This document shows positions 1 through 64,000 of a DNA stretch of 64,000 bases, in pieces. The notes beneath the pieces were generated by a model. That model saw only the letters and a list, made by a program, of their open reading frames with translations, was not told the origin of the DNA and made no database searches. The stretch comes from Sorghum bicolor (lineage: Eukaryota > Streptophyta > Magnoliopsida > Poales > Poaceae). The position numbers were made by a program, and so were the translations under genes. Every line of letters begins with the position of its first letter. Position 1 is the first letter of the stretch. The stretch lies in NCBI RefSeq assembly GCF_000003195.3, contig NC_012873.2, positions 22,346,347 to 22,410,346 on the forward strand, in the 5' to 3' direction.

Positions 1-1850
1 GCTTTATGATAATTTTTAATTTAATGAAAAATACTATTTTCCCTATATTTTTATGAGCACAAAATACAAAACTAAATCAATTTTTATCTATTTTGAAAGG
101 AGCAAATTTTAGAGTGTTACAGAACTAAAAACTACAAGATCAAGAAATTGATTCTAGGAACAAGCATAAAGAACTGAACATGTTGAGCTAATTAGATTGG
201 ATCAAATGAGGTTGTAACTCAAAGCATGTTTGGCTCTCTACTTATATGCATGCCAGAATGTAGGAGGATATTTTGGAAGCGATGATCACTTACCAAGAGA
301 TGTTACCTTTAGTATTGAAGCATGTTGAAGCCGTAACATATTGTGGAAACATTCCTTGCTTGTCTATCTTGTCTCCTTTGTTGTACTCCTTTCTTACCTT
401 ATGCCATTGTTTGTTCTCTTTCTAATTTGTGCTTGGACCTTTAGCTCTTCTTATTATTTTATCCCTGAAAATCATTAGTGCACAACACATACTTGAAGGA
501 GTATACAAGTAATGACAAGGGCATTGTTGTAACACAGAGCTAAGGTCACTTTCTATGCTACAAAATAAGTTGTTTTAACATAATTAGCATAGCACATTTA
601 TTATTCACAATTACTTATTTCTAAAGGATTCATTTTATTTTCCCATCTTATGTCTTGATTCTTAAATATAGGCATTATGAATCCACTCAAACTCATAGCA
701 ATAAAGTAATCTAGAGGAGTGAGGAAGAACTTGGTTGGATCATCTAGAGGAGTTGACCTTCTCTTCCTCATGTCTCAGCTTCTCAACCTTAGAGGCGAGA
801 GTGCAGAACGTTGAATGCTTTTCTCTTGTCAACTTTTTCTTGATTCCTGATAATTAGTGGTTGACAAGAGAATGCAACTTCATGGAGTGGGTGCTTTGAT
901 CATGGATCATGTTTTGTGGCACCCTTCTTTCTTCTTAGCTACACGTGAGTTGTGTCTCCCTTCATCTCTAGTGTGCGTTCATCTCAAGACTTCCCTAATT
1001 TGTATTTGAGATTTTCCTGCAGGGGTTAGTCCAACAAAAATATTCCAATATCTACTATAGCATACTATCTACTCAAAAATCAACCTAGACACCATGTCCA
1101 TTTTGATTCAAGAAGGCATTTTAACCTAAGCAACACGCTTAATTTAAAAAACCTTTTAATATAAGTTCACCATTCCTAAACTAGCATGCTTCATTTAAGA
1201 GATGTATGAAACTACTTCAAAGCCTATGCATACTATGGCAAACAAAGGTAGCATGAGAGCATTATAGAGAATTACTCAATAGTGATGAGAGAGTATGATC
1301 GCAGTGAGAAATATTATTATATTTTTAGATGTAGATAAATTGTATGCATGCAAGGAACCAAACATGATGTGGATGAGAAAACTAAATGAAGTGGATGCAT
1401 GGATGATTTAAAGTAAACATGCAGTGGTATGCAAGGAAATAAAAATATAACTACTCATAAGGTTTAAAGCACATGAGTAAGACTATCTCACCTTCATCAC
1501 ACTTACTATGATGCCCAACTGGGATGAGTGGCATAGCGTAAATATCCGTCACATGTTATGGGGTTGTATTCTTGTGATGACGACCTTTTCTTAATCAACA
1601 CATGGTTAGAATAAATAATATATATGTATACACAAACCTGTGAGATGGCAGGGTTCCAGAATGATGGATCTTGAATGTTCAAGCACCCTAGGTTCCTCAA
1701 TCTTCTAGAATCTTGTCGCAAGGTCAAAGCGACATCTAATGTCCTGTCTATTCCACACTCAATAGAATAAAGGGGTAATCCTACTAAAGGTAGTGGTACA
1801 CTAAATTAGCAGACATCAAGATCATTATCAGAATCATTACGCTAATTGCT
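1..1850. other. AT-rich intergenic or decayed transposon DNA
   Basis: No open frame here has recognisable domains or coding character; the short frames (up to ~73 codons) look random. Because the segment ends at an Athila-type primer-binding site reading on the minus strand, it may be the decayed leader and internal part of a minus-oriented Athila-type element. I see no gag similarity that would confirm this. Confidence 0.5.
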
Positions 1851-2056
1851 TCCCCAGCAACGGCGCCAAAAATGCTTATTGGCATTTCTTAATGCTATCA
1901 CCAAAGATAGACAAAAAGCCTAATCCCCAGCAACAGCACCAGAAATGCTTAATGACATTCGTTAGTGCAAAAAGAAATATAAAAGATTCTGCAAGCGCAC
2001 ACATCGTAGCATTTTACCGGGAGTATTCCAGGTATCGTTATATACACCTATCCACC
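1851..2056 (-). mobile_element. Athila-type PBS and LTR fragment (minus orientation)
   Basis: Positions 1851-1868 match, with one mismatch, the reverse complement of a tRNA-Asp PBS (TGGCGCCGTTGCCGGGGA type), the same site used by the complete element at 7303-16405. A second, weaker copy lies at 1924-1941. Positions ~1990-2050 resemble the LTR of that element: the words gcaagcgcaca, gtagcattt and attccaggtatcgtta occur in the same order. The fragment stops abruptly at ~2056, where plus-oriented 3' UTR sequence of another Athila-type copy begins. Confidence 0.6.
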
Positions 2057-2587
2057 ATATTCCATACACATACATATCTTGATTTGATTGTATGCCTCGA
2101 TTCTCTATGGATCCTCTGTTTGACTTTACAATATATGAAATGCAAGTATGTTCATCCTTGTTATTGCCACTCCTATAAGCTCCACTATATATATCCTTAG
2201 TTGTAGGAAGGCATAACCTCATTAATGCCTCAGTGAGATCCATAAATACTACATAATAAGAGACTTGAGGGTGTCATACAATCATGCTCTGAGCTTTATT
2301 TCAAAAACTTGCAAAACTCCAGAATATTGGTACTGTGAAGAATTTGAGACATATTGCTTGACTTGATTATTCTATCTTTCGATTACTCAAGACTTATGCA
2401 AAAGTTGTAAAGCTCCATGGTTAAAGGTAAAATGGGTAAGTTTGAAGATTAGACTGGAGGAAAATTTATGTTTAAAAGCAAGTGTACTTAAAAGCAATAA
2501 AAGTATTGTAGCAACTCTTGATCCAAGTTTATTAATTAGGCTTGGGTTGTTTGCCAAGGGACTGGCAAAAGGTAAGCTTGGGGGAAT
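2057..2587 (+). mobile_element. Athila-type element F: 3' untranslated region and PPT
   Basis: Read on +, this segment aligns piecewise with the reverse complement of 8713-9200, the 3' UTR of the Athila-type element at 7303-16405. Shared words in order include tatcttgatttgattgtatg, actcctataagctccac and ctttcgattactcaagactta. It ends in the polypurine tract aagcttgggggaat (2574-2587), immediately followed by an LTR start. No coding sequence of F is recognisable upstream. Confidence 0.75.
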
Positions 2588-2820
2588 TGTTGACGGTCGA
2601 TAACGTCAACTTTTATTAGAAATTTAAACCCAAAGGAGAATATGAGTACACACTAGTATAGGGTTTAAACTAACAATTTCCACGAGTTTTGCATATTTTG
2701 TATTTTCCAGGGTGAATTTCAGAAAAGCTGAAAAGAGGAATCCTAGTGCAAAATAAACACGAAACTTATCCGCCATGGCAAAATTGCAATTGGGACACGG
2801 GAAGGATCCAGAAGACATCG
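2588..2820 (+). mobile_element. Element F LTR, first part (interrupted)
   Basis: Starts TGTTGACGGTC directly after a PPT, the same terminus as the Athila-type LTR at 7303-8712 read on minus. It shares the downstream phrase tccacgagtttt. After 233 bp it is cut by insertion of element C; the last five bases CATCG are the probable target duplication (CACCG at the far end, one mismatch). The LTR resumes at 50840. Confidence 0.75.
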
Positions 2821-3549
2821 TGTTGACACCGTTTTCAGACAGGTGTCTTTGGATACGCACCTGGTGCTAATCATGTGTAGATCGGCATATGGGGCAATGG
2901 TGACTAGTCCACAGGGAGTTACCGATGGAGGTTGGTACCGATGGGAGAAAGACGGAATATGACTAAGTCCAGGAAGTAGTAACGGGATCGTGCCGATGAC
3001 TAGCACTGATGGTTGCCGATGACGGTGGAAGGCGGTCTACCGATGGTCATGGAAGAAGATGTAGAGGTTGCCGATTGGTTCGTCACAGTACACCGATCGG
3101 TCGTGGAGGACGGTTTAATGTTTTCCTTAGTTATTAGAGTCTGTTCTGTATATGAGTTCCGTTTGTTTTGCAATTCAAGTTCTAGTCATGTCTGGTTGTA
3201 ATTCTTTAGGACAGGTTATAAATATAGACCCCGTGGCAATGTAACAAAGACATCTATCAATCAATCAAACACAAGTTTTTACACATATTCTAGCATCTAC
3301 TTTTTCGGCAACTTTGTCATATTTTCCTTTTATTACGAGTTCTTAGGAATTCGTCGAGTCAAACTCGGCGTATTCTCAAGTTCCGCGTGAGCACCTCTTG
3401 GCCGTGACATCCAGGCGCATCGCTGTTGTCGGGACCAAAGTGTTCGAGTTACCACCTTCGCCGATTGTAAGGTCAAATCAGCTGGCACGCCTTAACGTTT
3501 GAATCGGGTATTAGCCCTTTGTGTTTGCAGATCAGCTTTTGCACCAACA
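2821..3549 (+). repeat. Element C 5' LTR
   Basis: Begins TGTTGACACC and ends CAACA. It matches 50110-50839 along its full length with about 38 differences. A TATA box (TATAAATAT) lies at ~3217-3225. The segment holds eleven CCGAT/ATCGG words, far above chance. Small frames inside it are not genes. Confidence 0.92.
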
Positions 3550-3556
3550 CATCTTT

Positions 3557-3575
3557 TGGCATGCCCAGTGGGACC
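3557..3575 (+). promoter_or_regulatory. Element C primer-binding site
   Basis: TGGCATGCCCAGTGGGACC begins 7 bases after the LTR end, at the place and with the TGGC start expected of a tRNA-primed minus-strand synthesis site. I do not assign the tRNA with certainty. Confidence 0.6.
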
Positions 3576-3597
3576 AAGATTCAAGATCAAGATCAAC

Positions 3598-4677
3598 ATG
3601 TCGAACAACAATTTCGACTTGGAGAACGTCATCCCAATGACGGAGGCCAATCTCAGAGATGAGCAGAAGCAAGCTATGGCAAAAGCCATGGAGGATTACA
3701 AGCATCTATGTTTGAAATCCTTCAGTATCAACAGGAGCGGCGAGGTGATCCAAAAGGAAGCATTGCCGGCACCTCGATAGATAACTTTTGAAGCCAATCC
3801 TGGTAAACTGCAAGAGATGGTTGATAGTGCTGTCAACCGTGCTCTGATTAATCAATCTGGTGTACTGTCCAATACAGTTTTCAATGCTGTGGCTAGAACT
3901 TTCAAGGAAGGACAAGTACCACCATCTTATGTGGGTCCTGCCTATCATCAACCAGGGTCATCGGTAGTTACAGCTCCATCGGCTACTACGGCCGTTGCGG
4001 GTGCAGAAGATACTTCCCCTCCAAGCACATTAGGGATGACTAATACACAGTCTACACCGATGACAACTAATCCATCAGCGTCGGACGGACAAATCAAACT
4101 TGCTACGGATCTATTGGTGTCGGCAATGTCAGGGACTGTTCCTCCCAACTCGTGGGGTTAAGGTATGCCTCCAGAATTGATGGCAAAAAGTCCTGGAACA
4201 TCTCAAGTGGCTGACGTGACAGGCAAGGCTGCTATAGCATCGGCACCTCCAAATCCGCTGATGAATCAGAATCCCTAGTACTCTACAACTACTACTGCCA
4301 GACCTTACACTGGGAATTCTCAGGCGCCAACGTTCCAGATGCCTAATGCATCGGCAGATCCAATGCCGACGCAACAAAGGTTCATGACACAGCCAGGGTA
4401 TGTCAATTCAATGATGATGCCTAATTACCAGTCATCGGCAGGACCTCCGCCGATGAATGTTAATAGTGGGTGGACAGGGCAGTTTGTCTTCCCACAGATG
4501 CCTCAGCAGAATCATCAGGCTGTAGGGTTTCAACAAGGACCAGTCCAACCTGGGTTCTAGAATCAAGGGTTGATTAACCAGCTGATGAATCTTGGCCAGC
4601 AGCTTGGCAGTCATCAGACGATGGTTAATCCAATGTTCCATGGAGATCGTGCACCTCAGAGACACATAGAAGCTTAT
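3598..4677 (+). pseudogene. Element C gag, N-terminal part (broken)
   Basis: A single frame runs from ATG 3598 (MSNNNFDLENVIPMTE) to the B insertion, interrupted by TAG 3778, TAA 4159, TAG 4276 and TAG 4558. The product is a Pro/Gln/Met-rich, low-complexity Gag N-terminal region, with no catalytic motif expected. Three TAG stops sit where CAG glutamine codons would fit. The frame is cut at 4673-4677 (TSD CTTAT) and continues at 25850. Confidence 0.8.
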
Positions 4678-5132
4678 TGTGGGGGTATAAACCCCTATAC
4701 CCTTACGGCTAGACTTGGGCCAGGAGGCTTGGCCCATTATGAGACAAGCTCAAGGTTTGATCCGACAGCTTGGAGTTTCGCGCAAGGAAACAAGACGTGG
4801 AGATCAAGCAGGATTCTAGTCGGTTAGAATAGGAATTGATATCGAACTATCTATGGCAATTGTAACCGACTAGGATTAGTTTCCAGATCTGTAACCCTGC
4901 CCTCCGGACTATATAAGGAGGGGCAAGGGACCCCCCTAGGACACATTATTCTCTCAATTCAATACAACCAGACGCAGGACGTAGGTATTACGCCAACTCG
5001 GCGGCCGAACCTGGATAAAAAGCTTGTCCGTGTCTTGCGTCACCATCGAGTTCGTAGTTTGCGCACCGTCTACCGATAAACTACTACCGTGGGTATACCC
5101 CAGGGTAGATTGCCGACTAGCTTTCGTCGACA
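4678..5132 (+). repeat. Element B 5' LTR
   Basis: TGTGGGGGTATAAACCCC...CGTCGACA, 455 bp, matching 25395-25849. A TATA box (TATATAAGG) lies at ~4910-4917. The first ~20 bases form a near-palindrome (GGGGGTATAAACCCC). Confidence 0.95.
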
Positions 5133-5153
5133 GTGGTGCGCCAGGTAGGGGGT
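5133..5153 (+). promoter_or_regulatory. Element B primer-binding region
   Basis: GTGGTGCGCCAGGTAGGGGG follows the LTR end directly. It has the TGGYGCGCCAGGTAGGGG form seen behind 5' LTRs of grass Tat-lineage elements. The tRNA is not assigned. Confidence 0.6.
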
Positions 5154-5180
5154 GTGCGCACAACTTCCCCGACGAACAAG

Positions 5181-7302
5181 ATGGTCACAATTCCGGCTTC
5201 CGCGGCCGTGCCTGAAGGCCTCACGTTCACCATCGGCCAGATCACGTGGACGACGCGTGGCGTTGGTCTCATGACCATGGTTTCAGAAGGAACCCAGATC
5301 CAATCTGGGATGACATCAGCTCGACCACTCGGATGACGCCATCGAGCGCCCGACCACCGCTCCCGCTCTATAAGGGGAAGAAGATCGACTGCTCGGACCT
5401 TCTCCAAGCACTTGATCGCGCTGATTCCAAGCTACTCAAAGCTTCTCAACTGATAGATGGGATCTCGCGCCAGCCTAACCAAGCCGCTCTAGCGGATTCT
5501 TTCAACTCCCACCGGCCAACTCGTGTCGTTACACACGAACGGCTGGGGACGTCTCTGACGATAACCTCAACCCTCTCAGGACGATCCGTCAAGATCGAGG
5601 CCGACCCGGAGGAAGATTATCCTTGCGGTCTGAACAACTCAGCCTCTCTCTACTCGAGACACGTCCGATCCCTCTTTAACAATGCTGGTTGGTCGCCAAA
5701 GGGGAGCCGTCGACCAGCTCGTCACTACGTCAACATGGTGACGATCCAAGAACTACGGGACGGCCAGGCTTCCAGCACAAATTCGAGCACTGGTTCCGTC
5801 CCCACTGAAGTCATAAATTTCGAGGATGAGGACTACGACTTGGATTTGCCATCACATCCTCCGGGCTTCCCTCGTTTCCCGGTCTTCCCACCCTGGCGAG
5901 GAGACATCGTTTTCAACGTCAGCGCCGACGAGCCGGTCGTCGACGGAGAAACAGACGAGCAGAGGCAGCTCCGCGAGCAGCGTAATGCTGATCGTGCCCG
6001 ACGACGCACGGACGAGGAACGTCAAATCCCGCCGCATAATCTCAGCGACGCTTTTGACATGGTCGGAGATCAGCAAGTTTATAAAACGCCGAGCGCCAAT
6101 GTGGCCGTCGCCATGGCCAATCTAGATCGGCTCCCTGATACTCCCGAGTGCCAGGGGGTCCGAACCAGTGTCCGGGCACACCTGATCGCCGCGATGGGAC
6201 AGACAGCCACTCTGCTCAAAAGAGTCTAGGCCGTCTCCTATACAGAAGTCACCTCCGACCAGACTCACCGTAGCCGGACCTCACCGCAGCCCAGCAGGCA
6301 CCACCGCAGCCGTTCCCCCGACAACCATCGAAAAGATTCACGGCGTGACGACGGCGGTCGGGATGCTGGCGGTCACCGCGAGCAGAATCGCGGGCGTGGT
6401 CAAGAAGTACACCAGCACAGGGATCTTCGGTATAACATCCCTCCCAAAGACGCCCGGGACCGCATCAACAGGCGCGCCACGGAGAGAGGAGTCCACGAAA
6501 ACCTGCACTGTATCGAACATGATGCAATGCACGGCCCCCCCTGGCCTGAGACAGTTCTCCTCACACCTCCGCCAGGTCGTGTGGCCCCGCAATTTCAAGC
6601 TCGAGAAACTCAAAAAATACGACGGCAAGGAAAATCCAGAGAACTGGATCACTCTCTACGAATTCGCCGTCCGATCAGCAGCAGGAGACGAGCACGTCAT
6701 GGCCAATTACTTCCTAGTAGTCCTCGACCAGGCTGGTCATCAGTGGCTCCTTGGCTTGCCCGAGGACTCCTTCGATTCTTGGGAAGAGCTACGCCAGGCT
6801 TTCATCGACAACTTCATCGCCACATGCGAGCAGCCTGGAAACAAGTACGACCTCGAAAGGATAAGGGACAGGAAAAATGAACCTCTGCGCGATTACATCC
6901 GACGATTCTCGGATATGCGCCTTAAGATCCCAAAGATTTCCCACGATGAGGCCATCTCTGCCTTCATCAAAGGCCTGCGTTTCCATGAGGCACTGAGGAA
7001 CAAGCTGTTGCGCAATAGGCCAACAACGATGGCCGAGCTCCTTGCCACGGCTAAAAATTACGCCGATGCCGACGACACAGAAAAACTAATCCGGGACGAT
7101 GCGAGAGGTGCTGACCAGCCTCCTCGGCAAGATGACAGTCGCGGTCGTTTCGACAACAGGAACCACCGCCGCCCCGACAACCGTGATCAAAGAGAAGGCT
7201 AGGATAGGCGGCGCGTCAATCGCGACGATTTCAGAGGAAAGCGCCCCCGTGACCATGACCACGAAGAGAATACGGTCAAGCGTCCCAACGGGCGGCGGGA
7301 CT
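5181..7302 (+). pseudogene. Element B gag, N-terminal and core part (broken)
   Basis: Probable start ATG 5181 (MVTIPASAAVPEG). A frameshift near 5240 moves the coding into the frame of 5246-6229. TAG 6227 follows, then a second frameshift near the C-run at ~6532-6540, then the conserved Gag core (6590-7080; motifs LEKLKKYDGKENPENW, WEELRQAFIDNF and LRDYIRRFSDMRLKIP). TAG 7200 follows. An acidic/Arg-rich disordered segment precedes the core. Element A is inserted at 7303; the frame resumes at 16411 after the GGGAC duplication. Confidence 0.88.
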
Positions 7303-8712
7303 GTTGACACTAGCTAACACCACTTAGATACTAGGTTGTCATCCCTAGCATGGCGCCAGAGTGTACAAAGGTATTTATAAATGTAAAGGCTCTCTAAAAA
7401 TAATCTATTCTATCCGCAAGCGCACAGATAAAACACCTCATTGTAGCATTTCACCAGGATAAGTATTCCAGGTATCGTTATTTATAATTTTGCTCAAGGG
7501 ATCTAAAGAAGATGGAATTAAATCAAGGGACAAAATCTATCAAGGCATAGACTAGAGATAAACTTGCAAGAACATGATTCTAATAAGAAACTCGTCACAC
7601 AGTCACATACTTTAGCAGGGGGTAAACCATAAAGATAATGATAATAAAGTATAAGTTCATGGGTAGATAACACAGCGATTAGAAAATAGACTAGTCCTCA
7701 TATATGTATGTGATGTCGGATTAGCTAGAGAATGGATTCTAAGTTATCTACTAACTACTAAGTCATAATCTACTCTAGTTATCTACAAGATCATATATAG
7801 CATAAAAGACTCTTCATTCATGTATAAGGAACATTGATAAAGTAAATCAGAACATCGCATGACTTACTCCACAATACCGGTTCTGCCTGTCCTATCAACG
7901 GAGGGTGGACTATATAAGAATCAATGAAGCTGTCACTATCGCGAACTACCACACGACCTGGCCAATAGGATACATTTGCAGATAAATAACATCTAAGCAC
8001 CACTCTCACATGTGATCTATCACCTAACTCCCTCGCGACAAGAGCTAAGCGCTTTGCAAACTTATACATAAACTCATTATCAATTAGAACTATATCAAAT
8101 ATAGAACTAGAGCAAACTAAGAACATAATAATTAGAGACATAATGCAATTAGAACAACAGAATTAGAGAAAGATATGAATAATACCAATCTTTATTACCG
8201 AGGATCCGAATCCAGAGCGTAGTGCTCTACTTCTCTAATTGCTATCTAATCAAACCTCTAAACTTGAAGGATTTGGGAGTAGCTAATTCTAATTCTCTGT
8301 GGGAGAGAGATCTAAACCCTAACTTTGATGGCTACCTCCGAATAATGATTTCTCCTCTCTTCCTCCAAGGGCCAGGGGGTCTGGTTTTATAGTCCCCTCA
8401 AGTGAACGTGGGCCGTCAGATCAAACCGACATAGATTGTATGGTTTAGATTGATCCTTTAGGTCGGTGGAGAGTTGTCCCGAAGCAGAGTCCTGGTTGGC
8501 TTCCTGGCCAGGGCAGGCGCGTAATTATCTCGTTGTAAACATGACATGTGGGCCTTCTCTCTCTATTTTCTGATAAACCCCTGCAGAAATAGATAAACAC
8601 CAAAACTCGTGGAATTCTGTCACATAAAACCCTAATTCTAGATGTTTGTTTCATATTGATCCTTTTTCATATTTATTTGATTATTAATTTTAGTACTTAA
8701 GGACCGTCAACA
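7303..8712 (-). repeat. Element A 3' LTR (left copy)
   Basis: TGTTGACACT...CCGTCAACA, 1410 bp, matching 14993-16405. A TATA box on minus (CTATAAAACC) lies at ~8385-8392. The ~107-codon minus frame present in both LTR copies shows no domain and is not called. Confidence 0.95.
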
Positions 8713-10232
8713 AACTCCCCCAAGCTTACCCTTTGCTCGTCCCTGAGCAAACAGCTAAACTCAGACGGATCAGGAGTTGCTTCGATGTTTTCTTTCCTGA
8801 CAGGCACACATGCTTGTACATAAAAATTCTTCCAGATTAGAGTGAAGTGGTATGGAGTTTAGTACCTGCACTTAAGTCTTAAGTAATCGAAAGACAAAAT
8901 AGTTAAGTCAAGCACTATCCCTCCTGTTTATACTTCACCTTTGCTCCAGAGTTTTTCATAAATTTTCAAAATAAAACTCAGAGTTCCCAGCAATAATCTC
9001 TCAAGTCTCTCTATATGTGGTATTTGTGGATCCTTACCATGATATCACTTACCTATAGCTAATGGAATATTTAAGTGGAGCTCATAGGAGTGGAAAACAG
9101 CTCATACATATGTTGTCTAATCGAGCCATGGATCGAAAGGAACTCAGCATATAATTAAATCAAGATGTGCATGTGTGATGGAGTAAATGATAGTGATGGT
9201 GAAAATGCATAAGTGATAATAATAAAATGTAGTTCTCATTGCTCCTCATATTGCTATCTCTCCTCTTCTTTGATCTTTGCTTTGGGAGAACATGGGCTAT
9301 CTTTTTTTTTCTCTCTTTTTTTCAGGTGGGTAGTGGATACCCCTAATTCTACTGTCGGACACTTGTCCATTTTTTCCGCTCAAGTGGGCATCTTTGTACC
9401 CCTAATTCTACTTCGGACACTTGTCCATTTTTACCTCTCGTCTCACTCTTTTTCTTTTTTTTCGAGGTTCCGGGCACTTGCCCCTTTTTATTTCCTCGCA
9501 TATTCTTGCATAACCCATGCCTCTTCTGCATTGAATCTTTTTTTTAGAGAGAGAGAATAACAATATTCGGGACAGTGAGTGAAAATATTTTTAGCAATTT
9601 TAATGATTGGTGATAAATGCTGTGGTAGATGTGTGCAAGTGAATATCTTAATTTAACCACATGAAAAGCTCCTAAGGATCTACACAGCTCGATCAAACTC
9701 AATGTGAATATAGTAAAAGATGTTATAGCAAGTATGGCTGTGGTAGGTAGTTTTGTATGCTAGGAACTCATCATGTGATTTGTAAGTTTTCAAAATAAAT
9801 CTCCAGAGTGGCTCAACTTTATATCATGCCTTTCTCTTACCTAGACTTTAGTTTTATGCTTCCCAAAGATAGTAATTTTAGTTTTAGTAATTCCTGGAAG
9901 AATTCTAATATAAAAGCTAGGTACTTGTAAGTAAGCAAACAAAGCAACTGTTCATCATTTCCATCATGCATATTTTTGGTCTTTTTATTTTTTCTAGAGA
10001 TTAAACTTAGCAGAAAAATAAAGCACACTTATCTACACACTCTTTTTATTTTGTTTTCATGTTTATAAAGTGCAGTGAATTAAAGCAAGAAAATATTTAT
10101 TTGGTTTTCTAAGTTTTTCCTTTTAAGATAAATTAAATACTAAAATAGAAAAGAATAAATAAGAAGAGCAAATAAAAACTTACTTGATAAATTTGGGGAG
10201 GAACTCCCCCAAGCTGGATGTTGACGTCGGTC
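8713..10232 (-). mobile_element. Element A 3' untranslated region and PPT
   Basis: The PPT is at 8714-8727 (minus: AAGCTTGGGGGAGT), adjoining the LTR. The same PPT word recurs at 10203-10215, just after the ORF2 stop. At 9345-9440 the phrase tacccctaattctac...cggacacttgtccattttt is repeated twice in tandem, with a third degenerate copy near 9470, inside a pyrimidine-rich stretch. No coding sequence is seen. Confidence 0.75.
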
Positions 10233-11789
10233 TTACCCGATGTTCCAGAACTGCATCATGGTTGTGATGTTGTCGTAAATTGTTGTTGTATCTTGTCTCA
10301 TCTCTTCTACTGCAGCGGCATGGTCCTGGTTCCATTTTTGTTGCTCTTCCAGGAGTCTTCCATGTTCTGCTTGTGTGTTCTGGATGTCGAGGAGGGTGTT
10401 GTCGGTACGAGTGAAGAAAGCACCGGCCTCTTGATAGTAGTCATTCGTGAAGGCGTAGGAGGCGTCGGAGTATCGTCCTGCATCAAATTGGGGTGGAGGT
10501 CTGGATCCTGAAGCTCCATATGGATCAGTGGAGTACCTGCCCATATGAAAAGGCGGGTTTGTCCACTGGTGATCTTGGCTCTCCGGCCATGTCTCCTCTG
10601 TTGGCTCTTGTGGTTGCGCATGACGAGCCCATGGGTCTCGAAGGACTCGAGGGTTGTAATCGCAATAATGCAGGTGTGCTGCTTCTTCTGGTCCAGGGTC
10701 AGCTCCATACCAAGTGCGTTCTCGATGAGTGGTTATCCTTTCAGATGCCACTCGCTGTGGAGTTCTCTGGTTTACTGGTGTTGCTGCAATCTCAATCAAA
10801 AAGTTTTGCACAGAGTAGAGGCCAAGGTTCGGGTTAGGTAACCGAATCTTGCCTTTATCATCATATAGCATATACATTATATTCCCCACTTTCTTTAACA
10901 TCCGAGCTTGTCTAAATGTGTCATAGCCATGATAAATTCTTAATTCTTCTATGAAGTCCAACGATGAGTTTTCTAGTAAGTGAAGATTAGTGGCTAGACG
11001 AGTGATAAGTGAAGTACATCCTACTAGTCCCTGCAGACTAGGTATACTAAGCCAATGTGAAACTAATAGTGTAACAGGTGAAGTGGGTACTTTACTAATA
11101 GCAGCATATAAAAGATGTAAATCTCCTACTCTTACTTTCCTAATATCATCGCGATAGAAAAGATTGTACCCAAGCCATTTGTGGAACATCCTAAGAGTGG
11201 GGTGTTCCATGTCACTGGTTCGGGCTTGACTGTAAAAATTATCTCTAGATATTTCTCTCCAAAACTGGTGTCTCTCAAAATTGGGTAAATTGGAGTCAAT
11301 GTTCAGGATGCATCTTGAAGAGAAACCAAGATGGTCGCTCAGCTCTCTCCAAGATAACATAATTTCCTGTTTAAACATCCGAAAAACAATTCCCCCCTCA
11401 TAGTATTGTAAGGTGCAAAGAAATTCGAGGGTGAGAAGACGAGAACCCAGCTCAGTTATATTCCAAAAATTTGTCCAACCCATCATTTGAAAAATTAAGT
11501 CAAATTCAGTGTCCATACCTGTTTCTCGTAGTAGGATTGGATCGATAGTAGGGGTGTGAATGAAATCTTTGTTCTTCAATTGCTGATAGACTTCCTTCTC
11601 TCTTTGGGTCTTCAGTCCTAGGTCTCCTATCTTGAGAAGGACCTTAACTTGCTGACCTGATGAAGATGATGGAGCTTGTGTGGGTGTTGGGTCGACGCTC
11701 ATCTCTGATGGCTGTGAGGAGTGTCGGGATGAACTCCTTGTTCCAATGTTCTTGAGGTTCTTCCCTGCATTCTTCACATTCTTAAACAT
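10233..11789 (-). CDS. Athila ORF-1-like protein (env position)
   Basis: An intact 518-codon frame from ATG 11789 (MFKNVKNAGKNLKNIG); an upstream ATG at 11816 is in frame. The 11789 start is preferred because it follows a splice-acceptor-like TTTGTTTGCAG|G, which would fit a spliced subgenomic mRNA. Residues ~60-330 form the conserved part (DTEFDLIFQMMGWTNFW, LEFLCTLQYYEGG and LSWRELSDHLGFS), resembling the Athila ORF-1 / putative plant transposon protein families. The C-terminal third is Pro/Tyr/Gln-rich and ends in a short coiled coil. No signal peptide or clear membrane segment is visible. Its role is unknown; its position matches env-like genes of Athila elements. Confidence 0.75.
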   Translation of the reverse strand: MFKNVKNAGKNLKNIGTRSSSRHSSQPSEMSVDPTPTQAPSSSSGQQVKVLLKIGDLGLKTQREKEVYQQLKNKDFIHTPTIDPILLRETGMDTEFDLIFQMMGWTNFWNITELGSRLLTLEFLCTLQYYEGGIVFRMFKQEIMLSWRELSDHLGFSSRCILNIDSNLPNFERHQFWREISRDNFYSQARTSDMEHPTLRMFHKWLGYNLFYRDDIRKVRVGDLHLLYAAISKVPTSPVTLLVSHWLSIPSLQGLVGCTSLITRLATNLHLLENSSLDFIEELRIYHGYDTFRQARMLKKVGNIMYMLYDDKGKIRLPNPNLGLYSVQNFLIEIAATPVNQRTPQRVASERITTHRERTWYGADPGPEEAAHLHYCDYNPRVLRDPWARHAQPQEPTEETWPESQDHQWTNPPFHMGRYSTDPYGASGSRPPPQFDAGRYSDASYAFTNDYYQEAGAFFTRTDNTLLDIQNTQAEHGRLLEEQQKWNQDHAAAVEEMRQDTTTIYDNITTMMQFWNIG

Positions 11790-12643
11790 CCTGCAAACAA
11801 AAGTTGGCAAAAACACAACTGGTGGAAAATGTGCGATAAAATGTTAGTGGTCAGCTGTCCAGAGTGTCAGCAGTCCAGGGGTTAATCGTTCAAGTCAAGT
11901 TTCTATTTTGGTAGACCCTTCCCCTAAACAACTTTTACTTCCGCTTGGACAGCGGGATCACTATTTGCTAAGTGACAATCACTTTCTCAAAAGAACTCCA
12001 ACCTTCCCTTCCACTCTCCTCTTTCTCTCTACTCTCTTCTCTTCACTACAAGAACTCCTTCTTGGGAAACTGAGATTTGTGTGGTTTTCTGGAGTGTTTG
12101 TGTGATGAGAAGAAGAGCTGGAGGTGGCCTTTTATAGGCTGAGCAGGGGACAGGGCTGGCGCCCAAGGTAGGTGGGCGGGCGCCCACTTGTGGTGTCCAT
12201 CCTGGGTGTGCCTCCTCCACTTGCTTCCTTGCTTTGATCTCACGCAAAATAATATTGTGTTGGTGGTGGTTGGATAGTGGAAAGATGTCAAGTGAGTGGA
12301 AACATATTGGTGGATGAAATTATGTGATGAGATGTATGTGAGGTGAAGTGTATGACATGTGGGACCCAAAGAGTGTGGGTCATGCTTCTAGAAGATTAAT
12401 ATAAATAAATATAATGCAGGAAAATTTATGAGAATTGAAACTTAATGAAAATGATATTGGAAAATATTTTTGTGCCTCCACAATAATTAATAATATGGGT
12501 TGTTACACACCACGAATATTATTTATATGGGGCTTCTCTTTTTTTATTATAATTATGCTATGACTAATGCAAGAATTAATTATACGAGAAAATTAATAAT
12601 GCAGGTAAATACCGATTTACCACCCGGTGAGGGTTTGGGATTT
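11790..12643 (-). other. Spacer of element A where pol is missing
   Basis: This holds ~850 bp between gag-PR and ORF2 with no RT, RNase H or integrase motif on either strand. The ORF2-proximal end carries a splice-acceptor-like TTTGTTTGCAG|G. The other end contains AT-rich sequence and a GC-rich stretch at ~12140-12240. The deletion appears to have removed all of pol after protease. Confidence 0.7.
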
Positions 12644-14629
12644 TTAGGTCCCCCAAGCTGGAACTCCAATTCTTTTAATCTTCTGAGTTTCCTTCTCCGG
12701 ACATGGTGTCTCCAGTGGTTCTTCATGAACTTCCTTCACTATAGAGTCTCTCTCTGGTCTGGGTTTGAATGTGAAGTGTTCTTCTTGACCGTTTATGTTG
12801 AACTTGATTTCTCCCTTCCCGACATCAATGTGGGCATTGGCAGTGCTCAGAAATGGCCTTCCAAGGATGATGGATACTTTCGAGTCAGGACTCATGTCCA
12901 GTACTACGAAGTCTACTGTCATAAGGAAATCTCTGATCTTGACTGGAATGTTCTCGGCGATGCCCAACGGGTGTCGAACCGATTGATCCGCTAGTTGTAG
13001 GCACATTGATGTTGGTTCTAAGGTTGCATGCTCAAGCTTTTTGTAGACTGATGCTGGCATCACACTGACACTTGCTCCGAGATCACAAAGTGCATTGTTG
13101 AAGTGTTGGTTTCCGATCGAGCAATCGATAGTGGGACATCCTGGATCTTCCTTCTTCTTTGGTGGTTTGTTGAGGATGGCCGCACTACATTCTTCTGTCA
13201 GCTTGATAACCTCAGTGGTGGGCAGTGGTCTCTTCTTGTTAAGAATATCTCTGATGTACTTTGCATATGTAGGTACCTGTATGGCATCGAGCAGAGGTAT
13301 GATGACATATAATTTCTGAATGACCTCTACAAACTTACCAAACTGCTCATCCGACTGCAGTCCTCTGTTTCTTCTGGGAAATGGCAAATAGTTGGTGTCG
13401 TAAAAATCTTTCCTCATTTCTCTAGTTCTTGGTGGTTGGAGCAGATCTTCTGCTTCAATTGGGCTTTCTTCTTCTATCACTGCTGGTTGCACTGGTGCTG
13501 ATGTTCTTTGTTTCTCTTTTGGGTATGGTGGATCTCTGGTAGCTTTACCTCCTCTAGTAGTTATATTCTTTACCTGCTCAATGTTAGTAGCAACAGGCAG
13601 TGTAGCAGCTAACTTTATTAATTTAAGCTCTACCCTTTTATTAAGAGTGTTTTGCTCATCAAAGGCAGTTAGTAAAAAATCCATTTTATTATATATATCT
13701 TTTAGAGATGATTCATTTGTATCTAGCCTTTGTTTAACTTCGTTATTAATTTTAGTTTGTTGAGCAATTATCTCTTTTAATGAAAGTTGCTTGAAAGTAT
13801 TACCTGAATTCATACCTTTGCTATTGGGTTGACTCGAAGTTGGTTGATATTTGTATGCTGTCTCAATGGCCCTTTGATCTTCTTTGAACTTGGCCCTCTG
13901 GTCAATCCAATGGAGCAAATTTTCCATCTTAGTTGATAATGCATTTACTTCTTCTGGTATTTCTTCAGTTTGATAACATTGTTGAGCTTTATCTTGGAAC
14001 CAGCTTTGGTTTCTTGCTATCTTATCCAAAAGTATCTCTGCTTTTCCAGTTGTAAGCTCCAAGAATGATCCTTTAGCAGATGCATCTAGGCACTCACGAG
14101 TCTTCTGGGTTAATCCATGGTAGAAGGTCTGCATAAGTAACCATGTGGCCATTCCATGGTGAGGACAATCTGATATGTATCCTTGAAAGCGCTCCCATGC
14201 TTCTGAAATGGCTTCTGTCTTCTGTTGTTGGAAACTGACAATATTTCCTCTTAAGGCAGTTGTTTTGCCTATAGGGAAAAACTTTGATAGAAAGACATCT
14301 GACAAGTTCGTCCAGTTGTTGATGTTATCTTGATGAGTGTAGAACCACTTCCTCGCTTTTCCTTCTAGTGAGAATGGAAAGAGGCGAAGCAGTATGACGT
14401 CTTTGTCAACTCCGTTGATGTGAATTGTGCTTCCAATCTCTAAGAAATTCTGCAAGTGTGCACTGGCATCTTCATGTGCCTTTCCACTGAATTGTGTAGC
14501 TTGTACCAAATTGATGAGGCTTGACTTGAGCTCAAACTCAGGTATTCCATCTTCTACTGCAAATCTTGGACCAGTTAGAATGTTCTCAAGGCTTGGAGGA
14601 GAGAATTCTTGCAAGGTCTTTTGTGCCAT
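12644..14629 (-). CDS. Athila-type Gag-protease polyprotein
   Basis: An intact 661-codon frame (MAQKTLQEFSPPSLENI). Residues ~40-200 hold the retrotransposon Gag capsid core (LRLFPFSLEGKARKWFY, SDVFLSKFFPIGKT). Residues ~290-350 are predicted coiled coil. An Athila-type aspartic protease follows, with catalytic ALCDLGAS near residue 514 and the later SIILGRPFL motif. The product ends soon after protease (GVPAWGT-stop), so the protein could assemble particles and mature but cannot copy RNA. The short leader and the adjacent tRNA-Asp PBS support the start. Confidence 0.9.
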   Translation of the reverse strand: MAQKTLQEFSPPSLENILTGPRFAVEDGIPEFELKSSLINLVQATQFSGKAHEDASAHLQNFLEIGSTIHINGVDKDVILLRLFPFSLEGKARKWFYTHQDNINNWTNLSDVFLSKFFPIGKTTALRGNIVSFQQQKTEAISEAWERFQGYISDCPHHGMATWLLMQTFYHGLTQKTRECLDASAKGSFLELTTGKAEILLDKIARNQSWFQDKAQQCYQTEEIPEEVNALSTKMENLLHWIDQRAKFKEDQRAIETAYKYQPTSSQPNSKGMNSGNTFKQLSLKEIIAQQTKINNEVKQRLDTNESSLKDIYNKMDFLLTAFDEQNTLNKRVELKLIKLAATLPVATNIEQVKNITTRGGKATRDPPYPKEKQRTSAPVQPAVIEEESPIEAEDLLQPPRTREMRKDFYDTNYLPFPRRNRGLQSDEQFGKFVEVIQKLYVIIPLLDAIQVPTYAKYIRDILNKKRPLPTTEVIKLTEECSAAILNKPPKKKEDPGCPTIDCSIGNQHFNNALCDLGASVSVMPASVYKKLEHATLEPTSMCLQLADQSVRHPLGIAENIPVKIRDFLMTVDFVVLDMSPDSKVSIILGRPFLSTANAHIDVGKGEIKFNINGQEEHFTFKPRPERDSIVKEVHEEPLETPCPEKETQKIKRIGVPAWGT

Positions 14630-14966
14630 AGCTTCAGCAATTGGTAGCTAGCTTCTTCTTCTCTTGATTGCTTTGGTTCTGATGATGAAGAGTTCAATGT
14701 ACCCAAAGTCAATCCTGTTATACCCTGTATAAAAATATAAACATAGAAAAACAACAGGGTGAACCTGCCAAAGCAGCGGTGCCTTGTTATGATTTCTCAC
14801 TTAGTAGCTGTTTTATGCAATTATTTCTCTATAGTCTAGTCTAATATTTTATATGAATAACCTTGATTGATTTTCTGGCTTTCCTTAATATTACCCTTTT
14901 GTTCCCTTTAATGACTTATTCCTGAGACTCATATAATTCCTATAAGATCCTATAAATTCCTATAAT

Positions 14967-14984
14967 TCCCCGGCAACGGCGCCA
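14967..14984 (-). promoter_or_regulatory. Element A primer-binding site (tRNA-Asp)
   Basis: On minus it reads TGGCGCCGTTGCCGGGGA, complementary to the 3' end of plant tRNA-Asp including CCA. It lies 8 bases inside the 5' LTR. Use of this PBS is characteristic of Athila. The ~340-bp leader between here and gag has no feature. Confidence 0.9.
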
Positions 14985-14992
14985 GAAATGCT

Positions 14993-16405
14993 TGTTGACA
15001 CTAGCTAACACCACTTAGATACTAGGTTGTCATCCCTAGCATGGCGCCAGAGTGTACAAAGGTATTTATAAATGTAAAGGCTCTCTAGAAAAATAATCTA
15101 TTCTATCCGCAAGCGCACAGATAAAACACCTCATTGTAGCATTTCACCAGGATAAGTATTCCAGGTATCGTTATTTATAATTTTGCTCAAGGGATCTAAA
15201 GAAGATGGAATTAAATCAAGGGACAAAATTTATCAAGGCATAGACTAGAGATAAACTTGCAAGAACATGATTACTAATAAGAAACGTGTCACACAGTCAC
15301 ATACTTTAGCAGGGGGTAAACCATAAAGATAATGATAATAAAGTATAAGTTCATGGGTAGATAACACAGCGATTAGAAAATAGACTACTCCTCATATATG
15401 TAGGTGATGTCGGATTAGCTAGAGAATGGATTCTAAGTTATCTACTAACTACTAAGTCATAATCTACTCTAGTTATCTACAAGATCATATATAGCATAAA
15501 AGACTCTTCATTCATGTATAAGGAACATTGATAAAGTAAATCAGAACATCGCATGACTTACTCCACAATACCGGTTCTGCCTGTCCTATCAACGGAGGGT
15601 GGACTATATGAGAATCAACGAAGCTGTCACTATCGCGAACTACCACACGACCCGGCCAATAGGATACATTTGCAGATAAATAACATCTAAGCACCACGCT
15701 CACATGTGATCTATCACCTAACTCCCTCGCGACAAGAGCTAAGCGCTTTGCAAACTTATACATAAACTCATTATCAATTAGAACTATATCAAATATAGAA
15801 CTAGAGCAAACTAAGAACATAATAATTAGAGACATAATGCAATTAGAACAACAGAATTAGAGAAAGATATGAATAATACCAATCTTTATTACCGAAGATC
15901 CGAATCCAGAGCGTAGTGCTCTACTTCTCTAATTGCTATCTAATCAAACCTCTAAACTTGAAGGATTAGGGAGTAGCTAATTCTAATTCTCTGTGGGAGA
16001 GAGATCTAAACCCTAACTTTGATGGCTACCTCTGAATAATGATTTCTCCTCTCTTCCACCAGGGGCCAGGTGTCTGGTTTTATAGTCCCCTCAAGTGAAC
16101 GTGGGCCGTGAGATCAAACCGACATAGATTGTATGGTTTAGATTGATCCTTTAGGTCGGTGGAGAGTTGTCCCGAAGCAGAGTCCTGGTTGGCTTCCTGG
16201 CCAGGGCGGGCGCGTAATTATCTCGTTGTAAACATGACATGTGGGCCTTCTCTCTCTATTTTCTGATAAACCCCTGCAGAAATAGATAAACACCAAAACT
16301 CGTGGAATTCTGTCAGATAAAACCCTAATTCTAGATGTTTGTTTCATATTGATCCTTTTTCATATTTATTTGATTGTTAATTTTAGTACTTAAGGACCGT
16401 CAACA
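14993..16405 (-). repeat. Element A 5' LTR (right copy)
   Basis: 1413 bp, nearly identical to 7303-8712. A TATA box on minus lies at ~16078-16085. It drives transcription of gag-PR leftward. Confidence 0.95.
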
Positions 16406-17454
16406 GGGACTACCAAGAAGACTACAACAAAACGTTGAAGGGACCGTGTCAACTGCACCCAAAGTCCAATCATACCATGGAAGAGTGCCGCGTCCTCAAA
16501 AACATCTATACGCGGCGGGCCGCCCAAGACGACTCCGCCAAGAAAAATGGAAAACGAGACGGGCACGACCACGAAGACGAGGACGAGGACCAAGATAGGG
16601 ACCCACGACACCAATATGTCAGTCCCACCGACGTGGTCCACTCCATCTTCAGGGGCAAGGTCTCCATCGAATCTAAGCGAGAAAGAAAGCTATTAAAAAG
16701 AGCCTGCCTCAACATAGACAGCACGGACGGCCTGATCGCAGACCCGAAATTCCCCCCGTGGTCACACAGGGAGATCTCCTTCAGCAGGAAGGACCAGTGG
16801 GCCGCTATCCTAGAGCCAGGTCGTTTCCCTCTAATCCTGGACCCTTGCATCAACAACATCAGATTCGAGCGCGTGCTCGTGGATGGAGGAAGCTCCATTG
16901 ACATCCTCTTCCGCAACAGCCTGCCAGCTCTCAAGATATCTCTGGCACAACTAAAACCCTATGATGCTCAATTCTGGGGAGTCTTGCCAGGTCAGAGTTC
17001 AGTGCCCCTCGGACAGATAACATTGCCTGTCCAATTCGGCACGCCCGACCACTTTCAGAGAGAGTTCGTCAACTTCGTGGTCGCCGACTTCGATGGGACC
17101 TACCACGCCATACTAGGCCGACCATCGCTGACAAAATTCATGGCGGTCCCGCATTACTCATACCTGGTCCTCAAAATGCCTACGGAGAAGGGCGTCTTGA
17201 CCGTCAGAGGCAATGTCTACACTGCATATACTTGCGAGGAAGAGAGCTTCAAGATCACCGAAGCAATTGATCTCTCAATCCGGATGGCAGAAACCGCAAC
17301 CCAAGCCGCACAGCTACCTCCAGATCAGCTCCAAATACCTGAGCAGGAGACCGCCAGGAAGAATTCAAAATCCAAGGAGTATAAAGAAGTACAACTAGTC
17401 GACGGCAGCCCCGAGAAGACGGCCCTCATCGGGGCCAATCTGGACCCCAAATAG
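16406..17454 (+). pseudogene. Element B gag C-terminus and aspartic protease
   Basis: The frame resumes from 7302 after the GGGAC duplication. A Tat-type zinc-finger-like segment (CQLHPKSNHTMEEC) lies at ~16443, then an acidic linker. The protease active site VLVDGGSSIDILF is near 16880 and the distal motif AILGRPSLT near 17110. The frame ends at TAG 17452, where the downstream RT frame continues in register, so this is a single nonsense change (probably CAG to TAG). Confidence 0.9.
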
Positions 17455-19449
17455 GAAGACGCGCTCGTCAGGTTTCTAAGGGACAACGTGAGCGTTTTCG
17501 CATGGAAACGCGCAGACATGCCCGGCGTCCCACGAAACCTGATCGAGCACTCCTTAAATGTCTCGAAGACCGCAAGACCAATCAAGCAAAAGCTGCGACG
17601 GTTCGCTCATGACAAAAAGGAGGCTATTAGGACAGAAATAACACGGCTTCTAGCAGCCGGATTCATAAAAGAAGTGTATCACCCCGATTGGCTCGCCAAT
17701 CCGATCCTTGTACGCAAAAAGAATAATGAATGGAGAATGTGTGTTGATTACACTGATCTCAATAAACACTGTCCTAAAGATCCTTTTGGTCTCCCTCGCA
17801 TCGACGAGGTGGTCGACTCAACGGCCGGATGCGAGCTCCTCTCTTTTCTAGACTGCTACTCTGGTTATCACCAGATCTCGCTAAAGGAAGACGATCAGAT
17901 AAAAATGTCTTTCATTACTCCTTTCAGCGCATACTGCTACACAACCATGTCGTTCGGACTCAAAAACGCCGGAGCTACCTATCAAAGGGCCATCCCGCAA
18001 TGCCTCCACGACGAGATTCGTGATGACCTCGTCGAGGCCTATGTAGACGACGTCGTCGTCAAAACAAGGGATGCAAGCACCCTAATTGACAACTTAGACC
18101 GAACCTTTAAGGCGCTAAACAGGTACAAGTGGAAGCTTAACCCAAAAAAGTGCATCTTTAGCGTCCCTTCTGGTCTACTACTCGGCAACGTCGTCAGCCG
18201 CGACGGCATACGCCCGAATCCTTCAAAAGTAAAAGCAATACTCGACATGCGACCACCTAAAAATGTCAAGGATATTCAGAAGCTCACCGGATGTATGGCC
18301 GCACTCAGCCGCTTCATCTCAAGACTAGGAGAAAAAGGCCTCCCTTTCTTCAAACTCTTGAAGGCGTCGGAAAAATTTTCTTGGACAGAGGAAGCCGACG
18401 CTGCGTTCACCCAGCTTAAGACTTTCCTCACTTCACCGCCTGTTCTTACAGCGCCTCAGCCCAATGAAGACCTACTCCTTTACATTGCTGCAACCGACAG
18501 GGTTGTTTCCACGGCAATAGTGGTCGAGCGAGACGAGCCAGGTCATGTTTACAAGGTCCAGAGACCCGTTTACTTCATAAGCGAAGTCCTAAATGAGTCC
18601 AAGGCCAGATATCCACAAATACAGAAGCTCATATACGCCATTTTAATAACATCGAGAAAGCTAAAGCACTACTTCGACGGCCATCGAGTCTTGGTAACCA
18701 CTAGTTTCCCTCTTGGGGACATTCTGCGCAATAAAGATGCCAACGGCAGAATTGTAAAATGGGCAATGGAATTATGCCCATTCTCCCTGGAATTCCAGAG
18801 CCGCACCACAGTCAAGTCTCAGGCCCTGGTCGATTTCATTGCAGAGTGGACGGATCTCAACAAGCCTCCCGTTCCCGACGTCTCCGACCACTGGTCGATG
18901 TTCTTCGACGGGTCCTTGAACATCAACAGCGCTGGCGTGGGGATTCTTTTCGTGTCGCCTAACAAGGACAAACTACGTTACGTCCTTAGGATCCTTTTTC
19001 CGGCATCTAACAATGTCGCCGAATACGAAGCATGCCTTCACGGCATACGATTAGCCGTTGAGTTGGGAGTCAAACGCCTTTACGTCTATGGCGACTCCGC
19101 CTTAGTTATCAACCAGCTGAACAAGGAATGGGACGCAACCCACGCGAAGATGGATCTCTACTGCAAAGAAATTCGCAAATGGGAAGCCAACTTCTATGGC
19201 ATAGAGTACATCCATGTGGTTCGGGATAAGAACCAGGCAGAAGATGCGTTGTCAAAGTTAGGGTCATCTCGGGCCCAGATCCCGCGAGGTGTTTTCATCC
19301 AGGACATCCATGAGCCAAGTGTGGGCAAAGACCAGCCCGAAAAGCAGCCTATTGAGGCATTGCTCATAGACGACGTTACTCCGATAACCAGTAACCGCGA
19401 TTGGCGCACCCCATTCATCAGATATATATCGGACGGGTCAGGTTTTTAG
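17455..19449 (+). pseudogene. Element B RT, RNase H and archaeal-type RNase H
   Basis: In frame with protease. RT covers ~17600-18300, with the catalytic YVDDVVV at ~18040 and [13 protein letters not shown] at ~17840. Ty3-type RNase H follows (~18380-18740), degenerate in its first motif (LYIAATDR). A second, archaeal-type RNase H occupies ~18895-19260 ([21 protein letters not shown]), diagnostic of the Tat lineage. TAG 19447 separates it from integrase, same frame. Confidence 0.93.
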
Positions 19450-20640
19450 GATAAAACAGAGAACGAGCGCCTCATTCGACGATCAAAGAATTACATACTG
19501 GTGGATGGCAAACTTATGCGAAAAAATGCAAGTTCTCAAGTGCTGCTCAAATGCATATCCCAAGATGATGGCATCAAGCTCCTAGAGGACATACATGCCG
19601 GATCCTGCGGCAATCATGCTGCATCCAGAACGCTGGTCGGGAAAGCTTTCCGAGCAGGTTTTTATTGGCCAACCGCGGTCAACGACACAGAAAAACTGGT
19701 CCGACATTGTGAGGGATGTCAGTTCTTTGCTAAAAGGACCCACGTACCTGCTCATGAGATTCAAACCATCCCGTCATCCTGGCCTTTCGCCTGCTGGGGG
19801 CTCGACATGATCGGGCCATTTAAACCGGCCCCTGGCAACTTCAAGTTCGTTTTCGTATTAATCGACAAGTTCTCAAAATGGATCGAATACATGCCATTGG
19901 TTAAAGCAACATCCGAGAAGGCTGTGGAGTTCCTCAATCAAATCATACACAGATTCGGGATCCCATACAGTATAATCACCGACCTGGGTACTCAGTTCAC
20001 TGGCACCACATTTTGGGACTTCTGCGATGACAGGGGTATAGTCATAAAATACGTGTCAGTAGCTCACCCACGGGCAAATGGTCAGGTCGAGCGCGCGAAC
20101 GGAATGATCATTGACGCCCTAAAGAAAAGGTTGTACACCAAGAATGACAGAGCACCTGGTCGATGGATGAAAGAGTTGCCAGCTATGGTCTGGGGTCTCC
20201 GAACTCAGACTAGTCGGAACACGGGAGTGTCACCCTACTTCATGGTTTACGGCATCGAAGTCGTCCTGCCGTCTGATATAACCTTCGGTTCCCCCAGAAT
20301 TGAAAACTTCGACCAGTCAATAGCCGACAACGCCAGGGAGCTCGAAATCAATTGCATGGAGGAAAAGCGTCTAAATTCTTGTCTCCGAACAGCAAAGTAC
20401 CTTGCAGCAGTTAGGCGGTACCATAACAGGAACATCAAGGACCGTTCTTTCATGGTCGGCGATCTGGTGCTCAGGTGGAAAACAAGCCAGGAGGGCATGC
20501 ACAAGCTATCCACTCCCTGGGAAGGACCCTTCGTGGTCGCCGAAGTCACACGACCCACATCCTACAGATTTGCATATCCAGACGGAACACGTGTGCCTAA
20601 CTCTTGGCACATAGACAAACTGCGCCGATTTTATCCATAA
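19450..20640 (+). pseudogene. Element B integrase
   Basis: The zinc-binding H2C2 region is at ~19590-19730 (HAGSCGNHAASR ... CEGCQFF). The catalytic triad shows as GLDMIGPF, TDLGTQF and QVERANG. A C-terminal GPY/F-like segment (LSTPWEGPFVVAEV) follows. There is no chromodomain. The frame is open from ~19450 to the TAA at 20638; only the preceding TAG breaks the polyprotein. Confidence 0.93.
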
Positions 20641-20685
20641 GTTCTAGTAACTTTTGATTGTAAATCCCTTATAGCTGTCAATAAC

Positions 20686-20692
20686 AATAAAA
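20686..20692 (+). terminator. Possible poly(A) signal after pol
   Basis: AATAAAAG lies ~50 bases past the integrase stop, in a T-rich context. It faces the antisense gene's own signal at 20841-20846, giving a convergent gene arrangement. Confidence 0.4.
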
Positions 20693-20840
20693 GTTTTTCT
20701 TTTTGGCTATACTTTGTTTACACGCAGAGCTCGGAAAGTCTTCTGCGACGGAAGTTCTTAGCAACTACGAATCAAACACAGTGGCACGTCACTCAGATAA
20801 TTGTACAGCGCTCAAAATAACAGTCATGACAAAAGCAAAC

Positions 20841-20846
20841 TTTATT
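20841..20846 (-). terminator. Possible poly(A) signal of the antisense gene
   Basis: On minus it reads AATAAA (TAATAAAG context), ~80 bases past the antisense stop at 20926. Position and sequence fit a plant near-upstream element. Confidence 0.4.
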
Positions 20847-20925
20847 ACAAACTTTACATACAAAGTTTACAATAAATACCCTGACGGGCGGACACTAGTC
20901 TACTCCTACAGACTACCCTACTGGC

Positions 20926-23900
20926 CTACTGCTCGGGCTGATCACCCGCCTGGCCTTGCTGCCCGGACAAAGGGGTCGGGGCCACCGGCACCTGGCTGGT
21001 CGAGACCGCAGGCGTCGACCGCCCATCTCCCGCAATAGACGCACCAGACAGCTCCCTGGCCGACCTGTCTGAGCCCGGCTGGTCGGTGGGAGTGGCCATT
21101 TCGCATAGATTGATGTTGCCGATCACCGTCGACGACAAGTCCAGCAGACCACCCCGAAGCTCGTCCGCCTCCTGCGGGCCGACTTCATTGGGATACCCCT
21201 TCTCCAGCCTGGTCAAGTCGACCAGGGGTAGTGGGTGCGCACCATGCTAAGGATATGCACGCCAGCAAACTCCCCGGCGTCCTTCACGAACTGCTGGAGC
21301 CAGTCCCACGCCCGTTGCGCCTTTTTCACTGGCGTCAATCTCGGCNNNNNNNNNNNNNNNNNNNNNNNNNNNNNNNNNNNNNNNNNNNNNNNNNNNNNNN
21401 NNNNNNNNNNNNNNNNNNNNNNNNNNNNNNNNNNNNNNNNNNNNNNNNNNNNNNNNNNNNNNNNNNNNNNNNNNNNNNNNNNNNNNNNNNNNNNNNNNNN
21501 NNNNNNNNNNNNNNNNNNNNNNNNNNNNNNNNNNNNNNNNNNNNNNNNNNNNNNNNNNNNNNNNNNNNNNNNNNNNNNNNNNNNNNNNNNNNNNNNNNNN
21601 NNNNNNNNNNNNNNNNNNNNNNNNNNNNNNNNNNNNNNNNNNNNNNNNNNNNNNNNNNNNNNNNNNNNNNNNNNNNNNNNNNNNNNNNNNNNNNNNNNNN
21701 NNNNNNNNNNNNNNNNNNNNNNNNNNNNNNNNNNNNNNNNNNNNNNNNNNNNNNNNNNNNNNNNNNNNNNNNNNNNNNNNNNNNNNNNNNNNNNNNNNNN
21801 NNNNNNNNNNNNNNNNNNNNNNNNNNNNNNNNNNNNNNNNNNNNNNNNNNNNNNNNNNNNNNNNNNNNNNNNNNNNNNNNNNNNNNNNNNNNNNNNNNNN
21901 NNNNNNNNNNNNNNNNNNNNNNNNNNNNNNNNNNNNNNNNNNNNNNNNNNNNNNNNNNNNNNNNNNNNNNNNNNNNNNNNNNNNNNNNNNNNNNNNNNNN
22001 NNNNNNNNNNNNNNNNNNNNNNNNNNNNNNNNNNNNNNNNNNNNNNNNNNNNNNNNNNNNNNNNNNNNNNNNNNNNNNNNNNNNNNNNNNNNNNNNNNNN
22101 NNNNNNNNNNNNNNNNNNNNNNNNNNNNNNNNNNNNNNNNNNNNNNNNNNNNNNNNNNNNNNNNNNNNNNNNNNNNNNNNNNNNNNNNNNNNNNNNNNNN
22201 NNNNNNNNNNNNNNNNNNNNNNNNNNNNNNNNNNNNNNNNNNNNNNNNNNNNNNNNNNNNNNNNNNNNNNNNNNNNNNNNNNNNNNNGGGGCCTGGGGAG
22301 CCTGCAGTCGAAGAGCTCCTGCCCGGGGTGGCGTTGGGACCTCCCTCCTTTCGACGGGGGGAGGGGTCGGGGCTCTGTCCTCCCCTTCTATGGCGTTACT
22401 CGGGGGAGGCATCCCCGTAGCCTCCTCGACCCTTGTTGGGCTGCTCGCTGCAGTCTGTGCCGAGGCCGGGAGCTCCTCGGCGCTCTCGGACACGGCTGCA
22501 GCCGCAGGCTGCTCCGCGGTCTGCGGCGCCGCGTCCTTAGCGGCACAAGCAGGCTCAGCCACCCCCTGGCCGGCGACGTGGTCGGGGTTGACATCCAACG
22601 CCGCGCTAAAGAACATAGTATCATCTTCAAAAAAAAATTCGCCAAGGTACGTAAGTTGAACACTTATAGGTCTGATCGACGGTGGGTCGCGGTGAACCTC
22701 CTCCTAGCTCTGCCGGTCGGCACCTGCGCCCCCGTCTCGGCGACGCGCGGCGCAGGAGGGTCGCTGGCCACCCGATCACTAGTGGCCGGTGCACTGTCCG
22801 GACGGTTTTGAGGCCCTCGGACCAGCGACGGTACGGCCTCCTCCTCCTCGTCGTCGTCGGTGATCCGGACGAGCCGACGGCGCTTTGGTGCTTGGCTGCT
22901 CTCTGCTGGCAGCGTCGGCGCAGGCGAAGGATCCGCTGCCATTGGCCTTTTCCCCGCCACTCTCTCCTCGGTGGTCGGGACTGGGCGGGCCTGGTCCTCC
23001 TCACTAGTGGTGTAATGAGTACACCGAGCAGCGTCTTCCTCCGGCGGATCTTCCCCAGCAAGATTCTCCATTCCAGGTGCCAGGGACACATATACCGTGC
23101 ACCGGTCAACATCTCCGATCTGCAAAAGTAACAAAGATAAATCAGCAGCAGACAATAACGAATGCTAAAGCGAAATAATCAGTAAGATACCTTAGGTGCT
23201 GGTCGCCCTAACTTGAAGGCTTGCACCGGTTCAGTACGACGGACGAAGCCTCCGTCCGCAAAGTTGAACAGCTCGTTCAACAGCTGCTGCACCTCTGACT
23301 TCTCCAAGACCTCAGGACGCATCCTGGTCGGGTCCACGCTTCTGGCATACTCGTACGCCGAGTGCACCCTCTTCTGGCAGGGCATCACCCGACGACACAC
23401 AAAGTTGCCGACCACGCCTAGCCCGTCCAGGCGCGACCAGTCGATCAGCTTCATCAGGCCCGCCACTTGACCGTCGAACTCTGGGCGATCGGTCCAGCTT
23501 ACCCTTTTCTCGGGGATGTACCCCACATCGCAGAACGTGGAGCTGCCCGGTTCTTCCCTGATGTAGAACCACTTCCTGTACCATTCGGTTAAGGAAGTGT
23601 TCCATGGACAGTGCAGGTAACGGTTCTTCATCCCGTCGTGAAGAGGTATACTCCACCTGCAACCTTGGAGCCTCCAACCGCTCCCTTCTTTCTTAAACAA
23701 AAAAGATAGCGAAAGAGATCGAAGTGCGGTTCTATGCCGACATAGGCCTCGCACAAACGGATAAAAGTGGAAATAAGAAGGATTGAGTTCGGGTGCAGAT
23801 TGCAAATCCCGATCTCATAATACAAAAGAAGACCCTGAAGAAAAGGATGAACAGGCACCCCAAAACCTCTCTTAAGGAAATCCTCGAACACTACGATCTC

Positions 23901-24074
23901 ACCGACGCGGGGGTCGGGGTAGCTCTCCCCCTCCGGCGCCCTCCAGCCACCGAGCTCCGGGCCGTGCAGTAGCCCCATATCAACGAGGTCACCCAGAGAC
24001 TTCGCGGTGCTGCAGGATTTCTTCCATTCTTTGGCCATCAGCTCGGCCCTCTTCTTGGAGTCGCTCTTCGCCAC
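20926..24074 (-). pseudogene. Antisense PF04195-type 'putative gypsy transposon' gene of element B
   Basis: Multi-exon gene on minus. Exon 1 is ~24074-23191 (donor AAG|GTATCT), exon 2 starts at 23119 (acceptor TTTTGCAG|A), and a third coding block runs from ~22616 across the N gap to the stop at 20926. Exon 1 shows the family signature (RGFGVPVHPFLQGLLLYYEIG, LHPNSILLISTFIRLCEAYVG, GIEPHFDLFRYLF) and then YRKWFYIRE. Later parts are basic (KRRR), acidic and Pro/Ala-rich. Breaks: the start reads GTG where ATG is expected (no upstream in-frame ATG before a TAG), a frameshift near 23640 and another near 21225. Its function is unknown. Confidence 0.8.
21346..22287. other. Assembly gap (942 N)
   Basis: Unknown bases inside the third coding block of the antisense gene of B. 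Sequences on both sides are Pro/Ala-rich or GC-rich, which probably explains the gap. Long frames spanning it are artefacts. Confidence 0.99.
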
Positions 24075-24184
24075 TGGAGATGCGGGAGTGGATTTGAACT
24101 AGGAGGGTGCAGGTGGTTGAAGAAGGCGAGAGCGGAAAGCTTGAAGGCAATGGTAGGGTAAGCAATGCGGGGTTAATGTCAGGA

Positions 24185-24193
24185 TTTTATAAA
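24185..24193 (-). promoter_or_regulatory. TATA box of the antisense gene in element B
   Basis: On minus the sequence GTTTATAAAATCC lies ~110 bases upstream of the antisense start at 24074. No other TATA-like motif is as well placed. It suggests the gene has its own promoter and is not just read from the LTR. Confidence 0.5.
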
Positions 24194-24480
24194 CTGCAAC
24201 TCCATCCCTCCCACTTCCCGCATTCTTGGGAAGTGGGCGGGCCATACGGCAGACGCGGCGCTTCGGTTTTTAATGATTATCGACAATTAATGCGGCGGAG
24301 TTTTCGTACAAATTGATTGTTTCCTTTTCTCAAACCGCGCAAAGGGCAGCTGCACAGTTGCCAGGCGCAACTTTTTATGCAGCTATCTGACATCCCGTCA
24401 GGAGGTCTCGTCACGTCAACTTTTACGTGGTAAAATTTTTTCAAAACAAGCAGACAAAAAATGGTAGAGAGTCAACAATT

Positions 24481-24930
24481 CAAGGACTGCACCGACCACC
24501 GAGCACGTGATGCTCGGGGACTGGTCGCCCAGTCTATCAACTCGGAACTTCAAGGACTACACCGACCACTGAGCACTTGATGCTCGGGGACTGGTCGCCC
24601 AGTCTATAAAATCGGAAATTCAAGGACTGCACCGACCACCGAGCACGTGATGTTCGGGGACTGGTCGCCCAGTCTATCAACTCGAAACTTCAAGGAATGC
24701 ACCGACCATCGAGCACTTGATGCTCGGGGACTGGTCGTCAAATTTATTGGAACTGCACCGACCACCGAGCGCTTGATGCTCGGGGACTGGTCGCCTAGTC
24801 TATTAGTTCGGGAATCAGCGGGCTGTATCGATCTCCGAGCATTTTACACCCGGGGACTGGTTGACCAGCTCGTCAAATTGATAAGTCTATTCGATGGTAA
24901 ATGAGCATGAAATGCTCGGGGACTGGATAA
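24481..24930 (+). repeat. ~70-bp tandem repeat array in element B 3' region
   Basis: Three 70-bp units (24481-24550, 24551-24620, 24621-24690) are followed by a ~61-bp unit at 24691, a unit at ~24752, and degenerate units to ~24930. Each carries GCACCGACCACCGAGCAC and tgctcggggactggtcg. The core tgctcggggact also forms the PPT next to the 3' LTR (25379). Tandem arrays in this region are a known property of Tat elements. Confidence 0.9.
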
Positions 24931-25394
24931 TTTTAATTTTTTAGACCTTGCTACAAGGCTCATACTTCGCCTTCCAGCAAGCTCTGGGACCACATCGGTA
25001 TGATGCATCTGGCGATGCATCTCAGTTTCAAAACTACTTTGGGGAATTTTCTTTTCACCCTGGCACCACGTGCCTACGTCACCTACTACCAGGCTCGGGG
25101 ACTAAGTGGGCACACTTCACCTTGCGGTGAATATGCTTGCTTTTTTGAGGATCCGTACTTTTCAGAAAAGTAAAGTGGGCACACTTCACCGGAAGAGAAA
25201 TATTTTTTCTCAAGAGCACCATGCATTCTTCGAACAATTGGCTTCTTCTATGATCAAATATGTTTAGATTTGGTCAAAATACCATCGTAATTGTCTGGGC
25301 AATATTCATGTTGATTGAAGATGTCAAAGTTTCATTGGTCGAAAAAGCTCAAGATGGCGTGTTACTTCACAATACATGGTGCTCGGGGACTAGC
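24931..25394 (+). mobile_element. Element B distal 3' UTR and PPT
   Basis: Non-coding. A direct repeat aagtgggcacacttcacc occurs at ~25104 and ~25172. The PPT-like tgctcggggactagc ends at 25394, directly before the LTR; a further ggctcggggact lies near 25092. Confidence 0.75.
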
Positions 25395-25849
25395 TGTGGG
25401 GGTATAAACCCCTATACCCTTACGGCTAGACTTGGGCCAGGAGGCTTGGCCCATTACGAGACAAGCTCAAGGTTTGATCCGACAGCTTGGAGTTTCGCGC
25501 AAGGAAACAAGACGTGGAGATCAAGCAGGATTCTAGTCAGTTAGAATAGGAATTGATATCGAACTATCTATGGCAATTGTAACGTACTAGGATTAGTTTC
25601 CAGATCTGTAACCCTGCCCTCCGGACTATATAAGGAGGGGCAAAGGACCCCCCTAGGACACATTATTCTCTAAACTCAATACAACTAGACGCAGGACGTA
25701 GGTATTACGCCAACTCGGCGGCCGAACCTAGATAAAAAGCTTGTCCGTGTCTTGCGTCACCATCGAGTTCGTAGTTTGCGCACCGTCTACCGATAAACTA
25801 CTACCGTGGGTATACCCCAGGGTAGACTGCCGACTAGCTTTCGTCGACA
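25395..25849 (+). repeat. Element B 3' LTR
   Basis: 455 bp, matching 4678-5132 with about ten differences; followed by TSD CTTAT 25850-25854. Confidence 0.95.
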
Positions 25850-26552
25850 CTTATCAGCAGGTGCCTGATCCACAACCACCTCATCGGCAAGATGCCGATG
25901 CTTATTGGGCCGATAAGATAGCTGAAGTAATGAGAGACCAATTTGGGATAAAACACAAAGTCAACACTTACTCTTATCGGACACCGTATCCTCCTGCATA
26001 TGACTTAATTCCACTTCCAAATCGGTATAAGGTACCAGATTTCACCAAGTTTTCTGGGCAGGATGATACATCAACTATGGGGTATGTTAATAGGTTCATC
26101 ATCCAGTGTGGAGAAGCTGCTAACAGAGATGAGTTAAGGGTTCGCTTATTCTCATCATCCTTGTCTGGATCGGCTTTTACTTGGTTTATTTCGCTACCTC
26201 CCAACTCAGTCATTACTTCGGCCGATCTAGAGAAACAATTCCATAAATACTTCTTTTCTAGAGTTCATGAGAAGAAGATTACCGATTTAGTCAGGCTAAA
26301 ACAATGATGAATCGGTTGAGAGTTTTTTTGCAAAGATTGCGATAAGTCAAGAATAAGTGCTATAGTCTAGTTCTAGATGATCGGCAGCTAGCCAATTTAG
26401 CTTTCCAGGGATTATTGCCTCATATTAGAGACAAATATGCTTCACAGGAATTCGAGAGTTTGAGTCATTTGGTGCAGAGGATCTCAGACCAAGACATCAA
26501 GGCCTTTGAACCAAAGAGGGCATGGACTAAAAAGGTGTCATTTGTTGATGAG
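25850..26552 (+). pseudogene. Element C gag, capsid core (broken)
   Basis: Continuation of the gag begun at 3598. It shows the Tat-type capsid motifs VPDFTKFSGQDD, STMGYVNRFIIQCG, LRVRLFSSSLSGSAFTWF and EKQFHKYFF. It is open from 25850 to TGA ~26305; then degenerate sequence with stops leads to 26415-26552 (LPHIRDKYASQEFESLSHLV). It is cut again by element D at 26553 (TSD ATGAG) and resumes at 41147. Confidence 0.85.
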
Positions 26553-27339
26553 TGTAACATCCCGGATGTTACGGTTACTAAAAACGGATCATGTCATCAT
26601 AAGCATTGCAAAGCATATTTGTTAAAGCACATTAGTATGCATCAACTTAAAATAAGTTTACCTTGATTGCTTGAGCTTAGGGAAGTAGAGTGTGCTTCTG
26701 TGGTGTGTTGTTGCTTGTGTGGTTGCTAAAACCCTAGGGTGGAAGTTTTCCGAAAAGCTAAGGGGGGGAAAACCCTGATTTCTGGATCCTAGATTTGTCC
26801 CCTTTTACATAAGTCAAAAACTAAGCAAAATTTGAGGTTGAGTTCAAAAGCAAAGTTGTAGCTCTTGGCAAGATGTACAACTTTGGTGTTTTGAGTTTTT
26901 GAAGTTTCAATACAAAATTCAAAGTAATTTTGAAAATACAGATTTCCAGAAAGTGTCCCCTTTTCTAACTTAAACCCCCAATTCAAAATCCATTTGGAAT
27001 TTTGAAAAGTGGTCAACATGAAAGTTGTAGAGCACAAAAAGTTGAGCAACTTTCATGTTGGGAGTTTTTCAAGCTGTTATGCAAAATCAAAAGTAATTTT
27101 TGGAAATCCTGATTTGCCCCAATTCAAAAATTTGAATTTCTTTTGAATTGAGTCTGATTTTCAAACTGTCTGGCAAAATTAACTTATTTCCAGTGAGAAT
27201 CAGCTTGGGACACCTAAATATGATTTGTAGACTACAAAATTTGGAACAACTTTTGTTTTGACAAAAATTTGACTCCAGTTCAAATTTCGGTTGAATTTCG
27301 CAAAGTTCTGAAAAGAGGGGATAGGGGTCTGCTACAGTG

Positions 27340-28370
27340 ATCCGATAGGGATCACCGGCTCCCTGCCCAGCGCAGCTGCCGCGCGAGCAGCGCCGCGCGC
27401 ATGCGTGAGTGCACGCAGCTGCTTGCTGCCAGGGTCGCCAGGCGACGTGGATGCCTTAGGCTTGCCTTCCCCTCCACTTGAGGACCGACGTGGACGACAC
27501 CGTCCGTTTTCACTGTCCACGGCCGGAGAAACTCGACCTCCCTCTCTCTGAAATCCACCGCACTCCGTTCCTTTCGAGCCAAATTGAGCACGCTGCCGTT
27601 TTCGCCACCTCCTTGCGGACCCAGAGCACCCCCGAGCTCACGCCCTAACCCCCTCAAACGCCAGAACTTCTCCTTCTTCTCCAAGTCCGGCCGGCGTCGC
27701 CGCCGTGGAACCCTTCACGTGAGCACGCTGCTCCAGTCGGTACCACGCCTTGAAGGCGGTCGTTCCGAATTCTTCTTGTTTCCCCGATACTCATGCGCTC
27801 GCTATTTCTCACTGGACGCCAACAGAATCACCGGAGCAACCTCGCCGGAGCCGGAGCATCCGCCCGACCGCACGGCCACCGTCGCCAAGCTTCTCTACCG
27901 CTTCTCCCGCCGTGGTGATGTGAGCATCATGATCCCCACTTCTTCCCGGACCTCCCGGACCTACTGGTTCACGCTCTACCGAACCTCCGTGCCCGGTCCT
28001 CGGCGACCGACGCGGCCGTCCGCCATTTGCGCGGTTGAGGTGGAAAGAGAGCGAGAGAGCGTCCGTGAGTGGTAGCTTTGGAGTCGCAGGGTTGGCACGG
28101 TGCTGGTGCGCACGCGCGCGGGGGCCGCGGAACCCGCTAACGGTCGCCGGAGCGGCGGCAGCACCGCCGTGAGCGAGGGAGGCGAAGCTGACAGGCGGGA
28201 CCCGCCTGTCAGCGTCCCGCAACGTGAGGAGAGGGGGCAGCACGCGCCGTCCGCGCAGGGGAGCGCCCCCGGGCCGATTTGGGCCGTGTCCAAGCAGGCC
28301 GTCTGCGCAGCGCGGTTGTGGGCCGACCTGCGGGCCAAGATCCAGGCCGCCCACTGCGCAGAGATCCTTT
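27340..28370. other. CpG-rich block inside the Tekay LTR
   Basis: About 1 kb of GC-rich, CpG-rich DNA with sharp edges in an otherwise AT-rich LTR; its copy is at 37650-38680. Frames of 137-181 codons exist on both strands but have no domain and rely on base composition. It resembles the 5' end of a grass gene (CCGGAG, GCCGCCG and CCTTCTTCTCC runs), so it may be a captured fragment or the LTR's promoter/leader region. Element E has a comparable block at 54770-55620. Confidence 0.6.
28189..28213. repeat. Perfect 12-bp inverted repeat
   Basis: CTGACAGGCGGG A CCCGCCTGTCAG, a near-loopless perfect palindrome inside the CpG-rich LTR block; the other LTR carries it at 38499-38523. A related imperfect palindrome (ctgacagtgggtccccgaccccaccggtcag) is at ~54802-54832 in element E. 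Confidence 0.85.
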
Positions 28371-30833
28371 TCTTTTTCTTTTTATGCAATTTTTGTTTGA
28401 TGTTTGAAATTATATGATAAATGGTGTGCTAATCCAAAAATGATGAAAGTTTTTGTATAGGTTCCATAAAGTGGGTAGAACACAAGAAAAATAGTGGATT
28501 CTATTTTTCTGGTAGTTTACATGTCTATAAAAATTGGCTCTTTAATTAGTGAATAAAACTTCTAGGAATTTTAGTAATTTATTAGGAGGTCCAAAAATCA
28601 CCAAAAATTGTGGAGAGCCTCTGAGTGGTATTCCCTGGCTCCACACAAAATTTGGTGGCATTTGGATAATGTTTGATTAAAATATTAATAAACCCTTATT
28701 TTGCACTTAAATAATAATTCCAAAATAATTAAATGGTGATTATTTAGATCCTCATAATTAGGGTTGAGTGATTTTGGATTGTGTGATAACCTAAGGTCAT
28801 TAACCCTAATGACCTTTGGCATTTGATTATTGTTTAGCCATAATCCTTAATTACTGTCATTAGTAATTAATTAAGAGTTAATTAAGGTAATTAGGATTAA
28901 TAATTAACTAATTTAAGATAAGTGTGAATTAAATAAAGTTTTAGTTTACAGATGCAATCTCTTGGGTAAAATCATTAAGTTATTAAACAACTTTATTTAG
29001 CGATAATTCTGTATTGCATCAAGAAGGCGAGTTGTACTCGATTTGGTCCTTCTTGCATATTTGTCATACGCATATCATAAGCATTCATCATTTTGCGTAT
29101 AGTGTCCGTGACCGAAGGAGCGCCCGTTGAACCGAACCCCGAGGTCGGTGCTCCGTTCGAGGAAGTCGGATCCGAGACTTGGGAAGTCTCCGAGGGTCCC
29201 TCTCTGCCCTGCAACCAAGGCAAGCCCCGGATGCATTAACCCCTCCTTGGATGTTTTAAATCTTTTGTCATTTATGAATTGAAAATGCTGCATTAGATAG
29301 TTGAGAATTGGGTTCACCTACTTGCTGCATTTACTACCTTGATATCTATATCCTGTCCTTGACACCTGTTTTATTTTAAAACTGCGTAGCGATGCTTAGC
29401 CCTGCTACTAGATAGGTTTTTAAACAAGAAGTTTGAAGGGTTGTTGTGGGATACACTTACGATCAATGATGTTTCAATTTGAGACCGGTCGGTGGACTTG
29501 CTCTAAGAATGGAGTCTTAAAGTAGTGTCTCCGACTGTGTTGATTAAGGACCGTTCCGTTGATGGCCTGCTGGGTTGAGAATTTATAGTACTAGCCACTT
29601 GCCTTCGGTAAGCCTGGACTTGTGATCCCTCGACGCGAACAGCTACTCGCGCACTGGGAGTGGAAAGATGGCGAGAGTAGTGTGTACCCACCTTACGGAT
29701 CTGAGATGACCGGAAAACATCTAGATCGGCTGTAGGATGGTGGAGTACTGTGCTCTCGGGTGCCGCGAACCTGGTCAAATTTGGGGAGAGCTTGCTTTGG
29801 GTTGACATATGCAAGATTTGGTTCTACATATGTCGGGTGGTTAGGAACTCCAGCTGGATTGCTAAGCGATTCGAATCGTCGTTGCTCCCCGATTGGGAGA
29901 CTCAATTCCTTCGACCCTCATCGTAGTTAAATATGCAACTAAGTGATAAAATGAGAAAAGGGGAAAATGTCTCATGAGGTTCGGATCCCAATTCCCGGAC
30001 TCATAGCGACATGAAGCTATGGCCATCGATACATAATACTTTATGATAGGACTAGGAACTCACGGATTCGTCTGTGGGGTACAACTAGTTAAACTATCCT
30101 CGAACTCCTCGGCCTCTGCGAGGGAGGAATTCGGGGGTAAAACTTGAAAATAAGGATGCACTACTAGTAAGCTTTTTACGCAAAACACTTTGGCTCCTTG
30201 CTCAGCCACCCCTTGTCTACCCTAAGCCTGCATCCCTAAGTTCTCCTCTTTTCCCATCGGGTAAGTCTTGTTGAGTACTCCCGTACTCAGGGTTTCAATA
30301 CCCCTGTTGCAGGTGAAGCTCAGGAGCCGACTTGCTTCGGACCCTGTTGTGTGACCGTCGTCGAGGTTGACGACGAAGAAGAGTGAGCGTGACCCATGGG
30401 CAGGGTCTGTAAATTTGTACTCTCTGTACTAAAGTTTAATTTGCTCCGCTGGACCAGGCTTGTAATAACACTCTACTATTTAGAAGAACTCCTTTTATAA
30501 ATTAAGTTATGTAATACTTCCGCTGTTTTACTCTGAAATATTATTTTAGTCTGGTGTCGTTTGAGTTACAGCTTTATCTTCGCAACGAATGATCCTGGTG
30601 TTAAGGTGGCCACTTGCTATTCTATAAGGGCGAGAAGAAACAGTTCTCGTTGTTTGACCATTACCAATGGTCAGGACGAGACAGCTTGGTACGCCACAGG
30701 TAGCAGTGGAATGAGCGCCCAGCAATGCTCATCGGACTTCTAAAGTGGGAGGACTCCCGGCATCACCGTCAGAGGTCCTTAGGACAATGGCAGGTGCCGG
30801 TGGGCCCAAACACTTAGGAGGTTCTGCCACAGC

Positions 30834-30845
30834 TGGTATCAGAGC
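30834..30845 (+). promoter_or_regulatory. Element D primer-binding site (initiator tRNA-Met)
   Basis: TGGTATCAGAGC, 2 bases after the LTR end, is the canonical site complementary to the initiator tRNA-Met 3' end. Confidence 0.97.
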
Positions 30846-31203
30846 ATTCGTTGCTAAGATGACTGCTGAACCTTTTGAAAAACTTCAAAAATTCGTTTGG
30901 AACTAATATTATGAACCTGCCTATTTTGAGTCCAAGTGCTTAGTCCTAATCTACCCCTGTCTATAGGCTTTCTGAGAATTTTTGAAGTGGTATGGAGGAG
31001 CAACCTAAAGTATTGCCCTATGTTGTAAAAATTTAAGGTACTGTTGATACGAATTGTTAGTAGGAATCGTAAGTTCGTGCATGCATCATGATGTATTAGC
31101 TGGTTAAGTTCCTTCCTCCTTGTTGGGTTGGGTGAATAGAATCAATCCTATTCTTGCTAACCTTTAAGGTCTCTCTTACTAATCTAAACTTACCCTCTAC
31201 AGG

Positions 31204-31908
31204 ATGGCTCGTCAGAAGCAGACCCCGCGTAAGCGGACCGGTCCAAAAGGAGTTCCCCGACATCAGCTAGCTCCACGCAGTGATCAAGCCAGTAGTAGCC
31301 GTTCACCGCCTCAGCAGGAGGTGGACAGGTTGTCCGCCGAATTGACTGAGGTGATGAGAGAGAGAATGTACAATATTATGGAGATTGGCAAACTTAAAGT
31401 TCAACTGGCCAAAGAAAAACAAGCTATGGAAAACTGTGAAGCTATGTTGTCTCGGATGGTGGAGGAGCGGAATGCAGCCATTGCCCGAGAGGAAGAAGCT
31501 AGGAGCACCCATAGGCATGAGCTAACTAGGATGAACGCAAAGTTGGGCAAGGCAAGGTATCTTAAGGATTTGTATGTGAAGATGGCGGCCACGGTCACCG
31601 CACAACGGGATGTCGCGTGGCAACGAGAGGACCAGCTCCAGCTGGAGAAACTGGAGCTGGCACATCACTTAGATACAGTCAATGACCTGGCTATGCAATA
31701 TCGTGATATTGCATTTGATCTGTATCATCAACTCCACCCACCTCCCGGCGAAGGAGAAATGGATACGGATGGCGAGTTGGCAGACGATGGAGAACCTGAC
31801 CCAGGCCTCAATGATGAAGAGGAGTCTGACCCCGATAACAACAACCCAGGCGGTAATCAGGATGATGGCGATGACGACCTGGGCTACAGCTCTGGCCACA
31901 CCGATTAG
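31204..31908 (+). CDS. Histone H3-tail-like coiled-coil acidic protein (element D ORF1)
   Basis: An intact 234-codon frame between PBS and gag. After Met removal the N-terminus ARQKQTPRKRTGPKG tracks the H3 tail [15 protein letters not shown], and PRHQLAPR tracks PRKQLATK; the K4, K9 and K14 equivalents are kept. Residues ~40-180 are a long charged coiled coil. Residues ~185-234 are strongly acidic (DEEESDPDNNN, DDGDDD). The ATG directly follows an acceptor-like CTCTACAG|G, so a spliced mRNA could start here. Element E has a longer homologue. It is not a standard retroelement protein. Its function is unknown; chromatin mimicry or histone/nucleosome contact is inference. Confidence 0.85.
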   Translation: MARQKQTPRKRTGPKGVPRHQLAPRSDQASSSRSPPQQEVDRLSAELTEVMRERMYNIMEIGKLKVQLAKEKQAMENCEAMLSRMVEERNAAIAREEEARSTHRHELTRMNAKLGKARYLKDLYVKMAATVTAQRDVAWQREDQLQLEKLELAHHLDTVNDLAMQYRDIAFDLYHQLHPPPGEGEMDTDGELADDGEPDPGLNDEEESDPDNNNPGGNQDDGDDDLGYSSGHTD

Positions 31909-32123
31909 TTCGGTGAAACCGAGGGCAACGTCGTTGTAGGGGTCTTAGCTTGCCGTAGTGGGGTTCGGGTTTGTAATATAAGTTCTCTTTTGGTTTGAAA
32001 AGTTGTACTTGCTTACTCTTGGTGTGTATCTAACTAATGTTTAATAAGTGAATGAAAGAATGTAAGATATGTTCTGTGTTATGAATTTTACGTGGTAACA
32101 GGTATCTACGATTCTTGTAACAG

Positions 32124-35100
32124 ATGCCGATGCGTACTCGCGGATCTGATGGAGCTGGGACATCCCAGGGAGGGGATGATATCCCCAACCCTCCACCTGC
32201 TCCACCTTCTTTGGCTGACGCCATTGCTGTTTTGTTAAGTGCCACTACTGACAATGCTCGCTTGCTGCGCGAGCTAGCACAGCGTCAACCACACCCTGCT
32301 CCAAACTTCAGGGCACCGCGCAACAGGGACGGAGAGGCTCGGTATGTGGACTTTACCGAGACCAGGCCCCCGGTGTTCACTAAGGCCGATGAGCCTTTAG
32401 AAGCGGATGACTGGCTCCGAACCATGGAGCATAAGTTCAGTTTGATTCAATGTTCAGAAACTCAGAAACCCTTATTTGCAGCTCAGCAGCTTCGGGGAGC
32501 TGCAGGTGCCTGGTGGGAGAACTTCTTAGCTATTCAAGCTCCCGGACACCAAGTCACTTGGACCGAATTTAGGGACGCGTTCCGCGCCCACTACATCCCC
32601 GAAGGGCTCATGGCCATGAAGGCCGAAGAGTTTCTCTCCTTGCAGCAAGGCGATAAAAGTGTTATGGAATACGTGGCAAGGTTTAATCATCTCTCTCAAT
32701 ATGCCACGGATCATGTGAACACTGACAGAAAGAGGAAAGCCTGTTTCATGCGTGGTCTAAATACTAAACTTCAGACCATGATGACCACTTGCCAAAATGC
32801 TACTTTCTATGAGGCGGTAAATATTGCTATCGCCTCAGAGGAAAAGAATAGGAAACATAAGGAAGCCAAGAAGAAGGCTGCTTCCTCTTCTTTCTCTGGT
32901 CGCGGTCAAAAGCGCCAGAGGATCATTTATCATCCACAGGGCCACGGACGTTTCCAAACGCCGTCACCTTATCGTGGTCCTTTCTCCCCTCCACAGTACA
33001 GACCCGGGCAGCAGGTATATTCTCGACCTACTGCCATCGCTTTTGCACCACGCCAGCCGAACGCCCCGGGTGTTCGCCCTACTGCTCCGCCCAGCCACAA
33101 TTACCCTTGCTTCAATTGTGGTAAACCTGGGCATTTCTCTAAAGAGTGCCCTTTTCCCCGCCAAACCAACCCTACCTTTCCAAGGCCACCTATGGGCCAA
33201 CCCCAGCCGGGTCAGTTCAGAACTGGGGTTCAAAAAGGGCAACAGGTACAGAAAGGTAGACCGGTAAAGAAGACAGGGCAAGTCTTCCATACTGAAGTGG
33301 AGACAATTCCAGAGGGTGAACCAGTGATGATGGGTACGTTTCCTGTTGCGAAGCATCCTGCTTTAATGCTCTTTGATTCTGGTGCATCTCATACATTCAT
33401 CAATCGCACCTTTGTGTTAAAGCATGGCATACCCATTGGGGAAACACAAGATCATTTTTATATACAGTCGCCAGGAGGACGGCTGATGTCTAAAGAAATG
33501 GTTCACCAAGTACCCATCGAATTTGGTGGGCACAATTTTCCTACTAGCATGATTGTTCTTAAGGACCAAGAAATTGATGTCATCTTAGGCATGAACTGGA
33601 TGGCGCAACGAGGGGTTGTGCTAGACACTTTGCACCGAACCATTAAAATCCCATTGCCCAATGAGAATTCTTATTTGCTAATCCAATTAGTTACTCCCAA
33701 ACGGACAATTGGGCAAGTTCATGCCGCAAATGTGTCTGAAGTCAAAGATATTCCGGTAGTTCGAGATTTTCTGGATGTATTTCCTGAAGACTTACCAGGT
33801 CTGCCTCCGGACCGGGATGTACAATTCAGTATAGAATTGAAACCAGGAACGGCCCCAATATCTCGAAGGGCCTACAGAATGGCACCGAAAGAGCTGGCCG
33901 AATTAAAAACCCAATTACAAGAGTTGTTGCAGAAGGGTTTTATTCAGCCCAGTTCTTCTCCATGGGGTTGCCCAGCCTTGTTTGTGAAAAAGAAAGATCA
34001 GACATTAAGGCTGTGTGTCGACTATCGTCCTCTAAATGAGGTAACGATTAAGAACAAGTACCCATTGCCCCGCATTGACTTATTGTTTGACCAGCTAGCT
34101 GGGGCCAAAGTGTTCTCAAAAATTGATTTGAGATCAGGGTACCACCAAATTAAAATTAGGCCGGAAGATGTGCCCAAGACCGCTTTCACAACCCGTTACG
34201 GGCTGTATGAATACTTGGTGATGTCTTTTGGGTTGACTAACGCACCGGCCCATTTCATGTACCTGATGAACTCTGTCTTCATGCCAGAACTAGATAAATT
34301 TGTTGTTGTCTTTATTGACGACATTTTGATTTACTCCAAGACTAAGAGAGAACATGCTGAACACTAAAGAGTCGTGCTGACCCGTCTCAGGGAGCATCAA
34401 CTATATGCCAAGTTCAGCAAATGTGAGTTCTGGTTGGACAAAGTTCATTTCCTGGGTCATGTATTATCAGCGGAAGGAGTCGCTGTAGACCCAGGCAAGG
34501 TAGAAGATGTGTTGAATTGGAAACCCCCGACTACGGTACATGAGGTCCGTAGTTTTCTGGGCATGGCGGGATATTACCGTCGTTTCATCCCGGACTTTTC
34601 CAGAGTCGCCAAACCAATCACAACCTTGCTCAAAAGTCAAACAAAATTTGTTTGGTCACCCCAATGTGAGCAAGCCTTTCAGACTCTGAAAAGGTTGTTG
34701 ACAACTGCACCTGTCTTAGCCCAGCCAGATATTGAAAAACCCTTTGATGTATATTGTGACGCATCAGGGATCGGGTTAGGCTGTGTGCTGATGCAGGAGG
34801 GTCGTGTAATTGCATATGCTTCCAGACAACTCAAACCCCATGAAGAGAATTACCCGACCCATGACCTTGAACTAGCCGCCGTGGTACATGCATTAAAGAT
34901 CTGGCGTCGTTATTTGTTGGGGAACACATGTCATTTATATACAGATCACAAAAGCTTGAAGTATATCTTTACTCAAGCTGAGCTTAATATGCGCCAGCGA
35001 AGGTGGCTAGAACTAATTAAAGATTACGACCTTGAGGTGCATTATCACCCTGGCAAGGCAAATATAGTAGCGGATGCCCTCAGTCGTAAGGCTCACTGTA

Positions 35101-36656
35101 ATTGCTTAACAGTGACGCCTAGGGATATAACTTTGTGCCAAGAGCTAGAGAAATTGGGAATAGAAATGATTTCCCAAGGAAGCCTTTCCAATTTAAAGAT
35201 TGATTTCAATCTCGAGGCTCAAATCATAAAGGCACAAAAAGAAAACAAAGGCATGAGACATCTTAAAGAGAAGATTTCTAATAGAGCACCCACAGACTTT
35301 AAGGTGGATGATGCGGGAGTAATCTGGTTCAAGAACCGGTTAGTGGTTCCAAAGGTACCTGAGCTACGTCAGCAAATCCTGGATGAAGCTCATACCACGA
35401 GGTATTCCATTCATCCGGGAAGCAATAAGATGTATCAGGACCTGAAGCAAAGGTTTTGGTGGACAAAAATGAAGATAGAAATAGCTCGCTATGTGGCCCA
35501 ATGTGACACCTGTCGAAAGGTCAAAGCCATTCATCTCAAATCCGCTGGGGAGTTGCAACCTTTGCCTATCCCCGCATGGAAATGGGACGACATAAGTATG
35601 GATTTCATAGTAGGATTGCCCAAGACGGCCAAGGGCTTTGATTCCATTTGGGTCATAGTAGATCGTCTCACCAAAACAGCACATTTTCTGCCAGTAAAGC
35701 TATTGTATCCTGCCTCCACCTATGCTAAGATTTATTTCGACCGTATCCTAAGTCTGCATGGGGTGCCAAAGACAATAGTGTCAGATAGAGGCACACAATA
35801 TGTCTCCCAATTCTGGAAATGTTTACATGAGTCCCTGGGCACTAAGCTTTTATACAGCACAGCCTACCACCCTCAAACCGGTGGGCAAACTGAAAGGGTG
35901 AATCAAACCCTAGAAGATCTATTAAGATCTTGTGCCCTGAATTTTCCAAATAAGTGGGATGACTGCTTGCCTCTAGCAGAATTTTCCTACAATAATAGCT
36001 ATCAAGAGAGTATCAAAATGGCTCCCTTTGAGGCACTGTATGGTCGCCGATGTCGAACTCCGTTACACTGGTCGGAACCTGGAGAAAGATGGTTCTTCGG
36101 AGTTGACTTAGTGAAAGAGACTGAGAACAAAGTGAAACAAATCCAAAATAACTTGAAAGTTGCTCAGTCCCGACAGAAAAGTTACGCTGATAAAAGACAT
36201 CGACCATTAAAGTTCGCCAAAGGTGATCATGTGTATTTGAAAGTATCCCCAATGAAAGGAGTAAATCGTTTTGGTGTTAAAGGCAAGTTAGCGCCTCGTT
36301 ACATTGGTCCATTTCCAATTATCGACCGATGTGGGCAGGTCGCTTACCGCCTTAAACTGCCCGAACGATTATCCGGGGTACATAATGTGTTCCATGTGTC
36401 TCAACTGAAAAAGTGTCTTCGGGTACCAGATCGAGTTCAAGATATTGAAGATGTAAAGCTTGAACCAGATCTAACTTATTCGGAATACCCTGTCCGAGTA
36501 CTGGATCAAAAAGCTAGAGTTACTCGAAGGACAACCACCAAATGGTATAAGGTACAATGGAGCCAGCACTCTGAAGAAGAAGCCACCTGGGAATCTGAAG
36601 ATTACTTGCTAGAGAATTTTCCTGAATTCCATGCTTCCCTTCAGGACAGCATATGA
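32124..36656 (+). pseudogene. Element D Gag-Pol with chromodomain (one nonsense codon)
   Basis: Single frame from ATG 32124, preceded by TTGTAACAG|. Gag capsid is at residues ~70-250; zinc knuckle [14 protein letters not shown] near residue 329; protease [10 protein letters not shown] near 416; RT ~590-740 with FIDDIL near 730. TAA at 34365-34367 then breaks the frame. From 34368 on, same frame: end of RT, RNase H ([24 protein letters not shown]), H2C2 zinc finger (HPGSNKMYQ ... CDTCRK), integrase triad ([22 protein letters not shown]) and a C-terminal chromodomain ([18 protein letters not shown]). The chromodomain and Met PBS place it in Tekay/Del. Confidence 0.95.
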
Positions 36657-36863
36657 TAACCAGAGAGTGTACTCTAGTGAAGGAAAAGAGTCACCAAAGC
36701 CATGTACTTAATGTACATATATGCTTATAATGAAGTATTTTTTTCCCCAACTCCTTGCCTTATGGAAAAGTTGAAGATGAAAGAGTTTTGACAAATTTCC
36801 TTTTCCATTACTTACCCTAAGGTTTTAAATCTCGGGGACGAGATTTCTTTAAGGGGGAAGGGC
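36657..36863 (+). mobile_element. Element D 3' UTR and PPT
   Basis: Short non-coding tail ending in the PPT ctttaagggggaagggc (36847-36863), directly before the LTR. Confidence 0.85.
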
Positions 36864-39800
36864 TGTAACATCCCTGATGTTACGGTTACTAAAAACGGAT
36901 CATGTCATCATAAGCATTGCAAAGCATATTTGTTAAAGCACATTAGTATGCATCAACTTAAAATAAGTTTACCTTGATTGCTTGAGCTTAGGGAAGTAGA
37001 GTGTGCTTCTGTAGTGTGTTGTTGCTTGTGTGGTTGCTAAAACCCTAGGGTGGAAGTTTTCCGAAAAGCTAAGGGGGGAAAACCCTGATTTCTGGATCCT
37101 AGATTTGTCCCCTTTTGCATAAGTCAAAAACTAAGCAAAATTTGAGGTTGAGTTCAAAAGCAAAGTTGTAGCTCTTGGCAAGATGTACAACTTTGGTGTT
37201 TTGAGTTTTTGAAGTTTCAATACAAAATTCAAAGTAATTTTGAAAATACAGATTTCCAGAAAGTGTCCCCTTTTCTAACTTAAACCCCCAATTCAAAATC
37301 CATTTGGAATTTTGAAAAGTGGTCAACATGAAAGTTGTAGAGCACAAAAAGTTGAGCAACTTTCATGTTGGGAGTTTTTCAAGCTGTTATGCAAAATCAA
37401 AAGTAATTTTTGGAAATCCTGATTTGCCCCAATTCAAAATTTTGAATTTCTTTTGAATTGAGTGTGATTTTCAAACTGTCTGGCAAAATTAACTTATTTC
37501 CAGTGAGAATCAGCTTGGGACACCTAAATATGATTTGTAGACTACAAAATTTGGAACAACTTTTGTTTTGACAAAAATTTGACTCCAGTTCAAATTTCGG
37601 TTGAATTTCGCAAAGTTCTGAAAAGAGGGGATAGGGGTCTGCTACAGTGATCCGATAGGGATCACCGGCTCCCTGCCCAGCGCAGCTGCCGCGCGAGCAG
37701 CGCCGCGCGCATGCGTGAGTGCACGCAGCTGCTTGCTGCCAGGGTCGCCAGGCGACGTGGATGCCTTAGGCTTGCCTTCCCCTCCACTTGAGCACCGACG
37801 TGGACGACACCGTCCGTTTTCACTGTCCACGGCCGGAGAAACTCGACCTCCCTCTCTCTGAAATCCACCGCACTCCGTTCCTTTCGAGCCAAATTGAGCA
37901 CGCTGCCGTTTTCGCCACCTCCTTGCGGACCCAGAGCACCCCCGAGCTCACGCCCTAACCCCCTCAAACGACAGAACTTCTCCTTCTTCTCCAAGTCCGG
38001 CCGGCGTCGCCGCCGTGGAACCCTTCACGTGAGCACGCTGCTCCAGTCGGTACCACGCCTTGAAGGCGGTCGTTCCGAATTCTTCTTGTTTCCCCGATAC
38101 TCATGCGCTCGCTATTTCTCACTGGACGCCAACAGAATCACCGGAGCAACCTCGCCGGAGCCGGAGCATCCGCCCGACCGCACGGCCACCGTCGCCAAGC
38201 TTCTCTACCGCTTCTCCCGCCGTGGTGATGTGAGCATCATGATCCCCACTTCTTCCCGGACCTCCCGGACCTACTGGTTCACGCTCTACCGAACCTTCGT
38301 GCCCGGTCCTCGGCGACCGACGCGGCCGTCCGCCATTTGCGTGGTTGAGGTGGAAAGAGAGCGAGAGAGCGTCCGTGAGTGGTAGCTTTGGAGTCGCAGG
38401 GTTGGCACGGTGCTGGTGCGCGCGCGCGTGGGGGCCGCGGAACCCGCTAACGGTCGCCGGAGCGGCGGCAGCACCGCCGTGAGCGAGGGAGGCGAAGCTG
38501 ACAGGCGGGACCCGCCTGTCAGCGTCCCGCAACGTGAGGAGAGGGGGCAGCACGCGCCGTCCGCGCAGGGGAGCGCCCCCGGGCCGATTTGGGCCGTGTC
38601 CAAGCAGGCCGTCTGCGCAGCGCGGTTGTGGGCCGACCTGCGGGCCAAGATCCAGGCCGCCCACTGCGCAGAGATCCTTTTCTTTTTCTTTTTATGCAAT
38701 TTTTGTTTGTTGTTTGAAATTATATGATAAATGGTGTGCTAATCCAAAAATGATGAAAGTTTTTGTATAGGTTCCATAAAGTGGGTAGAACACAAGAAAA
38801 ATAGTGGATTCTATTTTTCTGGTAGTTTACATGTCTATAAAAATTGGCTCTTTAATTAGTGAATAAAACTTCTAGGAATTTTAGTAATTTATTAGGAGGT
38901 CCAAAAATCACCAAAAATTGTGGAGAGCCTCTGAGTGGTATTCCCTGGCTCCACACAAATTTTGGTGGCATTTGGATAATGTTTGATTAAAATATTAATA
39001 AACCCTTATTTAGCACTTAAATAATAATTCCAAAATAATTAAATGGTGATTATTTAGATCCTCATAATTAGGGTTGAGTGATTTTGGATTGTGTGATAAC
39101 CTAAGGTCATTAACCCTAATGACCTTTGGCATTTGATTATTGTTTAGCCATAATGCTTAATTACTGTCATTAGTAATTAATTAAGAGTTAATTAAGGTAA
39201 TTAGGATTAATAATTAACTAATTTAAGATAAGTGTGAATTAAATAAAGTTTTAGTTTACAGATGCAATCTCTTGGGTAAAATCATTAAGTTATTAAACAA
39301 CTTTATTTAGCGATAATTCTGTATTGCATCAAGAAGGCGAGTTGTACTCGATTTGGTCCTTCTTGCATATTTGTCATACGCATATCATAAGCATTCATCA
39401 TTTTGCGTATAGTGTCCGTGACCGAAGGAGCGCCCGTTGAACCGAACCCCGAGGTCGGTGCTCCGTTCGAGTAAGTCGAATCCGAGACTTGGGAAGTCTC
39501 CGAGGGTCCCTCTCTGCCCTGCAACCAAGGCAAGCCCCGGATGCATTAACCCCTCCTTGGATGTTTTAAATCTTTTGTCACTTATGAATTGAAAATGCTG
39601 CATTAGATAGTTGAGAATTGGGTTCACCTACTTGCTGCATTTACTACCTTGATATCTATATCCTGTCCTTGACACCTGTTTTATTTTAAAACTGCGTAGC
39701 GATGCTTAGCCCTGCTACTAGATAGGTTTTTAAACAAGAAGTTTGAAGGGTTGTTGTGGGATACACTTACGATCAATGATGTTTCAATTTGAGACCGGTC

Positions 39801-41141
39801 GGTGGACTTGCTCTAAGAATGGAGTCTTAAAGTAGTGTCTCCGACTGTGTTGATTAAGGACCGTTCCGTTGATGGCCTGCTGGGTTGAGAATTTATAGTA
39901 CTAGCCACTTGCCTTCGGTAAGCCTGGACTTGTGATCCCTCGACGCGAACAGCTACTCGCGCACTGGGAGTGGAAAGATGGCGAGAGTAGTGTGTACCCA
40001 CCTTACGGATCTGAGATGACCGGAAAACATCTAGATCGGCTGTAGGATGGTGGAGTACTGTGCTCTCGGGTGCCGCGAACCTGGTCAAATTTGGGGAGAG
40101 CTTGCTTTGGGTTGACATATGCAAGATTTGGTTCTACATATGTCGGGTGGTTAGGAACTCCAGCTGGATTGCTAAGCGATTCGAATCGTCGTTGCTCCCC
40201 GATTGGGAGACTCAATTCCTTCGACCCTCATCGTAGTTAAATATGCAACTAAGTGATAAAATGAGAAAAGGGGAAAATGTCTCATGAGGTTCGGATCCCA
40301 ATTCCCGGACTCATAGCGACATGAAGCTATGGCCATCGATACATAATACTTTATGATAGGACTAGGAACTCACGGATTCGTCTGTGGAGTACAACTAGTT
40401 AAACTATCCTCGAACTCCTCGGCCTCTGCGAGGGAGGAATTCGGGGGTAAAACTTGAAAATAAGGATGCACTACTAGTAAGCTTTTTACGCAAAACACTT
40501 TGGCTCCTTGCTCAGCCACCCCTTGTCTACCCTAAGCCTGCATCCCTAAGTTCTCCTCTTTTCCCATCGGGTAAGTCTTGTTGAGTACTCCCGTACTCAG
40601 GGTTTCAATACCCCTGTTGCAGGTGAAGCTCAGGAGCCGACTTGCTTCGGACCCTGTTGTGTGACCGTCGTCGAGGTTGACGACGAAGAAGAGTGAGCGT
40701 GACCCATGGGCAGGGTATGTAAATTTGTACTCTCTGTACTAAAGTTTAATTTGCTCCGCTGGACCAGGCTTGTAATAACACTCTACTATTTGGAAGAACT
40801 CCTTTTATAAATTAAGTTATGTAATACTTCCGCTGTTTTACTCTGAAATATTATTTTAGTCTGGTGTCGTTTGAGTTACAGCTTTATCTTCGCAACGAAT
40901 GATCCTGGTGTTAAGGTGGCCACTTGCTATTCTATAAGGGCGAGAAGAAACAGTTCTCGTTGTTTGACCATTACCAATGGTCAGGACGAGACAGCTTGGT
41001 ACGCCACAGGTAGCAGTGGAATGAGCGCCCAGCAATGCTCATCGGACTTCTAAAGTGGGAGAACTCCCGGCATCACCGTCAGAAGTCCTTAGGACAAAGG
41101 CAGGTGCCGGTGGGCCCAAACACTTAGGAGGTTCTGCCACA
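36864..41141 (+). repeat. Element D 3' LTR
   Basis: 4278 bp, ~99.4% like 26553-30831. One base change breaks the terminal palindrome (CCCTGATG against CCCGGATG). It is followed by TSD ATGAG 41142-41146. Confidence 0.96.
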
Positions 41142-42226
41142 ATGAGGCAGCAAGCTCAGACTCTATTGAAGAACCAGTCATCGGCTTGGCAGAATGGGTG
41201 AAAATCAAGAAGCCGATGTCCTGCCCTTTTGGGCATAAAGAACCAGAAAAGTTTAGATTTGATATCACCAAAGCCGATAGGATATTTGACTTTCTACTTC
41301 AGGAAGGCCAAATCAAATTGTCACCCAATCATGTGATTCCATCGGCTGAAGAATTAAAGAAGATGAAATACTGCAAATGGCACAATGCAACATCTCATAG
41401 CACAAATGAATGCAAGCTTTTTAGGCAACAGCTACAATCGGCTATAGAATCTGGGAGAATTAAGTTTGATAATTCTAAAGCTCAGAAGCTGATGAAGATC
41501 GATCAACATCCTTTCCTAACAAATATGTTGGATGCTAAGGGGAAGACCAAGGTCTTGACATCAGAAGCAGCTGAAAGAAGCGCATCGGTGGATCCTCAAC
41601 ATCAGATTAGTGCCGATGACGCTAAATGCAAAGGTTTGATTCAGGAAGGCCTCCCTGATCTGGTATTGTGATAACTCATAGAAGGCATCGGGACACTTGC
41701 AAGCAACGTGAAGATCGGTATCGGCGCCAACAGGAGGATCGTCGTCGGGAAGAACAAAGACGTCGATAGGAGTGGAATCGGCATAAGGATCATTGGAACT
41801 ACCCATTTTCTATCCACTCTTGGGAGCAAAACATTAAATTGCCCACTGTTAGAGACTGCCCTGAGTGCAATGGTTATGATCGGTATGATAGACCTAATCG
41901 GTAGTATCAAAACGATGATCGGCGATTTAATGGGCTGATTAGGGGGGAGAGCTTCGGTTCATGATCGGCTGGGGGGCAGGCTCAGTGTGCATGATAGACT
42001 TGGTGACCGTGTCGGATACTTTCCTAGGAACCAGGAGGAACTTGAGGGGATGGCAGATGCACGAGTTCCCGATGAATTCATATTTTGCAGAGATGCTAAT
42101 ACTTACCGAGTGGAGTCAAGGGAAGTTCGTCGCCAATCGGTAAGGCAACCGCAACTTCCTCCATGGTGTCCAGAGGGGCTGACTAGGACACAAAAAAGAA
42201 GGCTATAGCGCGAAAGACGAGAAGAC
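41142..42226 (+). pseudogene. Element C gag C-terminal part
   Basis: Continues gag after D: open to 41671, with AEWVKIKKPMSCPFG and a Tat-type zinc-finger-like segment (YCKWHNATSHSTNECKLF) at ~41368. A charged RDR-rich linker follows, broken by stops and frameshifts. It retains CPECNGYDRYDR (~41855) and PPWCPEGLTRTQKRRL (~42160), hallmarks of the gag-protease linker in Tat elements. Confidence 0.82.
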
Positions 42227-42791
42227 TTGCGCAAAGGAGAGAATTTTGGCAAATCTAGAGATCAGCAGCAGCCGGATCCTAAAGGGAAAGGGCCATCGGC
42301 AGATGTTAACATGGTATTTATGTTGCCAATGGAGTTCCTTGCGCCGTCCAGTGATTATGAGGAGGTGGATCTTTCCGACCAGATAGCTCAGTTGGCTCTA
42401 GATCCGATGACGGCTATCTTTGAAAAGCCTGTCGATAATGAAAGACAGCATCTTAAGGCCCTGTTTGTCAAAGGTATGGTTGATGGGCAGCCGATGACCA
42501 AGATACTTGTTGATGTTGGGGCTGCTATCAATATTATGCCATATGCAGTCTATCAGAAGCTTGGGAAAGGAGATCAAGATTTGACCAAGACCGATATGAT
42601 GCTAAAGGACTTTGAAGGGAATGTGTCTCCGGTTAAGGGGGCAATATGCGTCGAGTAGACCATGGGCAGCAAAACCTTGCTGACAACTTTCTTCGTTATC
42701 AGTGGAAAGGGTGCTTATAATCTGCTACTAGGGAGAGATTGGATCCATGTCAATTGTTGCCTCCCGTCCACAATGCACCAATGCTTGGTTT
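42227..42791 (+). pseudogene. Element C aspartic protease (inactivated)
   Basis: Protease-like domain with the active-site region ILVDVGAAINIMP at ~42507. The residue after catalytic Asp is Val, where this family has Gly or Ser, so the site is probably dead. TAG 42656 follows; beyond it the same frame shows NLLLGRDWIHVNCCLPSTMHQC. Stops and the active-site change agree with the element's age. Confidence 0.85.
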
Positions 42792-44476
42792 AGTGGTTAG
42801 GTGACAATATTGAGATTATCCCAAGAGATTCTTCATATGTTATAGCATCGGCAGAGGCAGATACTTATGAAAGGACTAGATGCATTTCATGTGAGATTTG
42901 GGAAAAAGGTTGCCGATTATGAGATTGCACCGATCCAAGCAGTCGGTTCTGATGAGGAATTTTAATGGATAGGTTCGCCGATGATGGGAAATTAGGCCAG
43001 GGGTTTACATCGGCCGATGATTTAGTAGAAGTAGATATAGGTAATGGTGATAGGCCAAGATCTACTTTTATTAGTGCTAAGTTGGATTCTAAGTGTAAGC
43101 AGCAATTGACCGATTTGTTAAAATAATATAAAGATTGTTTTGCTTGGGATTATACCGAGATGCCTGGTTTAGACCAATCTATTGTTGAACATCGGTTACA
43201 TATCAATTCTGGATTTTGGCCACATCAGCAGCCAGCCCGCCGATGTAATCCTAATATGCTTCCTGATATTAATGCCGAAATAACTAAACTTATTGAAGCT
43301 AAATTTATTCAGTAGTGTCGGTATGCCGAGTGGATTTACAATGTTGTTCAAATTTACAAGAAGAATAGGAAGCTTCGAGTTTGCATTGATTTCAGGAATC
43401 TTAACAAGGCCACGCCGGTGGATGGTTATCCAAGTCCAGTGACTGATTTGCTAGTTGATGCTGCGGCTGGACATCGGATCATCAGTTTTATGGACGGCAA
43501 TGTAGGATATAATCAGATATTCATGGCTGAAGAAGATATTCCAAAGACCGCATTTAGGTGTCCTGGTCATGTTGGGTTGTTGGAATGGATAGTCATGACC
43601 TTTGGCCTAAAAAATGCTGGTGCTACTTATCAGAGGGCTATGAATTTTATCTTCCATGAGTTCGTCAGCAAGGTGGTAGAGATTTATATTGATGATGTGG
43701 TGGATAAGTCTGGGGATTTCACAAAGCATCTTGCCGATCTACGAAAAGTGTTGGAGTGCACAAGGAAGCATGGTTTAAATATGAATCCTAACAAGTGTGC
43801 ATTTGGTGTATCGGTAGGGCAATTTCTTGGTTTCATGGTGCATCAGAGAGGAATTGAAATTAGCAGGAGATCTATCGATGCCATCAACAAAATAGTTGCT
43901 CCTACCAACAAAACTGAGCTCCAATCTTTGATCGGCAAGATAAATTTTATCAGGCGATTTATATCCAATTTGTCTGATAAAATTCGTGCTTTCAGTCCTT
44001 TACTTAAATTGAAAGCCGATCAAGAGTTTGTGTGGGGAAAAGAGCAACAATTAGCCTTGGATGAAATCAAGAATTATCTAATGAATCCTCCAGTACTGAT
44101 TCCACCTCAGCAAGGAAGGCCTTTCAGACTATACTTGTCTACCGATGGAATAGTCATCGGTTCGGCTCTGACTTAAGAATTTGAAGGGAAGGAGCGTGTG
44201 ATTTATTATTTAAGTAGAAGGCTGATTGATGCTGAGACCAGGTATTCGGCAAATGAAAAATTATGTTTATGCTTATATTTTTCATGCATTAAGTTGAGAC
44301 ACTATTTGCTATCGGCCGAATGCACTATTATATGCAAAGATGATGTAGTCCGATACATGCTATCTATGCCGATTATGAGTGTAGGATCGGTAAATGGATT
44401 TTGGCGTTGTCGGAATTTGATCTACGTTACGAATCGGCTAAGGCAGTTAAGGGGTAGATTATGGCTGATTTTGTAA
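42792..44476 (+). pseudogene. Element C reverse transcriptase and RNase H (broken)
   Basis: A decayed linker to ~43094, then [63 protein letters not shown] and the catalytic YIDDVV (~43688). RNase H follows from ~44120 (LYLSTDG) through IYYLSRRLIDAETRYS, degenerate after ~44360. Interrupting stops include ones near 43123, 43312 and 44174. Confidence 0.9.
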
Positions 44477-46196
44477 CTCAACATTGCGGTGTTGTGGAGA
44501 CTTTGGAGATTGTTCCTTGGACGCTCTTCTTTGATGGATCTACGGGCGACCGGGGGGCAGGAATCGGCATAGTACTAATTTCCCCTCAGGGAAGGAAGTA
44601 TGAGTCTCTTTGTCGATTGTTGCCACGTCAACAAATAATCAGGCTGAATATCAAGCTTTGATCAAAGGGTTGGAATTGTTAAAAGAAGTTCATGCTGATG
44701 CTGTTGAAATCTTCAGAGATTCTATGCTTGTCATAAATCAGTTGGCTGGAATTTATGAATGCCGAAGCGAGGTCTTGAGAACCTATTATGAAAAGAGTGT
44801 GCAACTATTAAAGGAATTCAAGGATTTCCGATTAGAGCATATTCCTCGGTTACATATTGAGGAGGCTAATCGGTTGGCTCATCATGCCTCAGGATATCAA
44901 CCCATATTGAATGCGTTATCGGCAATCAGTGCCGATGATTGGAGAAAGGAGATCATTGATTATTTAAAAGATCCGTCTAAAAATGTTGATAGGCATATCA
45001 GGTTTCAAGCCACCAAGTACGTGCTTCTTGGAGATGAATTATATTATCGAACAATAGATGGAGTTCTTCTCAAGTGCTTAAGTGATGATGAAGCTAAGAG
45101 TTTGATGGGTGAAATCCATGAGGGAGTATGTGGAGCGCATCAGTCGGCTTTTAAGATGAAATGGATGATTAGGAGAAACGGGTATTATTGGCCGACCATA
45201 CTCGAGGATTGCTTTAAGTATTTCAAAGGATGTCAAGGATGTCAGAAGTTTGGTAATATTCAAAGGGCGCCTGCATCGGCCATGAACCCCATTATTAAAC
45301 CTTGGCCGTTCCGGAGATGGGCTATTGATCTAATCGGCCAGATTTACCCAACATCAAGCAAAGGGCATAAGTTCATCTTAGTTGCCACTAATTATTTCAC
45401 TAAGTGGGTTGAAGCTATTCCTTTGAAGAAAGTAACATCGGCCAATATGATTGATTTTGTGAAAGAGCATATTGTTTACCGATTTGGTATTCCTCAGGCA
45501 ATTACTACCGATCAAGGTACCATGTTCACATCAGGGGAGTTTGATGAGTTTGCAATCGGTATGGGGATTAAAGTGTAAAATTCTTCTCCTTATTATGCTC
45601 AAGCCAATGGGCAGGCCGAGGCGTCTAACAAAGGAATTATCAAACTTATCAAACGAAAGATTGAAGAAAATCCTAGGAGGTGGCATACATAATTGAGTGA
45701 AGCTTTATGGTCATATCGGATAGCATGTCATGGGTCGACTAAAGTTTCACCTTATCAGTTGGTGTATGGGCACGATGTAGTACTACAGTGGGAAATTAAG
45801 ACCGGGTCTAGGCGACTATCTTTCCAGGATCAGTTGGCTGCCGATGACTATGCTACTTTGATGAAAGATGAGTTAGATGATTTAGCAGGGCATCGGCTTA
45901 AAGCTTTAATGAGTATAGAAGAAAATAAAAAGAGAGTTGCTAGGTGGTATGATAAAAAGGTAAAAGCTAAGGAGTTTGCTAATGGAGATTTGGTGTGGAA
46001 ACTAATCTTACTAATTGGGACTAAAAGTTCTAAGTTTGGCAAGTGGTCTCCTAATTGGGAAGGTCCTTATCGGATAAATCGGTCTGCTCCTAGTAATGCT
46101 TATATTTTGGAAACTCTCGAAGGAGTTGAATTTCCCAGGGCATTGAATGGAAAATATTTAAAGAAGTATTACCCAAGCATATGGGTCGATGCATGA
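44461..46196 (+). pseudogene. Element C archaeal-type RNase H and integrase (broken)
   Basis: The archaeal-type RNase H (WTLFFDGSTGD, NNQAEYQALI, FRDSMLVINQL) is split by a frameshift near 44620. Integrase follows: H2C2 finger (HEGVCGAHQSAFK ... CQGCQKF, ~45115-45250) and triad WAIDLIGQ, TDQGTMF, GQAEASNK. Stops sit near 45576 and 45690. The C-terminal part (PNWEGPYRINR) ends at 46196. This order is the Tat hallmark. Confidence 0.9.
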
Positions 46197-46351
46197 AAGT
46201 TTAGGTGCCGATAACGATCCTATCGGCTGGATTAAAATGTATCTGGGACTGAGTATGATGCTTTCAAAAGATGCCGATAATAGTCTTATCGGCTACACCA
46301 AAATAGCCAGCAGTTTTTAAGACAGAACAAGACATGTCGCCGATGAGGAGC
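46197..46351. other. Spacer with repeated GCCGATA...TATCGGC inverted repeats
   Basis: Between the convergent integrase and antisense genes are two adjacent copies of an inverted repeat (gccgataacgatcctatcggc at ~46207 and gccgataatagtcttatcggc at ~46273), which could form short hairpins at the convergent ends. Confidence 0.6.
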
Positions 46352-49300
46352 TTATACGTTCAGTAGGGCTTGGATAGCCAATATGGCACGCAGACGGATT
46401 TGATTGGCTTTTTCTATCTCCTTGATGTCTTCATTTGCAGAGCCCTCTACTGGCTTCAGTTTCTTCTTCATCTGAAGTGCCTTGCGGGCTTGAATGTTTC
46501 GCTCTTGTTCGAGGGTCTTGATCGTTTCGGGCAATTGATTTTCTTCATGCTGAGCTTGAAAAAGAGCCTCTTCTACTTGCTTAAGCTCTGCCAATATGGC
46601 TTCCCTTTTTGCCGATAGGTCAGAGATCTTTTGTCCCAGCGTCTCTCCTGAAGATTTTAGAATGCCGATGCTCTTGTGTTTCTCATCGGCAAGGTATTTC
46701 ACTTTCATTACCTCCTCTGAGAGCTGGGCATGAGTGGCTCTATCGGCAAGACGTTGGGTAGCCTTTTGATACTGGAGCTGGCGGCTCTCCAAGTGTGCAG
46801 CCTGGAAAAGAATCTCTTCGGCATCGGCAGAGATTTGGCCTCTGAGAGCTTTGAATAGAGTTTTTGCTGGGTCAGAGTCATCAATTAATTGAGCGGTGTC
46901 CAGATGAAGCAGGGCCAACAGGTCTTCCAGCTTTGCTCTGATCTCTGCCAATGAAATCCCTACTGCCCGGGAAGAGCTTGCTTCCTCGCCTTCATCATCA
47001 GAAATTTGGATGGCAAAGGAGAACAGGCTGTCCGGATAGTCTTGTTCGTGAAAAGAAAAATAAGATAAGTTATGATTGGGTACTAGTGATAAAAAGTAGA
47101 AATCAGATGACTTACTTCCTTCAGAGCTATTTCTCGCCTCTGACTAGTCGATGTCGATGGTACCACGGGTTGATCGGCTGGGGTCGCCGATGGAACGATG
47201 TCAACTGAAAATAATAGAGATAATTATCATTTGAAAAGATAGATCCATTGGCAATAATTTTATGAAACAAGTACTTTACCTTGAGGGGGTGCAGTGCTTG
47301 TCTGAATTGAGGAGACTACTGATGGTATGATTGAGCCCACTGGGTCGGCAGTCTGCTCAAGTACATCAGCTGATGTTTCTTCTGGCTGAGGTGCTTCTTG
47401 CAGCTCGGGAGGAGATGGTGCTTGCTGTGTCTGAACTTCTAGTGAAGAAGGAGACGATTCCACGTGAATCGGCGACACTGGAGGGGGAGAAGTGGTGCTG
47501 TCTTCTGGCATTTTGGCTGCGTCTTGGTGCTCTTAGGGGCCTTTCTCTTAGCTTGACTAGCCTGGGGGGGCATCGGCACTTATCTTGGTACTTCTGGTCT
47601 TTGCCGATTTGCCAGCGTGCTGATACAACAACAAAAGTCTCATAAGTACAAGTGTAACAGGGTATTGATGAAATTTTGGTTGAAATAGTAAAAGTTACCG
47701 ATTAAGTTCCCATAGCAGCCGTTGTGTCCTGAAAAGATCGTGTGGGTATTGAATGGAATCGGTATGAATTGAAGAAATCAACGATTTACCCTGAAAGCTT
47801 GTGCCAAGGTGGTAGCGGTGACTGATGGGGATGTCTTTGCTCGTTTGGTGGTTATCTTCTTGAAACGCACGTTCCGGTGCATTAAAGCCGCCAGAGTTGG
47901 TGCGTTATTGCCGATCAGAGAGATCGGGCCCGATGGGAGGAGTTCGATCGGCCTTCCGCTCCTACTGACTGTCGGTGGTGCATCGTCGACCTATGTAAAA
48001 CAGAGGAGGTAAGTTGCCAATAAAAATGAAAGTGATAGAAGAATTGAGGCATCGGTTGAAGACTTACTGTGTTCTCAGGGACTTTGTAATTGGAGTCAAT
48101 CATACCACGGTATGTAAGAACCGATCTGCAGAATAGGTGCTCTTTCCACTCCGCCCACCACTATTTATATGCCTGGGTAATGAAGAGAGCGGGGATCCAA
48201 GCCGATAGATCGATGTCTGACGTATCGGCATTTGGTGGAAGCTGAGCTATTCTGATCCACTCAAGACCGCTGGTTATGATCTCCCTTGGCTTCACCACAT
48301 CGATGTAGCAGAGTACAATCGGCAGCTTTCCAAAGGCCAGTTGATGGGCCAATGCCGATGGGTTGTAGAACTCGTAGGTGGGATTGGAGGCTCTCAGGGT
48401 GATAATTGCCATCATCAAATCATGGTCCTTGTTGAGGGCATTGTCGAAGGGGTGGAAAGTGAGTGGGAATCTAGTCTCTGTATCCTCATAGGGCATCCAT
48501 GCCTGCTGGTCTTTGGTCAGACCCTCGTCGAGAGTCTGGAAGAATTGGCTAACCTAGTCTTCATTCCCACCAGTACCAGGGAAGCGCTGTGAGAAGAGGT
48601 TGAATCCAAGACGCTTATGCTTGTGAACACTAAGCCACATATTGATAAACCACCAGGGGCCTCCCAAGTTACTGATGGGTTGGCCTAGCAGGAGTTTCTC
48701 AGCTACTTGATGGAGAAGGTGATAGACAGAGCCGAGCAGATATCGGCCAATAGGAAATCGGCCACCACTGGCCAGTCTTTCTGCTGCCGATAGATAGACA
48801 GAAGTTGGCCCTACCGATCGGCCACAAAATACAAACTTATCTAGCCACATATTGAGGAAAATGGCTTGTTCCCTTTCCCCAACAGATCCTATTTTTTGGT
48901 ACATCTGAATGTACCCAGACCAACCGCCGATGCTACGAGTTTCTACCTTGGCACTGGGCTTATTATCAAACAGATGACTGTTCTCGGCAGTTGATATATC
49001 TAAGCCAGTAAGCATAAGTACATCAGCAAGAGTGGGCGAAGCAGGACCATGGCCAAATACAAAAGCATTTATGGTGTCTGACCAAAAGTATGAAGCGACT
49101 ATCAACAACGACTCGTTTCTCTCCATATCGGCAATAGATAGCCTAATACACTGGTCCAATTTCCATTCACCCCATTGGACTTCATTTGAGTTTCTGATTC
49201 TCAGAAACCAGTCTTTCCATCCCTTGGTGGGGCTAGGCCAGGAATGAAAAGCATCTTTCCATAGATCTTGGGAGAAATTTTCGGCTCTAAAAGGGATCCT

Positions 49301-49558
49301 ATTTGTTTCTGCATTTATCAGATCGGTGGGATCTGGGTTTCCCAATGGACCGAGGCACTGGAAGTGAGGTTGATCGGTTGGGATCACGATCTTATCGGCC
49401 AACTCCTAAAGGGTTTGGAGGATGAAAGAACAAAAATGAGATAAATAAAGAAAAAAGGGTACTAAGTAAATAGATTTGCAGATGAATAGGAGTACGACAA
49501 AAGTGTAAAAAGAAGAGGGTGGTAAGTTGACCTCAGGGACGATGAAGTTGATGGCCAT
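46352..49558 (-). pseudogene. Antisense plant mobile domain (PMD) gene of element C
   Basis: Seven exons on minus, all with GT-AG ends: 49558-49532, 49405-48068, 47990-47790, 47728-47699, 47619-47280, 47204-47116, 47040-46352. Exon lengths keep one frame if a 1-base slip in the C-run of exon 5 (~47563) is allowed. Exon 2 has the PMD-like core (LDQCIRLSIADMER, GPASPTLADVLMLTGLDI, GGPWWFINMWL). The last exon is a long coiled coil. Exon 2 is broken by TAG 48554 and TAG 48161, and exon 4 by TAA. The start MAINFIVPE is followed across the splice by ELADK. PMD proteins act in gene and transposon silencing in plants; the role here is unknown. Confidence 0.82.
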
Positions 49559-50109
49559 TTCTTCCCGTGGAGAAGAAAGGATCAATGACTTGGAGGGTTG
49601 TTGGAGGAAGTCCTTGCCGGAGTTCTTGAAGTTCTTGAGCAGTGCCACCGCCAGAAAGATGGGTGTGAGGCTGTAGAATGACAGGATGGGCGAAGAGTAC
49701 CGGAGAAGGAAGTATTTATAGGACAAGGAGGGCAGGGGCAAATCTGACCTATCTCTTTGCCACATCCGTGAAATCCGAGGGTGCTCAGGTGGATATGGTA
49801 ACTGTTCGCACGATAATCAAAGGATTGCGCAGGTGATTTGATAGCAAGCGGTCACGATTTTGAAGATATCTTACTGTGCAAGATCGCCTGGTCCGTCCAT
49901 CGGCAGTCTTCTCTAACGGTAATATTGTCGATGAGCGCATAGTGGGGAGGTTCGGTTCGAGAGGTTGAGAAATTTGAGGAACCTACAGGAGAATCGGGCT
50001 GAGGTTGTTTAGATTTGGCGGCTGATTACCGAATTGGGAGAAGTAATTGCGGAAAGGCATCATTACTGAGGAGCATTAATGATTTTATACTCCGAAATTG
50101 GGGGGCATG
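49559..50109 (+). mobile_element. Element C 3' region and PPT
   Basis: Promoter and 5' leader of the antisense gene, then non-coding DNA. The PPT-like attggggggcatg ends at 50109, directly before the LTR. Confidence 0.75.
49712..49720 (-). promoter_or_regulatory. TATA box of the antisense PMD gene
   Basis: On minus, CTATAAATACTT lies ~155 bases upstream of the ATG at 49558, a normal TATA-to-start distance. With the matching arrangement in element B it suggests antisense genes with their own promoters. Confidence 0.55.
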
Positions 50110-50839
50110 TGTTGACACCGTTTTTAGACATGTGTCTTTGGATACGCACCTGGAATTAATCAAGTGTAGATTGGCAGATGGGGCAATGGTGACTAGTCCA
50201 CAGGGGAGTTACCGATGGAGGTTGGTGCCGATGGGAGAACGACAGAATATGACTAAGTCTAGGAAGTAGTAACGGGATCGTGCCGATGACTAGCACTGAT
50301 GGTTACCGATGACGGTGGAAGGCGGTCTACCGATGGTCGTGGAAGAAGATGCAGAGGTTGCCGATTGGTTCGTCACAGTACACCGATCGGTCGTGGAGGA
50401 CGGTTTAATGTTTTCCTTGGTTATTAGAGTTTGTTCTGTATACGGGTTCTGTTTGTTTTGGAATTCGAGTTCTAGTCGTGTCTGGTTGTAATTCTATAAG
50501 ACAGGGTATAAATATAGACCCCATGGCAATGTAACAAAGACATCTATCAATCAATCAAACACAAGTTTTTACACATATTCTAGCATCTACTTTTTCGGCG
50601 ACTTTGTCATATTTTACTTTTATTACGAGTTCTTAGGAATTCGTCGAGTCAAACTCAGCGTATTCTCAAGTTCCACATGAGCACCTCTTGGCCGTGACAT
50701 CCGGGCGCATCGCTGTTGTCGGGACCAAAGTGTTCGAGTTACCGCCTTCGTCGATTGTAAGGTCAAATTGGCTGGCACGCCTTAACGTTTGAAACGGGTA
50801 TTAGCCCTTTGTGTTTGCAGATCAGCTTTTGCACCAACA
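50110..50839 (+). repeat. Element C 3' LTR
   Basis: 730 bp, ~95% like 2821-3549; TATA box near 50504. It is followed by CACCG, a one-mismatch partner of CATCG at 2816-2820. Confidence 0.92.
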
Positions 50840-51027
50840 CACCGGAAGCAATCGAGGGGGCCAGTGCCCGCCAGGTGGGGCTGGCCGGCCCCACCCTAGC
50901 GCCACCCGGTGCCCCCAGGGGTTTCTGGCCGCTGGCTTTTGGAAGCTTCCTCCACCGCCTCTTTTGATGCATCTCGGCCCTTGGTTAAGTCGGTTTGATC
51001 CTACGGCGCACGTCGATGCCACCGGGC

Positions 51028-51035
51028 TATAAATA
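51028..51035 (+). promoter_or_regulatory. TATA box in element F LTR
   Basis: TATAAATA in the context gggctataaatagagggg, at the place corresponding to the TATA box of the related LTRs of element A. Confidence 0.65.
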
Positions 51036-51072
51036 GAGGGGCAGACACCCCCCTCCTTGCAGGCATTCTGAT

Positions 51073-51558
51073 ATGACCATGCCAATAAGCAAGATGTCAC
51101 CAGCTCCAAGTCAAGCTACAACTACTCAAGTTTTACCTACACCGACACCAGCCCAAGTCATCGATGGACCGGTTACACGTAGTCGTGCAAAGAAACTACA
51201 ACAAGAGGTCCACGCGCTACTTTGTGAGATTCACTTTAACATTAATGAGAATTATATACAACCGAAGTGTTGTACCTTGATTGTACTCAGATATATAGAA
51301 GAAGAGAAGGATGAATCGGATCCTGAAGAATGGACCAGTGCAAGTCCCAGAAAGACACTAGCAAAACGGATAAGAAGAGTCAAAAACGGACCAGTGGAAG
51401 TCATGAACGGACCAGTGCAAAAAAATCTTCGTAACTTTTTACTCCCAAAAGCTATAAAGGTCTATAAGCACATTTTTGAAAGATCATCAAGTCTCCTTTC
51501 CAATGCATCAAGTCTCATCTCATTTGGACGTTGCAATCAAGAGTTATGCTTGGATTAG
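51073..51558 (+). CDS. Hypothetical 161-aa ORF downstream of the F LTR TATA box
   Basis: The frame opens (MTMPISKMSPAPSQATT) 37 bases past the TATA box. It has a Thr/Pro-rich start, then DGPVTRSRAKKLQQEVHALL and a Cys-containing segment (QPKCCTLIVLRYIEEE), then becomes basic. The GPxTRSRAKxLQ phrase looks like C-terminal tails of some grass retrotransposon polyproteins, but I cannot assign a family. It could be an ORF inside an LTR or part of a different element fused here. Confidence 0.4.
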   Translation: MTMPISKMSPAPSQATTTQVLPTPTPAQVIDGPVTRSRAKKLQQEVHALLCEIHFNINENYIQPKCCTLIVLRYIEEEKDESDPEEWTSASPRKTLAKRIRRVKNGPVEVMNGPVQKNLRNFLLPKAIKVYKHIFERSSSLLSNASSLISFGRCNQELCLD

Positions 51559-52215
51559 TCAATACTGCTCAGAAGGTCAACACTTTGTCGTGATAGAATG
51601 TTGGTACAACTTGCCGTGCAGAACTGTACCAATCTACAAAGTTTCGTGGTGCATGGCATACATTGCTGGAAAGCACTTGGAGTCTAGTTTCACACCCAAG
51701 AAACGGTTCATCAATCGGACTTTCCAATAAAGAGTTATGTTCAGTTTATTAGAAATTGATCTGGAGGCCAACAATCACGCGAAACCACTTCGGGACTCCA
51801 TTCTAGGGGACCTTTCACATTGAATTTCTTTAGAAATTCCATTTCATTTTCATACCCATCTAGCAGGGTTGTTGCTAGTGTAAATATTATCTACCTCTAA
51901 GCTATTAGAAACATTTGATCATTTGATCAACTATATGATATTGCAGCCATACTGCTTAGTGCCTTACTCAACCTTTGTTCTTCCTTGTTCTTCTTAGACT
52001 TGTGAAGTGAATCCTCTCGGTTCCCCTACTTCGTGCTCTACGGCTTCCATTCGGCTGCGCCGTATTTTGTGGATTAGTTTTGGATTTTGGTTCTGCGGTC
52101 GTTCAGAGATCGAGTCGAAGTCTTCGCAGTTTCAGTGCCTCTCTGCCCGTCGCTTGGTCGCATCCAACCTTTGCCAGGTATAAAACTAGTTATCCACTGT
52201 TCGTAGCAAGTTATC

Positions 52216-55200
52216 TGTAACAGAACCGACCAAATTATAAGAGATTAAGCCTAACAGTGACCATTTGCATAGTCAAACCATCACGCTTAAGCACATATAA
52301 TCCCGGTAGTCCGTGAAATCTCGAAGGATTTCAAACCACATATCGCACAACAGCCAAGATCGTAATAAGTTTAGCGGTCGCCATTCACAAATACATCCAG
52401 ATTACAACATTCATATAATACATCGGAGTTCTTAAAGTTATTATAAACCAAGTTCTTCAAGTAGCGAAAGCTTCATAGTTCGAAAATACAACACACACGC
52501 TTAGTTTGATACAGTGCCATAGTTCGGTCATTCCCACAAAAGCAAAACAAGAGACGGAGTGACCATCGCCCTTGGTCTAGTCATCACCCATGGCTGGGTA
52601 CAGACAGAGGATGCAATAACCATAATACATTTGACCATCTGCAAAACAACATGGGAGTAGAACCCTGAGTACGAGAAGGTACTCAGCTAGACTTACCCGT
52701 CATAAACTTAAAATAAAGACTCATCAAGGATCATGAAGGCTCTCTAGTGGGGTAGCTGACAACCATTTTGCAAAGCCGTAGGATTTTACTATCATAACCT
52801 ACATAAGTCTTTCTTCTTTTAATTTGCTCAAGTTGAAAGTATCATTACCTATCATCTAGGTTTGCACCTGCACTCTTACAAGCAAGTATAAGGCTATGAT
52901 AGTACCTCATCATAGCATTTCTTAAAACCATTCATCAACATAACCCAAGCGTTCCATAGTCCTTACTACGAGGACGAAGCTCATGTCAAGTGCTCACTAT
53001 CCAGGAGCGATGGCGATTCGAATCGATTTCTAACCAGCTGGCGAGAAATTCCCCACACAAACCACACTCACTGATAAAGTGAGCTACAGATCACCGTATT
53101 GACCCGAGGACCATTCCGGCGACCGAGGTATCCAAGGTATACCAAGGTTGCGCGCCGCGCCCTCGTCGTTCTCCTCAACCATCACCAATACAGCGCATGG
53201 CGGCTCGATTCCCGGCCCGGATAGTGTTCAGGCTTCGCGGTCGGAACGACTTATCCTTCCAGCTAAGTGTGGGGCATGCGTTCAACATGACAAGAGGGCC
53301 GTCAACGATCGGTCCTTAATCGACGCAGGCAGGGGCACTATGGTCAACCCACCATAAGACCCTGCCCGGTCTCCAGTTACATTCCACACTTGGTTATTCT
53401 TTTCCCCAAGCAACCAATGCTTAATCAAGCAGGTATCCACCTATTTCTCGCAGGTGACAGGAAATCACCCAACTTCTACCGGACTAAGCAAGCTAAGCAT
53501 AGACTCCGTGCCTATCTACATAGGACAAGGTAGGTGAACGAGTAGGGATAACAAGGAGTACATATGCATCAACGGTATCAATCAAATCCTATCACTTAGA
53601 TGCAATATAGTAGAGCAATTATAGCGCATCATATAAGTTACCGATAATAGGGAGACTTAGAATGCTCCGGGGCTTGCCTTTCTCAAACGTGCAGGGTCGG
53701 TGATCCGGACACTCCTGCAGCTCCTCTCCGGGTTCCTGTGCTTCCGGAGGTTCCTGCTCCTGAATCTCCTCGGGTTCCTCGGGTCCCACTTCGTTCTCCT
53801 GCGAGCCTGTATGATGCATGTGTGCTTATGAGTGGAGTGCGAGATGCCCGAGTGGATGCTTGTATGAGAAAGTACCAAAGGAGTCATGACATGATGCATA
53901 TGTAATGTACTCGGTCATGCTCATTACAAGGTAGTCAACATCATCCAAGAACAAACAATTGAATCAAACATCTATTGCATTTTCTTCTACAATTATTTTT
54001 CAAATGCAACCAGCAACCCACATTATGCTTCAAAGATACACCAAACCCAAATTATTCTATTCAACCTATATACACAACAATTCATAATTTTCTTTATTCA
54101 TTTCTAGGCCCATTAAAAATCACATGCAATTTTGTTCATCAATAAATACCACAAAAATTACAGGAGACTACCAACTAAGCATAAAGTCTATTGTAAATTT
54201 TTTTCATAATTTTTGGATACTTATTTTGAGCCACAAAAATCACAAGATTAATTCATAGGGTAAGTATAATCACTCTACTGTGATATAAGTGTCAAACAAT
54301 AGATTTCATATTTTTACAATTTGTCTAATATCATAAGAAACACCCACAAAATTTTCCAGATTTATTGCATGATCCGATTAATTATTAAAAATCATAAATC
54401 ACTGCCATGCAAGCATTTAAATTACCATAAATTCATTTATACACCAAATAATATGTAGCAATATTTTCCGAGTGAGTAAACATACATGCAGAGCCAACAA
54501 ATCAAGTTTCACATATTTCTGAACCATATTTTTATTTACTATGCATTTTCCAAGTTTAGCAAAAACATGGATTAAATATACTCATTCAGAAAAGTTACTC
54601 AAACATGACATGCAATTACATCAAACTGTAGATCTGGAAATATAGAGCACACCAAAATTTATTTCATCCAATTTGGAGCTGTAGAACTCAAGATATAAAT
54701 TTTACAAGTTTTGAATCAATTTCTGGAAATCATTTATTCAAGAAAACCGACGAAAAAGGCTACGCGCACCTAGATCTACACCCACCGGGGTCCCCCTGCG
54801 ACTGACAGTGGGTCCCCGACCCCACCGGTCAGCGAGACCGAGAGGGAGCTCACCTCCGATGAGCAGATCTCGTCAGCGGTGAGGTCTCCGGCTACGGGGT
54901 AAGGACCAACGTGCTCCCCGCAGCGAGGCGCACCCAATGGTACCCTCGGATTGGCCGGAGGATGACCGGAACACCTCCGACGAGCATGCATGGCAGCACG
55001 GCGGCGCTGCTCGCCATGGCCAGGCCGCTCCGGCGCGGTAGAGCGTGCGCAAACGCCTCTCCGAGCTTCCTCACCACCCTACCGACCTAGCGCACCCAAG
55101 AACCAGCGAAAAGAGGCACAGAAACACAAGATCTGTCGCGGCGGAGTACTCCGGCGAGCTCGGGGTAACTCCGGCGAGCGATTCACGGCGCTCGACGGAC

Positions 55201-56095
55201 TCTCACCTCGGTAGAACGCGCGCACAAGCTTACCCTAACGATGACGAAGGCGCTGGTGCTCTCGGCGGTGAGCTTGAGGCTCTGGTGCGGTCGGCGGCGA
55301 GCGGCGGGGCTTTCTCCGGCAATGGCGCGCTGAGGAGCTGCTGCTGCTGCGCGGTGCGAGCGGAGGGAGGAAGGAGAAGGAGGGCGCGGGGACAGAACGG
55401 AGGAAAGGGCCTGGGAGCCCGAGCCGGCGTCCCGACTAGGGGGGGTTGGAGGCCGGCCGCGGCGCGTCCAACGCCGGCGTACGGCCGCCACGTGGCTGGT
55501 GCCGGGTGGAGCGAGGCGCGTCCGCGCGCGGGGGAGAGAGGGGGAGAGGGGGAGCAGGCCGGGCCGCTCGCTGGGCCGAAAGGGAAGCGGGGTTGGCCCA
55601 GCAGCGCCTGCCCCTTTCTTTTTTTTGAATTTCTTTTCTCCAAATTCTTTCTAAATTCATTTGGACCAATTTAAAATCATTTTCACCTCTTGCTCCCAAA
55701 AAAAAAGTTGTTCCAAAACAAAAACTCTACAACTTTGCTTTAATAAGCAAGACCAAATTCCAAATAGAATTTGAATTACAAATTAAAACTTAGTTCTAGG
55801 TTTTTAAATAAATTCAATTTGGAAATCTTGTTTAAATTCCATTTCTCAAATTCCATAGCTCCAGAATTTACACAAAAATACCCTAAATTCTTCTAACTCA
55901 TAGATCAACCTAGTTTGAATATTTCACATTTTTAGAAGCAAGCATCATATTTTTAGCATAATTAAAACACATGAAATAAAGCACATAAAATCATGTTTTG
56001 GGATGAATGACATGCCGATGATGCTATGCTTGATGAGAATGCTTATGCATTGCTTTGATAAGGCTAAGTGCAAGCTTAACACCTAGGGTGTTACA
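52216..56095 (-). repeat. Element E 3' LTR
   Basis: 3880 bp; on minus starts TGTAACACCC and ends TTCTGTTACA. The terminus is palindromic (TAACACC CTA GGTGTTA, ~56079-56095). AT-rich flanks surround a CpG-rich centre. Confidence 0.93.
54770..55620. other. CpG-rich block inside the element E LTR
   Basis: ~0.85 kb GC-rich block in an AT-rich LTR, with frames up to 209 codons on both strands but no domain. It sits at a position comparable with the block in element D LTRs and contains a related inverted repeat (ctgacagtgggtcc...ggtcag). It is possibly the LTR promoter/leader region. Confidence 0.55.
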
Positions 56096-56116
56096 GCCCT
56101 TCCCCCCTTAGGGAAA
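56096..56116 (-). promoter_or_regulatory. Element E polypurine tract
   Basis: On minus, TTTCCCTAAGGGGGGAAGGGC directly precedes the 3' LTR, nearly the same as the D tract (aagggggaagggc). Confidence 0.85.
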
Positions 56117-58794
56117 TCTCGTCCCGAGATTTTGGGTTACTAACCATTTCTTATAAAATTTTGGATAAACTGTTTTTAAGTAATCCTCTGTTTCCCAGGT
56201 GGCATCCCTATCGTCATGATGACTCCACACCACCTTGTATGTTCGAACAACTCTATTTCGGGTTACTCGTTCCTTGGTATCCACAATTCCCACTGGCTGC
56301 TCTTTATATTCCAAGTCTGCTTTTATCTTGATCCCTCGAGGTTCAATTCTTTGCTCAGGTACCTTCAAACATTTCCGCAGTTGCGACACATGGAAGACTG
56401 GAAAGATCGAGCTCAACTCTTTAGGTAACTGAATCTTGTAGGCCACTGGGCCTTTCCTCTCTAGTATTTGATACGGTCCCACATATCTGGGTGCAAGCTT
56501 GCTTCGAACTCGGAAACGCTGAACCTTCTTCATTGGCGTAACCTTGAGGTACACATAGTCACCTACTTTGAATTCAAGTGGCCTTCTTCTCTTATCCGCA
56601 TAACTCTTTTGTCGAGATTGCACTGCGCGCATATGCTGCTGTATGATTTGTACCTTCTTCTCTGCCTCATTCACGAAGTCGATACCATAGTATCTTCTCT
56701 CACCAGGTTCAACCCAGTTCAACGGAGTTCTACATCTCCGACCATACAAAGCTTCGAACGGGGCCATCTTGATGCTCTCTTGATAACTGTTATTGTAGGA
56801 GAATTCAGCCAGAGGTAACCATGATTCCCATGATCCTTTGGATGATAGCACACAGGCTCTCAACATATCTTCGAATACTTGGTTTAGCCTCTCCGTTTGA
56901 CCTGAAGTCTGGGGATGGTACGCCGTGCTTCTTATCAGACTGGTTCCCAAATTCTTATGCATTCGCTCCCAGAAGTGAGCGGTGAACTGTGGTCCTCTAT
57001 CTGATATGATGGTCTTGGGAATACCATGCAACTTAACAATCTCAGCCATATATATATATCGGCATACTCGGGAGGTCTGTATGTGTTCTTGACTGGAATG
57101 AAATGAGCCGACTTGGTTAATCGATCTATGATCACCCAAATCGAGTCATTCCCCTTCCTCGTGGTCGGTAATCCTGTGATAAAGTCCATACTGACCTCTT
57201 CCCATTTCCATTCTGGAACTGATAACGGTTGCAACAAACCTGCAGGTTTCATATGGATGGCCTTAACTCTGCAACACGTGTCGCAACGGGCTACATAAGC
57301 GGCTATCTCTTTCTTCATCTTGGTCCACCAAAAGTGGGGTCTCAGGTCCTGATACATTTTACTGCTGCCAGGATGAATAGAAAGTTTTGAGAGATGGGCT
57401 TCATCCATGATACGATTCTTCAATTCCCGATCCTTCGGGACTACTAACCGATGTTGAAACCACAGTACCCCTTTTTCATCAACTCGAAATTGAGTCTTTG
57501 GGTCATCTTTGATCTTCTCCTTGATGTGGAAAATACCCTTGTCTGTTTTCTGTCCTTCAATGACTTGACTCTCGAGTGAACAACTGAGTTGTATGTGACA
57601 TAAGACCTCAGGATGCATGAGATTTAACCCATCTTCAAACAACGGTTGAACCACTTGATAGTGCGGTTTACGACTCAACGCATCTGCTACTACATTAGCC
57701 TTGCCCGGATGATAGTGAACTTCCAAATCATAGTCCTTGATTAGCTCTAACCACCGTCGTTGCCTCATATTTAGCTCGGACTGAGTGAAGATGTACTTCA
57801 AACTCTTATGATCGGTATAAATGTGACACTTATTTCCCAGCAGATAATGTCTCCAAATCTTCAAAGCGTGCACTACTGCTGCTAACTCGAGGTCGTGCGT
57901 TGGGTAGTTGACTTCGTGCTTTCTCAACTGTCGGGAAGCATAAGCTATCACCCTGCCATCTTGCATCAACACACACCCCAGGCCACTCTTCGATGCGTCA
58001 CAAAACACATCAAAAGGCTTTTCTATATTGGGCTGTGCCAGAACGGGAGCAGTGGTTAGCAACTTTCGCAAGGTGCGGAAGGCTAACTCACACCCTTCCG
58101 TCCAGACAAACTTATGATCTTTTTGTAGAAAACTTGTTATTGGCTTGGCCATCTTAGAGAAGTCAGGTATGAATCGGTGATAATACCCGGCCAGACCAAG
58201 AAAACTTCTAACTTCCGAGACAGAAGTTGGTGCCTTCCAGTCCATAACCTCTTGCACTTTTGACGGATCCATAGCAATCCCTTCTTCAGACAGAATGTGC
58301 CCTAGGAAAGGAACTTTCTTTAACCAGAACTCACACTTGCTGAACTTGGCATATAACTGATGCTCTCGTAATCGTGTTAGCACGATTCTCAGATGCTCGG
58401 CGTGATCTTGCTCATTTTCTCAATAAACCAGGATATCATCGATAAACACCACAACAAACTTATCCAATTCTGGCATAAAGACTGAATTCATCAGATACAT
58501 AAAGTATGCAGGAGCATTTGTCAACCCAAAGGACATGACAAGATACTCATACAACCCATATTTGGTGGAAAAAGCAGTCTTCGGGATATCTTGCGGACGA
58601 ATCTTGATTTGGTGATACCCAGACCTCAACTCTATCTTAGAAAACACTCTTGCCTTGGACAACTGATCAAACAGGATATCAATCCTTGGTAAAGGATACT
58701 TATTCTTGATTGTCACTGCATTGAGTGGACGATAGTCCACGCACATGCGCAACGATTGATCCTTCTTTTTCACAAACAACGCTGGCAACCCCAT
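56108..58794 (-). pseudogene. Element E RT, RNase H, integrase, chromodomain (broken)
   Basis: RT begins after a frameshift near 58780-58795 and shows [19 protein letters not shown] and VFIDDILVY; a TGA at 58420-58422 interrupts it. The next frame (58383 on) carries RNase H ([26 protein letters not shown]), the H2C2 finger (HPGSSKMYQ ... CDTCCR) and MDFITGLP. A frameshift at the (TA)n run near 57048-57059 then leads to SDRGPQF and QTERLNQ, and a chromodomain (TYKVVWSHHDDRDATWETED) at ~56120-56230. It is three breaks from a complete polyprotein. Confidence 0.92.
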
Positions 58795-60587
58795 TCCGAC
58801 AAGCTTGGCCGGATGAACCCTTTATCTAGTAACTCTTTTAGTTGATTCTTCAACTCGGCGAGTTCGTTTGGTGGCATCCGGTACGGCCTTCTAGATATTG
58901 GTGCTGTACCTGGTATCAACTCGATTGCAAACTCTACTTCCCTATCTGGGGGAAGTCCTGGTAATTCCTCAGGGAAAACATCAGGGAACTCACAGACTAC
59001 TGGGATCTGTGGTAATGGAACCACGTGCGTAGCACAAGAGATGCTAGCAAAGTCAAGACGACGGGGCAAAGGTACTTGAAAAGAGCTGCTGCCCTGTGGT
59101 TCTCTGAGAGATAACATTCTCTTCCCAGTATCTATGACAGCATCCCATTCTCTCATCCAGTTCATGCCCATGATGACATCCAAAACTAACCCAGGCATGA
59201 CCACTAGATTCACTCGGAATACTCGGCCACTTATATCCAGGGTTGCCCCTCGAACCACTCTATTGGTCAACACATCTGCCCCTGCTGAGCTGATGCAGTA
59301 GCCATACTCCAGATCTGTAACTGGTTGACTATGCTTTTGTGCAAATGCTTGGCTCATGAATGAATGCGATGATCCAGAATCAAACAAAACAACCGCAAGA
59401 TGTTGGTTGACAGAGAACATACCAGCCGTTACCGGTTCTCCTTCCGGGATCCCCTCGATCGAGGTATGGTGCATACGAGTTGGATAGGTTGGCTGCTGCC
59501 TCTTGGGGTAGGGACATTCCTTAGCGAAGTGTCCCATCTTGTGGCAGTTATAGCACGGACCCTTGGGCGCATTGTTGATGGTAGGTGCTGCGGCTTGAAT
59601 TGCCTTCGGCTTGGCAGGGGCTATCGCCACCTTGTACGGCTTCTGCTGTGTTGAATGCCCGGTGTTCCTTCTCTGCGGCGGTCGGAACCTAGCACCTGGG
59701 GCAGGAGGACGATACTGCTGTCGCCCTGCCACTGGTGCCCTGGACTGAGATGATCCGGCTTCAAAAGCCCTCTTTCGTGACTTGGATGCACTGTAGTAGT
59801 TGTTGTTGTTCTCCTGGGTGAGACAGTCACTGATGTAAGCATTTAAGGTAGCTCTGGCTCCTGTACCCATGGTCTTCAGCATCCTTGGATTCAAGCCCCT
59901 CTGGAAACTAGCAATCTTCTTGGCCTCCGTGTTTACAAACTCAGGGGCATAGCGAGCGAGATTATTGAAAGCATGTAGATACTCCTTCACAGATTTCGTC
60001 CCCTGGGACAGCCTCATGAACTCCCCAACCTTCATTTCAACCACACCCAGAGGAATGTAATTTCCTCGGAAAGCTGTGGTGAAACGGTTCCAGGTAATTG
60101 GGGTCCCCTCTGGGTAGGTGGTACGGTGATGGGACCACCAAATCCCAGCGGGTCCTTGCAACTGATGTGCCGCATACTCAGCCTTATGTTCTTCTGTCAT
60201 ACGGAGAAGACGAAACTTCTGCTCCATGGTGTTGATCCACTCGTCTACTTCGAGCGGTTCCAAAGCCTCCTTGAAGATTGGTGGCTTGGTATCCATGAAT
60301 TCCTTGAACGAACTGTACTGGTTGACTTCCCGGCCGCCCTGGTTATCCCCACGACGGGTGTTGTCAGCTATGTTGCGCAGAGCCTCTTCCATGTTGCGTT
60401 GCATCTATTCCATGTTGCGTTGGCTTCCCAGAAACTGCGCGAAAAACACGTCCGCAGTGTACGGAGGAGGCGGTGGTGGTGGCGGTGTTGGTGCTCTGTC
60501 CTCATTCCGTTGAGCCCCACCTCCGGATGTACCTGCTCCAAGGCCCGGGTTGCTGTTACCCCGGCCACGTGTTTGTACCATCTGCAT
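58770..60587 (-). pseudogene. Element E Gag-protease (one nonsense codon)
   Basis: Starts at ATG ~60587 (MQMVQTRGRGNSN), directly after the acceptor-like GTATGCAG. TAG 60405-60407 lies inside a short QRNME repeat, where CAG is the likely original. Then Gag core ([33 protein letters not shown]), zinc knuckle [14 protein letters not shown] (~59540), protease [10 protein letters not shown] (~59380) and the RT-leading [15 protein letters not shown]. The frame fails near 58790, where RT continues in another frame. Confidence 0.92.
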
Positions 60588-60904
60588 ACGTCAATGATAA
60601 GCAATCATTAGGAGTTGCCATCAACGGTAGAAATGTGTAGAATCATGCCGCACTAAATTTACTGAGAGAATAAATTCGCTCAATAAACAGAGGCACAACA
60701 ATTCATCATCTACGCACAGCATCACTAACAGATTGCTTAACGTTCACGCAACAAGGTTCGCGTACATCCAACTTGCCAGCATACATACACTGGACTTTCA
60801 ACATTAACTCATAAAGTTTTACATAGCCCAGATCCAAAAGTACACGACATGCCATGCAACATACAACAACACAAGAAGAAGGACTAGCTCTAGAGCCCTA
60901 GCAT

Positions 60905-61948
60905 CTACTCGCTATGGTCACTGTCCATGCCGGAGCCATCCTCATCCTCATCTCCACTAGCAGCTGCTCCTATCTCGGGATCCGCGTCCATCTCGTCCTC
61001 AGAGTCTAGCTCAGCTGCTCCAGGCAGGTGATGAGGGTGGAGCTGGTTATGCAGCTGGTGGATCTCCTCATGCAAGTTCTCATTGTACTCCTCAGCATTA
61101 GCTAGCTGCTGCTCTAGCTCTAGCTGTCGGGCCCTCAAAGTGTCCTCCTCGTGCCAGGCTTCATTCCTCTGTCCAAGCACATGGACTAGCATGCGCTCGC
61201 AGTTCCTGTGAGCAGTGGCCACCCTATCCCTCTGCTCTCGCAATGCAAGCAGGTCCTGACTCAGCTCGCTGTTCTTCTAGACTGCCTGGTCTCTCTCTCT
61301 GGTCACACGGGCCAACTCTGCCTGCAGCCTCTCAACCTCAGAGTCGAACTCACGCTGCAACTGACGCTTCTCATCTTGGACGGTGAGAAGAGACCCGGAC
61401 AAGCGGCCCAAATAACTCTCCAGGCCTCCATAGGTCTTCATCAACGCGTACATGGCACTCATAGCTGCACCGTCACTGTGCTGGTCCTCATCCGCACTCC
61501 TCTCTAGAGCATTCACCTCGGACTGATCCCACACCGAAGTGTAGGGGTCACCCCGGGGAAACACCCCAGCGAAGGCGTGGGCCAGCTCCTGTGGAAACCT
61601 CTCCATGAGGTCCCTCAGAACTGCGAAAGCTGCCCTGCTGGAACCGTGGAAAGGCATGACACCTCGGGACTCGTACACCCAGCCACCCCAAGCAGGGTCT
61701 CCTCCACTGGTAGGGACAACTGCCTAGATCCCCACCAGGGTCTCGTCACCAAGCGGCTCCTTATCCCAATAGTAGCGAGGCTCCCTTCCTTCGGGATACC
61801 CCATCGAACTGAGCACCCTCCATAGCAAAGTGGGCATCCCAAACTCCTCCAGGAACTTGCTCTTATGTCGCGAGCTCCTAGCTGCCAACGGATGGCGAGG
61901 GGCCAGCCCACCAGTGGACTTGCGAGCGGTGAGCCTAGTGCGTGCCAT
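60905..61948 (-). pseudogene. Histone H3-tail-like coiled-coil acidic protein (element E ORF1)
   Basis: 347 codons in one frame between 5' LTR and gag, with two TAG stops (61724-61726, 61277-61279), both fitting former CAG. The N-terminus, ARTRLTARKSTGGLAPR after Met removal, matches the H3 tail at 14 of the first 17 positions, including eight in a row (TARKSTGG); K9/S10/T11 equivalents are kept, K4, K14 and K27 are not. A middle globular-looking region (~30-140: FGMPTLLWRVLSSMGYPEG, FPQELAHAFAGVFPRGDP) is followed by a coiled coil (~170-290) and an acidic tail ending DSDHSE. The ATG follows TTTGCAGCAG. D has a shorter homologue lacking the middle region. Confidence 0.85.
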
Positions 61949-62756
61949 CTGCTGCAAATGGAATACCGTGGGTAAGAGCGACGATTACCTTTAATTATTT
62001 TATTTAGAATTGGGACAGATTAAATTAAGGGGGAAAGTAAGCAATGATATGACATGAACATAATGCATGCACGAACTTACGATCTCACAAACTTAGAAAC
62101 AAAGGTTAACACTAAGCGGTATATGCGGTGGCACACAACGTTCTCTCATAACGTAACTAGCGTTCTAAGCGAGAACGTGGTTGGGGTACCTGCAGAAAAC
62201 TCATTTCAGCCCACCCACAGTATGCTAATGCAAAACAAAATTTAAAACTATGCACTTCACATACACTGACACCCGTCCATGCATGTGATGTGTTGCTACC
62301 CATATCATCGCCCTAATGACGGCATCGCCTCTCAGGACGGAATTCCCAACATGCGGTACTGTTTCCAAGACACACCAAAAACATGTGTGCATGACACAGT
62401 GCCTAAAAACACTCCCCTAGACTGGCAGTGTATCCGATCATGCTCTCACAGCTCCCACTTACCGTGACATAGAGGAAAAAATGGATTCATACATTACCAC
62501 TCAAGTGAATGGCACTCATACTATTGCACGCCGTATGAGCGACGAAATAAAAATATGATGCATTAACCCCCAAGTCAGTACTTAACTAGCCACCTTAGAG
62601 TCCTTAACTGGGCATAAAGGATATGACCATGGCACACTAGATAGTTTTCCAAAACTTAGTTTAACACCTTGATCATTATTAATTAATAAAATCCTTTATT
62701 AGACCGGTTTAGATTTTGTTTAGAACGTACTTATGAACAGTAACTCGCTAAACCTT
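61949..62756 (-). mobile_element. Element E leader
   Basis: Non-coding leader between PBS and the H3-tail-like ORF. It ends (minus) in ATTTGCAGCAG before the ATG, a possible splice acceptor. I see no other feature; the short plus-strand frames are not genes. Confidence 0.6.
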
Positions 62757-62768
62757 GCTCCGATGCCA
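62757..62768 (-). promoter_or_regulatory. Element E primer-binding site (variant)
   Basis: On minus TGGCATCGGAGC, 2 bases inside the 5' LTR: the place of the initiator-Met PBS TGGTATCAGAGC but with two changes. Confidence 0.8.
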
Positions 62769-62770
62769 GC

Positions 62771-64000
62771 TGTAACAGAACCGACCAAATTATAAGAGAT
62801 TAAGCCTAACATTGACCATTTGCATAGTCAAACCATCACGCTTAAGCCCATATAATCCCGGTAGTCCGTGAAATCTCGAAGGATTTCAAACCACATATCG
62901 CACAACAGCCAAGATCGTAATAAGTTTAGCGGTCGCCATTCACAAATACATCCAGATTACAACATTCATATAATACATCGGAGTTCTTAAAGTTATTACA
63001 AACCAAGTTCTTCAAGTAGCGGAAGCTTCATAGTTCGAAAATACAACACACACGCTTAGTCTGATACAGTGCCATAGTTCGGTCATTCCCACAAAAGCAA
63101 AAGAAGAGACGGAGTGACCATCGCCCTTGGTCTAGTCATCACCCATGGCTGGGTACAGACAGAGGATGCAATAACCATAATACATTTGACCATCTGCAAA
63201 ACAACATGGGAGTAGAACCCTGAGTACGAGAAGGTACTCAGCTAGACTTACCCGTCATAAACTTAAAATAAAGACTCATCAAGGATCATGAAGGCTATCT
63301 AGTGGGGTAGCTGACAACCATTTTGCAAAGCCGCAGGATTTTACTATCATAACCTACATAAGTCTTTCTTCTTTTAATTTGCTCAAGTTGAAAGTATCAT
63401 TACCTATCATCTAGGTTTGCACCTGCACTATTACAAGCAAGTATAAGGCTATGATAGTACCTCATCATAGCATTTCTTAAAACCATTCATCAACATAAGC
63501 CAAGTGCTCCATAGTCCTTACTACGAGGACGAAGCTCATGTCAAGTGCTCACTATCCAGGAGCGATGGCAATTCGAATCGATTTCTAACCAGCTGGCGAG
63601 GTATTCCCCACACAAACCACACTCACTGATCAAGTGAGCTACAGATCACCGTATTACACTATCCAGGACCAATTCGCGGGTTCGGCAGGCACCGCTAGTA
63701 CCCTAGGACCGTTCCGGCGACCGAGGTATCCAAGGTATACCAAGGTTGCGCGCCGCGCCCTCGTCGTTCTCCTCAACCATCACCAATACAGCGCATGGCG
63801 GCTCGATTCCCGGCCCGGATAGTGTTCAGGCTTCGCGGTCGGAACGACTTATCCTTCCAGCTAAGTGTGGGGCATGCGTTCAACATGACAAGAGGGCCGT
63901 CAACGATAGGTCCTTAATCGACGCAGGCTGGGGAACTATGGTCAACCCACCATAAGACCCTGCCCGGTCTCCAGTTACATTCCACACTTATTTATTCTTT
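62771..64000 (-). repeat. Element E 5' LTR (partial, cut by window end)
   Basis: Matches 52216 onward with ~18 differences over 1.2 kb. It contains a ~43-base segment near 63655-63705 that the left LTR lacks (left counterpart ~53100-53115). Confidence 0.93.

What the first reader, a model, noticed from the sequence alone, without database searches (positions are those of the whole stretch)
61862..61948. Retrotransposon protein beginning with a copy of the histone H3 tail (element E)
Seen: after the initiator Met, ORF1 of element E reads ARTRLTARKSTGGLAPR. The plant/animal H3 tail reads ARTKQTARKSTGGKAPR: 14 of 17 identical, with TARKSTGG uninterrupted. K9, S10, T3 and T11 equivalents are kept; K4 is Arg, K14 is Leu. 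The N-terminal Ala would be exposed after Met removal, exactly as in H3. Known: H3 tails are substrates and ligands of methyltransferases, kinases and chromodomains, and Tekay integrases carry a chromodomain. Inference: the element makes an H3 mimic that may occupy H3K9 methylation machinery, bind its own integrase chromodomain, or tether particles to chromatin. I know of no description of this, but could not search.
Basis: partly seen in the sequence, partly recalled or inferred. Interest (0 to 1): 0.93.

Follow-up and report, generated by a model that had tools for sequence, protein, structure and literature searches.

The report
Histone-tail-like start of retrotransposon protein
Some plant jumping genes carry an extra protein that begins with a piece resembling the tail of histone H3, and where that piece is present it is the best-kept part of the protein, which suggests they use it to deal with the host's chromatin machinery.

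Summary
The minus-strand frame at 61948 begins MARTRLTARKSTGGLAPR, 14 of 17 identical to H3 in register. These are the only two of 2,288 ATGs in the window with six or more matches to the H3 start. Of 195 proteins held, 92 have such a tail; 4 start inside it and 99 start further in, and their upstream DNA could not be read. In 11 tail-bearing representatives the first 25 residues average 78% identity, the rest 31%. The H3 lysine-9 position is Lys in 93 of 93 full N-termini. Element E's own copy has two in-frame stops. Behind the tail come a dsRBD-like fold (E type only), a long helix and an acidic end. Best reading: an H3 tail captured once, kept by selection and displayed on a coiled coil to engage host H3-tail-binding proteins. 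Against pure mimicry, positions 18, 22 and 23 are mostly fixed to non-H3 residues. The ORF kind is known, and partial H3 similarity was, from memory, reported in 2011.

The parts
61874..61948 (-). H3-tail-like N-terminus of element E ORF0 (Met plus 24 residues)
60905..61948 (-). ORF0 frame of element E, 347 codons plus stop, interrupted by in-frame stops at codons 75 and 224
61580..61849 (-). dsRBD-like fold (residues 34-123, carried over by alignment from the P0163 model); E has a stop inside it
61034..61470 (-). coiled-coil region of E ORF0 (approximate, carried over from the P0163 model)
52215..64000 (-). element E: 3' LTR ends at 52215, 5' LTR begins beyond the window end; LTR pieces 98.2% (886 bp) and 96.8% (312 bp) identical; PBS-like site at 62768
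56108..60581 (-). gag-pol of element E (gag start 60581), broken into several frames, chromodomain-like end
31204..31908 (+). intact ORF0 (234 aa) of the second element
31204..31278 (+). its H3-tail-like N-terminus
26553..41141 (+). second element: LTRs 26553-30831 and 36864-41141, 99.4% identical over 4,279 aligned columns; PBS-like site at 30834
32124..36656 (+). gag-pol of the second element: gag, protease, RT, RNase H, integrase, chromodomain; interrupted between 34367 and 34563

Best explanation
ORF0 of these Tekay-type chromoviruses begins with a domain derived from the histone H3 tail, most likely captured once from an H3 gene. It is followed, in the E branch, by a dsRBD-like domain and, in both branches modelled, by a long helix (likely a coiled coil) and an acidic end. 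The tail is disordered and N-terminal as in H3, and a coiled coil would present two or more tails together. I propose that it docks the protein on, or titrates, a host nuclear protein that binds H3 tails (writer, reader, importin or chaperone) in favour of the element, either to soften silencing or to bring element particles to chromatin. Shown: resemblance, conservation among tail-bearing relatives, stronger constraint there than on the rest. Predicted: domain layout. Inferred: capture from H3, oligomer display, host partner, benefit to the element.
For: A profile of 10 ORF0 N-termini with E left out hits H3 at 4.3e-7; 60 of 139 hits shown, all H3, H3 variants or Cse4/CENP-A-H3 entries. Whole P0049 hits nothing but 18 H3 chains at E<=1, though none is significant alone (best 0.09). 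First 25 residues 78% identical between 11 tail-bearing representatives against 31% for the rest, 55 of 55 pairs. K9 position Lys in 93 of 93, T6 in 92, R8 in 84, counted by an anchor that uses only residues 15-21. Between the window's two copies 15 of 25 N-terminal codons keep the amino acid and 10 of these 15 differ synonymously (pS 0.86, pN 0.30). The match is collinear to residue 21, beyond a short ARKS motif, and His18 is found in 59 of 63 distinct N-termini, pointing to one origin. Models: low-confidence tail, then helix 36-177 (P0001) or dsRBD-like 38-117 and helix 161-296 (P0163).
Against: Positions 18, 22 and 23 are mostly fixed to non-H3 residues; Ala1, Ala7 and Ser10 are replaced in whole groups, for example the MPPRTRKT and TPRKR groups. 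No binding, methylation, expression or localisation data exist here. The homolog search needs shared five-residue words, which favours conserved stretches, and the 11 representatives were chosen by me for having the tail. 36 of 57 hits to the intact ORF0, 26 of 43 hits to E and 37 of the 94 further proteins from the alignment search start further in or elsewhere (9 of the 26 at one internal Met); their DNA could not be read, so some may really lack the tail.
Confidence: 0.5

Rival explanations
1. The peptide descends from H3 but is now an element-specific signal, such as a nuclear import signal or a contact to Gag or integrase, with no role in H3 pathways.
For: Fixed non-H3 residues His18 (59 of 63), Pro22 (51 of 63), Arg23 (54 of 63) and loss of Ala1 or Ser10 in groups; 9 of the first 25 residues of the second element's ORF0 are Lys, Arg or His; PMC11728184 predicts nuclear localisation for Poaceae 5' aORF proteins (section read).
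Against: A plain basic signal would not need K9 in 93 of 93, T6 in 92 of 93 and Gly12 in 57 of 63, nor stay recognisable as H3.
Confidence: 0.3
2. A decoy specifically for H3K9 methylation: the tail is methylated by SUVH-type enzymes and occupies H3K9me2 readers.
For: TARKS(T/A)GG in most of the E class and TARKSTG in several GP groups; Lys9 in 93 of 93.
Against: Pro at position 7 in 17 of 63 and non-Ser at position 10 in 17 of 63 N-termini would be expected, from general knowledge of H3K9 enzymes and chromodomains, to harm recognition.
Confidence: 0.15
3. The tail binds the element's own integrase chromodomain.
For: Same element encodes both; the partner of type II chromodomains is unidentified in print (PMC6317226, passages; PMC3350952, passages).
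Against: His at the position I take as the third cage residue in both window elements. Type II chromodomains are found in seed-plant Tekay, Galadriel and Reina clades alike (PMC3350952, passages), and Gao 2012 reports homologs with ORF1 only in dicots and Selaginella, so the chromodomain does not go with ORF0.
Confidence: 0.08
4. ORF0 is a metabolic enzyme, as Gao 2012 proposed from homology models (hydrolase-like, catabolic).
For: PMC3485330, sections 9 and 14 read.
Against: The two models here show a loose tail, a dsRBD-like fold (E type) and a long helix; no Pfam family reaches its cut-off in the 12 ORF0 proteins scanned (5, 7).
Confidence: 0.02
5. Chance or convergence of a basic N-terminus.
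For: Short stretch; basic residues are common at protein starts.
Against: 0 of 20,000 shuffles for each of five N-termini; 2 of 2,288 ATGs; E-values; collinear to residue 21.
Confidence: 0.02

Closest known systems
ORF0 / 5' aORF of grass Tekay elements (RIRE3, RIRE8, Retrosat2, FRetro3, maize Tekay, sorghum Sb7)
   Same: Extra ORF upstream of gag in Tekay chromoviruses with long LTRs, reported in grasses (Gao 2012, PMC3485330, sections 9 and 14 read). A DRBM-like fold is reported for maize Tekay and Sb7 (PMC11728184, section 9 read).
   Different: Those two papers contain no occurrence of 'histone' in the main text. I did not have their protein sequences, so membership rests on layout and fold, not on alignment. 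Sunflower Tekay also has a 5' aORF, reported without amino-acid similarity to the grass ones.
Steinbauerova et al. 2011, Genetica, extra ORFs in plant Ty3/gypsy elements
   Same: Recalled abstract: some Poaceae chromovirus extra ORFs show partial similarity to histone H3.
   Different: Not held in the library, so nothing was read; I do not know whether it discusses the tail, K9 or function.
Viral H3-tail mimics (influenza NS1 ARSK, SARS-CoV-2 ORF8 ARKS)
   Same: A parasite protein carries an H3-tail motif (PMC10208167, passages).
   Different: Those are four-residue motifs; here the match is N-terminal, in register and about 21 residues long. That review has no occurrence of 'plant' or 'transpos'. 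The ORF8 claim is disputed (PMC10833455, search listing only).
Plant dsRBD proteins DRB7.2, DRB4, DCL4
   Different: Foldseek finds no match at E<=0.001; no Pfam dsRBD hit at E<=1 in the seven proteins; the basic motif at the start of the last helix is, by eye, not kept.

Membership tests
Tekay-type chromovirus (LTR retrotransposon) | LTR pair and primer binding site | tested here: met
   LTRs 99.4% (second element) and 98.2/96.8% (E pieces); PBS-like sites at 30834 and 62768; the PBS motif is recalled
Tekay-type chromovirus (LTR retrotransposon) | Gag, protease, RT, RNase H, integrase in Ty3/gypsy order with C-terminal chromodomain | tested here: met
   Second element: PF03732, PF08284, PF00078, PF17917, PF17921, PF24626, PF00385 above cut-off, core integrase PF00665 below its cut-off. 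E: only two of its frames scanned; gag, protease and SH3 above cut-off, PF00385 and PF00665 below
Tekay-type chromovirus (LTR retrotransposon) | Placement in the Tekay clade by RT phylogeny | not tested
Grass ORF0 / 5' aORF family | ORF between primer binding site and gag, same strand | tested here: met
   31204-31908 before gag 32124; 61948-60905 before gag 60581
Grass ORF0 / 5' aORF family | Sequence homology to RIRE3, RIRE8 or Retrosat2 ORF0 | not tested
   their sequences were not at hand
Histone H3 | N-terminal tail sequence | tested here: met
   (alone not significant, best E 0.09)
Histone H3 | Histone fold after the tail | tested here: not met
   no histone Pfam hit in the ORF0 proteins scanned; models show dsRBD-like fold and long helix instead
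Histone mimic (functional class) | Bound or modified by H3-tail enzymes or readers | not testable with these tools
   needs biochemistry
dsRNA-binding domain | alpha-beta-beta-beta-alpha fold | tested here: met
dsRNA-binding domain | dsRNA binding / conserved basic motif on the last helix | tested here: inconclusive
   by eye in alignment the lysines are not kept; no assay
Type I (H3K9me-binding) chromodomain | three aromatic cage residues | tested here: not met
   His aligned with the aromatic that follows the conserved Trp in both elements; residue roles recalled

The most novel reading that the evidence does not exclude
A retrotransposon-borne two-arm silencing antagonist: a coiled-coil protein that offers clustered H3-like tails to occupy the H3-tail machinery and, in the E branch, uses a dsRBD-like domain to interfere with DRB/DCL small-RNA factors, so that one protein meets both the chromatin and the small-RNA side of plant silencing.
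Probability: 0.13. Interest if true: 0.92.

Novelty: new member of a known kind. Interest (0 to 1): 0.6.

Why it matters
The papers seen here give extra ORFs of plant LTR retrotransposons no tested function. If the best-conserved part of this one is an H3-like tail with an invariant lysine at the K9 position, its role becomes directly testable with purified peptides and known H3 enzymes. It would be a histone-tail mimic carried by a transposable element and under lasting selection, not a four-residue viral motif. The set of kept and changed residues (T6, R8, K9, G12, P16, L20, A21 kept; 18, 22, 23 changed) narrows which host partner to look for.

Tried and rejected
Chance: rejected by shuffles, the ATG scan and database searches. 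Capture of a whole H3 gene: no histone domain behind the tail. K9-methyl binding by the element's own chromodomain: disfavoured. Reading K9 conservation: not usable because that script's filter required a lysine there; recounted with an anchor on residues 15-21. DNA of other copies: P0186, alignment A3 and P0153 in viral contigs and P0001 in bacterial and archaeal genomes gave no relatives; P0186 against phages none. The window's own genome was never reached, so copy counts, a tree and dN/dS over many copies are missing. Nucleotide comparison with plant H3 genes was not done for lack of sequence. Foldseek and VIA list no histone for the E-type model, which says nothing against a disordered tail.

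Printed record: searches (open-licence PMC papers only) listed no paper whose title or abstract start describes an H3-tail mimic in a transposable element. Several lists were cut (20 of 69, 20 of 64, 20 of 34, 12 of 31, 8 of 1,245), and only titles and abstract starts were seen except where a reading call is cited.

Full report
Observation. The minus strand from 61948 encodes MARTRLTARKSTGGLAPRHPLAARSS. Against H3 ARTKQTARKSTGGKAPR this is 14 of 17 identical, 16 of 23 over the longer stretch. In a scan of every ATG in both strands of the window, 2 of 2,288 have six or more in-register matches to H3 1-17: this one with 14 and 31204 (+) with 10. Shuffling five ORF0 N-termini 20,000 times each never reached the observed score. 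A search of all PDB chain sequences with E's 26 residues gives histone H3 at E 3.4e-6; 60 of 133 hits were shown and all are named H3, H3 variants or Cse4/CENP-A-H3 entries.

Two elements, not one. The finding names only element E. The window also holds a second element at 26553-41141 with 4.28 kb LTRs 99.4% identical, an intact ORF0 of 234 aa at 31204-31908, and gag-pol from 32124 to 36656 interrupted once. Element E runs from 52215 to beyond 64000; its LTR pieces are 98.2% and 96.8% identical. E's ORF0 frame has stop codons at positions 75 and 224 and its gag-pol is split, so E itself cannot make the full protein.

Family. A search with the intact ORF0 gave 57 relatives, an alignment of 13 gave 374 of which 120 were listed, with only the 7,988 best candidates scored, and E read with X at the stops gave 43. 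Of the 195 proteins held, 92 have the tail, 4 start inside it and 99 start further in or elsewhere. By search: 19 of 57, 17 of 43, and 55 of the 94 new ones from the alignment search have it. Many of these proteins come from short contigs, so a late start may be a gene-calling artefact, but I could not read the DNA and cannot tell. The E-like cluster P0153, 96% identical to E, starts at an internal Met although E's DNA carries the tail in frame just upstream, which shows that such starts do not prove absence.

Tail classes. Of 196 sequences scanned (195 proteins plus E), 86 pass a motif filter and give 63 distinct N-termini after alignment to H3. They form a GG class without insertion, which includes E (17), and a GP class with one extra residue (55, plus 14 with a further residue at the start). 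Because that filter requires a lysine at the K9 position, I recounted with an anchor on H3 residues 15-21 only: 97 anchored, 4 of them out of register or truncated, and Lys at the K9 position in 93 of 93, Thr6 in 92, Arg8 in 84, Ser10 in 73. A profile of 10 N-termini without E hits H3 at 4.3e-7 (60 of 139 shown, all H3, H3 variants or Cse4/CENP-A-H3 entries). Whole P0049 hits only 18 H3 chains at E<=1, the best at 0.09.

Constraint. For 11 representatives that I chose because they have the tail, the first 25 residues share 78% identity on average and the rest 31%; the first 25 are higher in 55 of 55 pairs. Between the window's own two ORF0s, 25 aligned codons keep 15 amino acids, 10 of them through synonymous changes; pS is 0.86 and pN 0.30. 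So the peptide, not the DNA, has been kept. These are few codons, and the homolog search favours conserved words, so the strength should be measured again on whole genomes.

What is not H3-like. Position 18 is His in 59 of 63 and never Lys; 22 is Pro in 51; 23 is Arg in 54; Ala1 is replaced in 14, Ala7 in 18 (Pro in 17), Ser10 in 17. The widely shared His18 supports one origin for the classes. It also shows that the peptide has its own requirements and is not simply held to the H3 sequence.

Mechanism. A disordered H3-like tail on a coiled coil would be presented in two or more copies. I think it most likely engages a host protein that binds H3 tails, to the element's benefit (0.5). A retained import or assembly signal of H3 origin is the main rival (0.3). 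A K9-methylation decoy in the strict sense, a special case of the first, is possible (0.15), but Pro7 and non-Ser10 forms speak against it as the general role. Binding to the element's own chromodomain is unlikely: a His stands where aligned chromodomains have an aromatic cage residue in both elements, and type II chromodomains have no identified partner (PMC6317226, passages; PMC3350952, passages).

Expression hint. In both elements CAG lies within four bases before the ATG of ORF0 and of gag, 4 of 4; the chance of this was not computed. Of 17 relatives read in from upstream, 8 have Gln, compatible with CAG, just before Met, 8 have Asp and 1 has Arg. Alternative splicing of a leader onto ORF0 or gag would explain the first group; there is no RNA evidence.

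Known or new. Extra ORFs at this place in grass Tekay elements are known (PMC3485330, sections 9 and 14 read). The main texts of that paper and of the 2024 paper do not contain the word histone. I recall that Steinbauerova and colleagues (2011) mention partial similarity of some Poaceae chromovirus extra ORFs to histone H3; the paper is not held. The existence of the resemblance is therefore probably known. That the host is a grass is an inference: one E-query hit is named Miscanthus floridulus, a gag-pol-like protein (P0195), and Gao 2012 found ORF0 only in grasses, although sunflower Tekay has an unrelated 5' aORF.

Noticed in passing
26553-41141: Second element of the same kind with intact H3-like ORF0, LTRs 99.4% identical; gag-pol interrupted between 34367 and 34563.
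   Followed up: yes
31190-31206, 32110-32126, 61945-61962, 60579-60600: CAG within four bases before the ATG of ORF0 and gag in both elements, suggesting splice acceptors and alternative use of ORF0 and gag.
   Followed up: partly
61580-61849: dsRBD-like fold in E-type ORF0 with best matches to plant DRB7.2 and DCL4; the basic RNA-binding motif seems lost by eye, which may mean protein contacts instead of RNA binding.
   Followed up: partly
36450-36653 and 56111-56320: Both integrase chromodomains have His where solved chromodomains have an aromatic cage residue.
   Followed up: partly
10233-20640: Other retroelement-like ORFs (for example 12644-14629 minus and 16477-20640 plus) probably belonging to other elements; not analysed.
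   Followed up: no
21346-22287: Run of N in the window sequence; ORFs listed across it are artefacts.
   Followed up: no
P0127-P0152 (proteins): A group of ORF0s, 14 of which begin M(P/S/L)P(R/H)T(R/K)KTARKSTGPIGVPRHQLAPRH, with one residue more before the H3-like stretch, so the exposed N-terminus differs from H3.
   Followed up: partly
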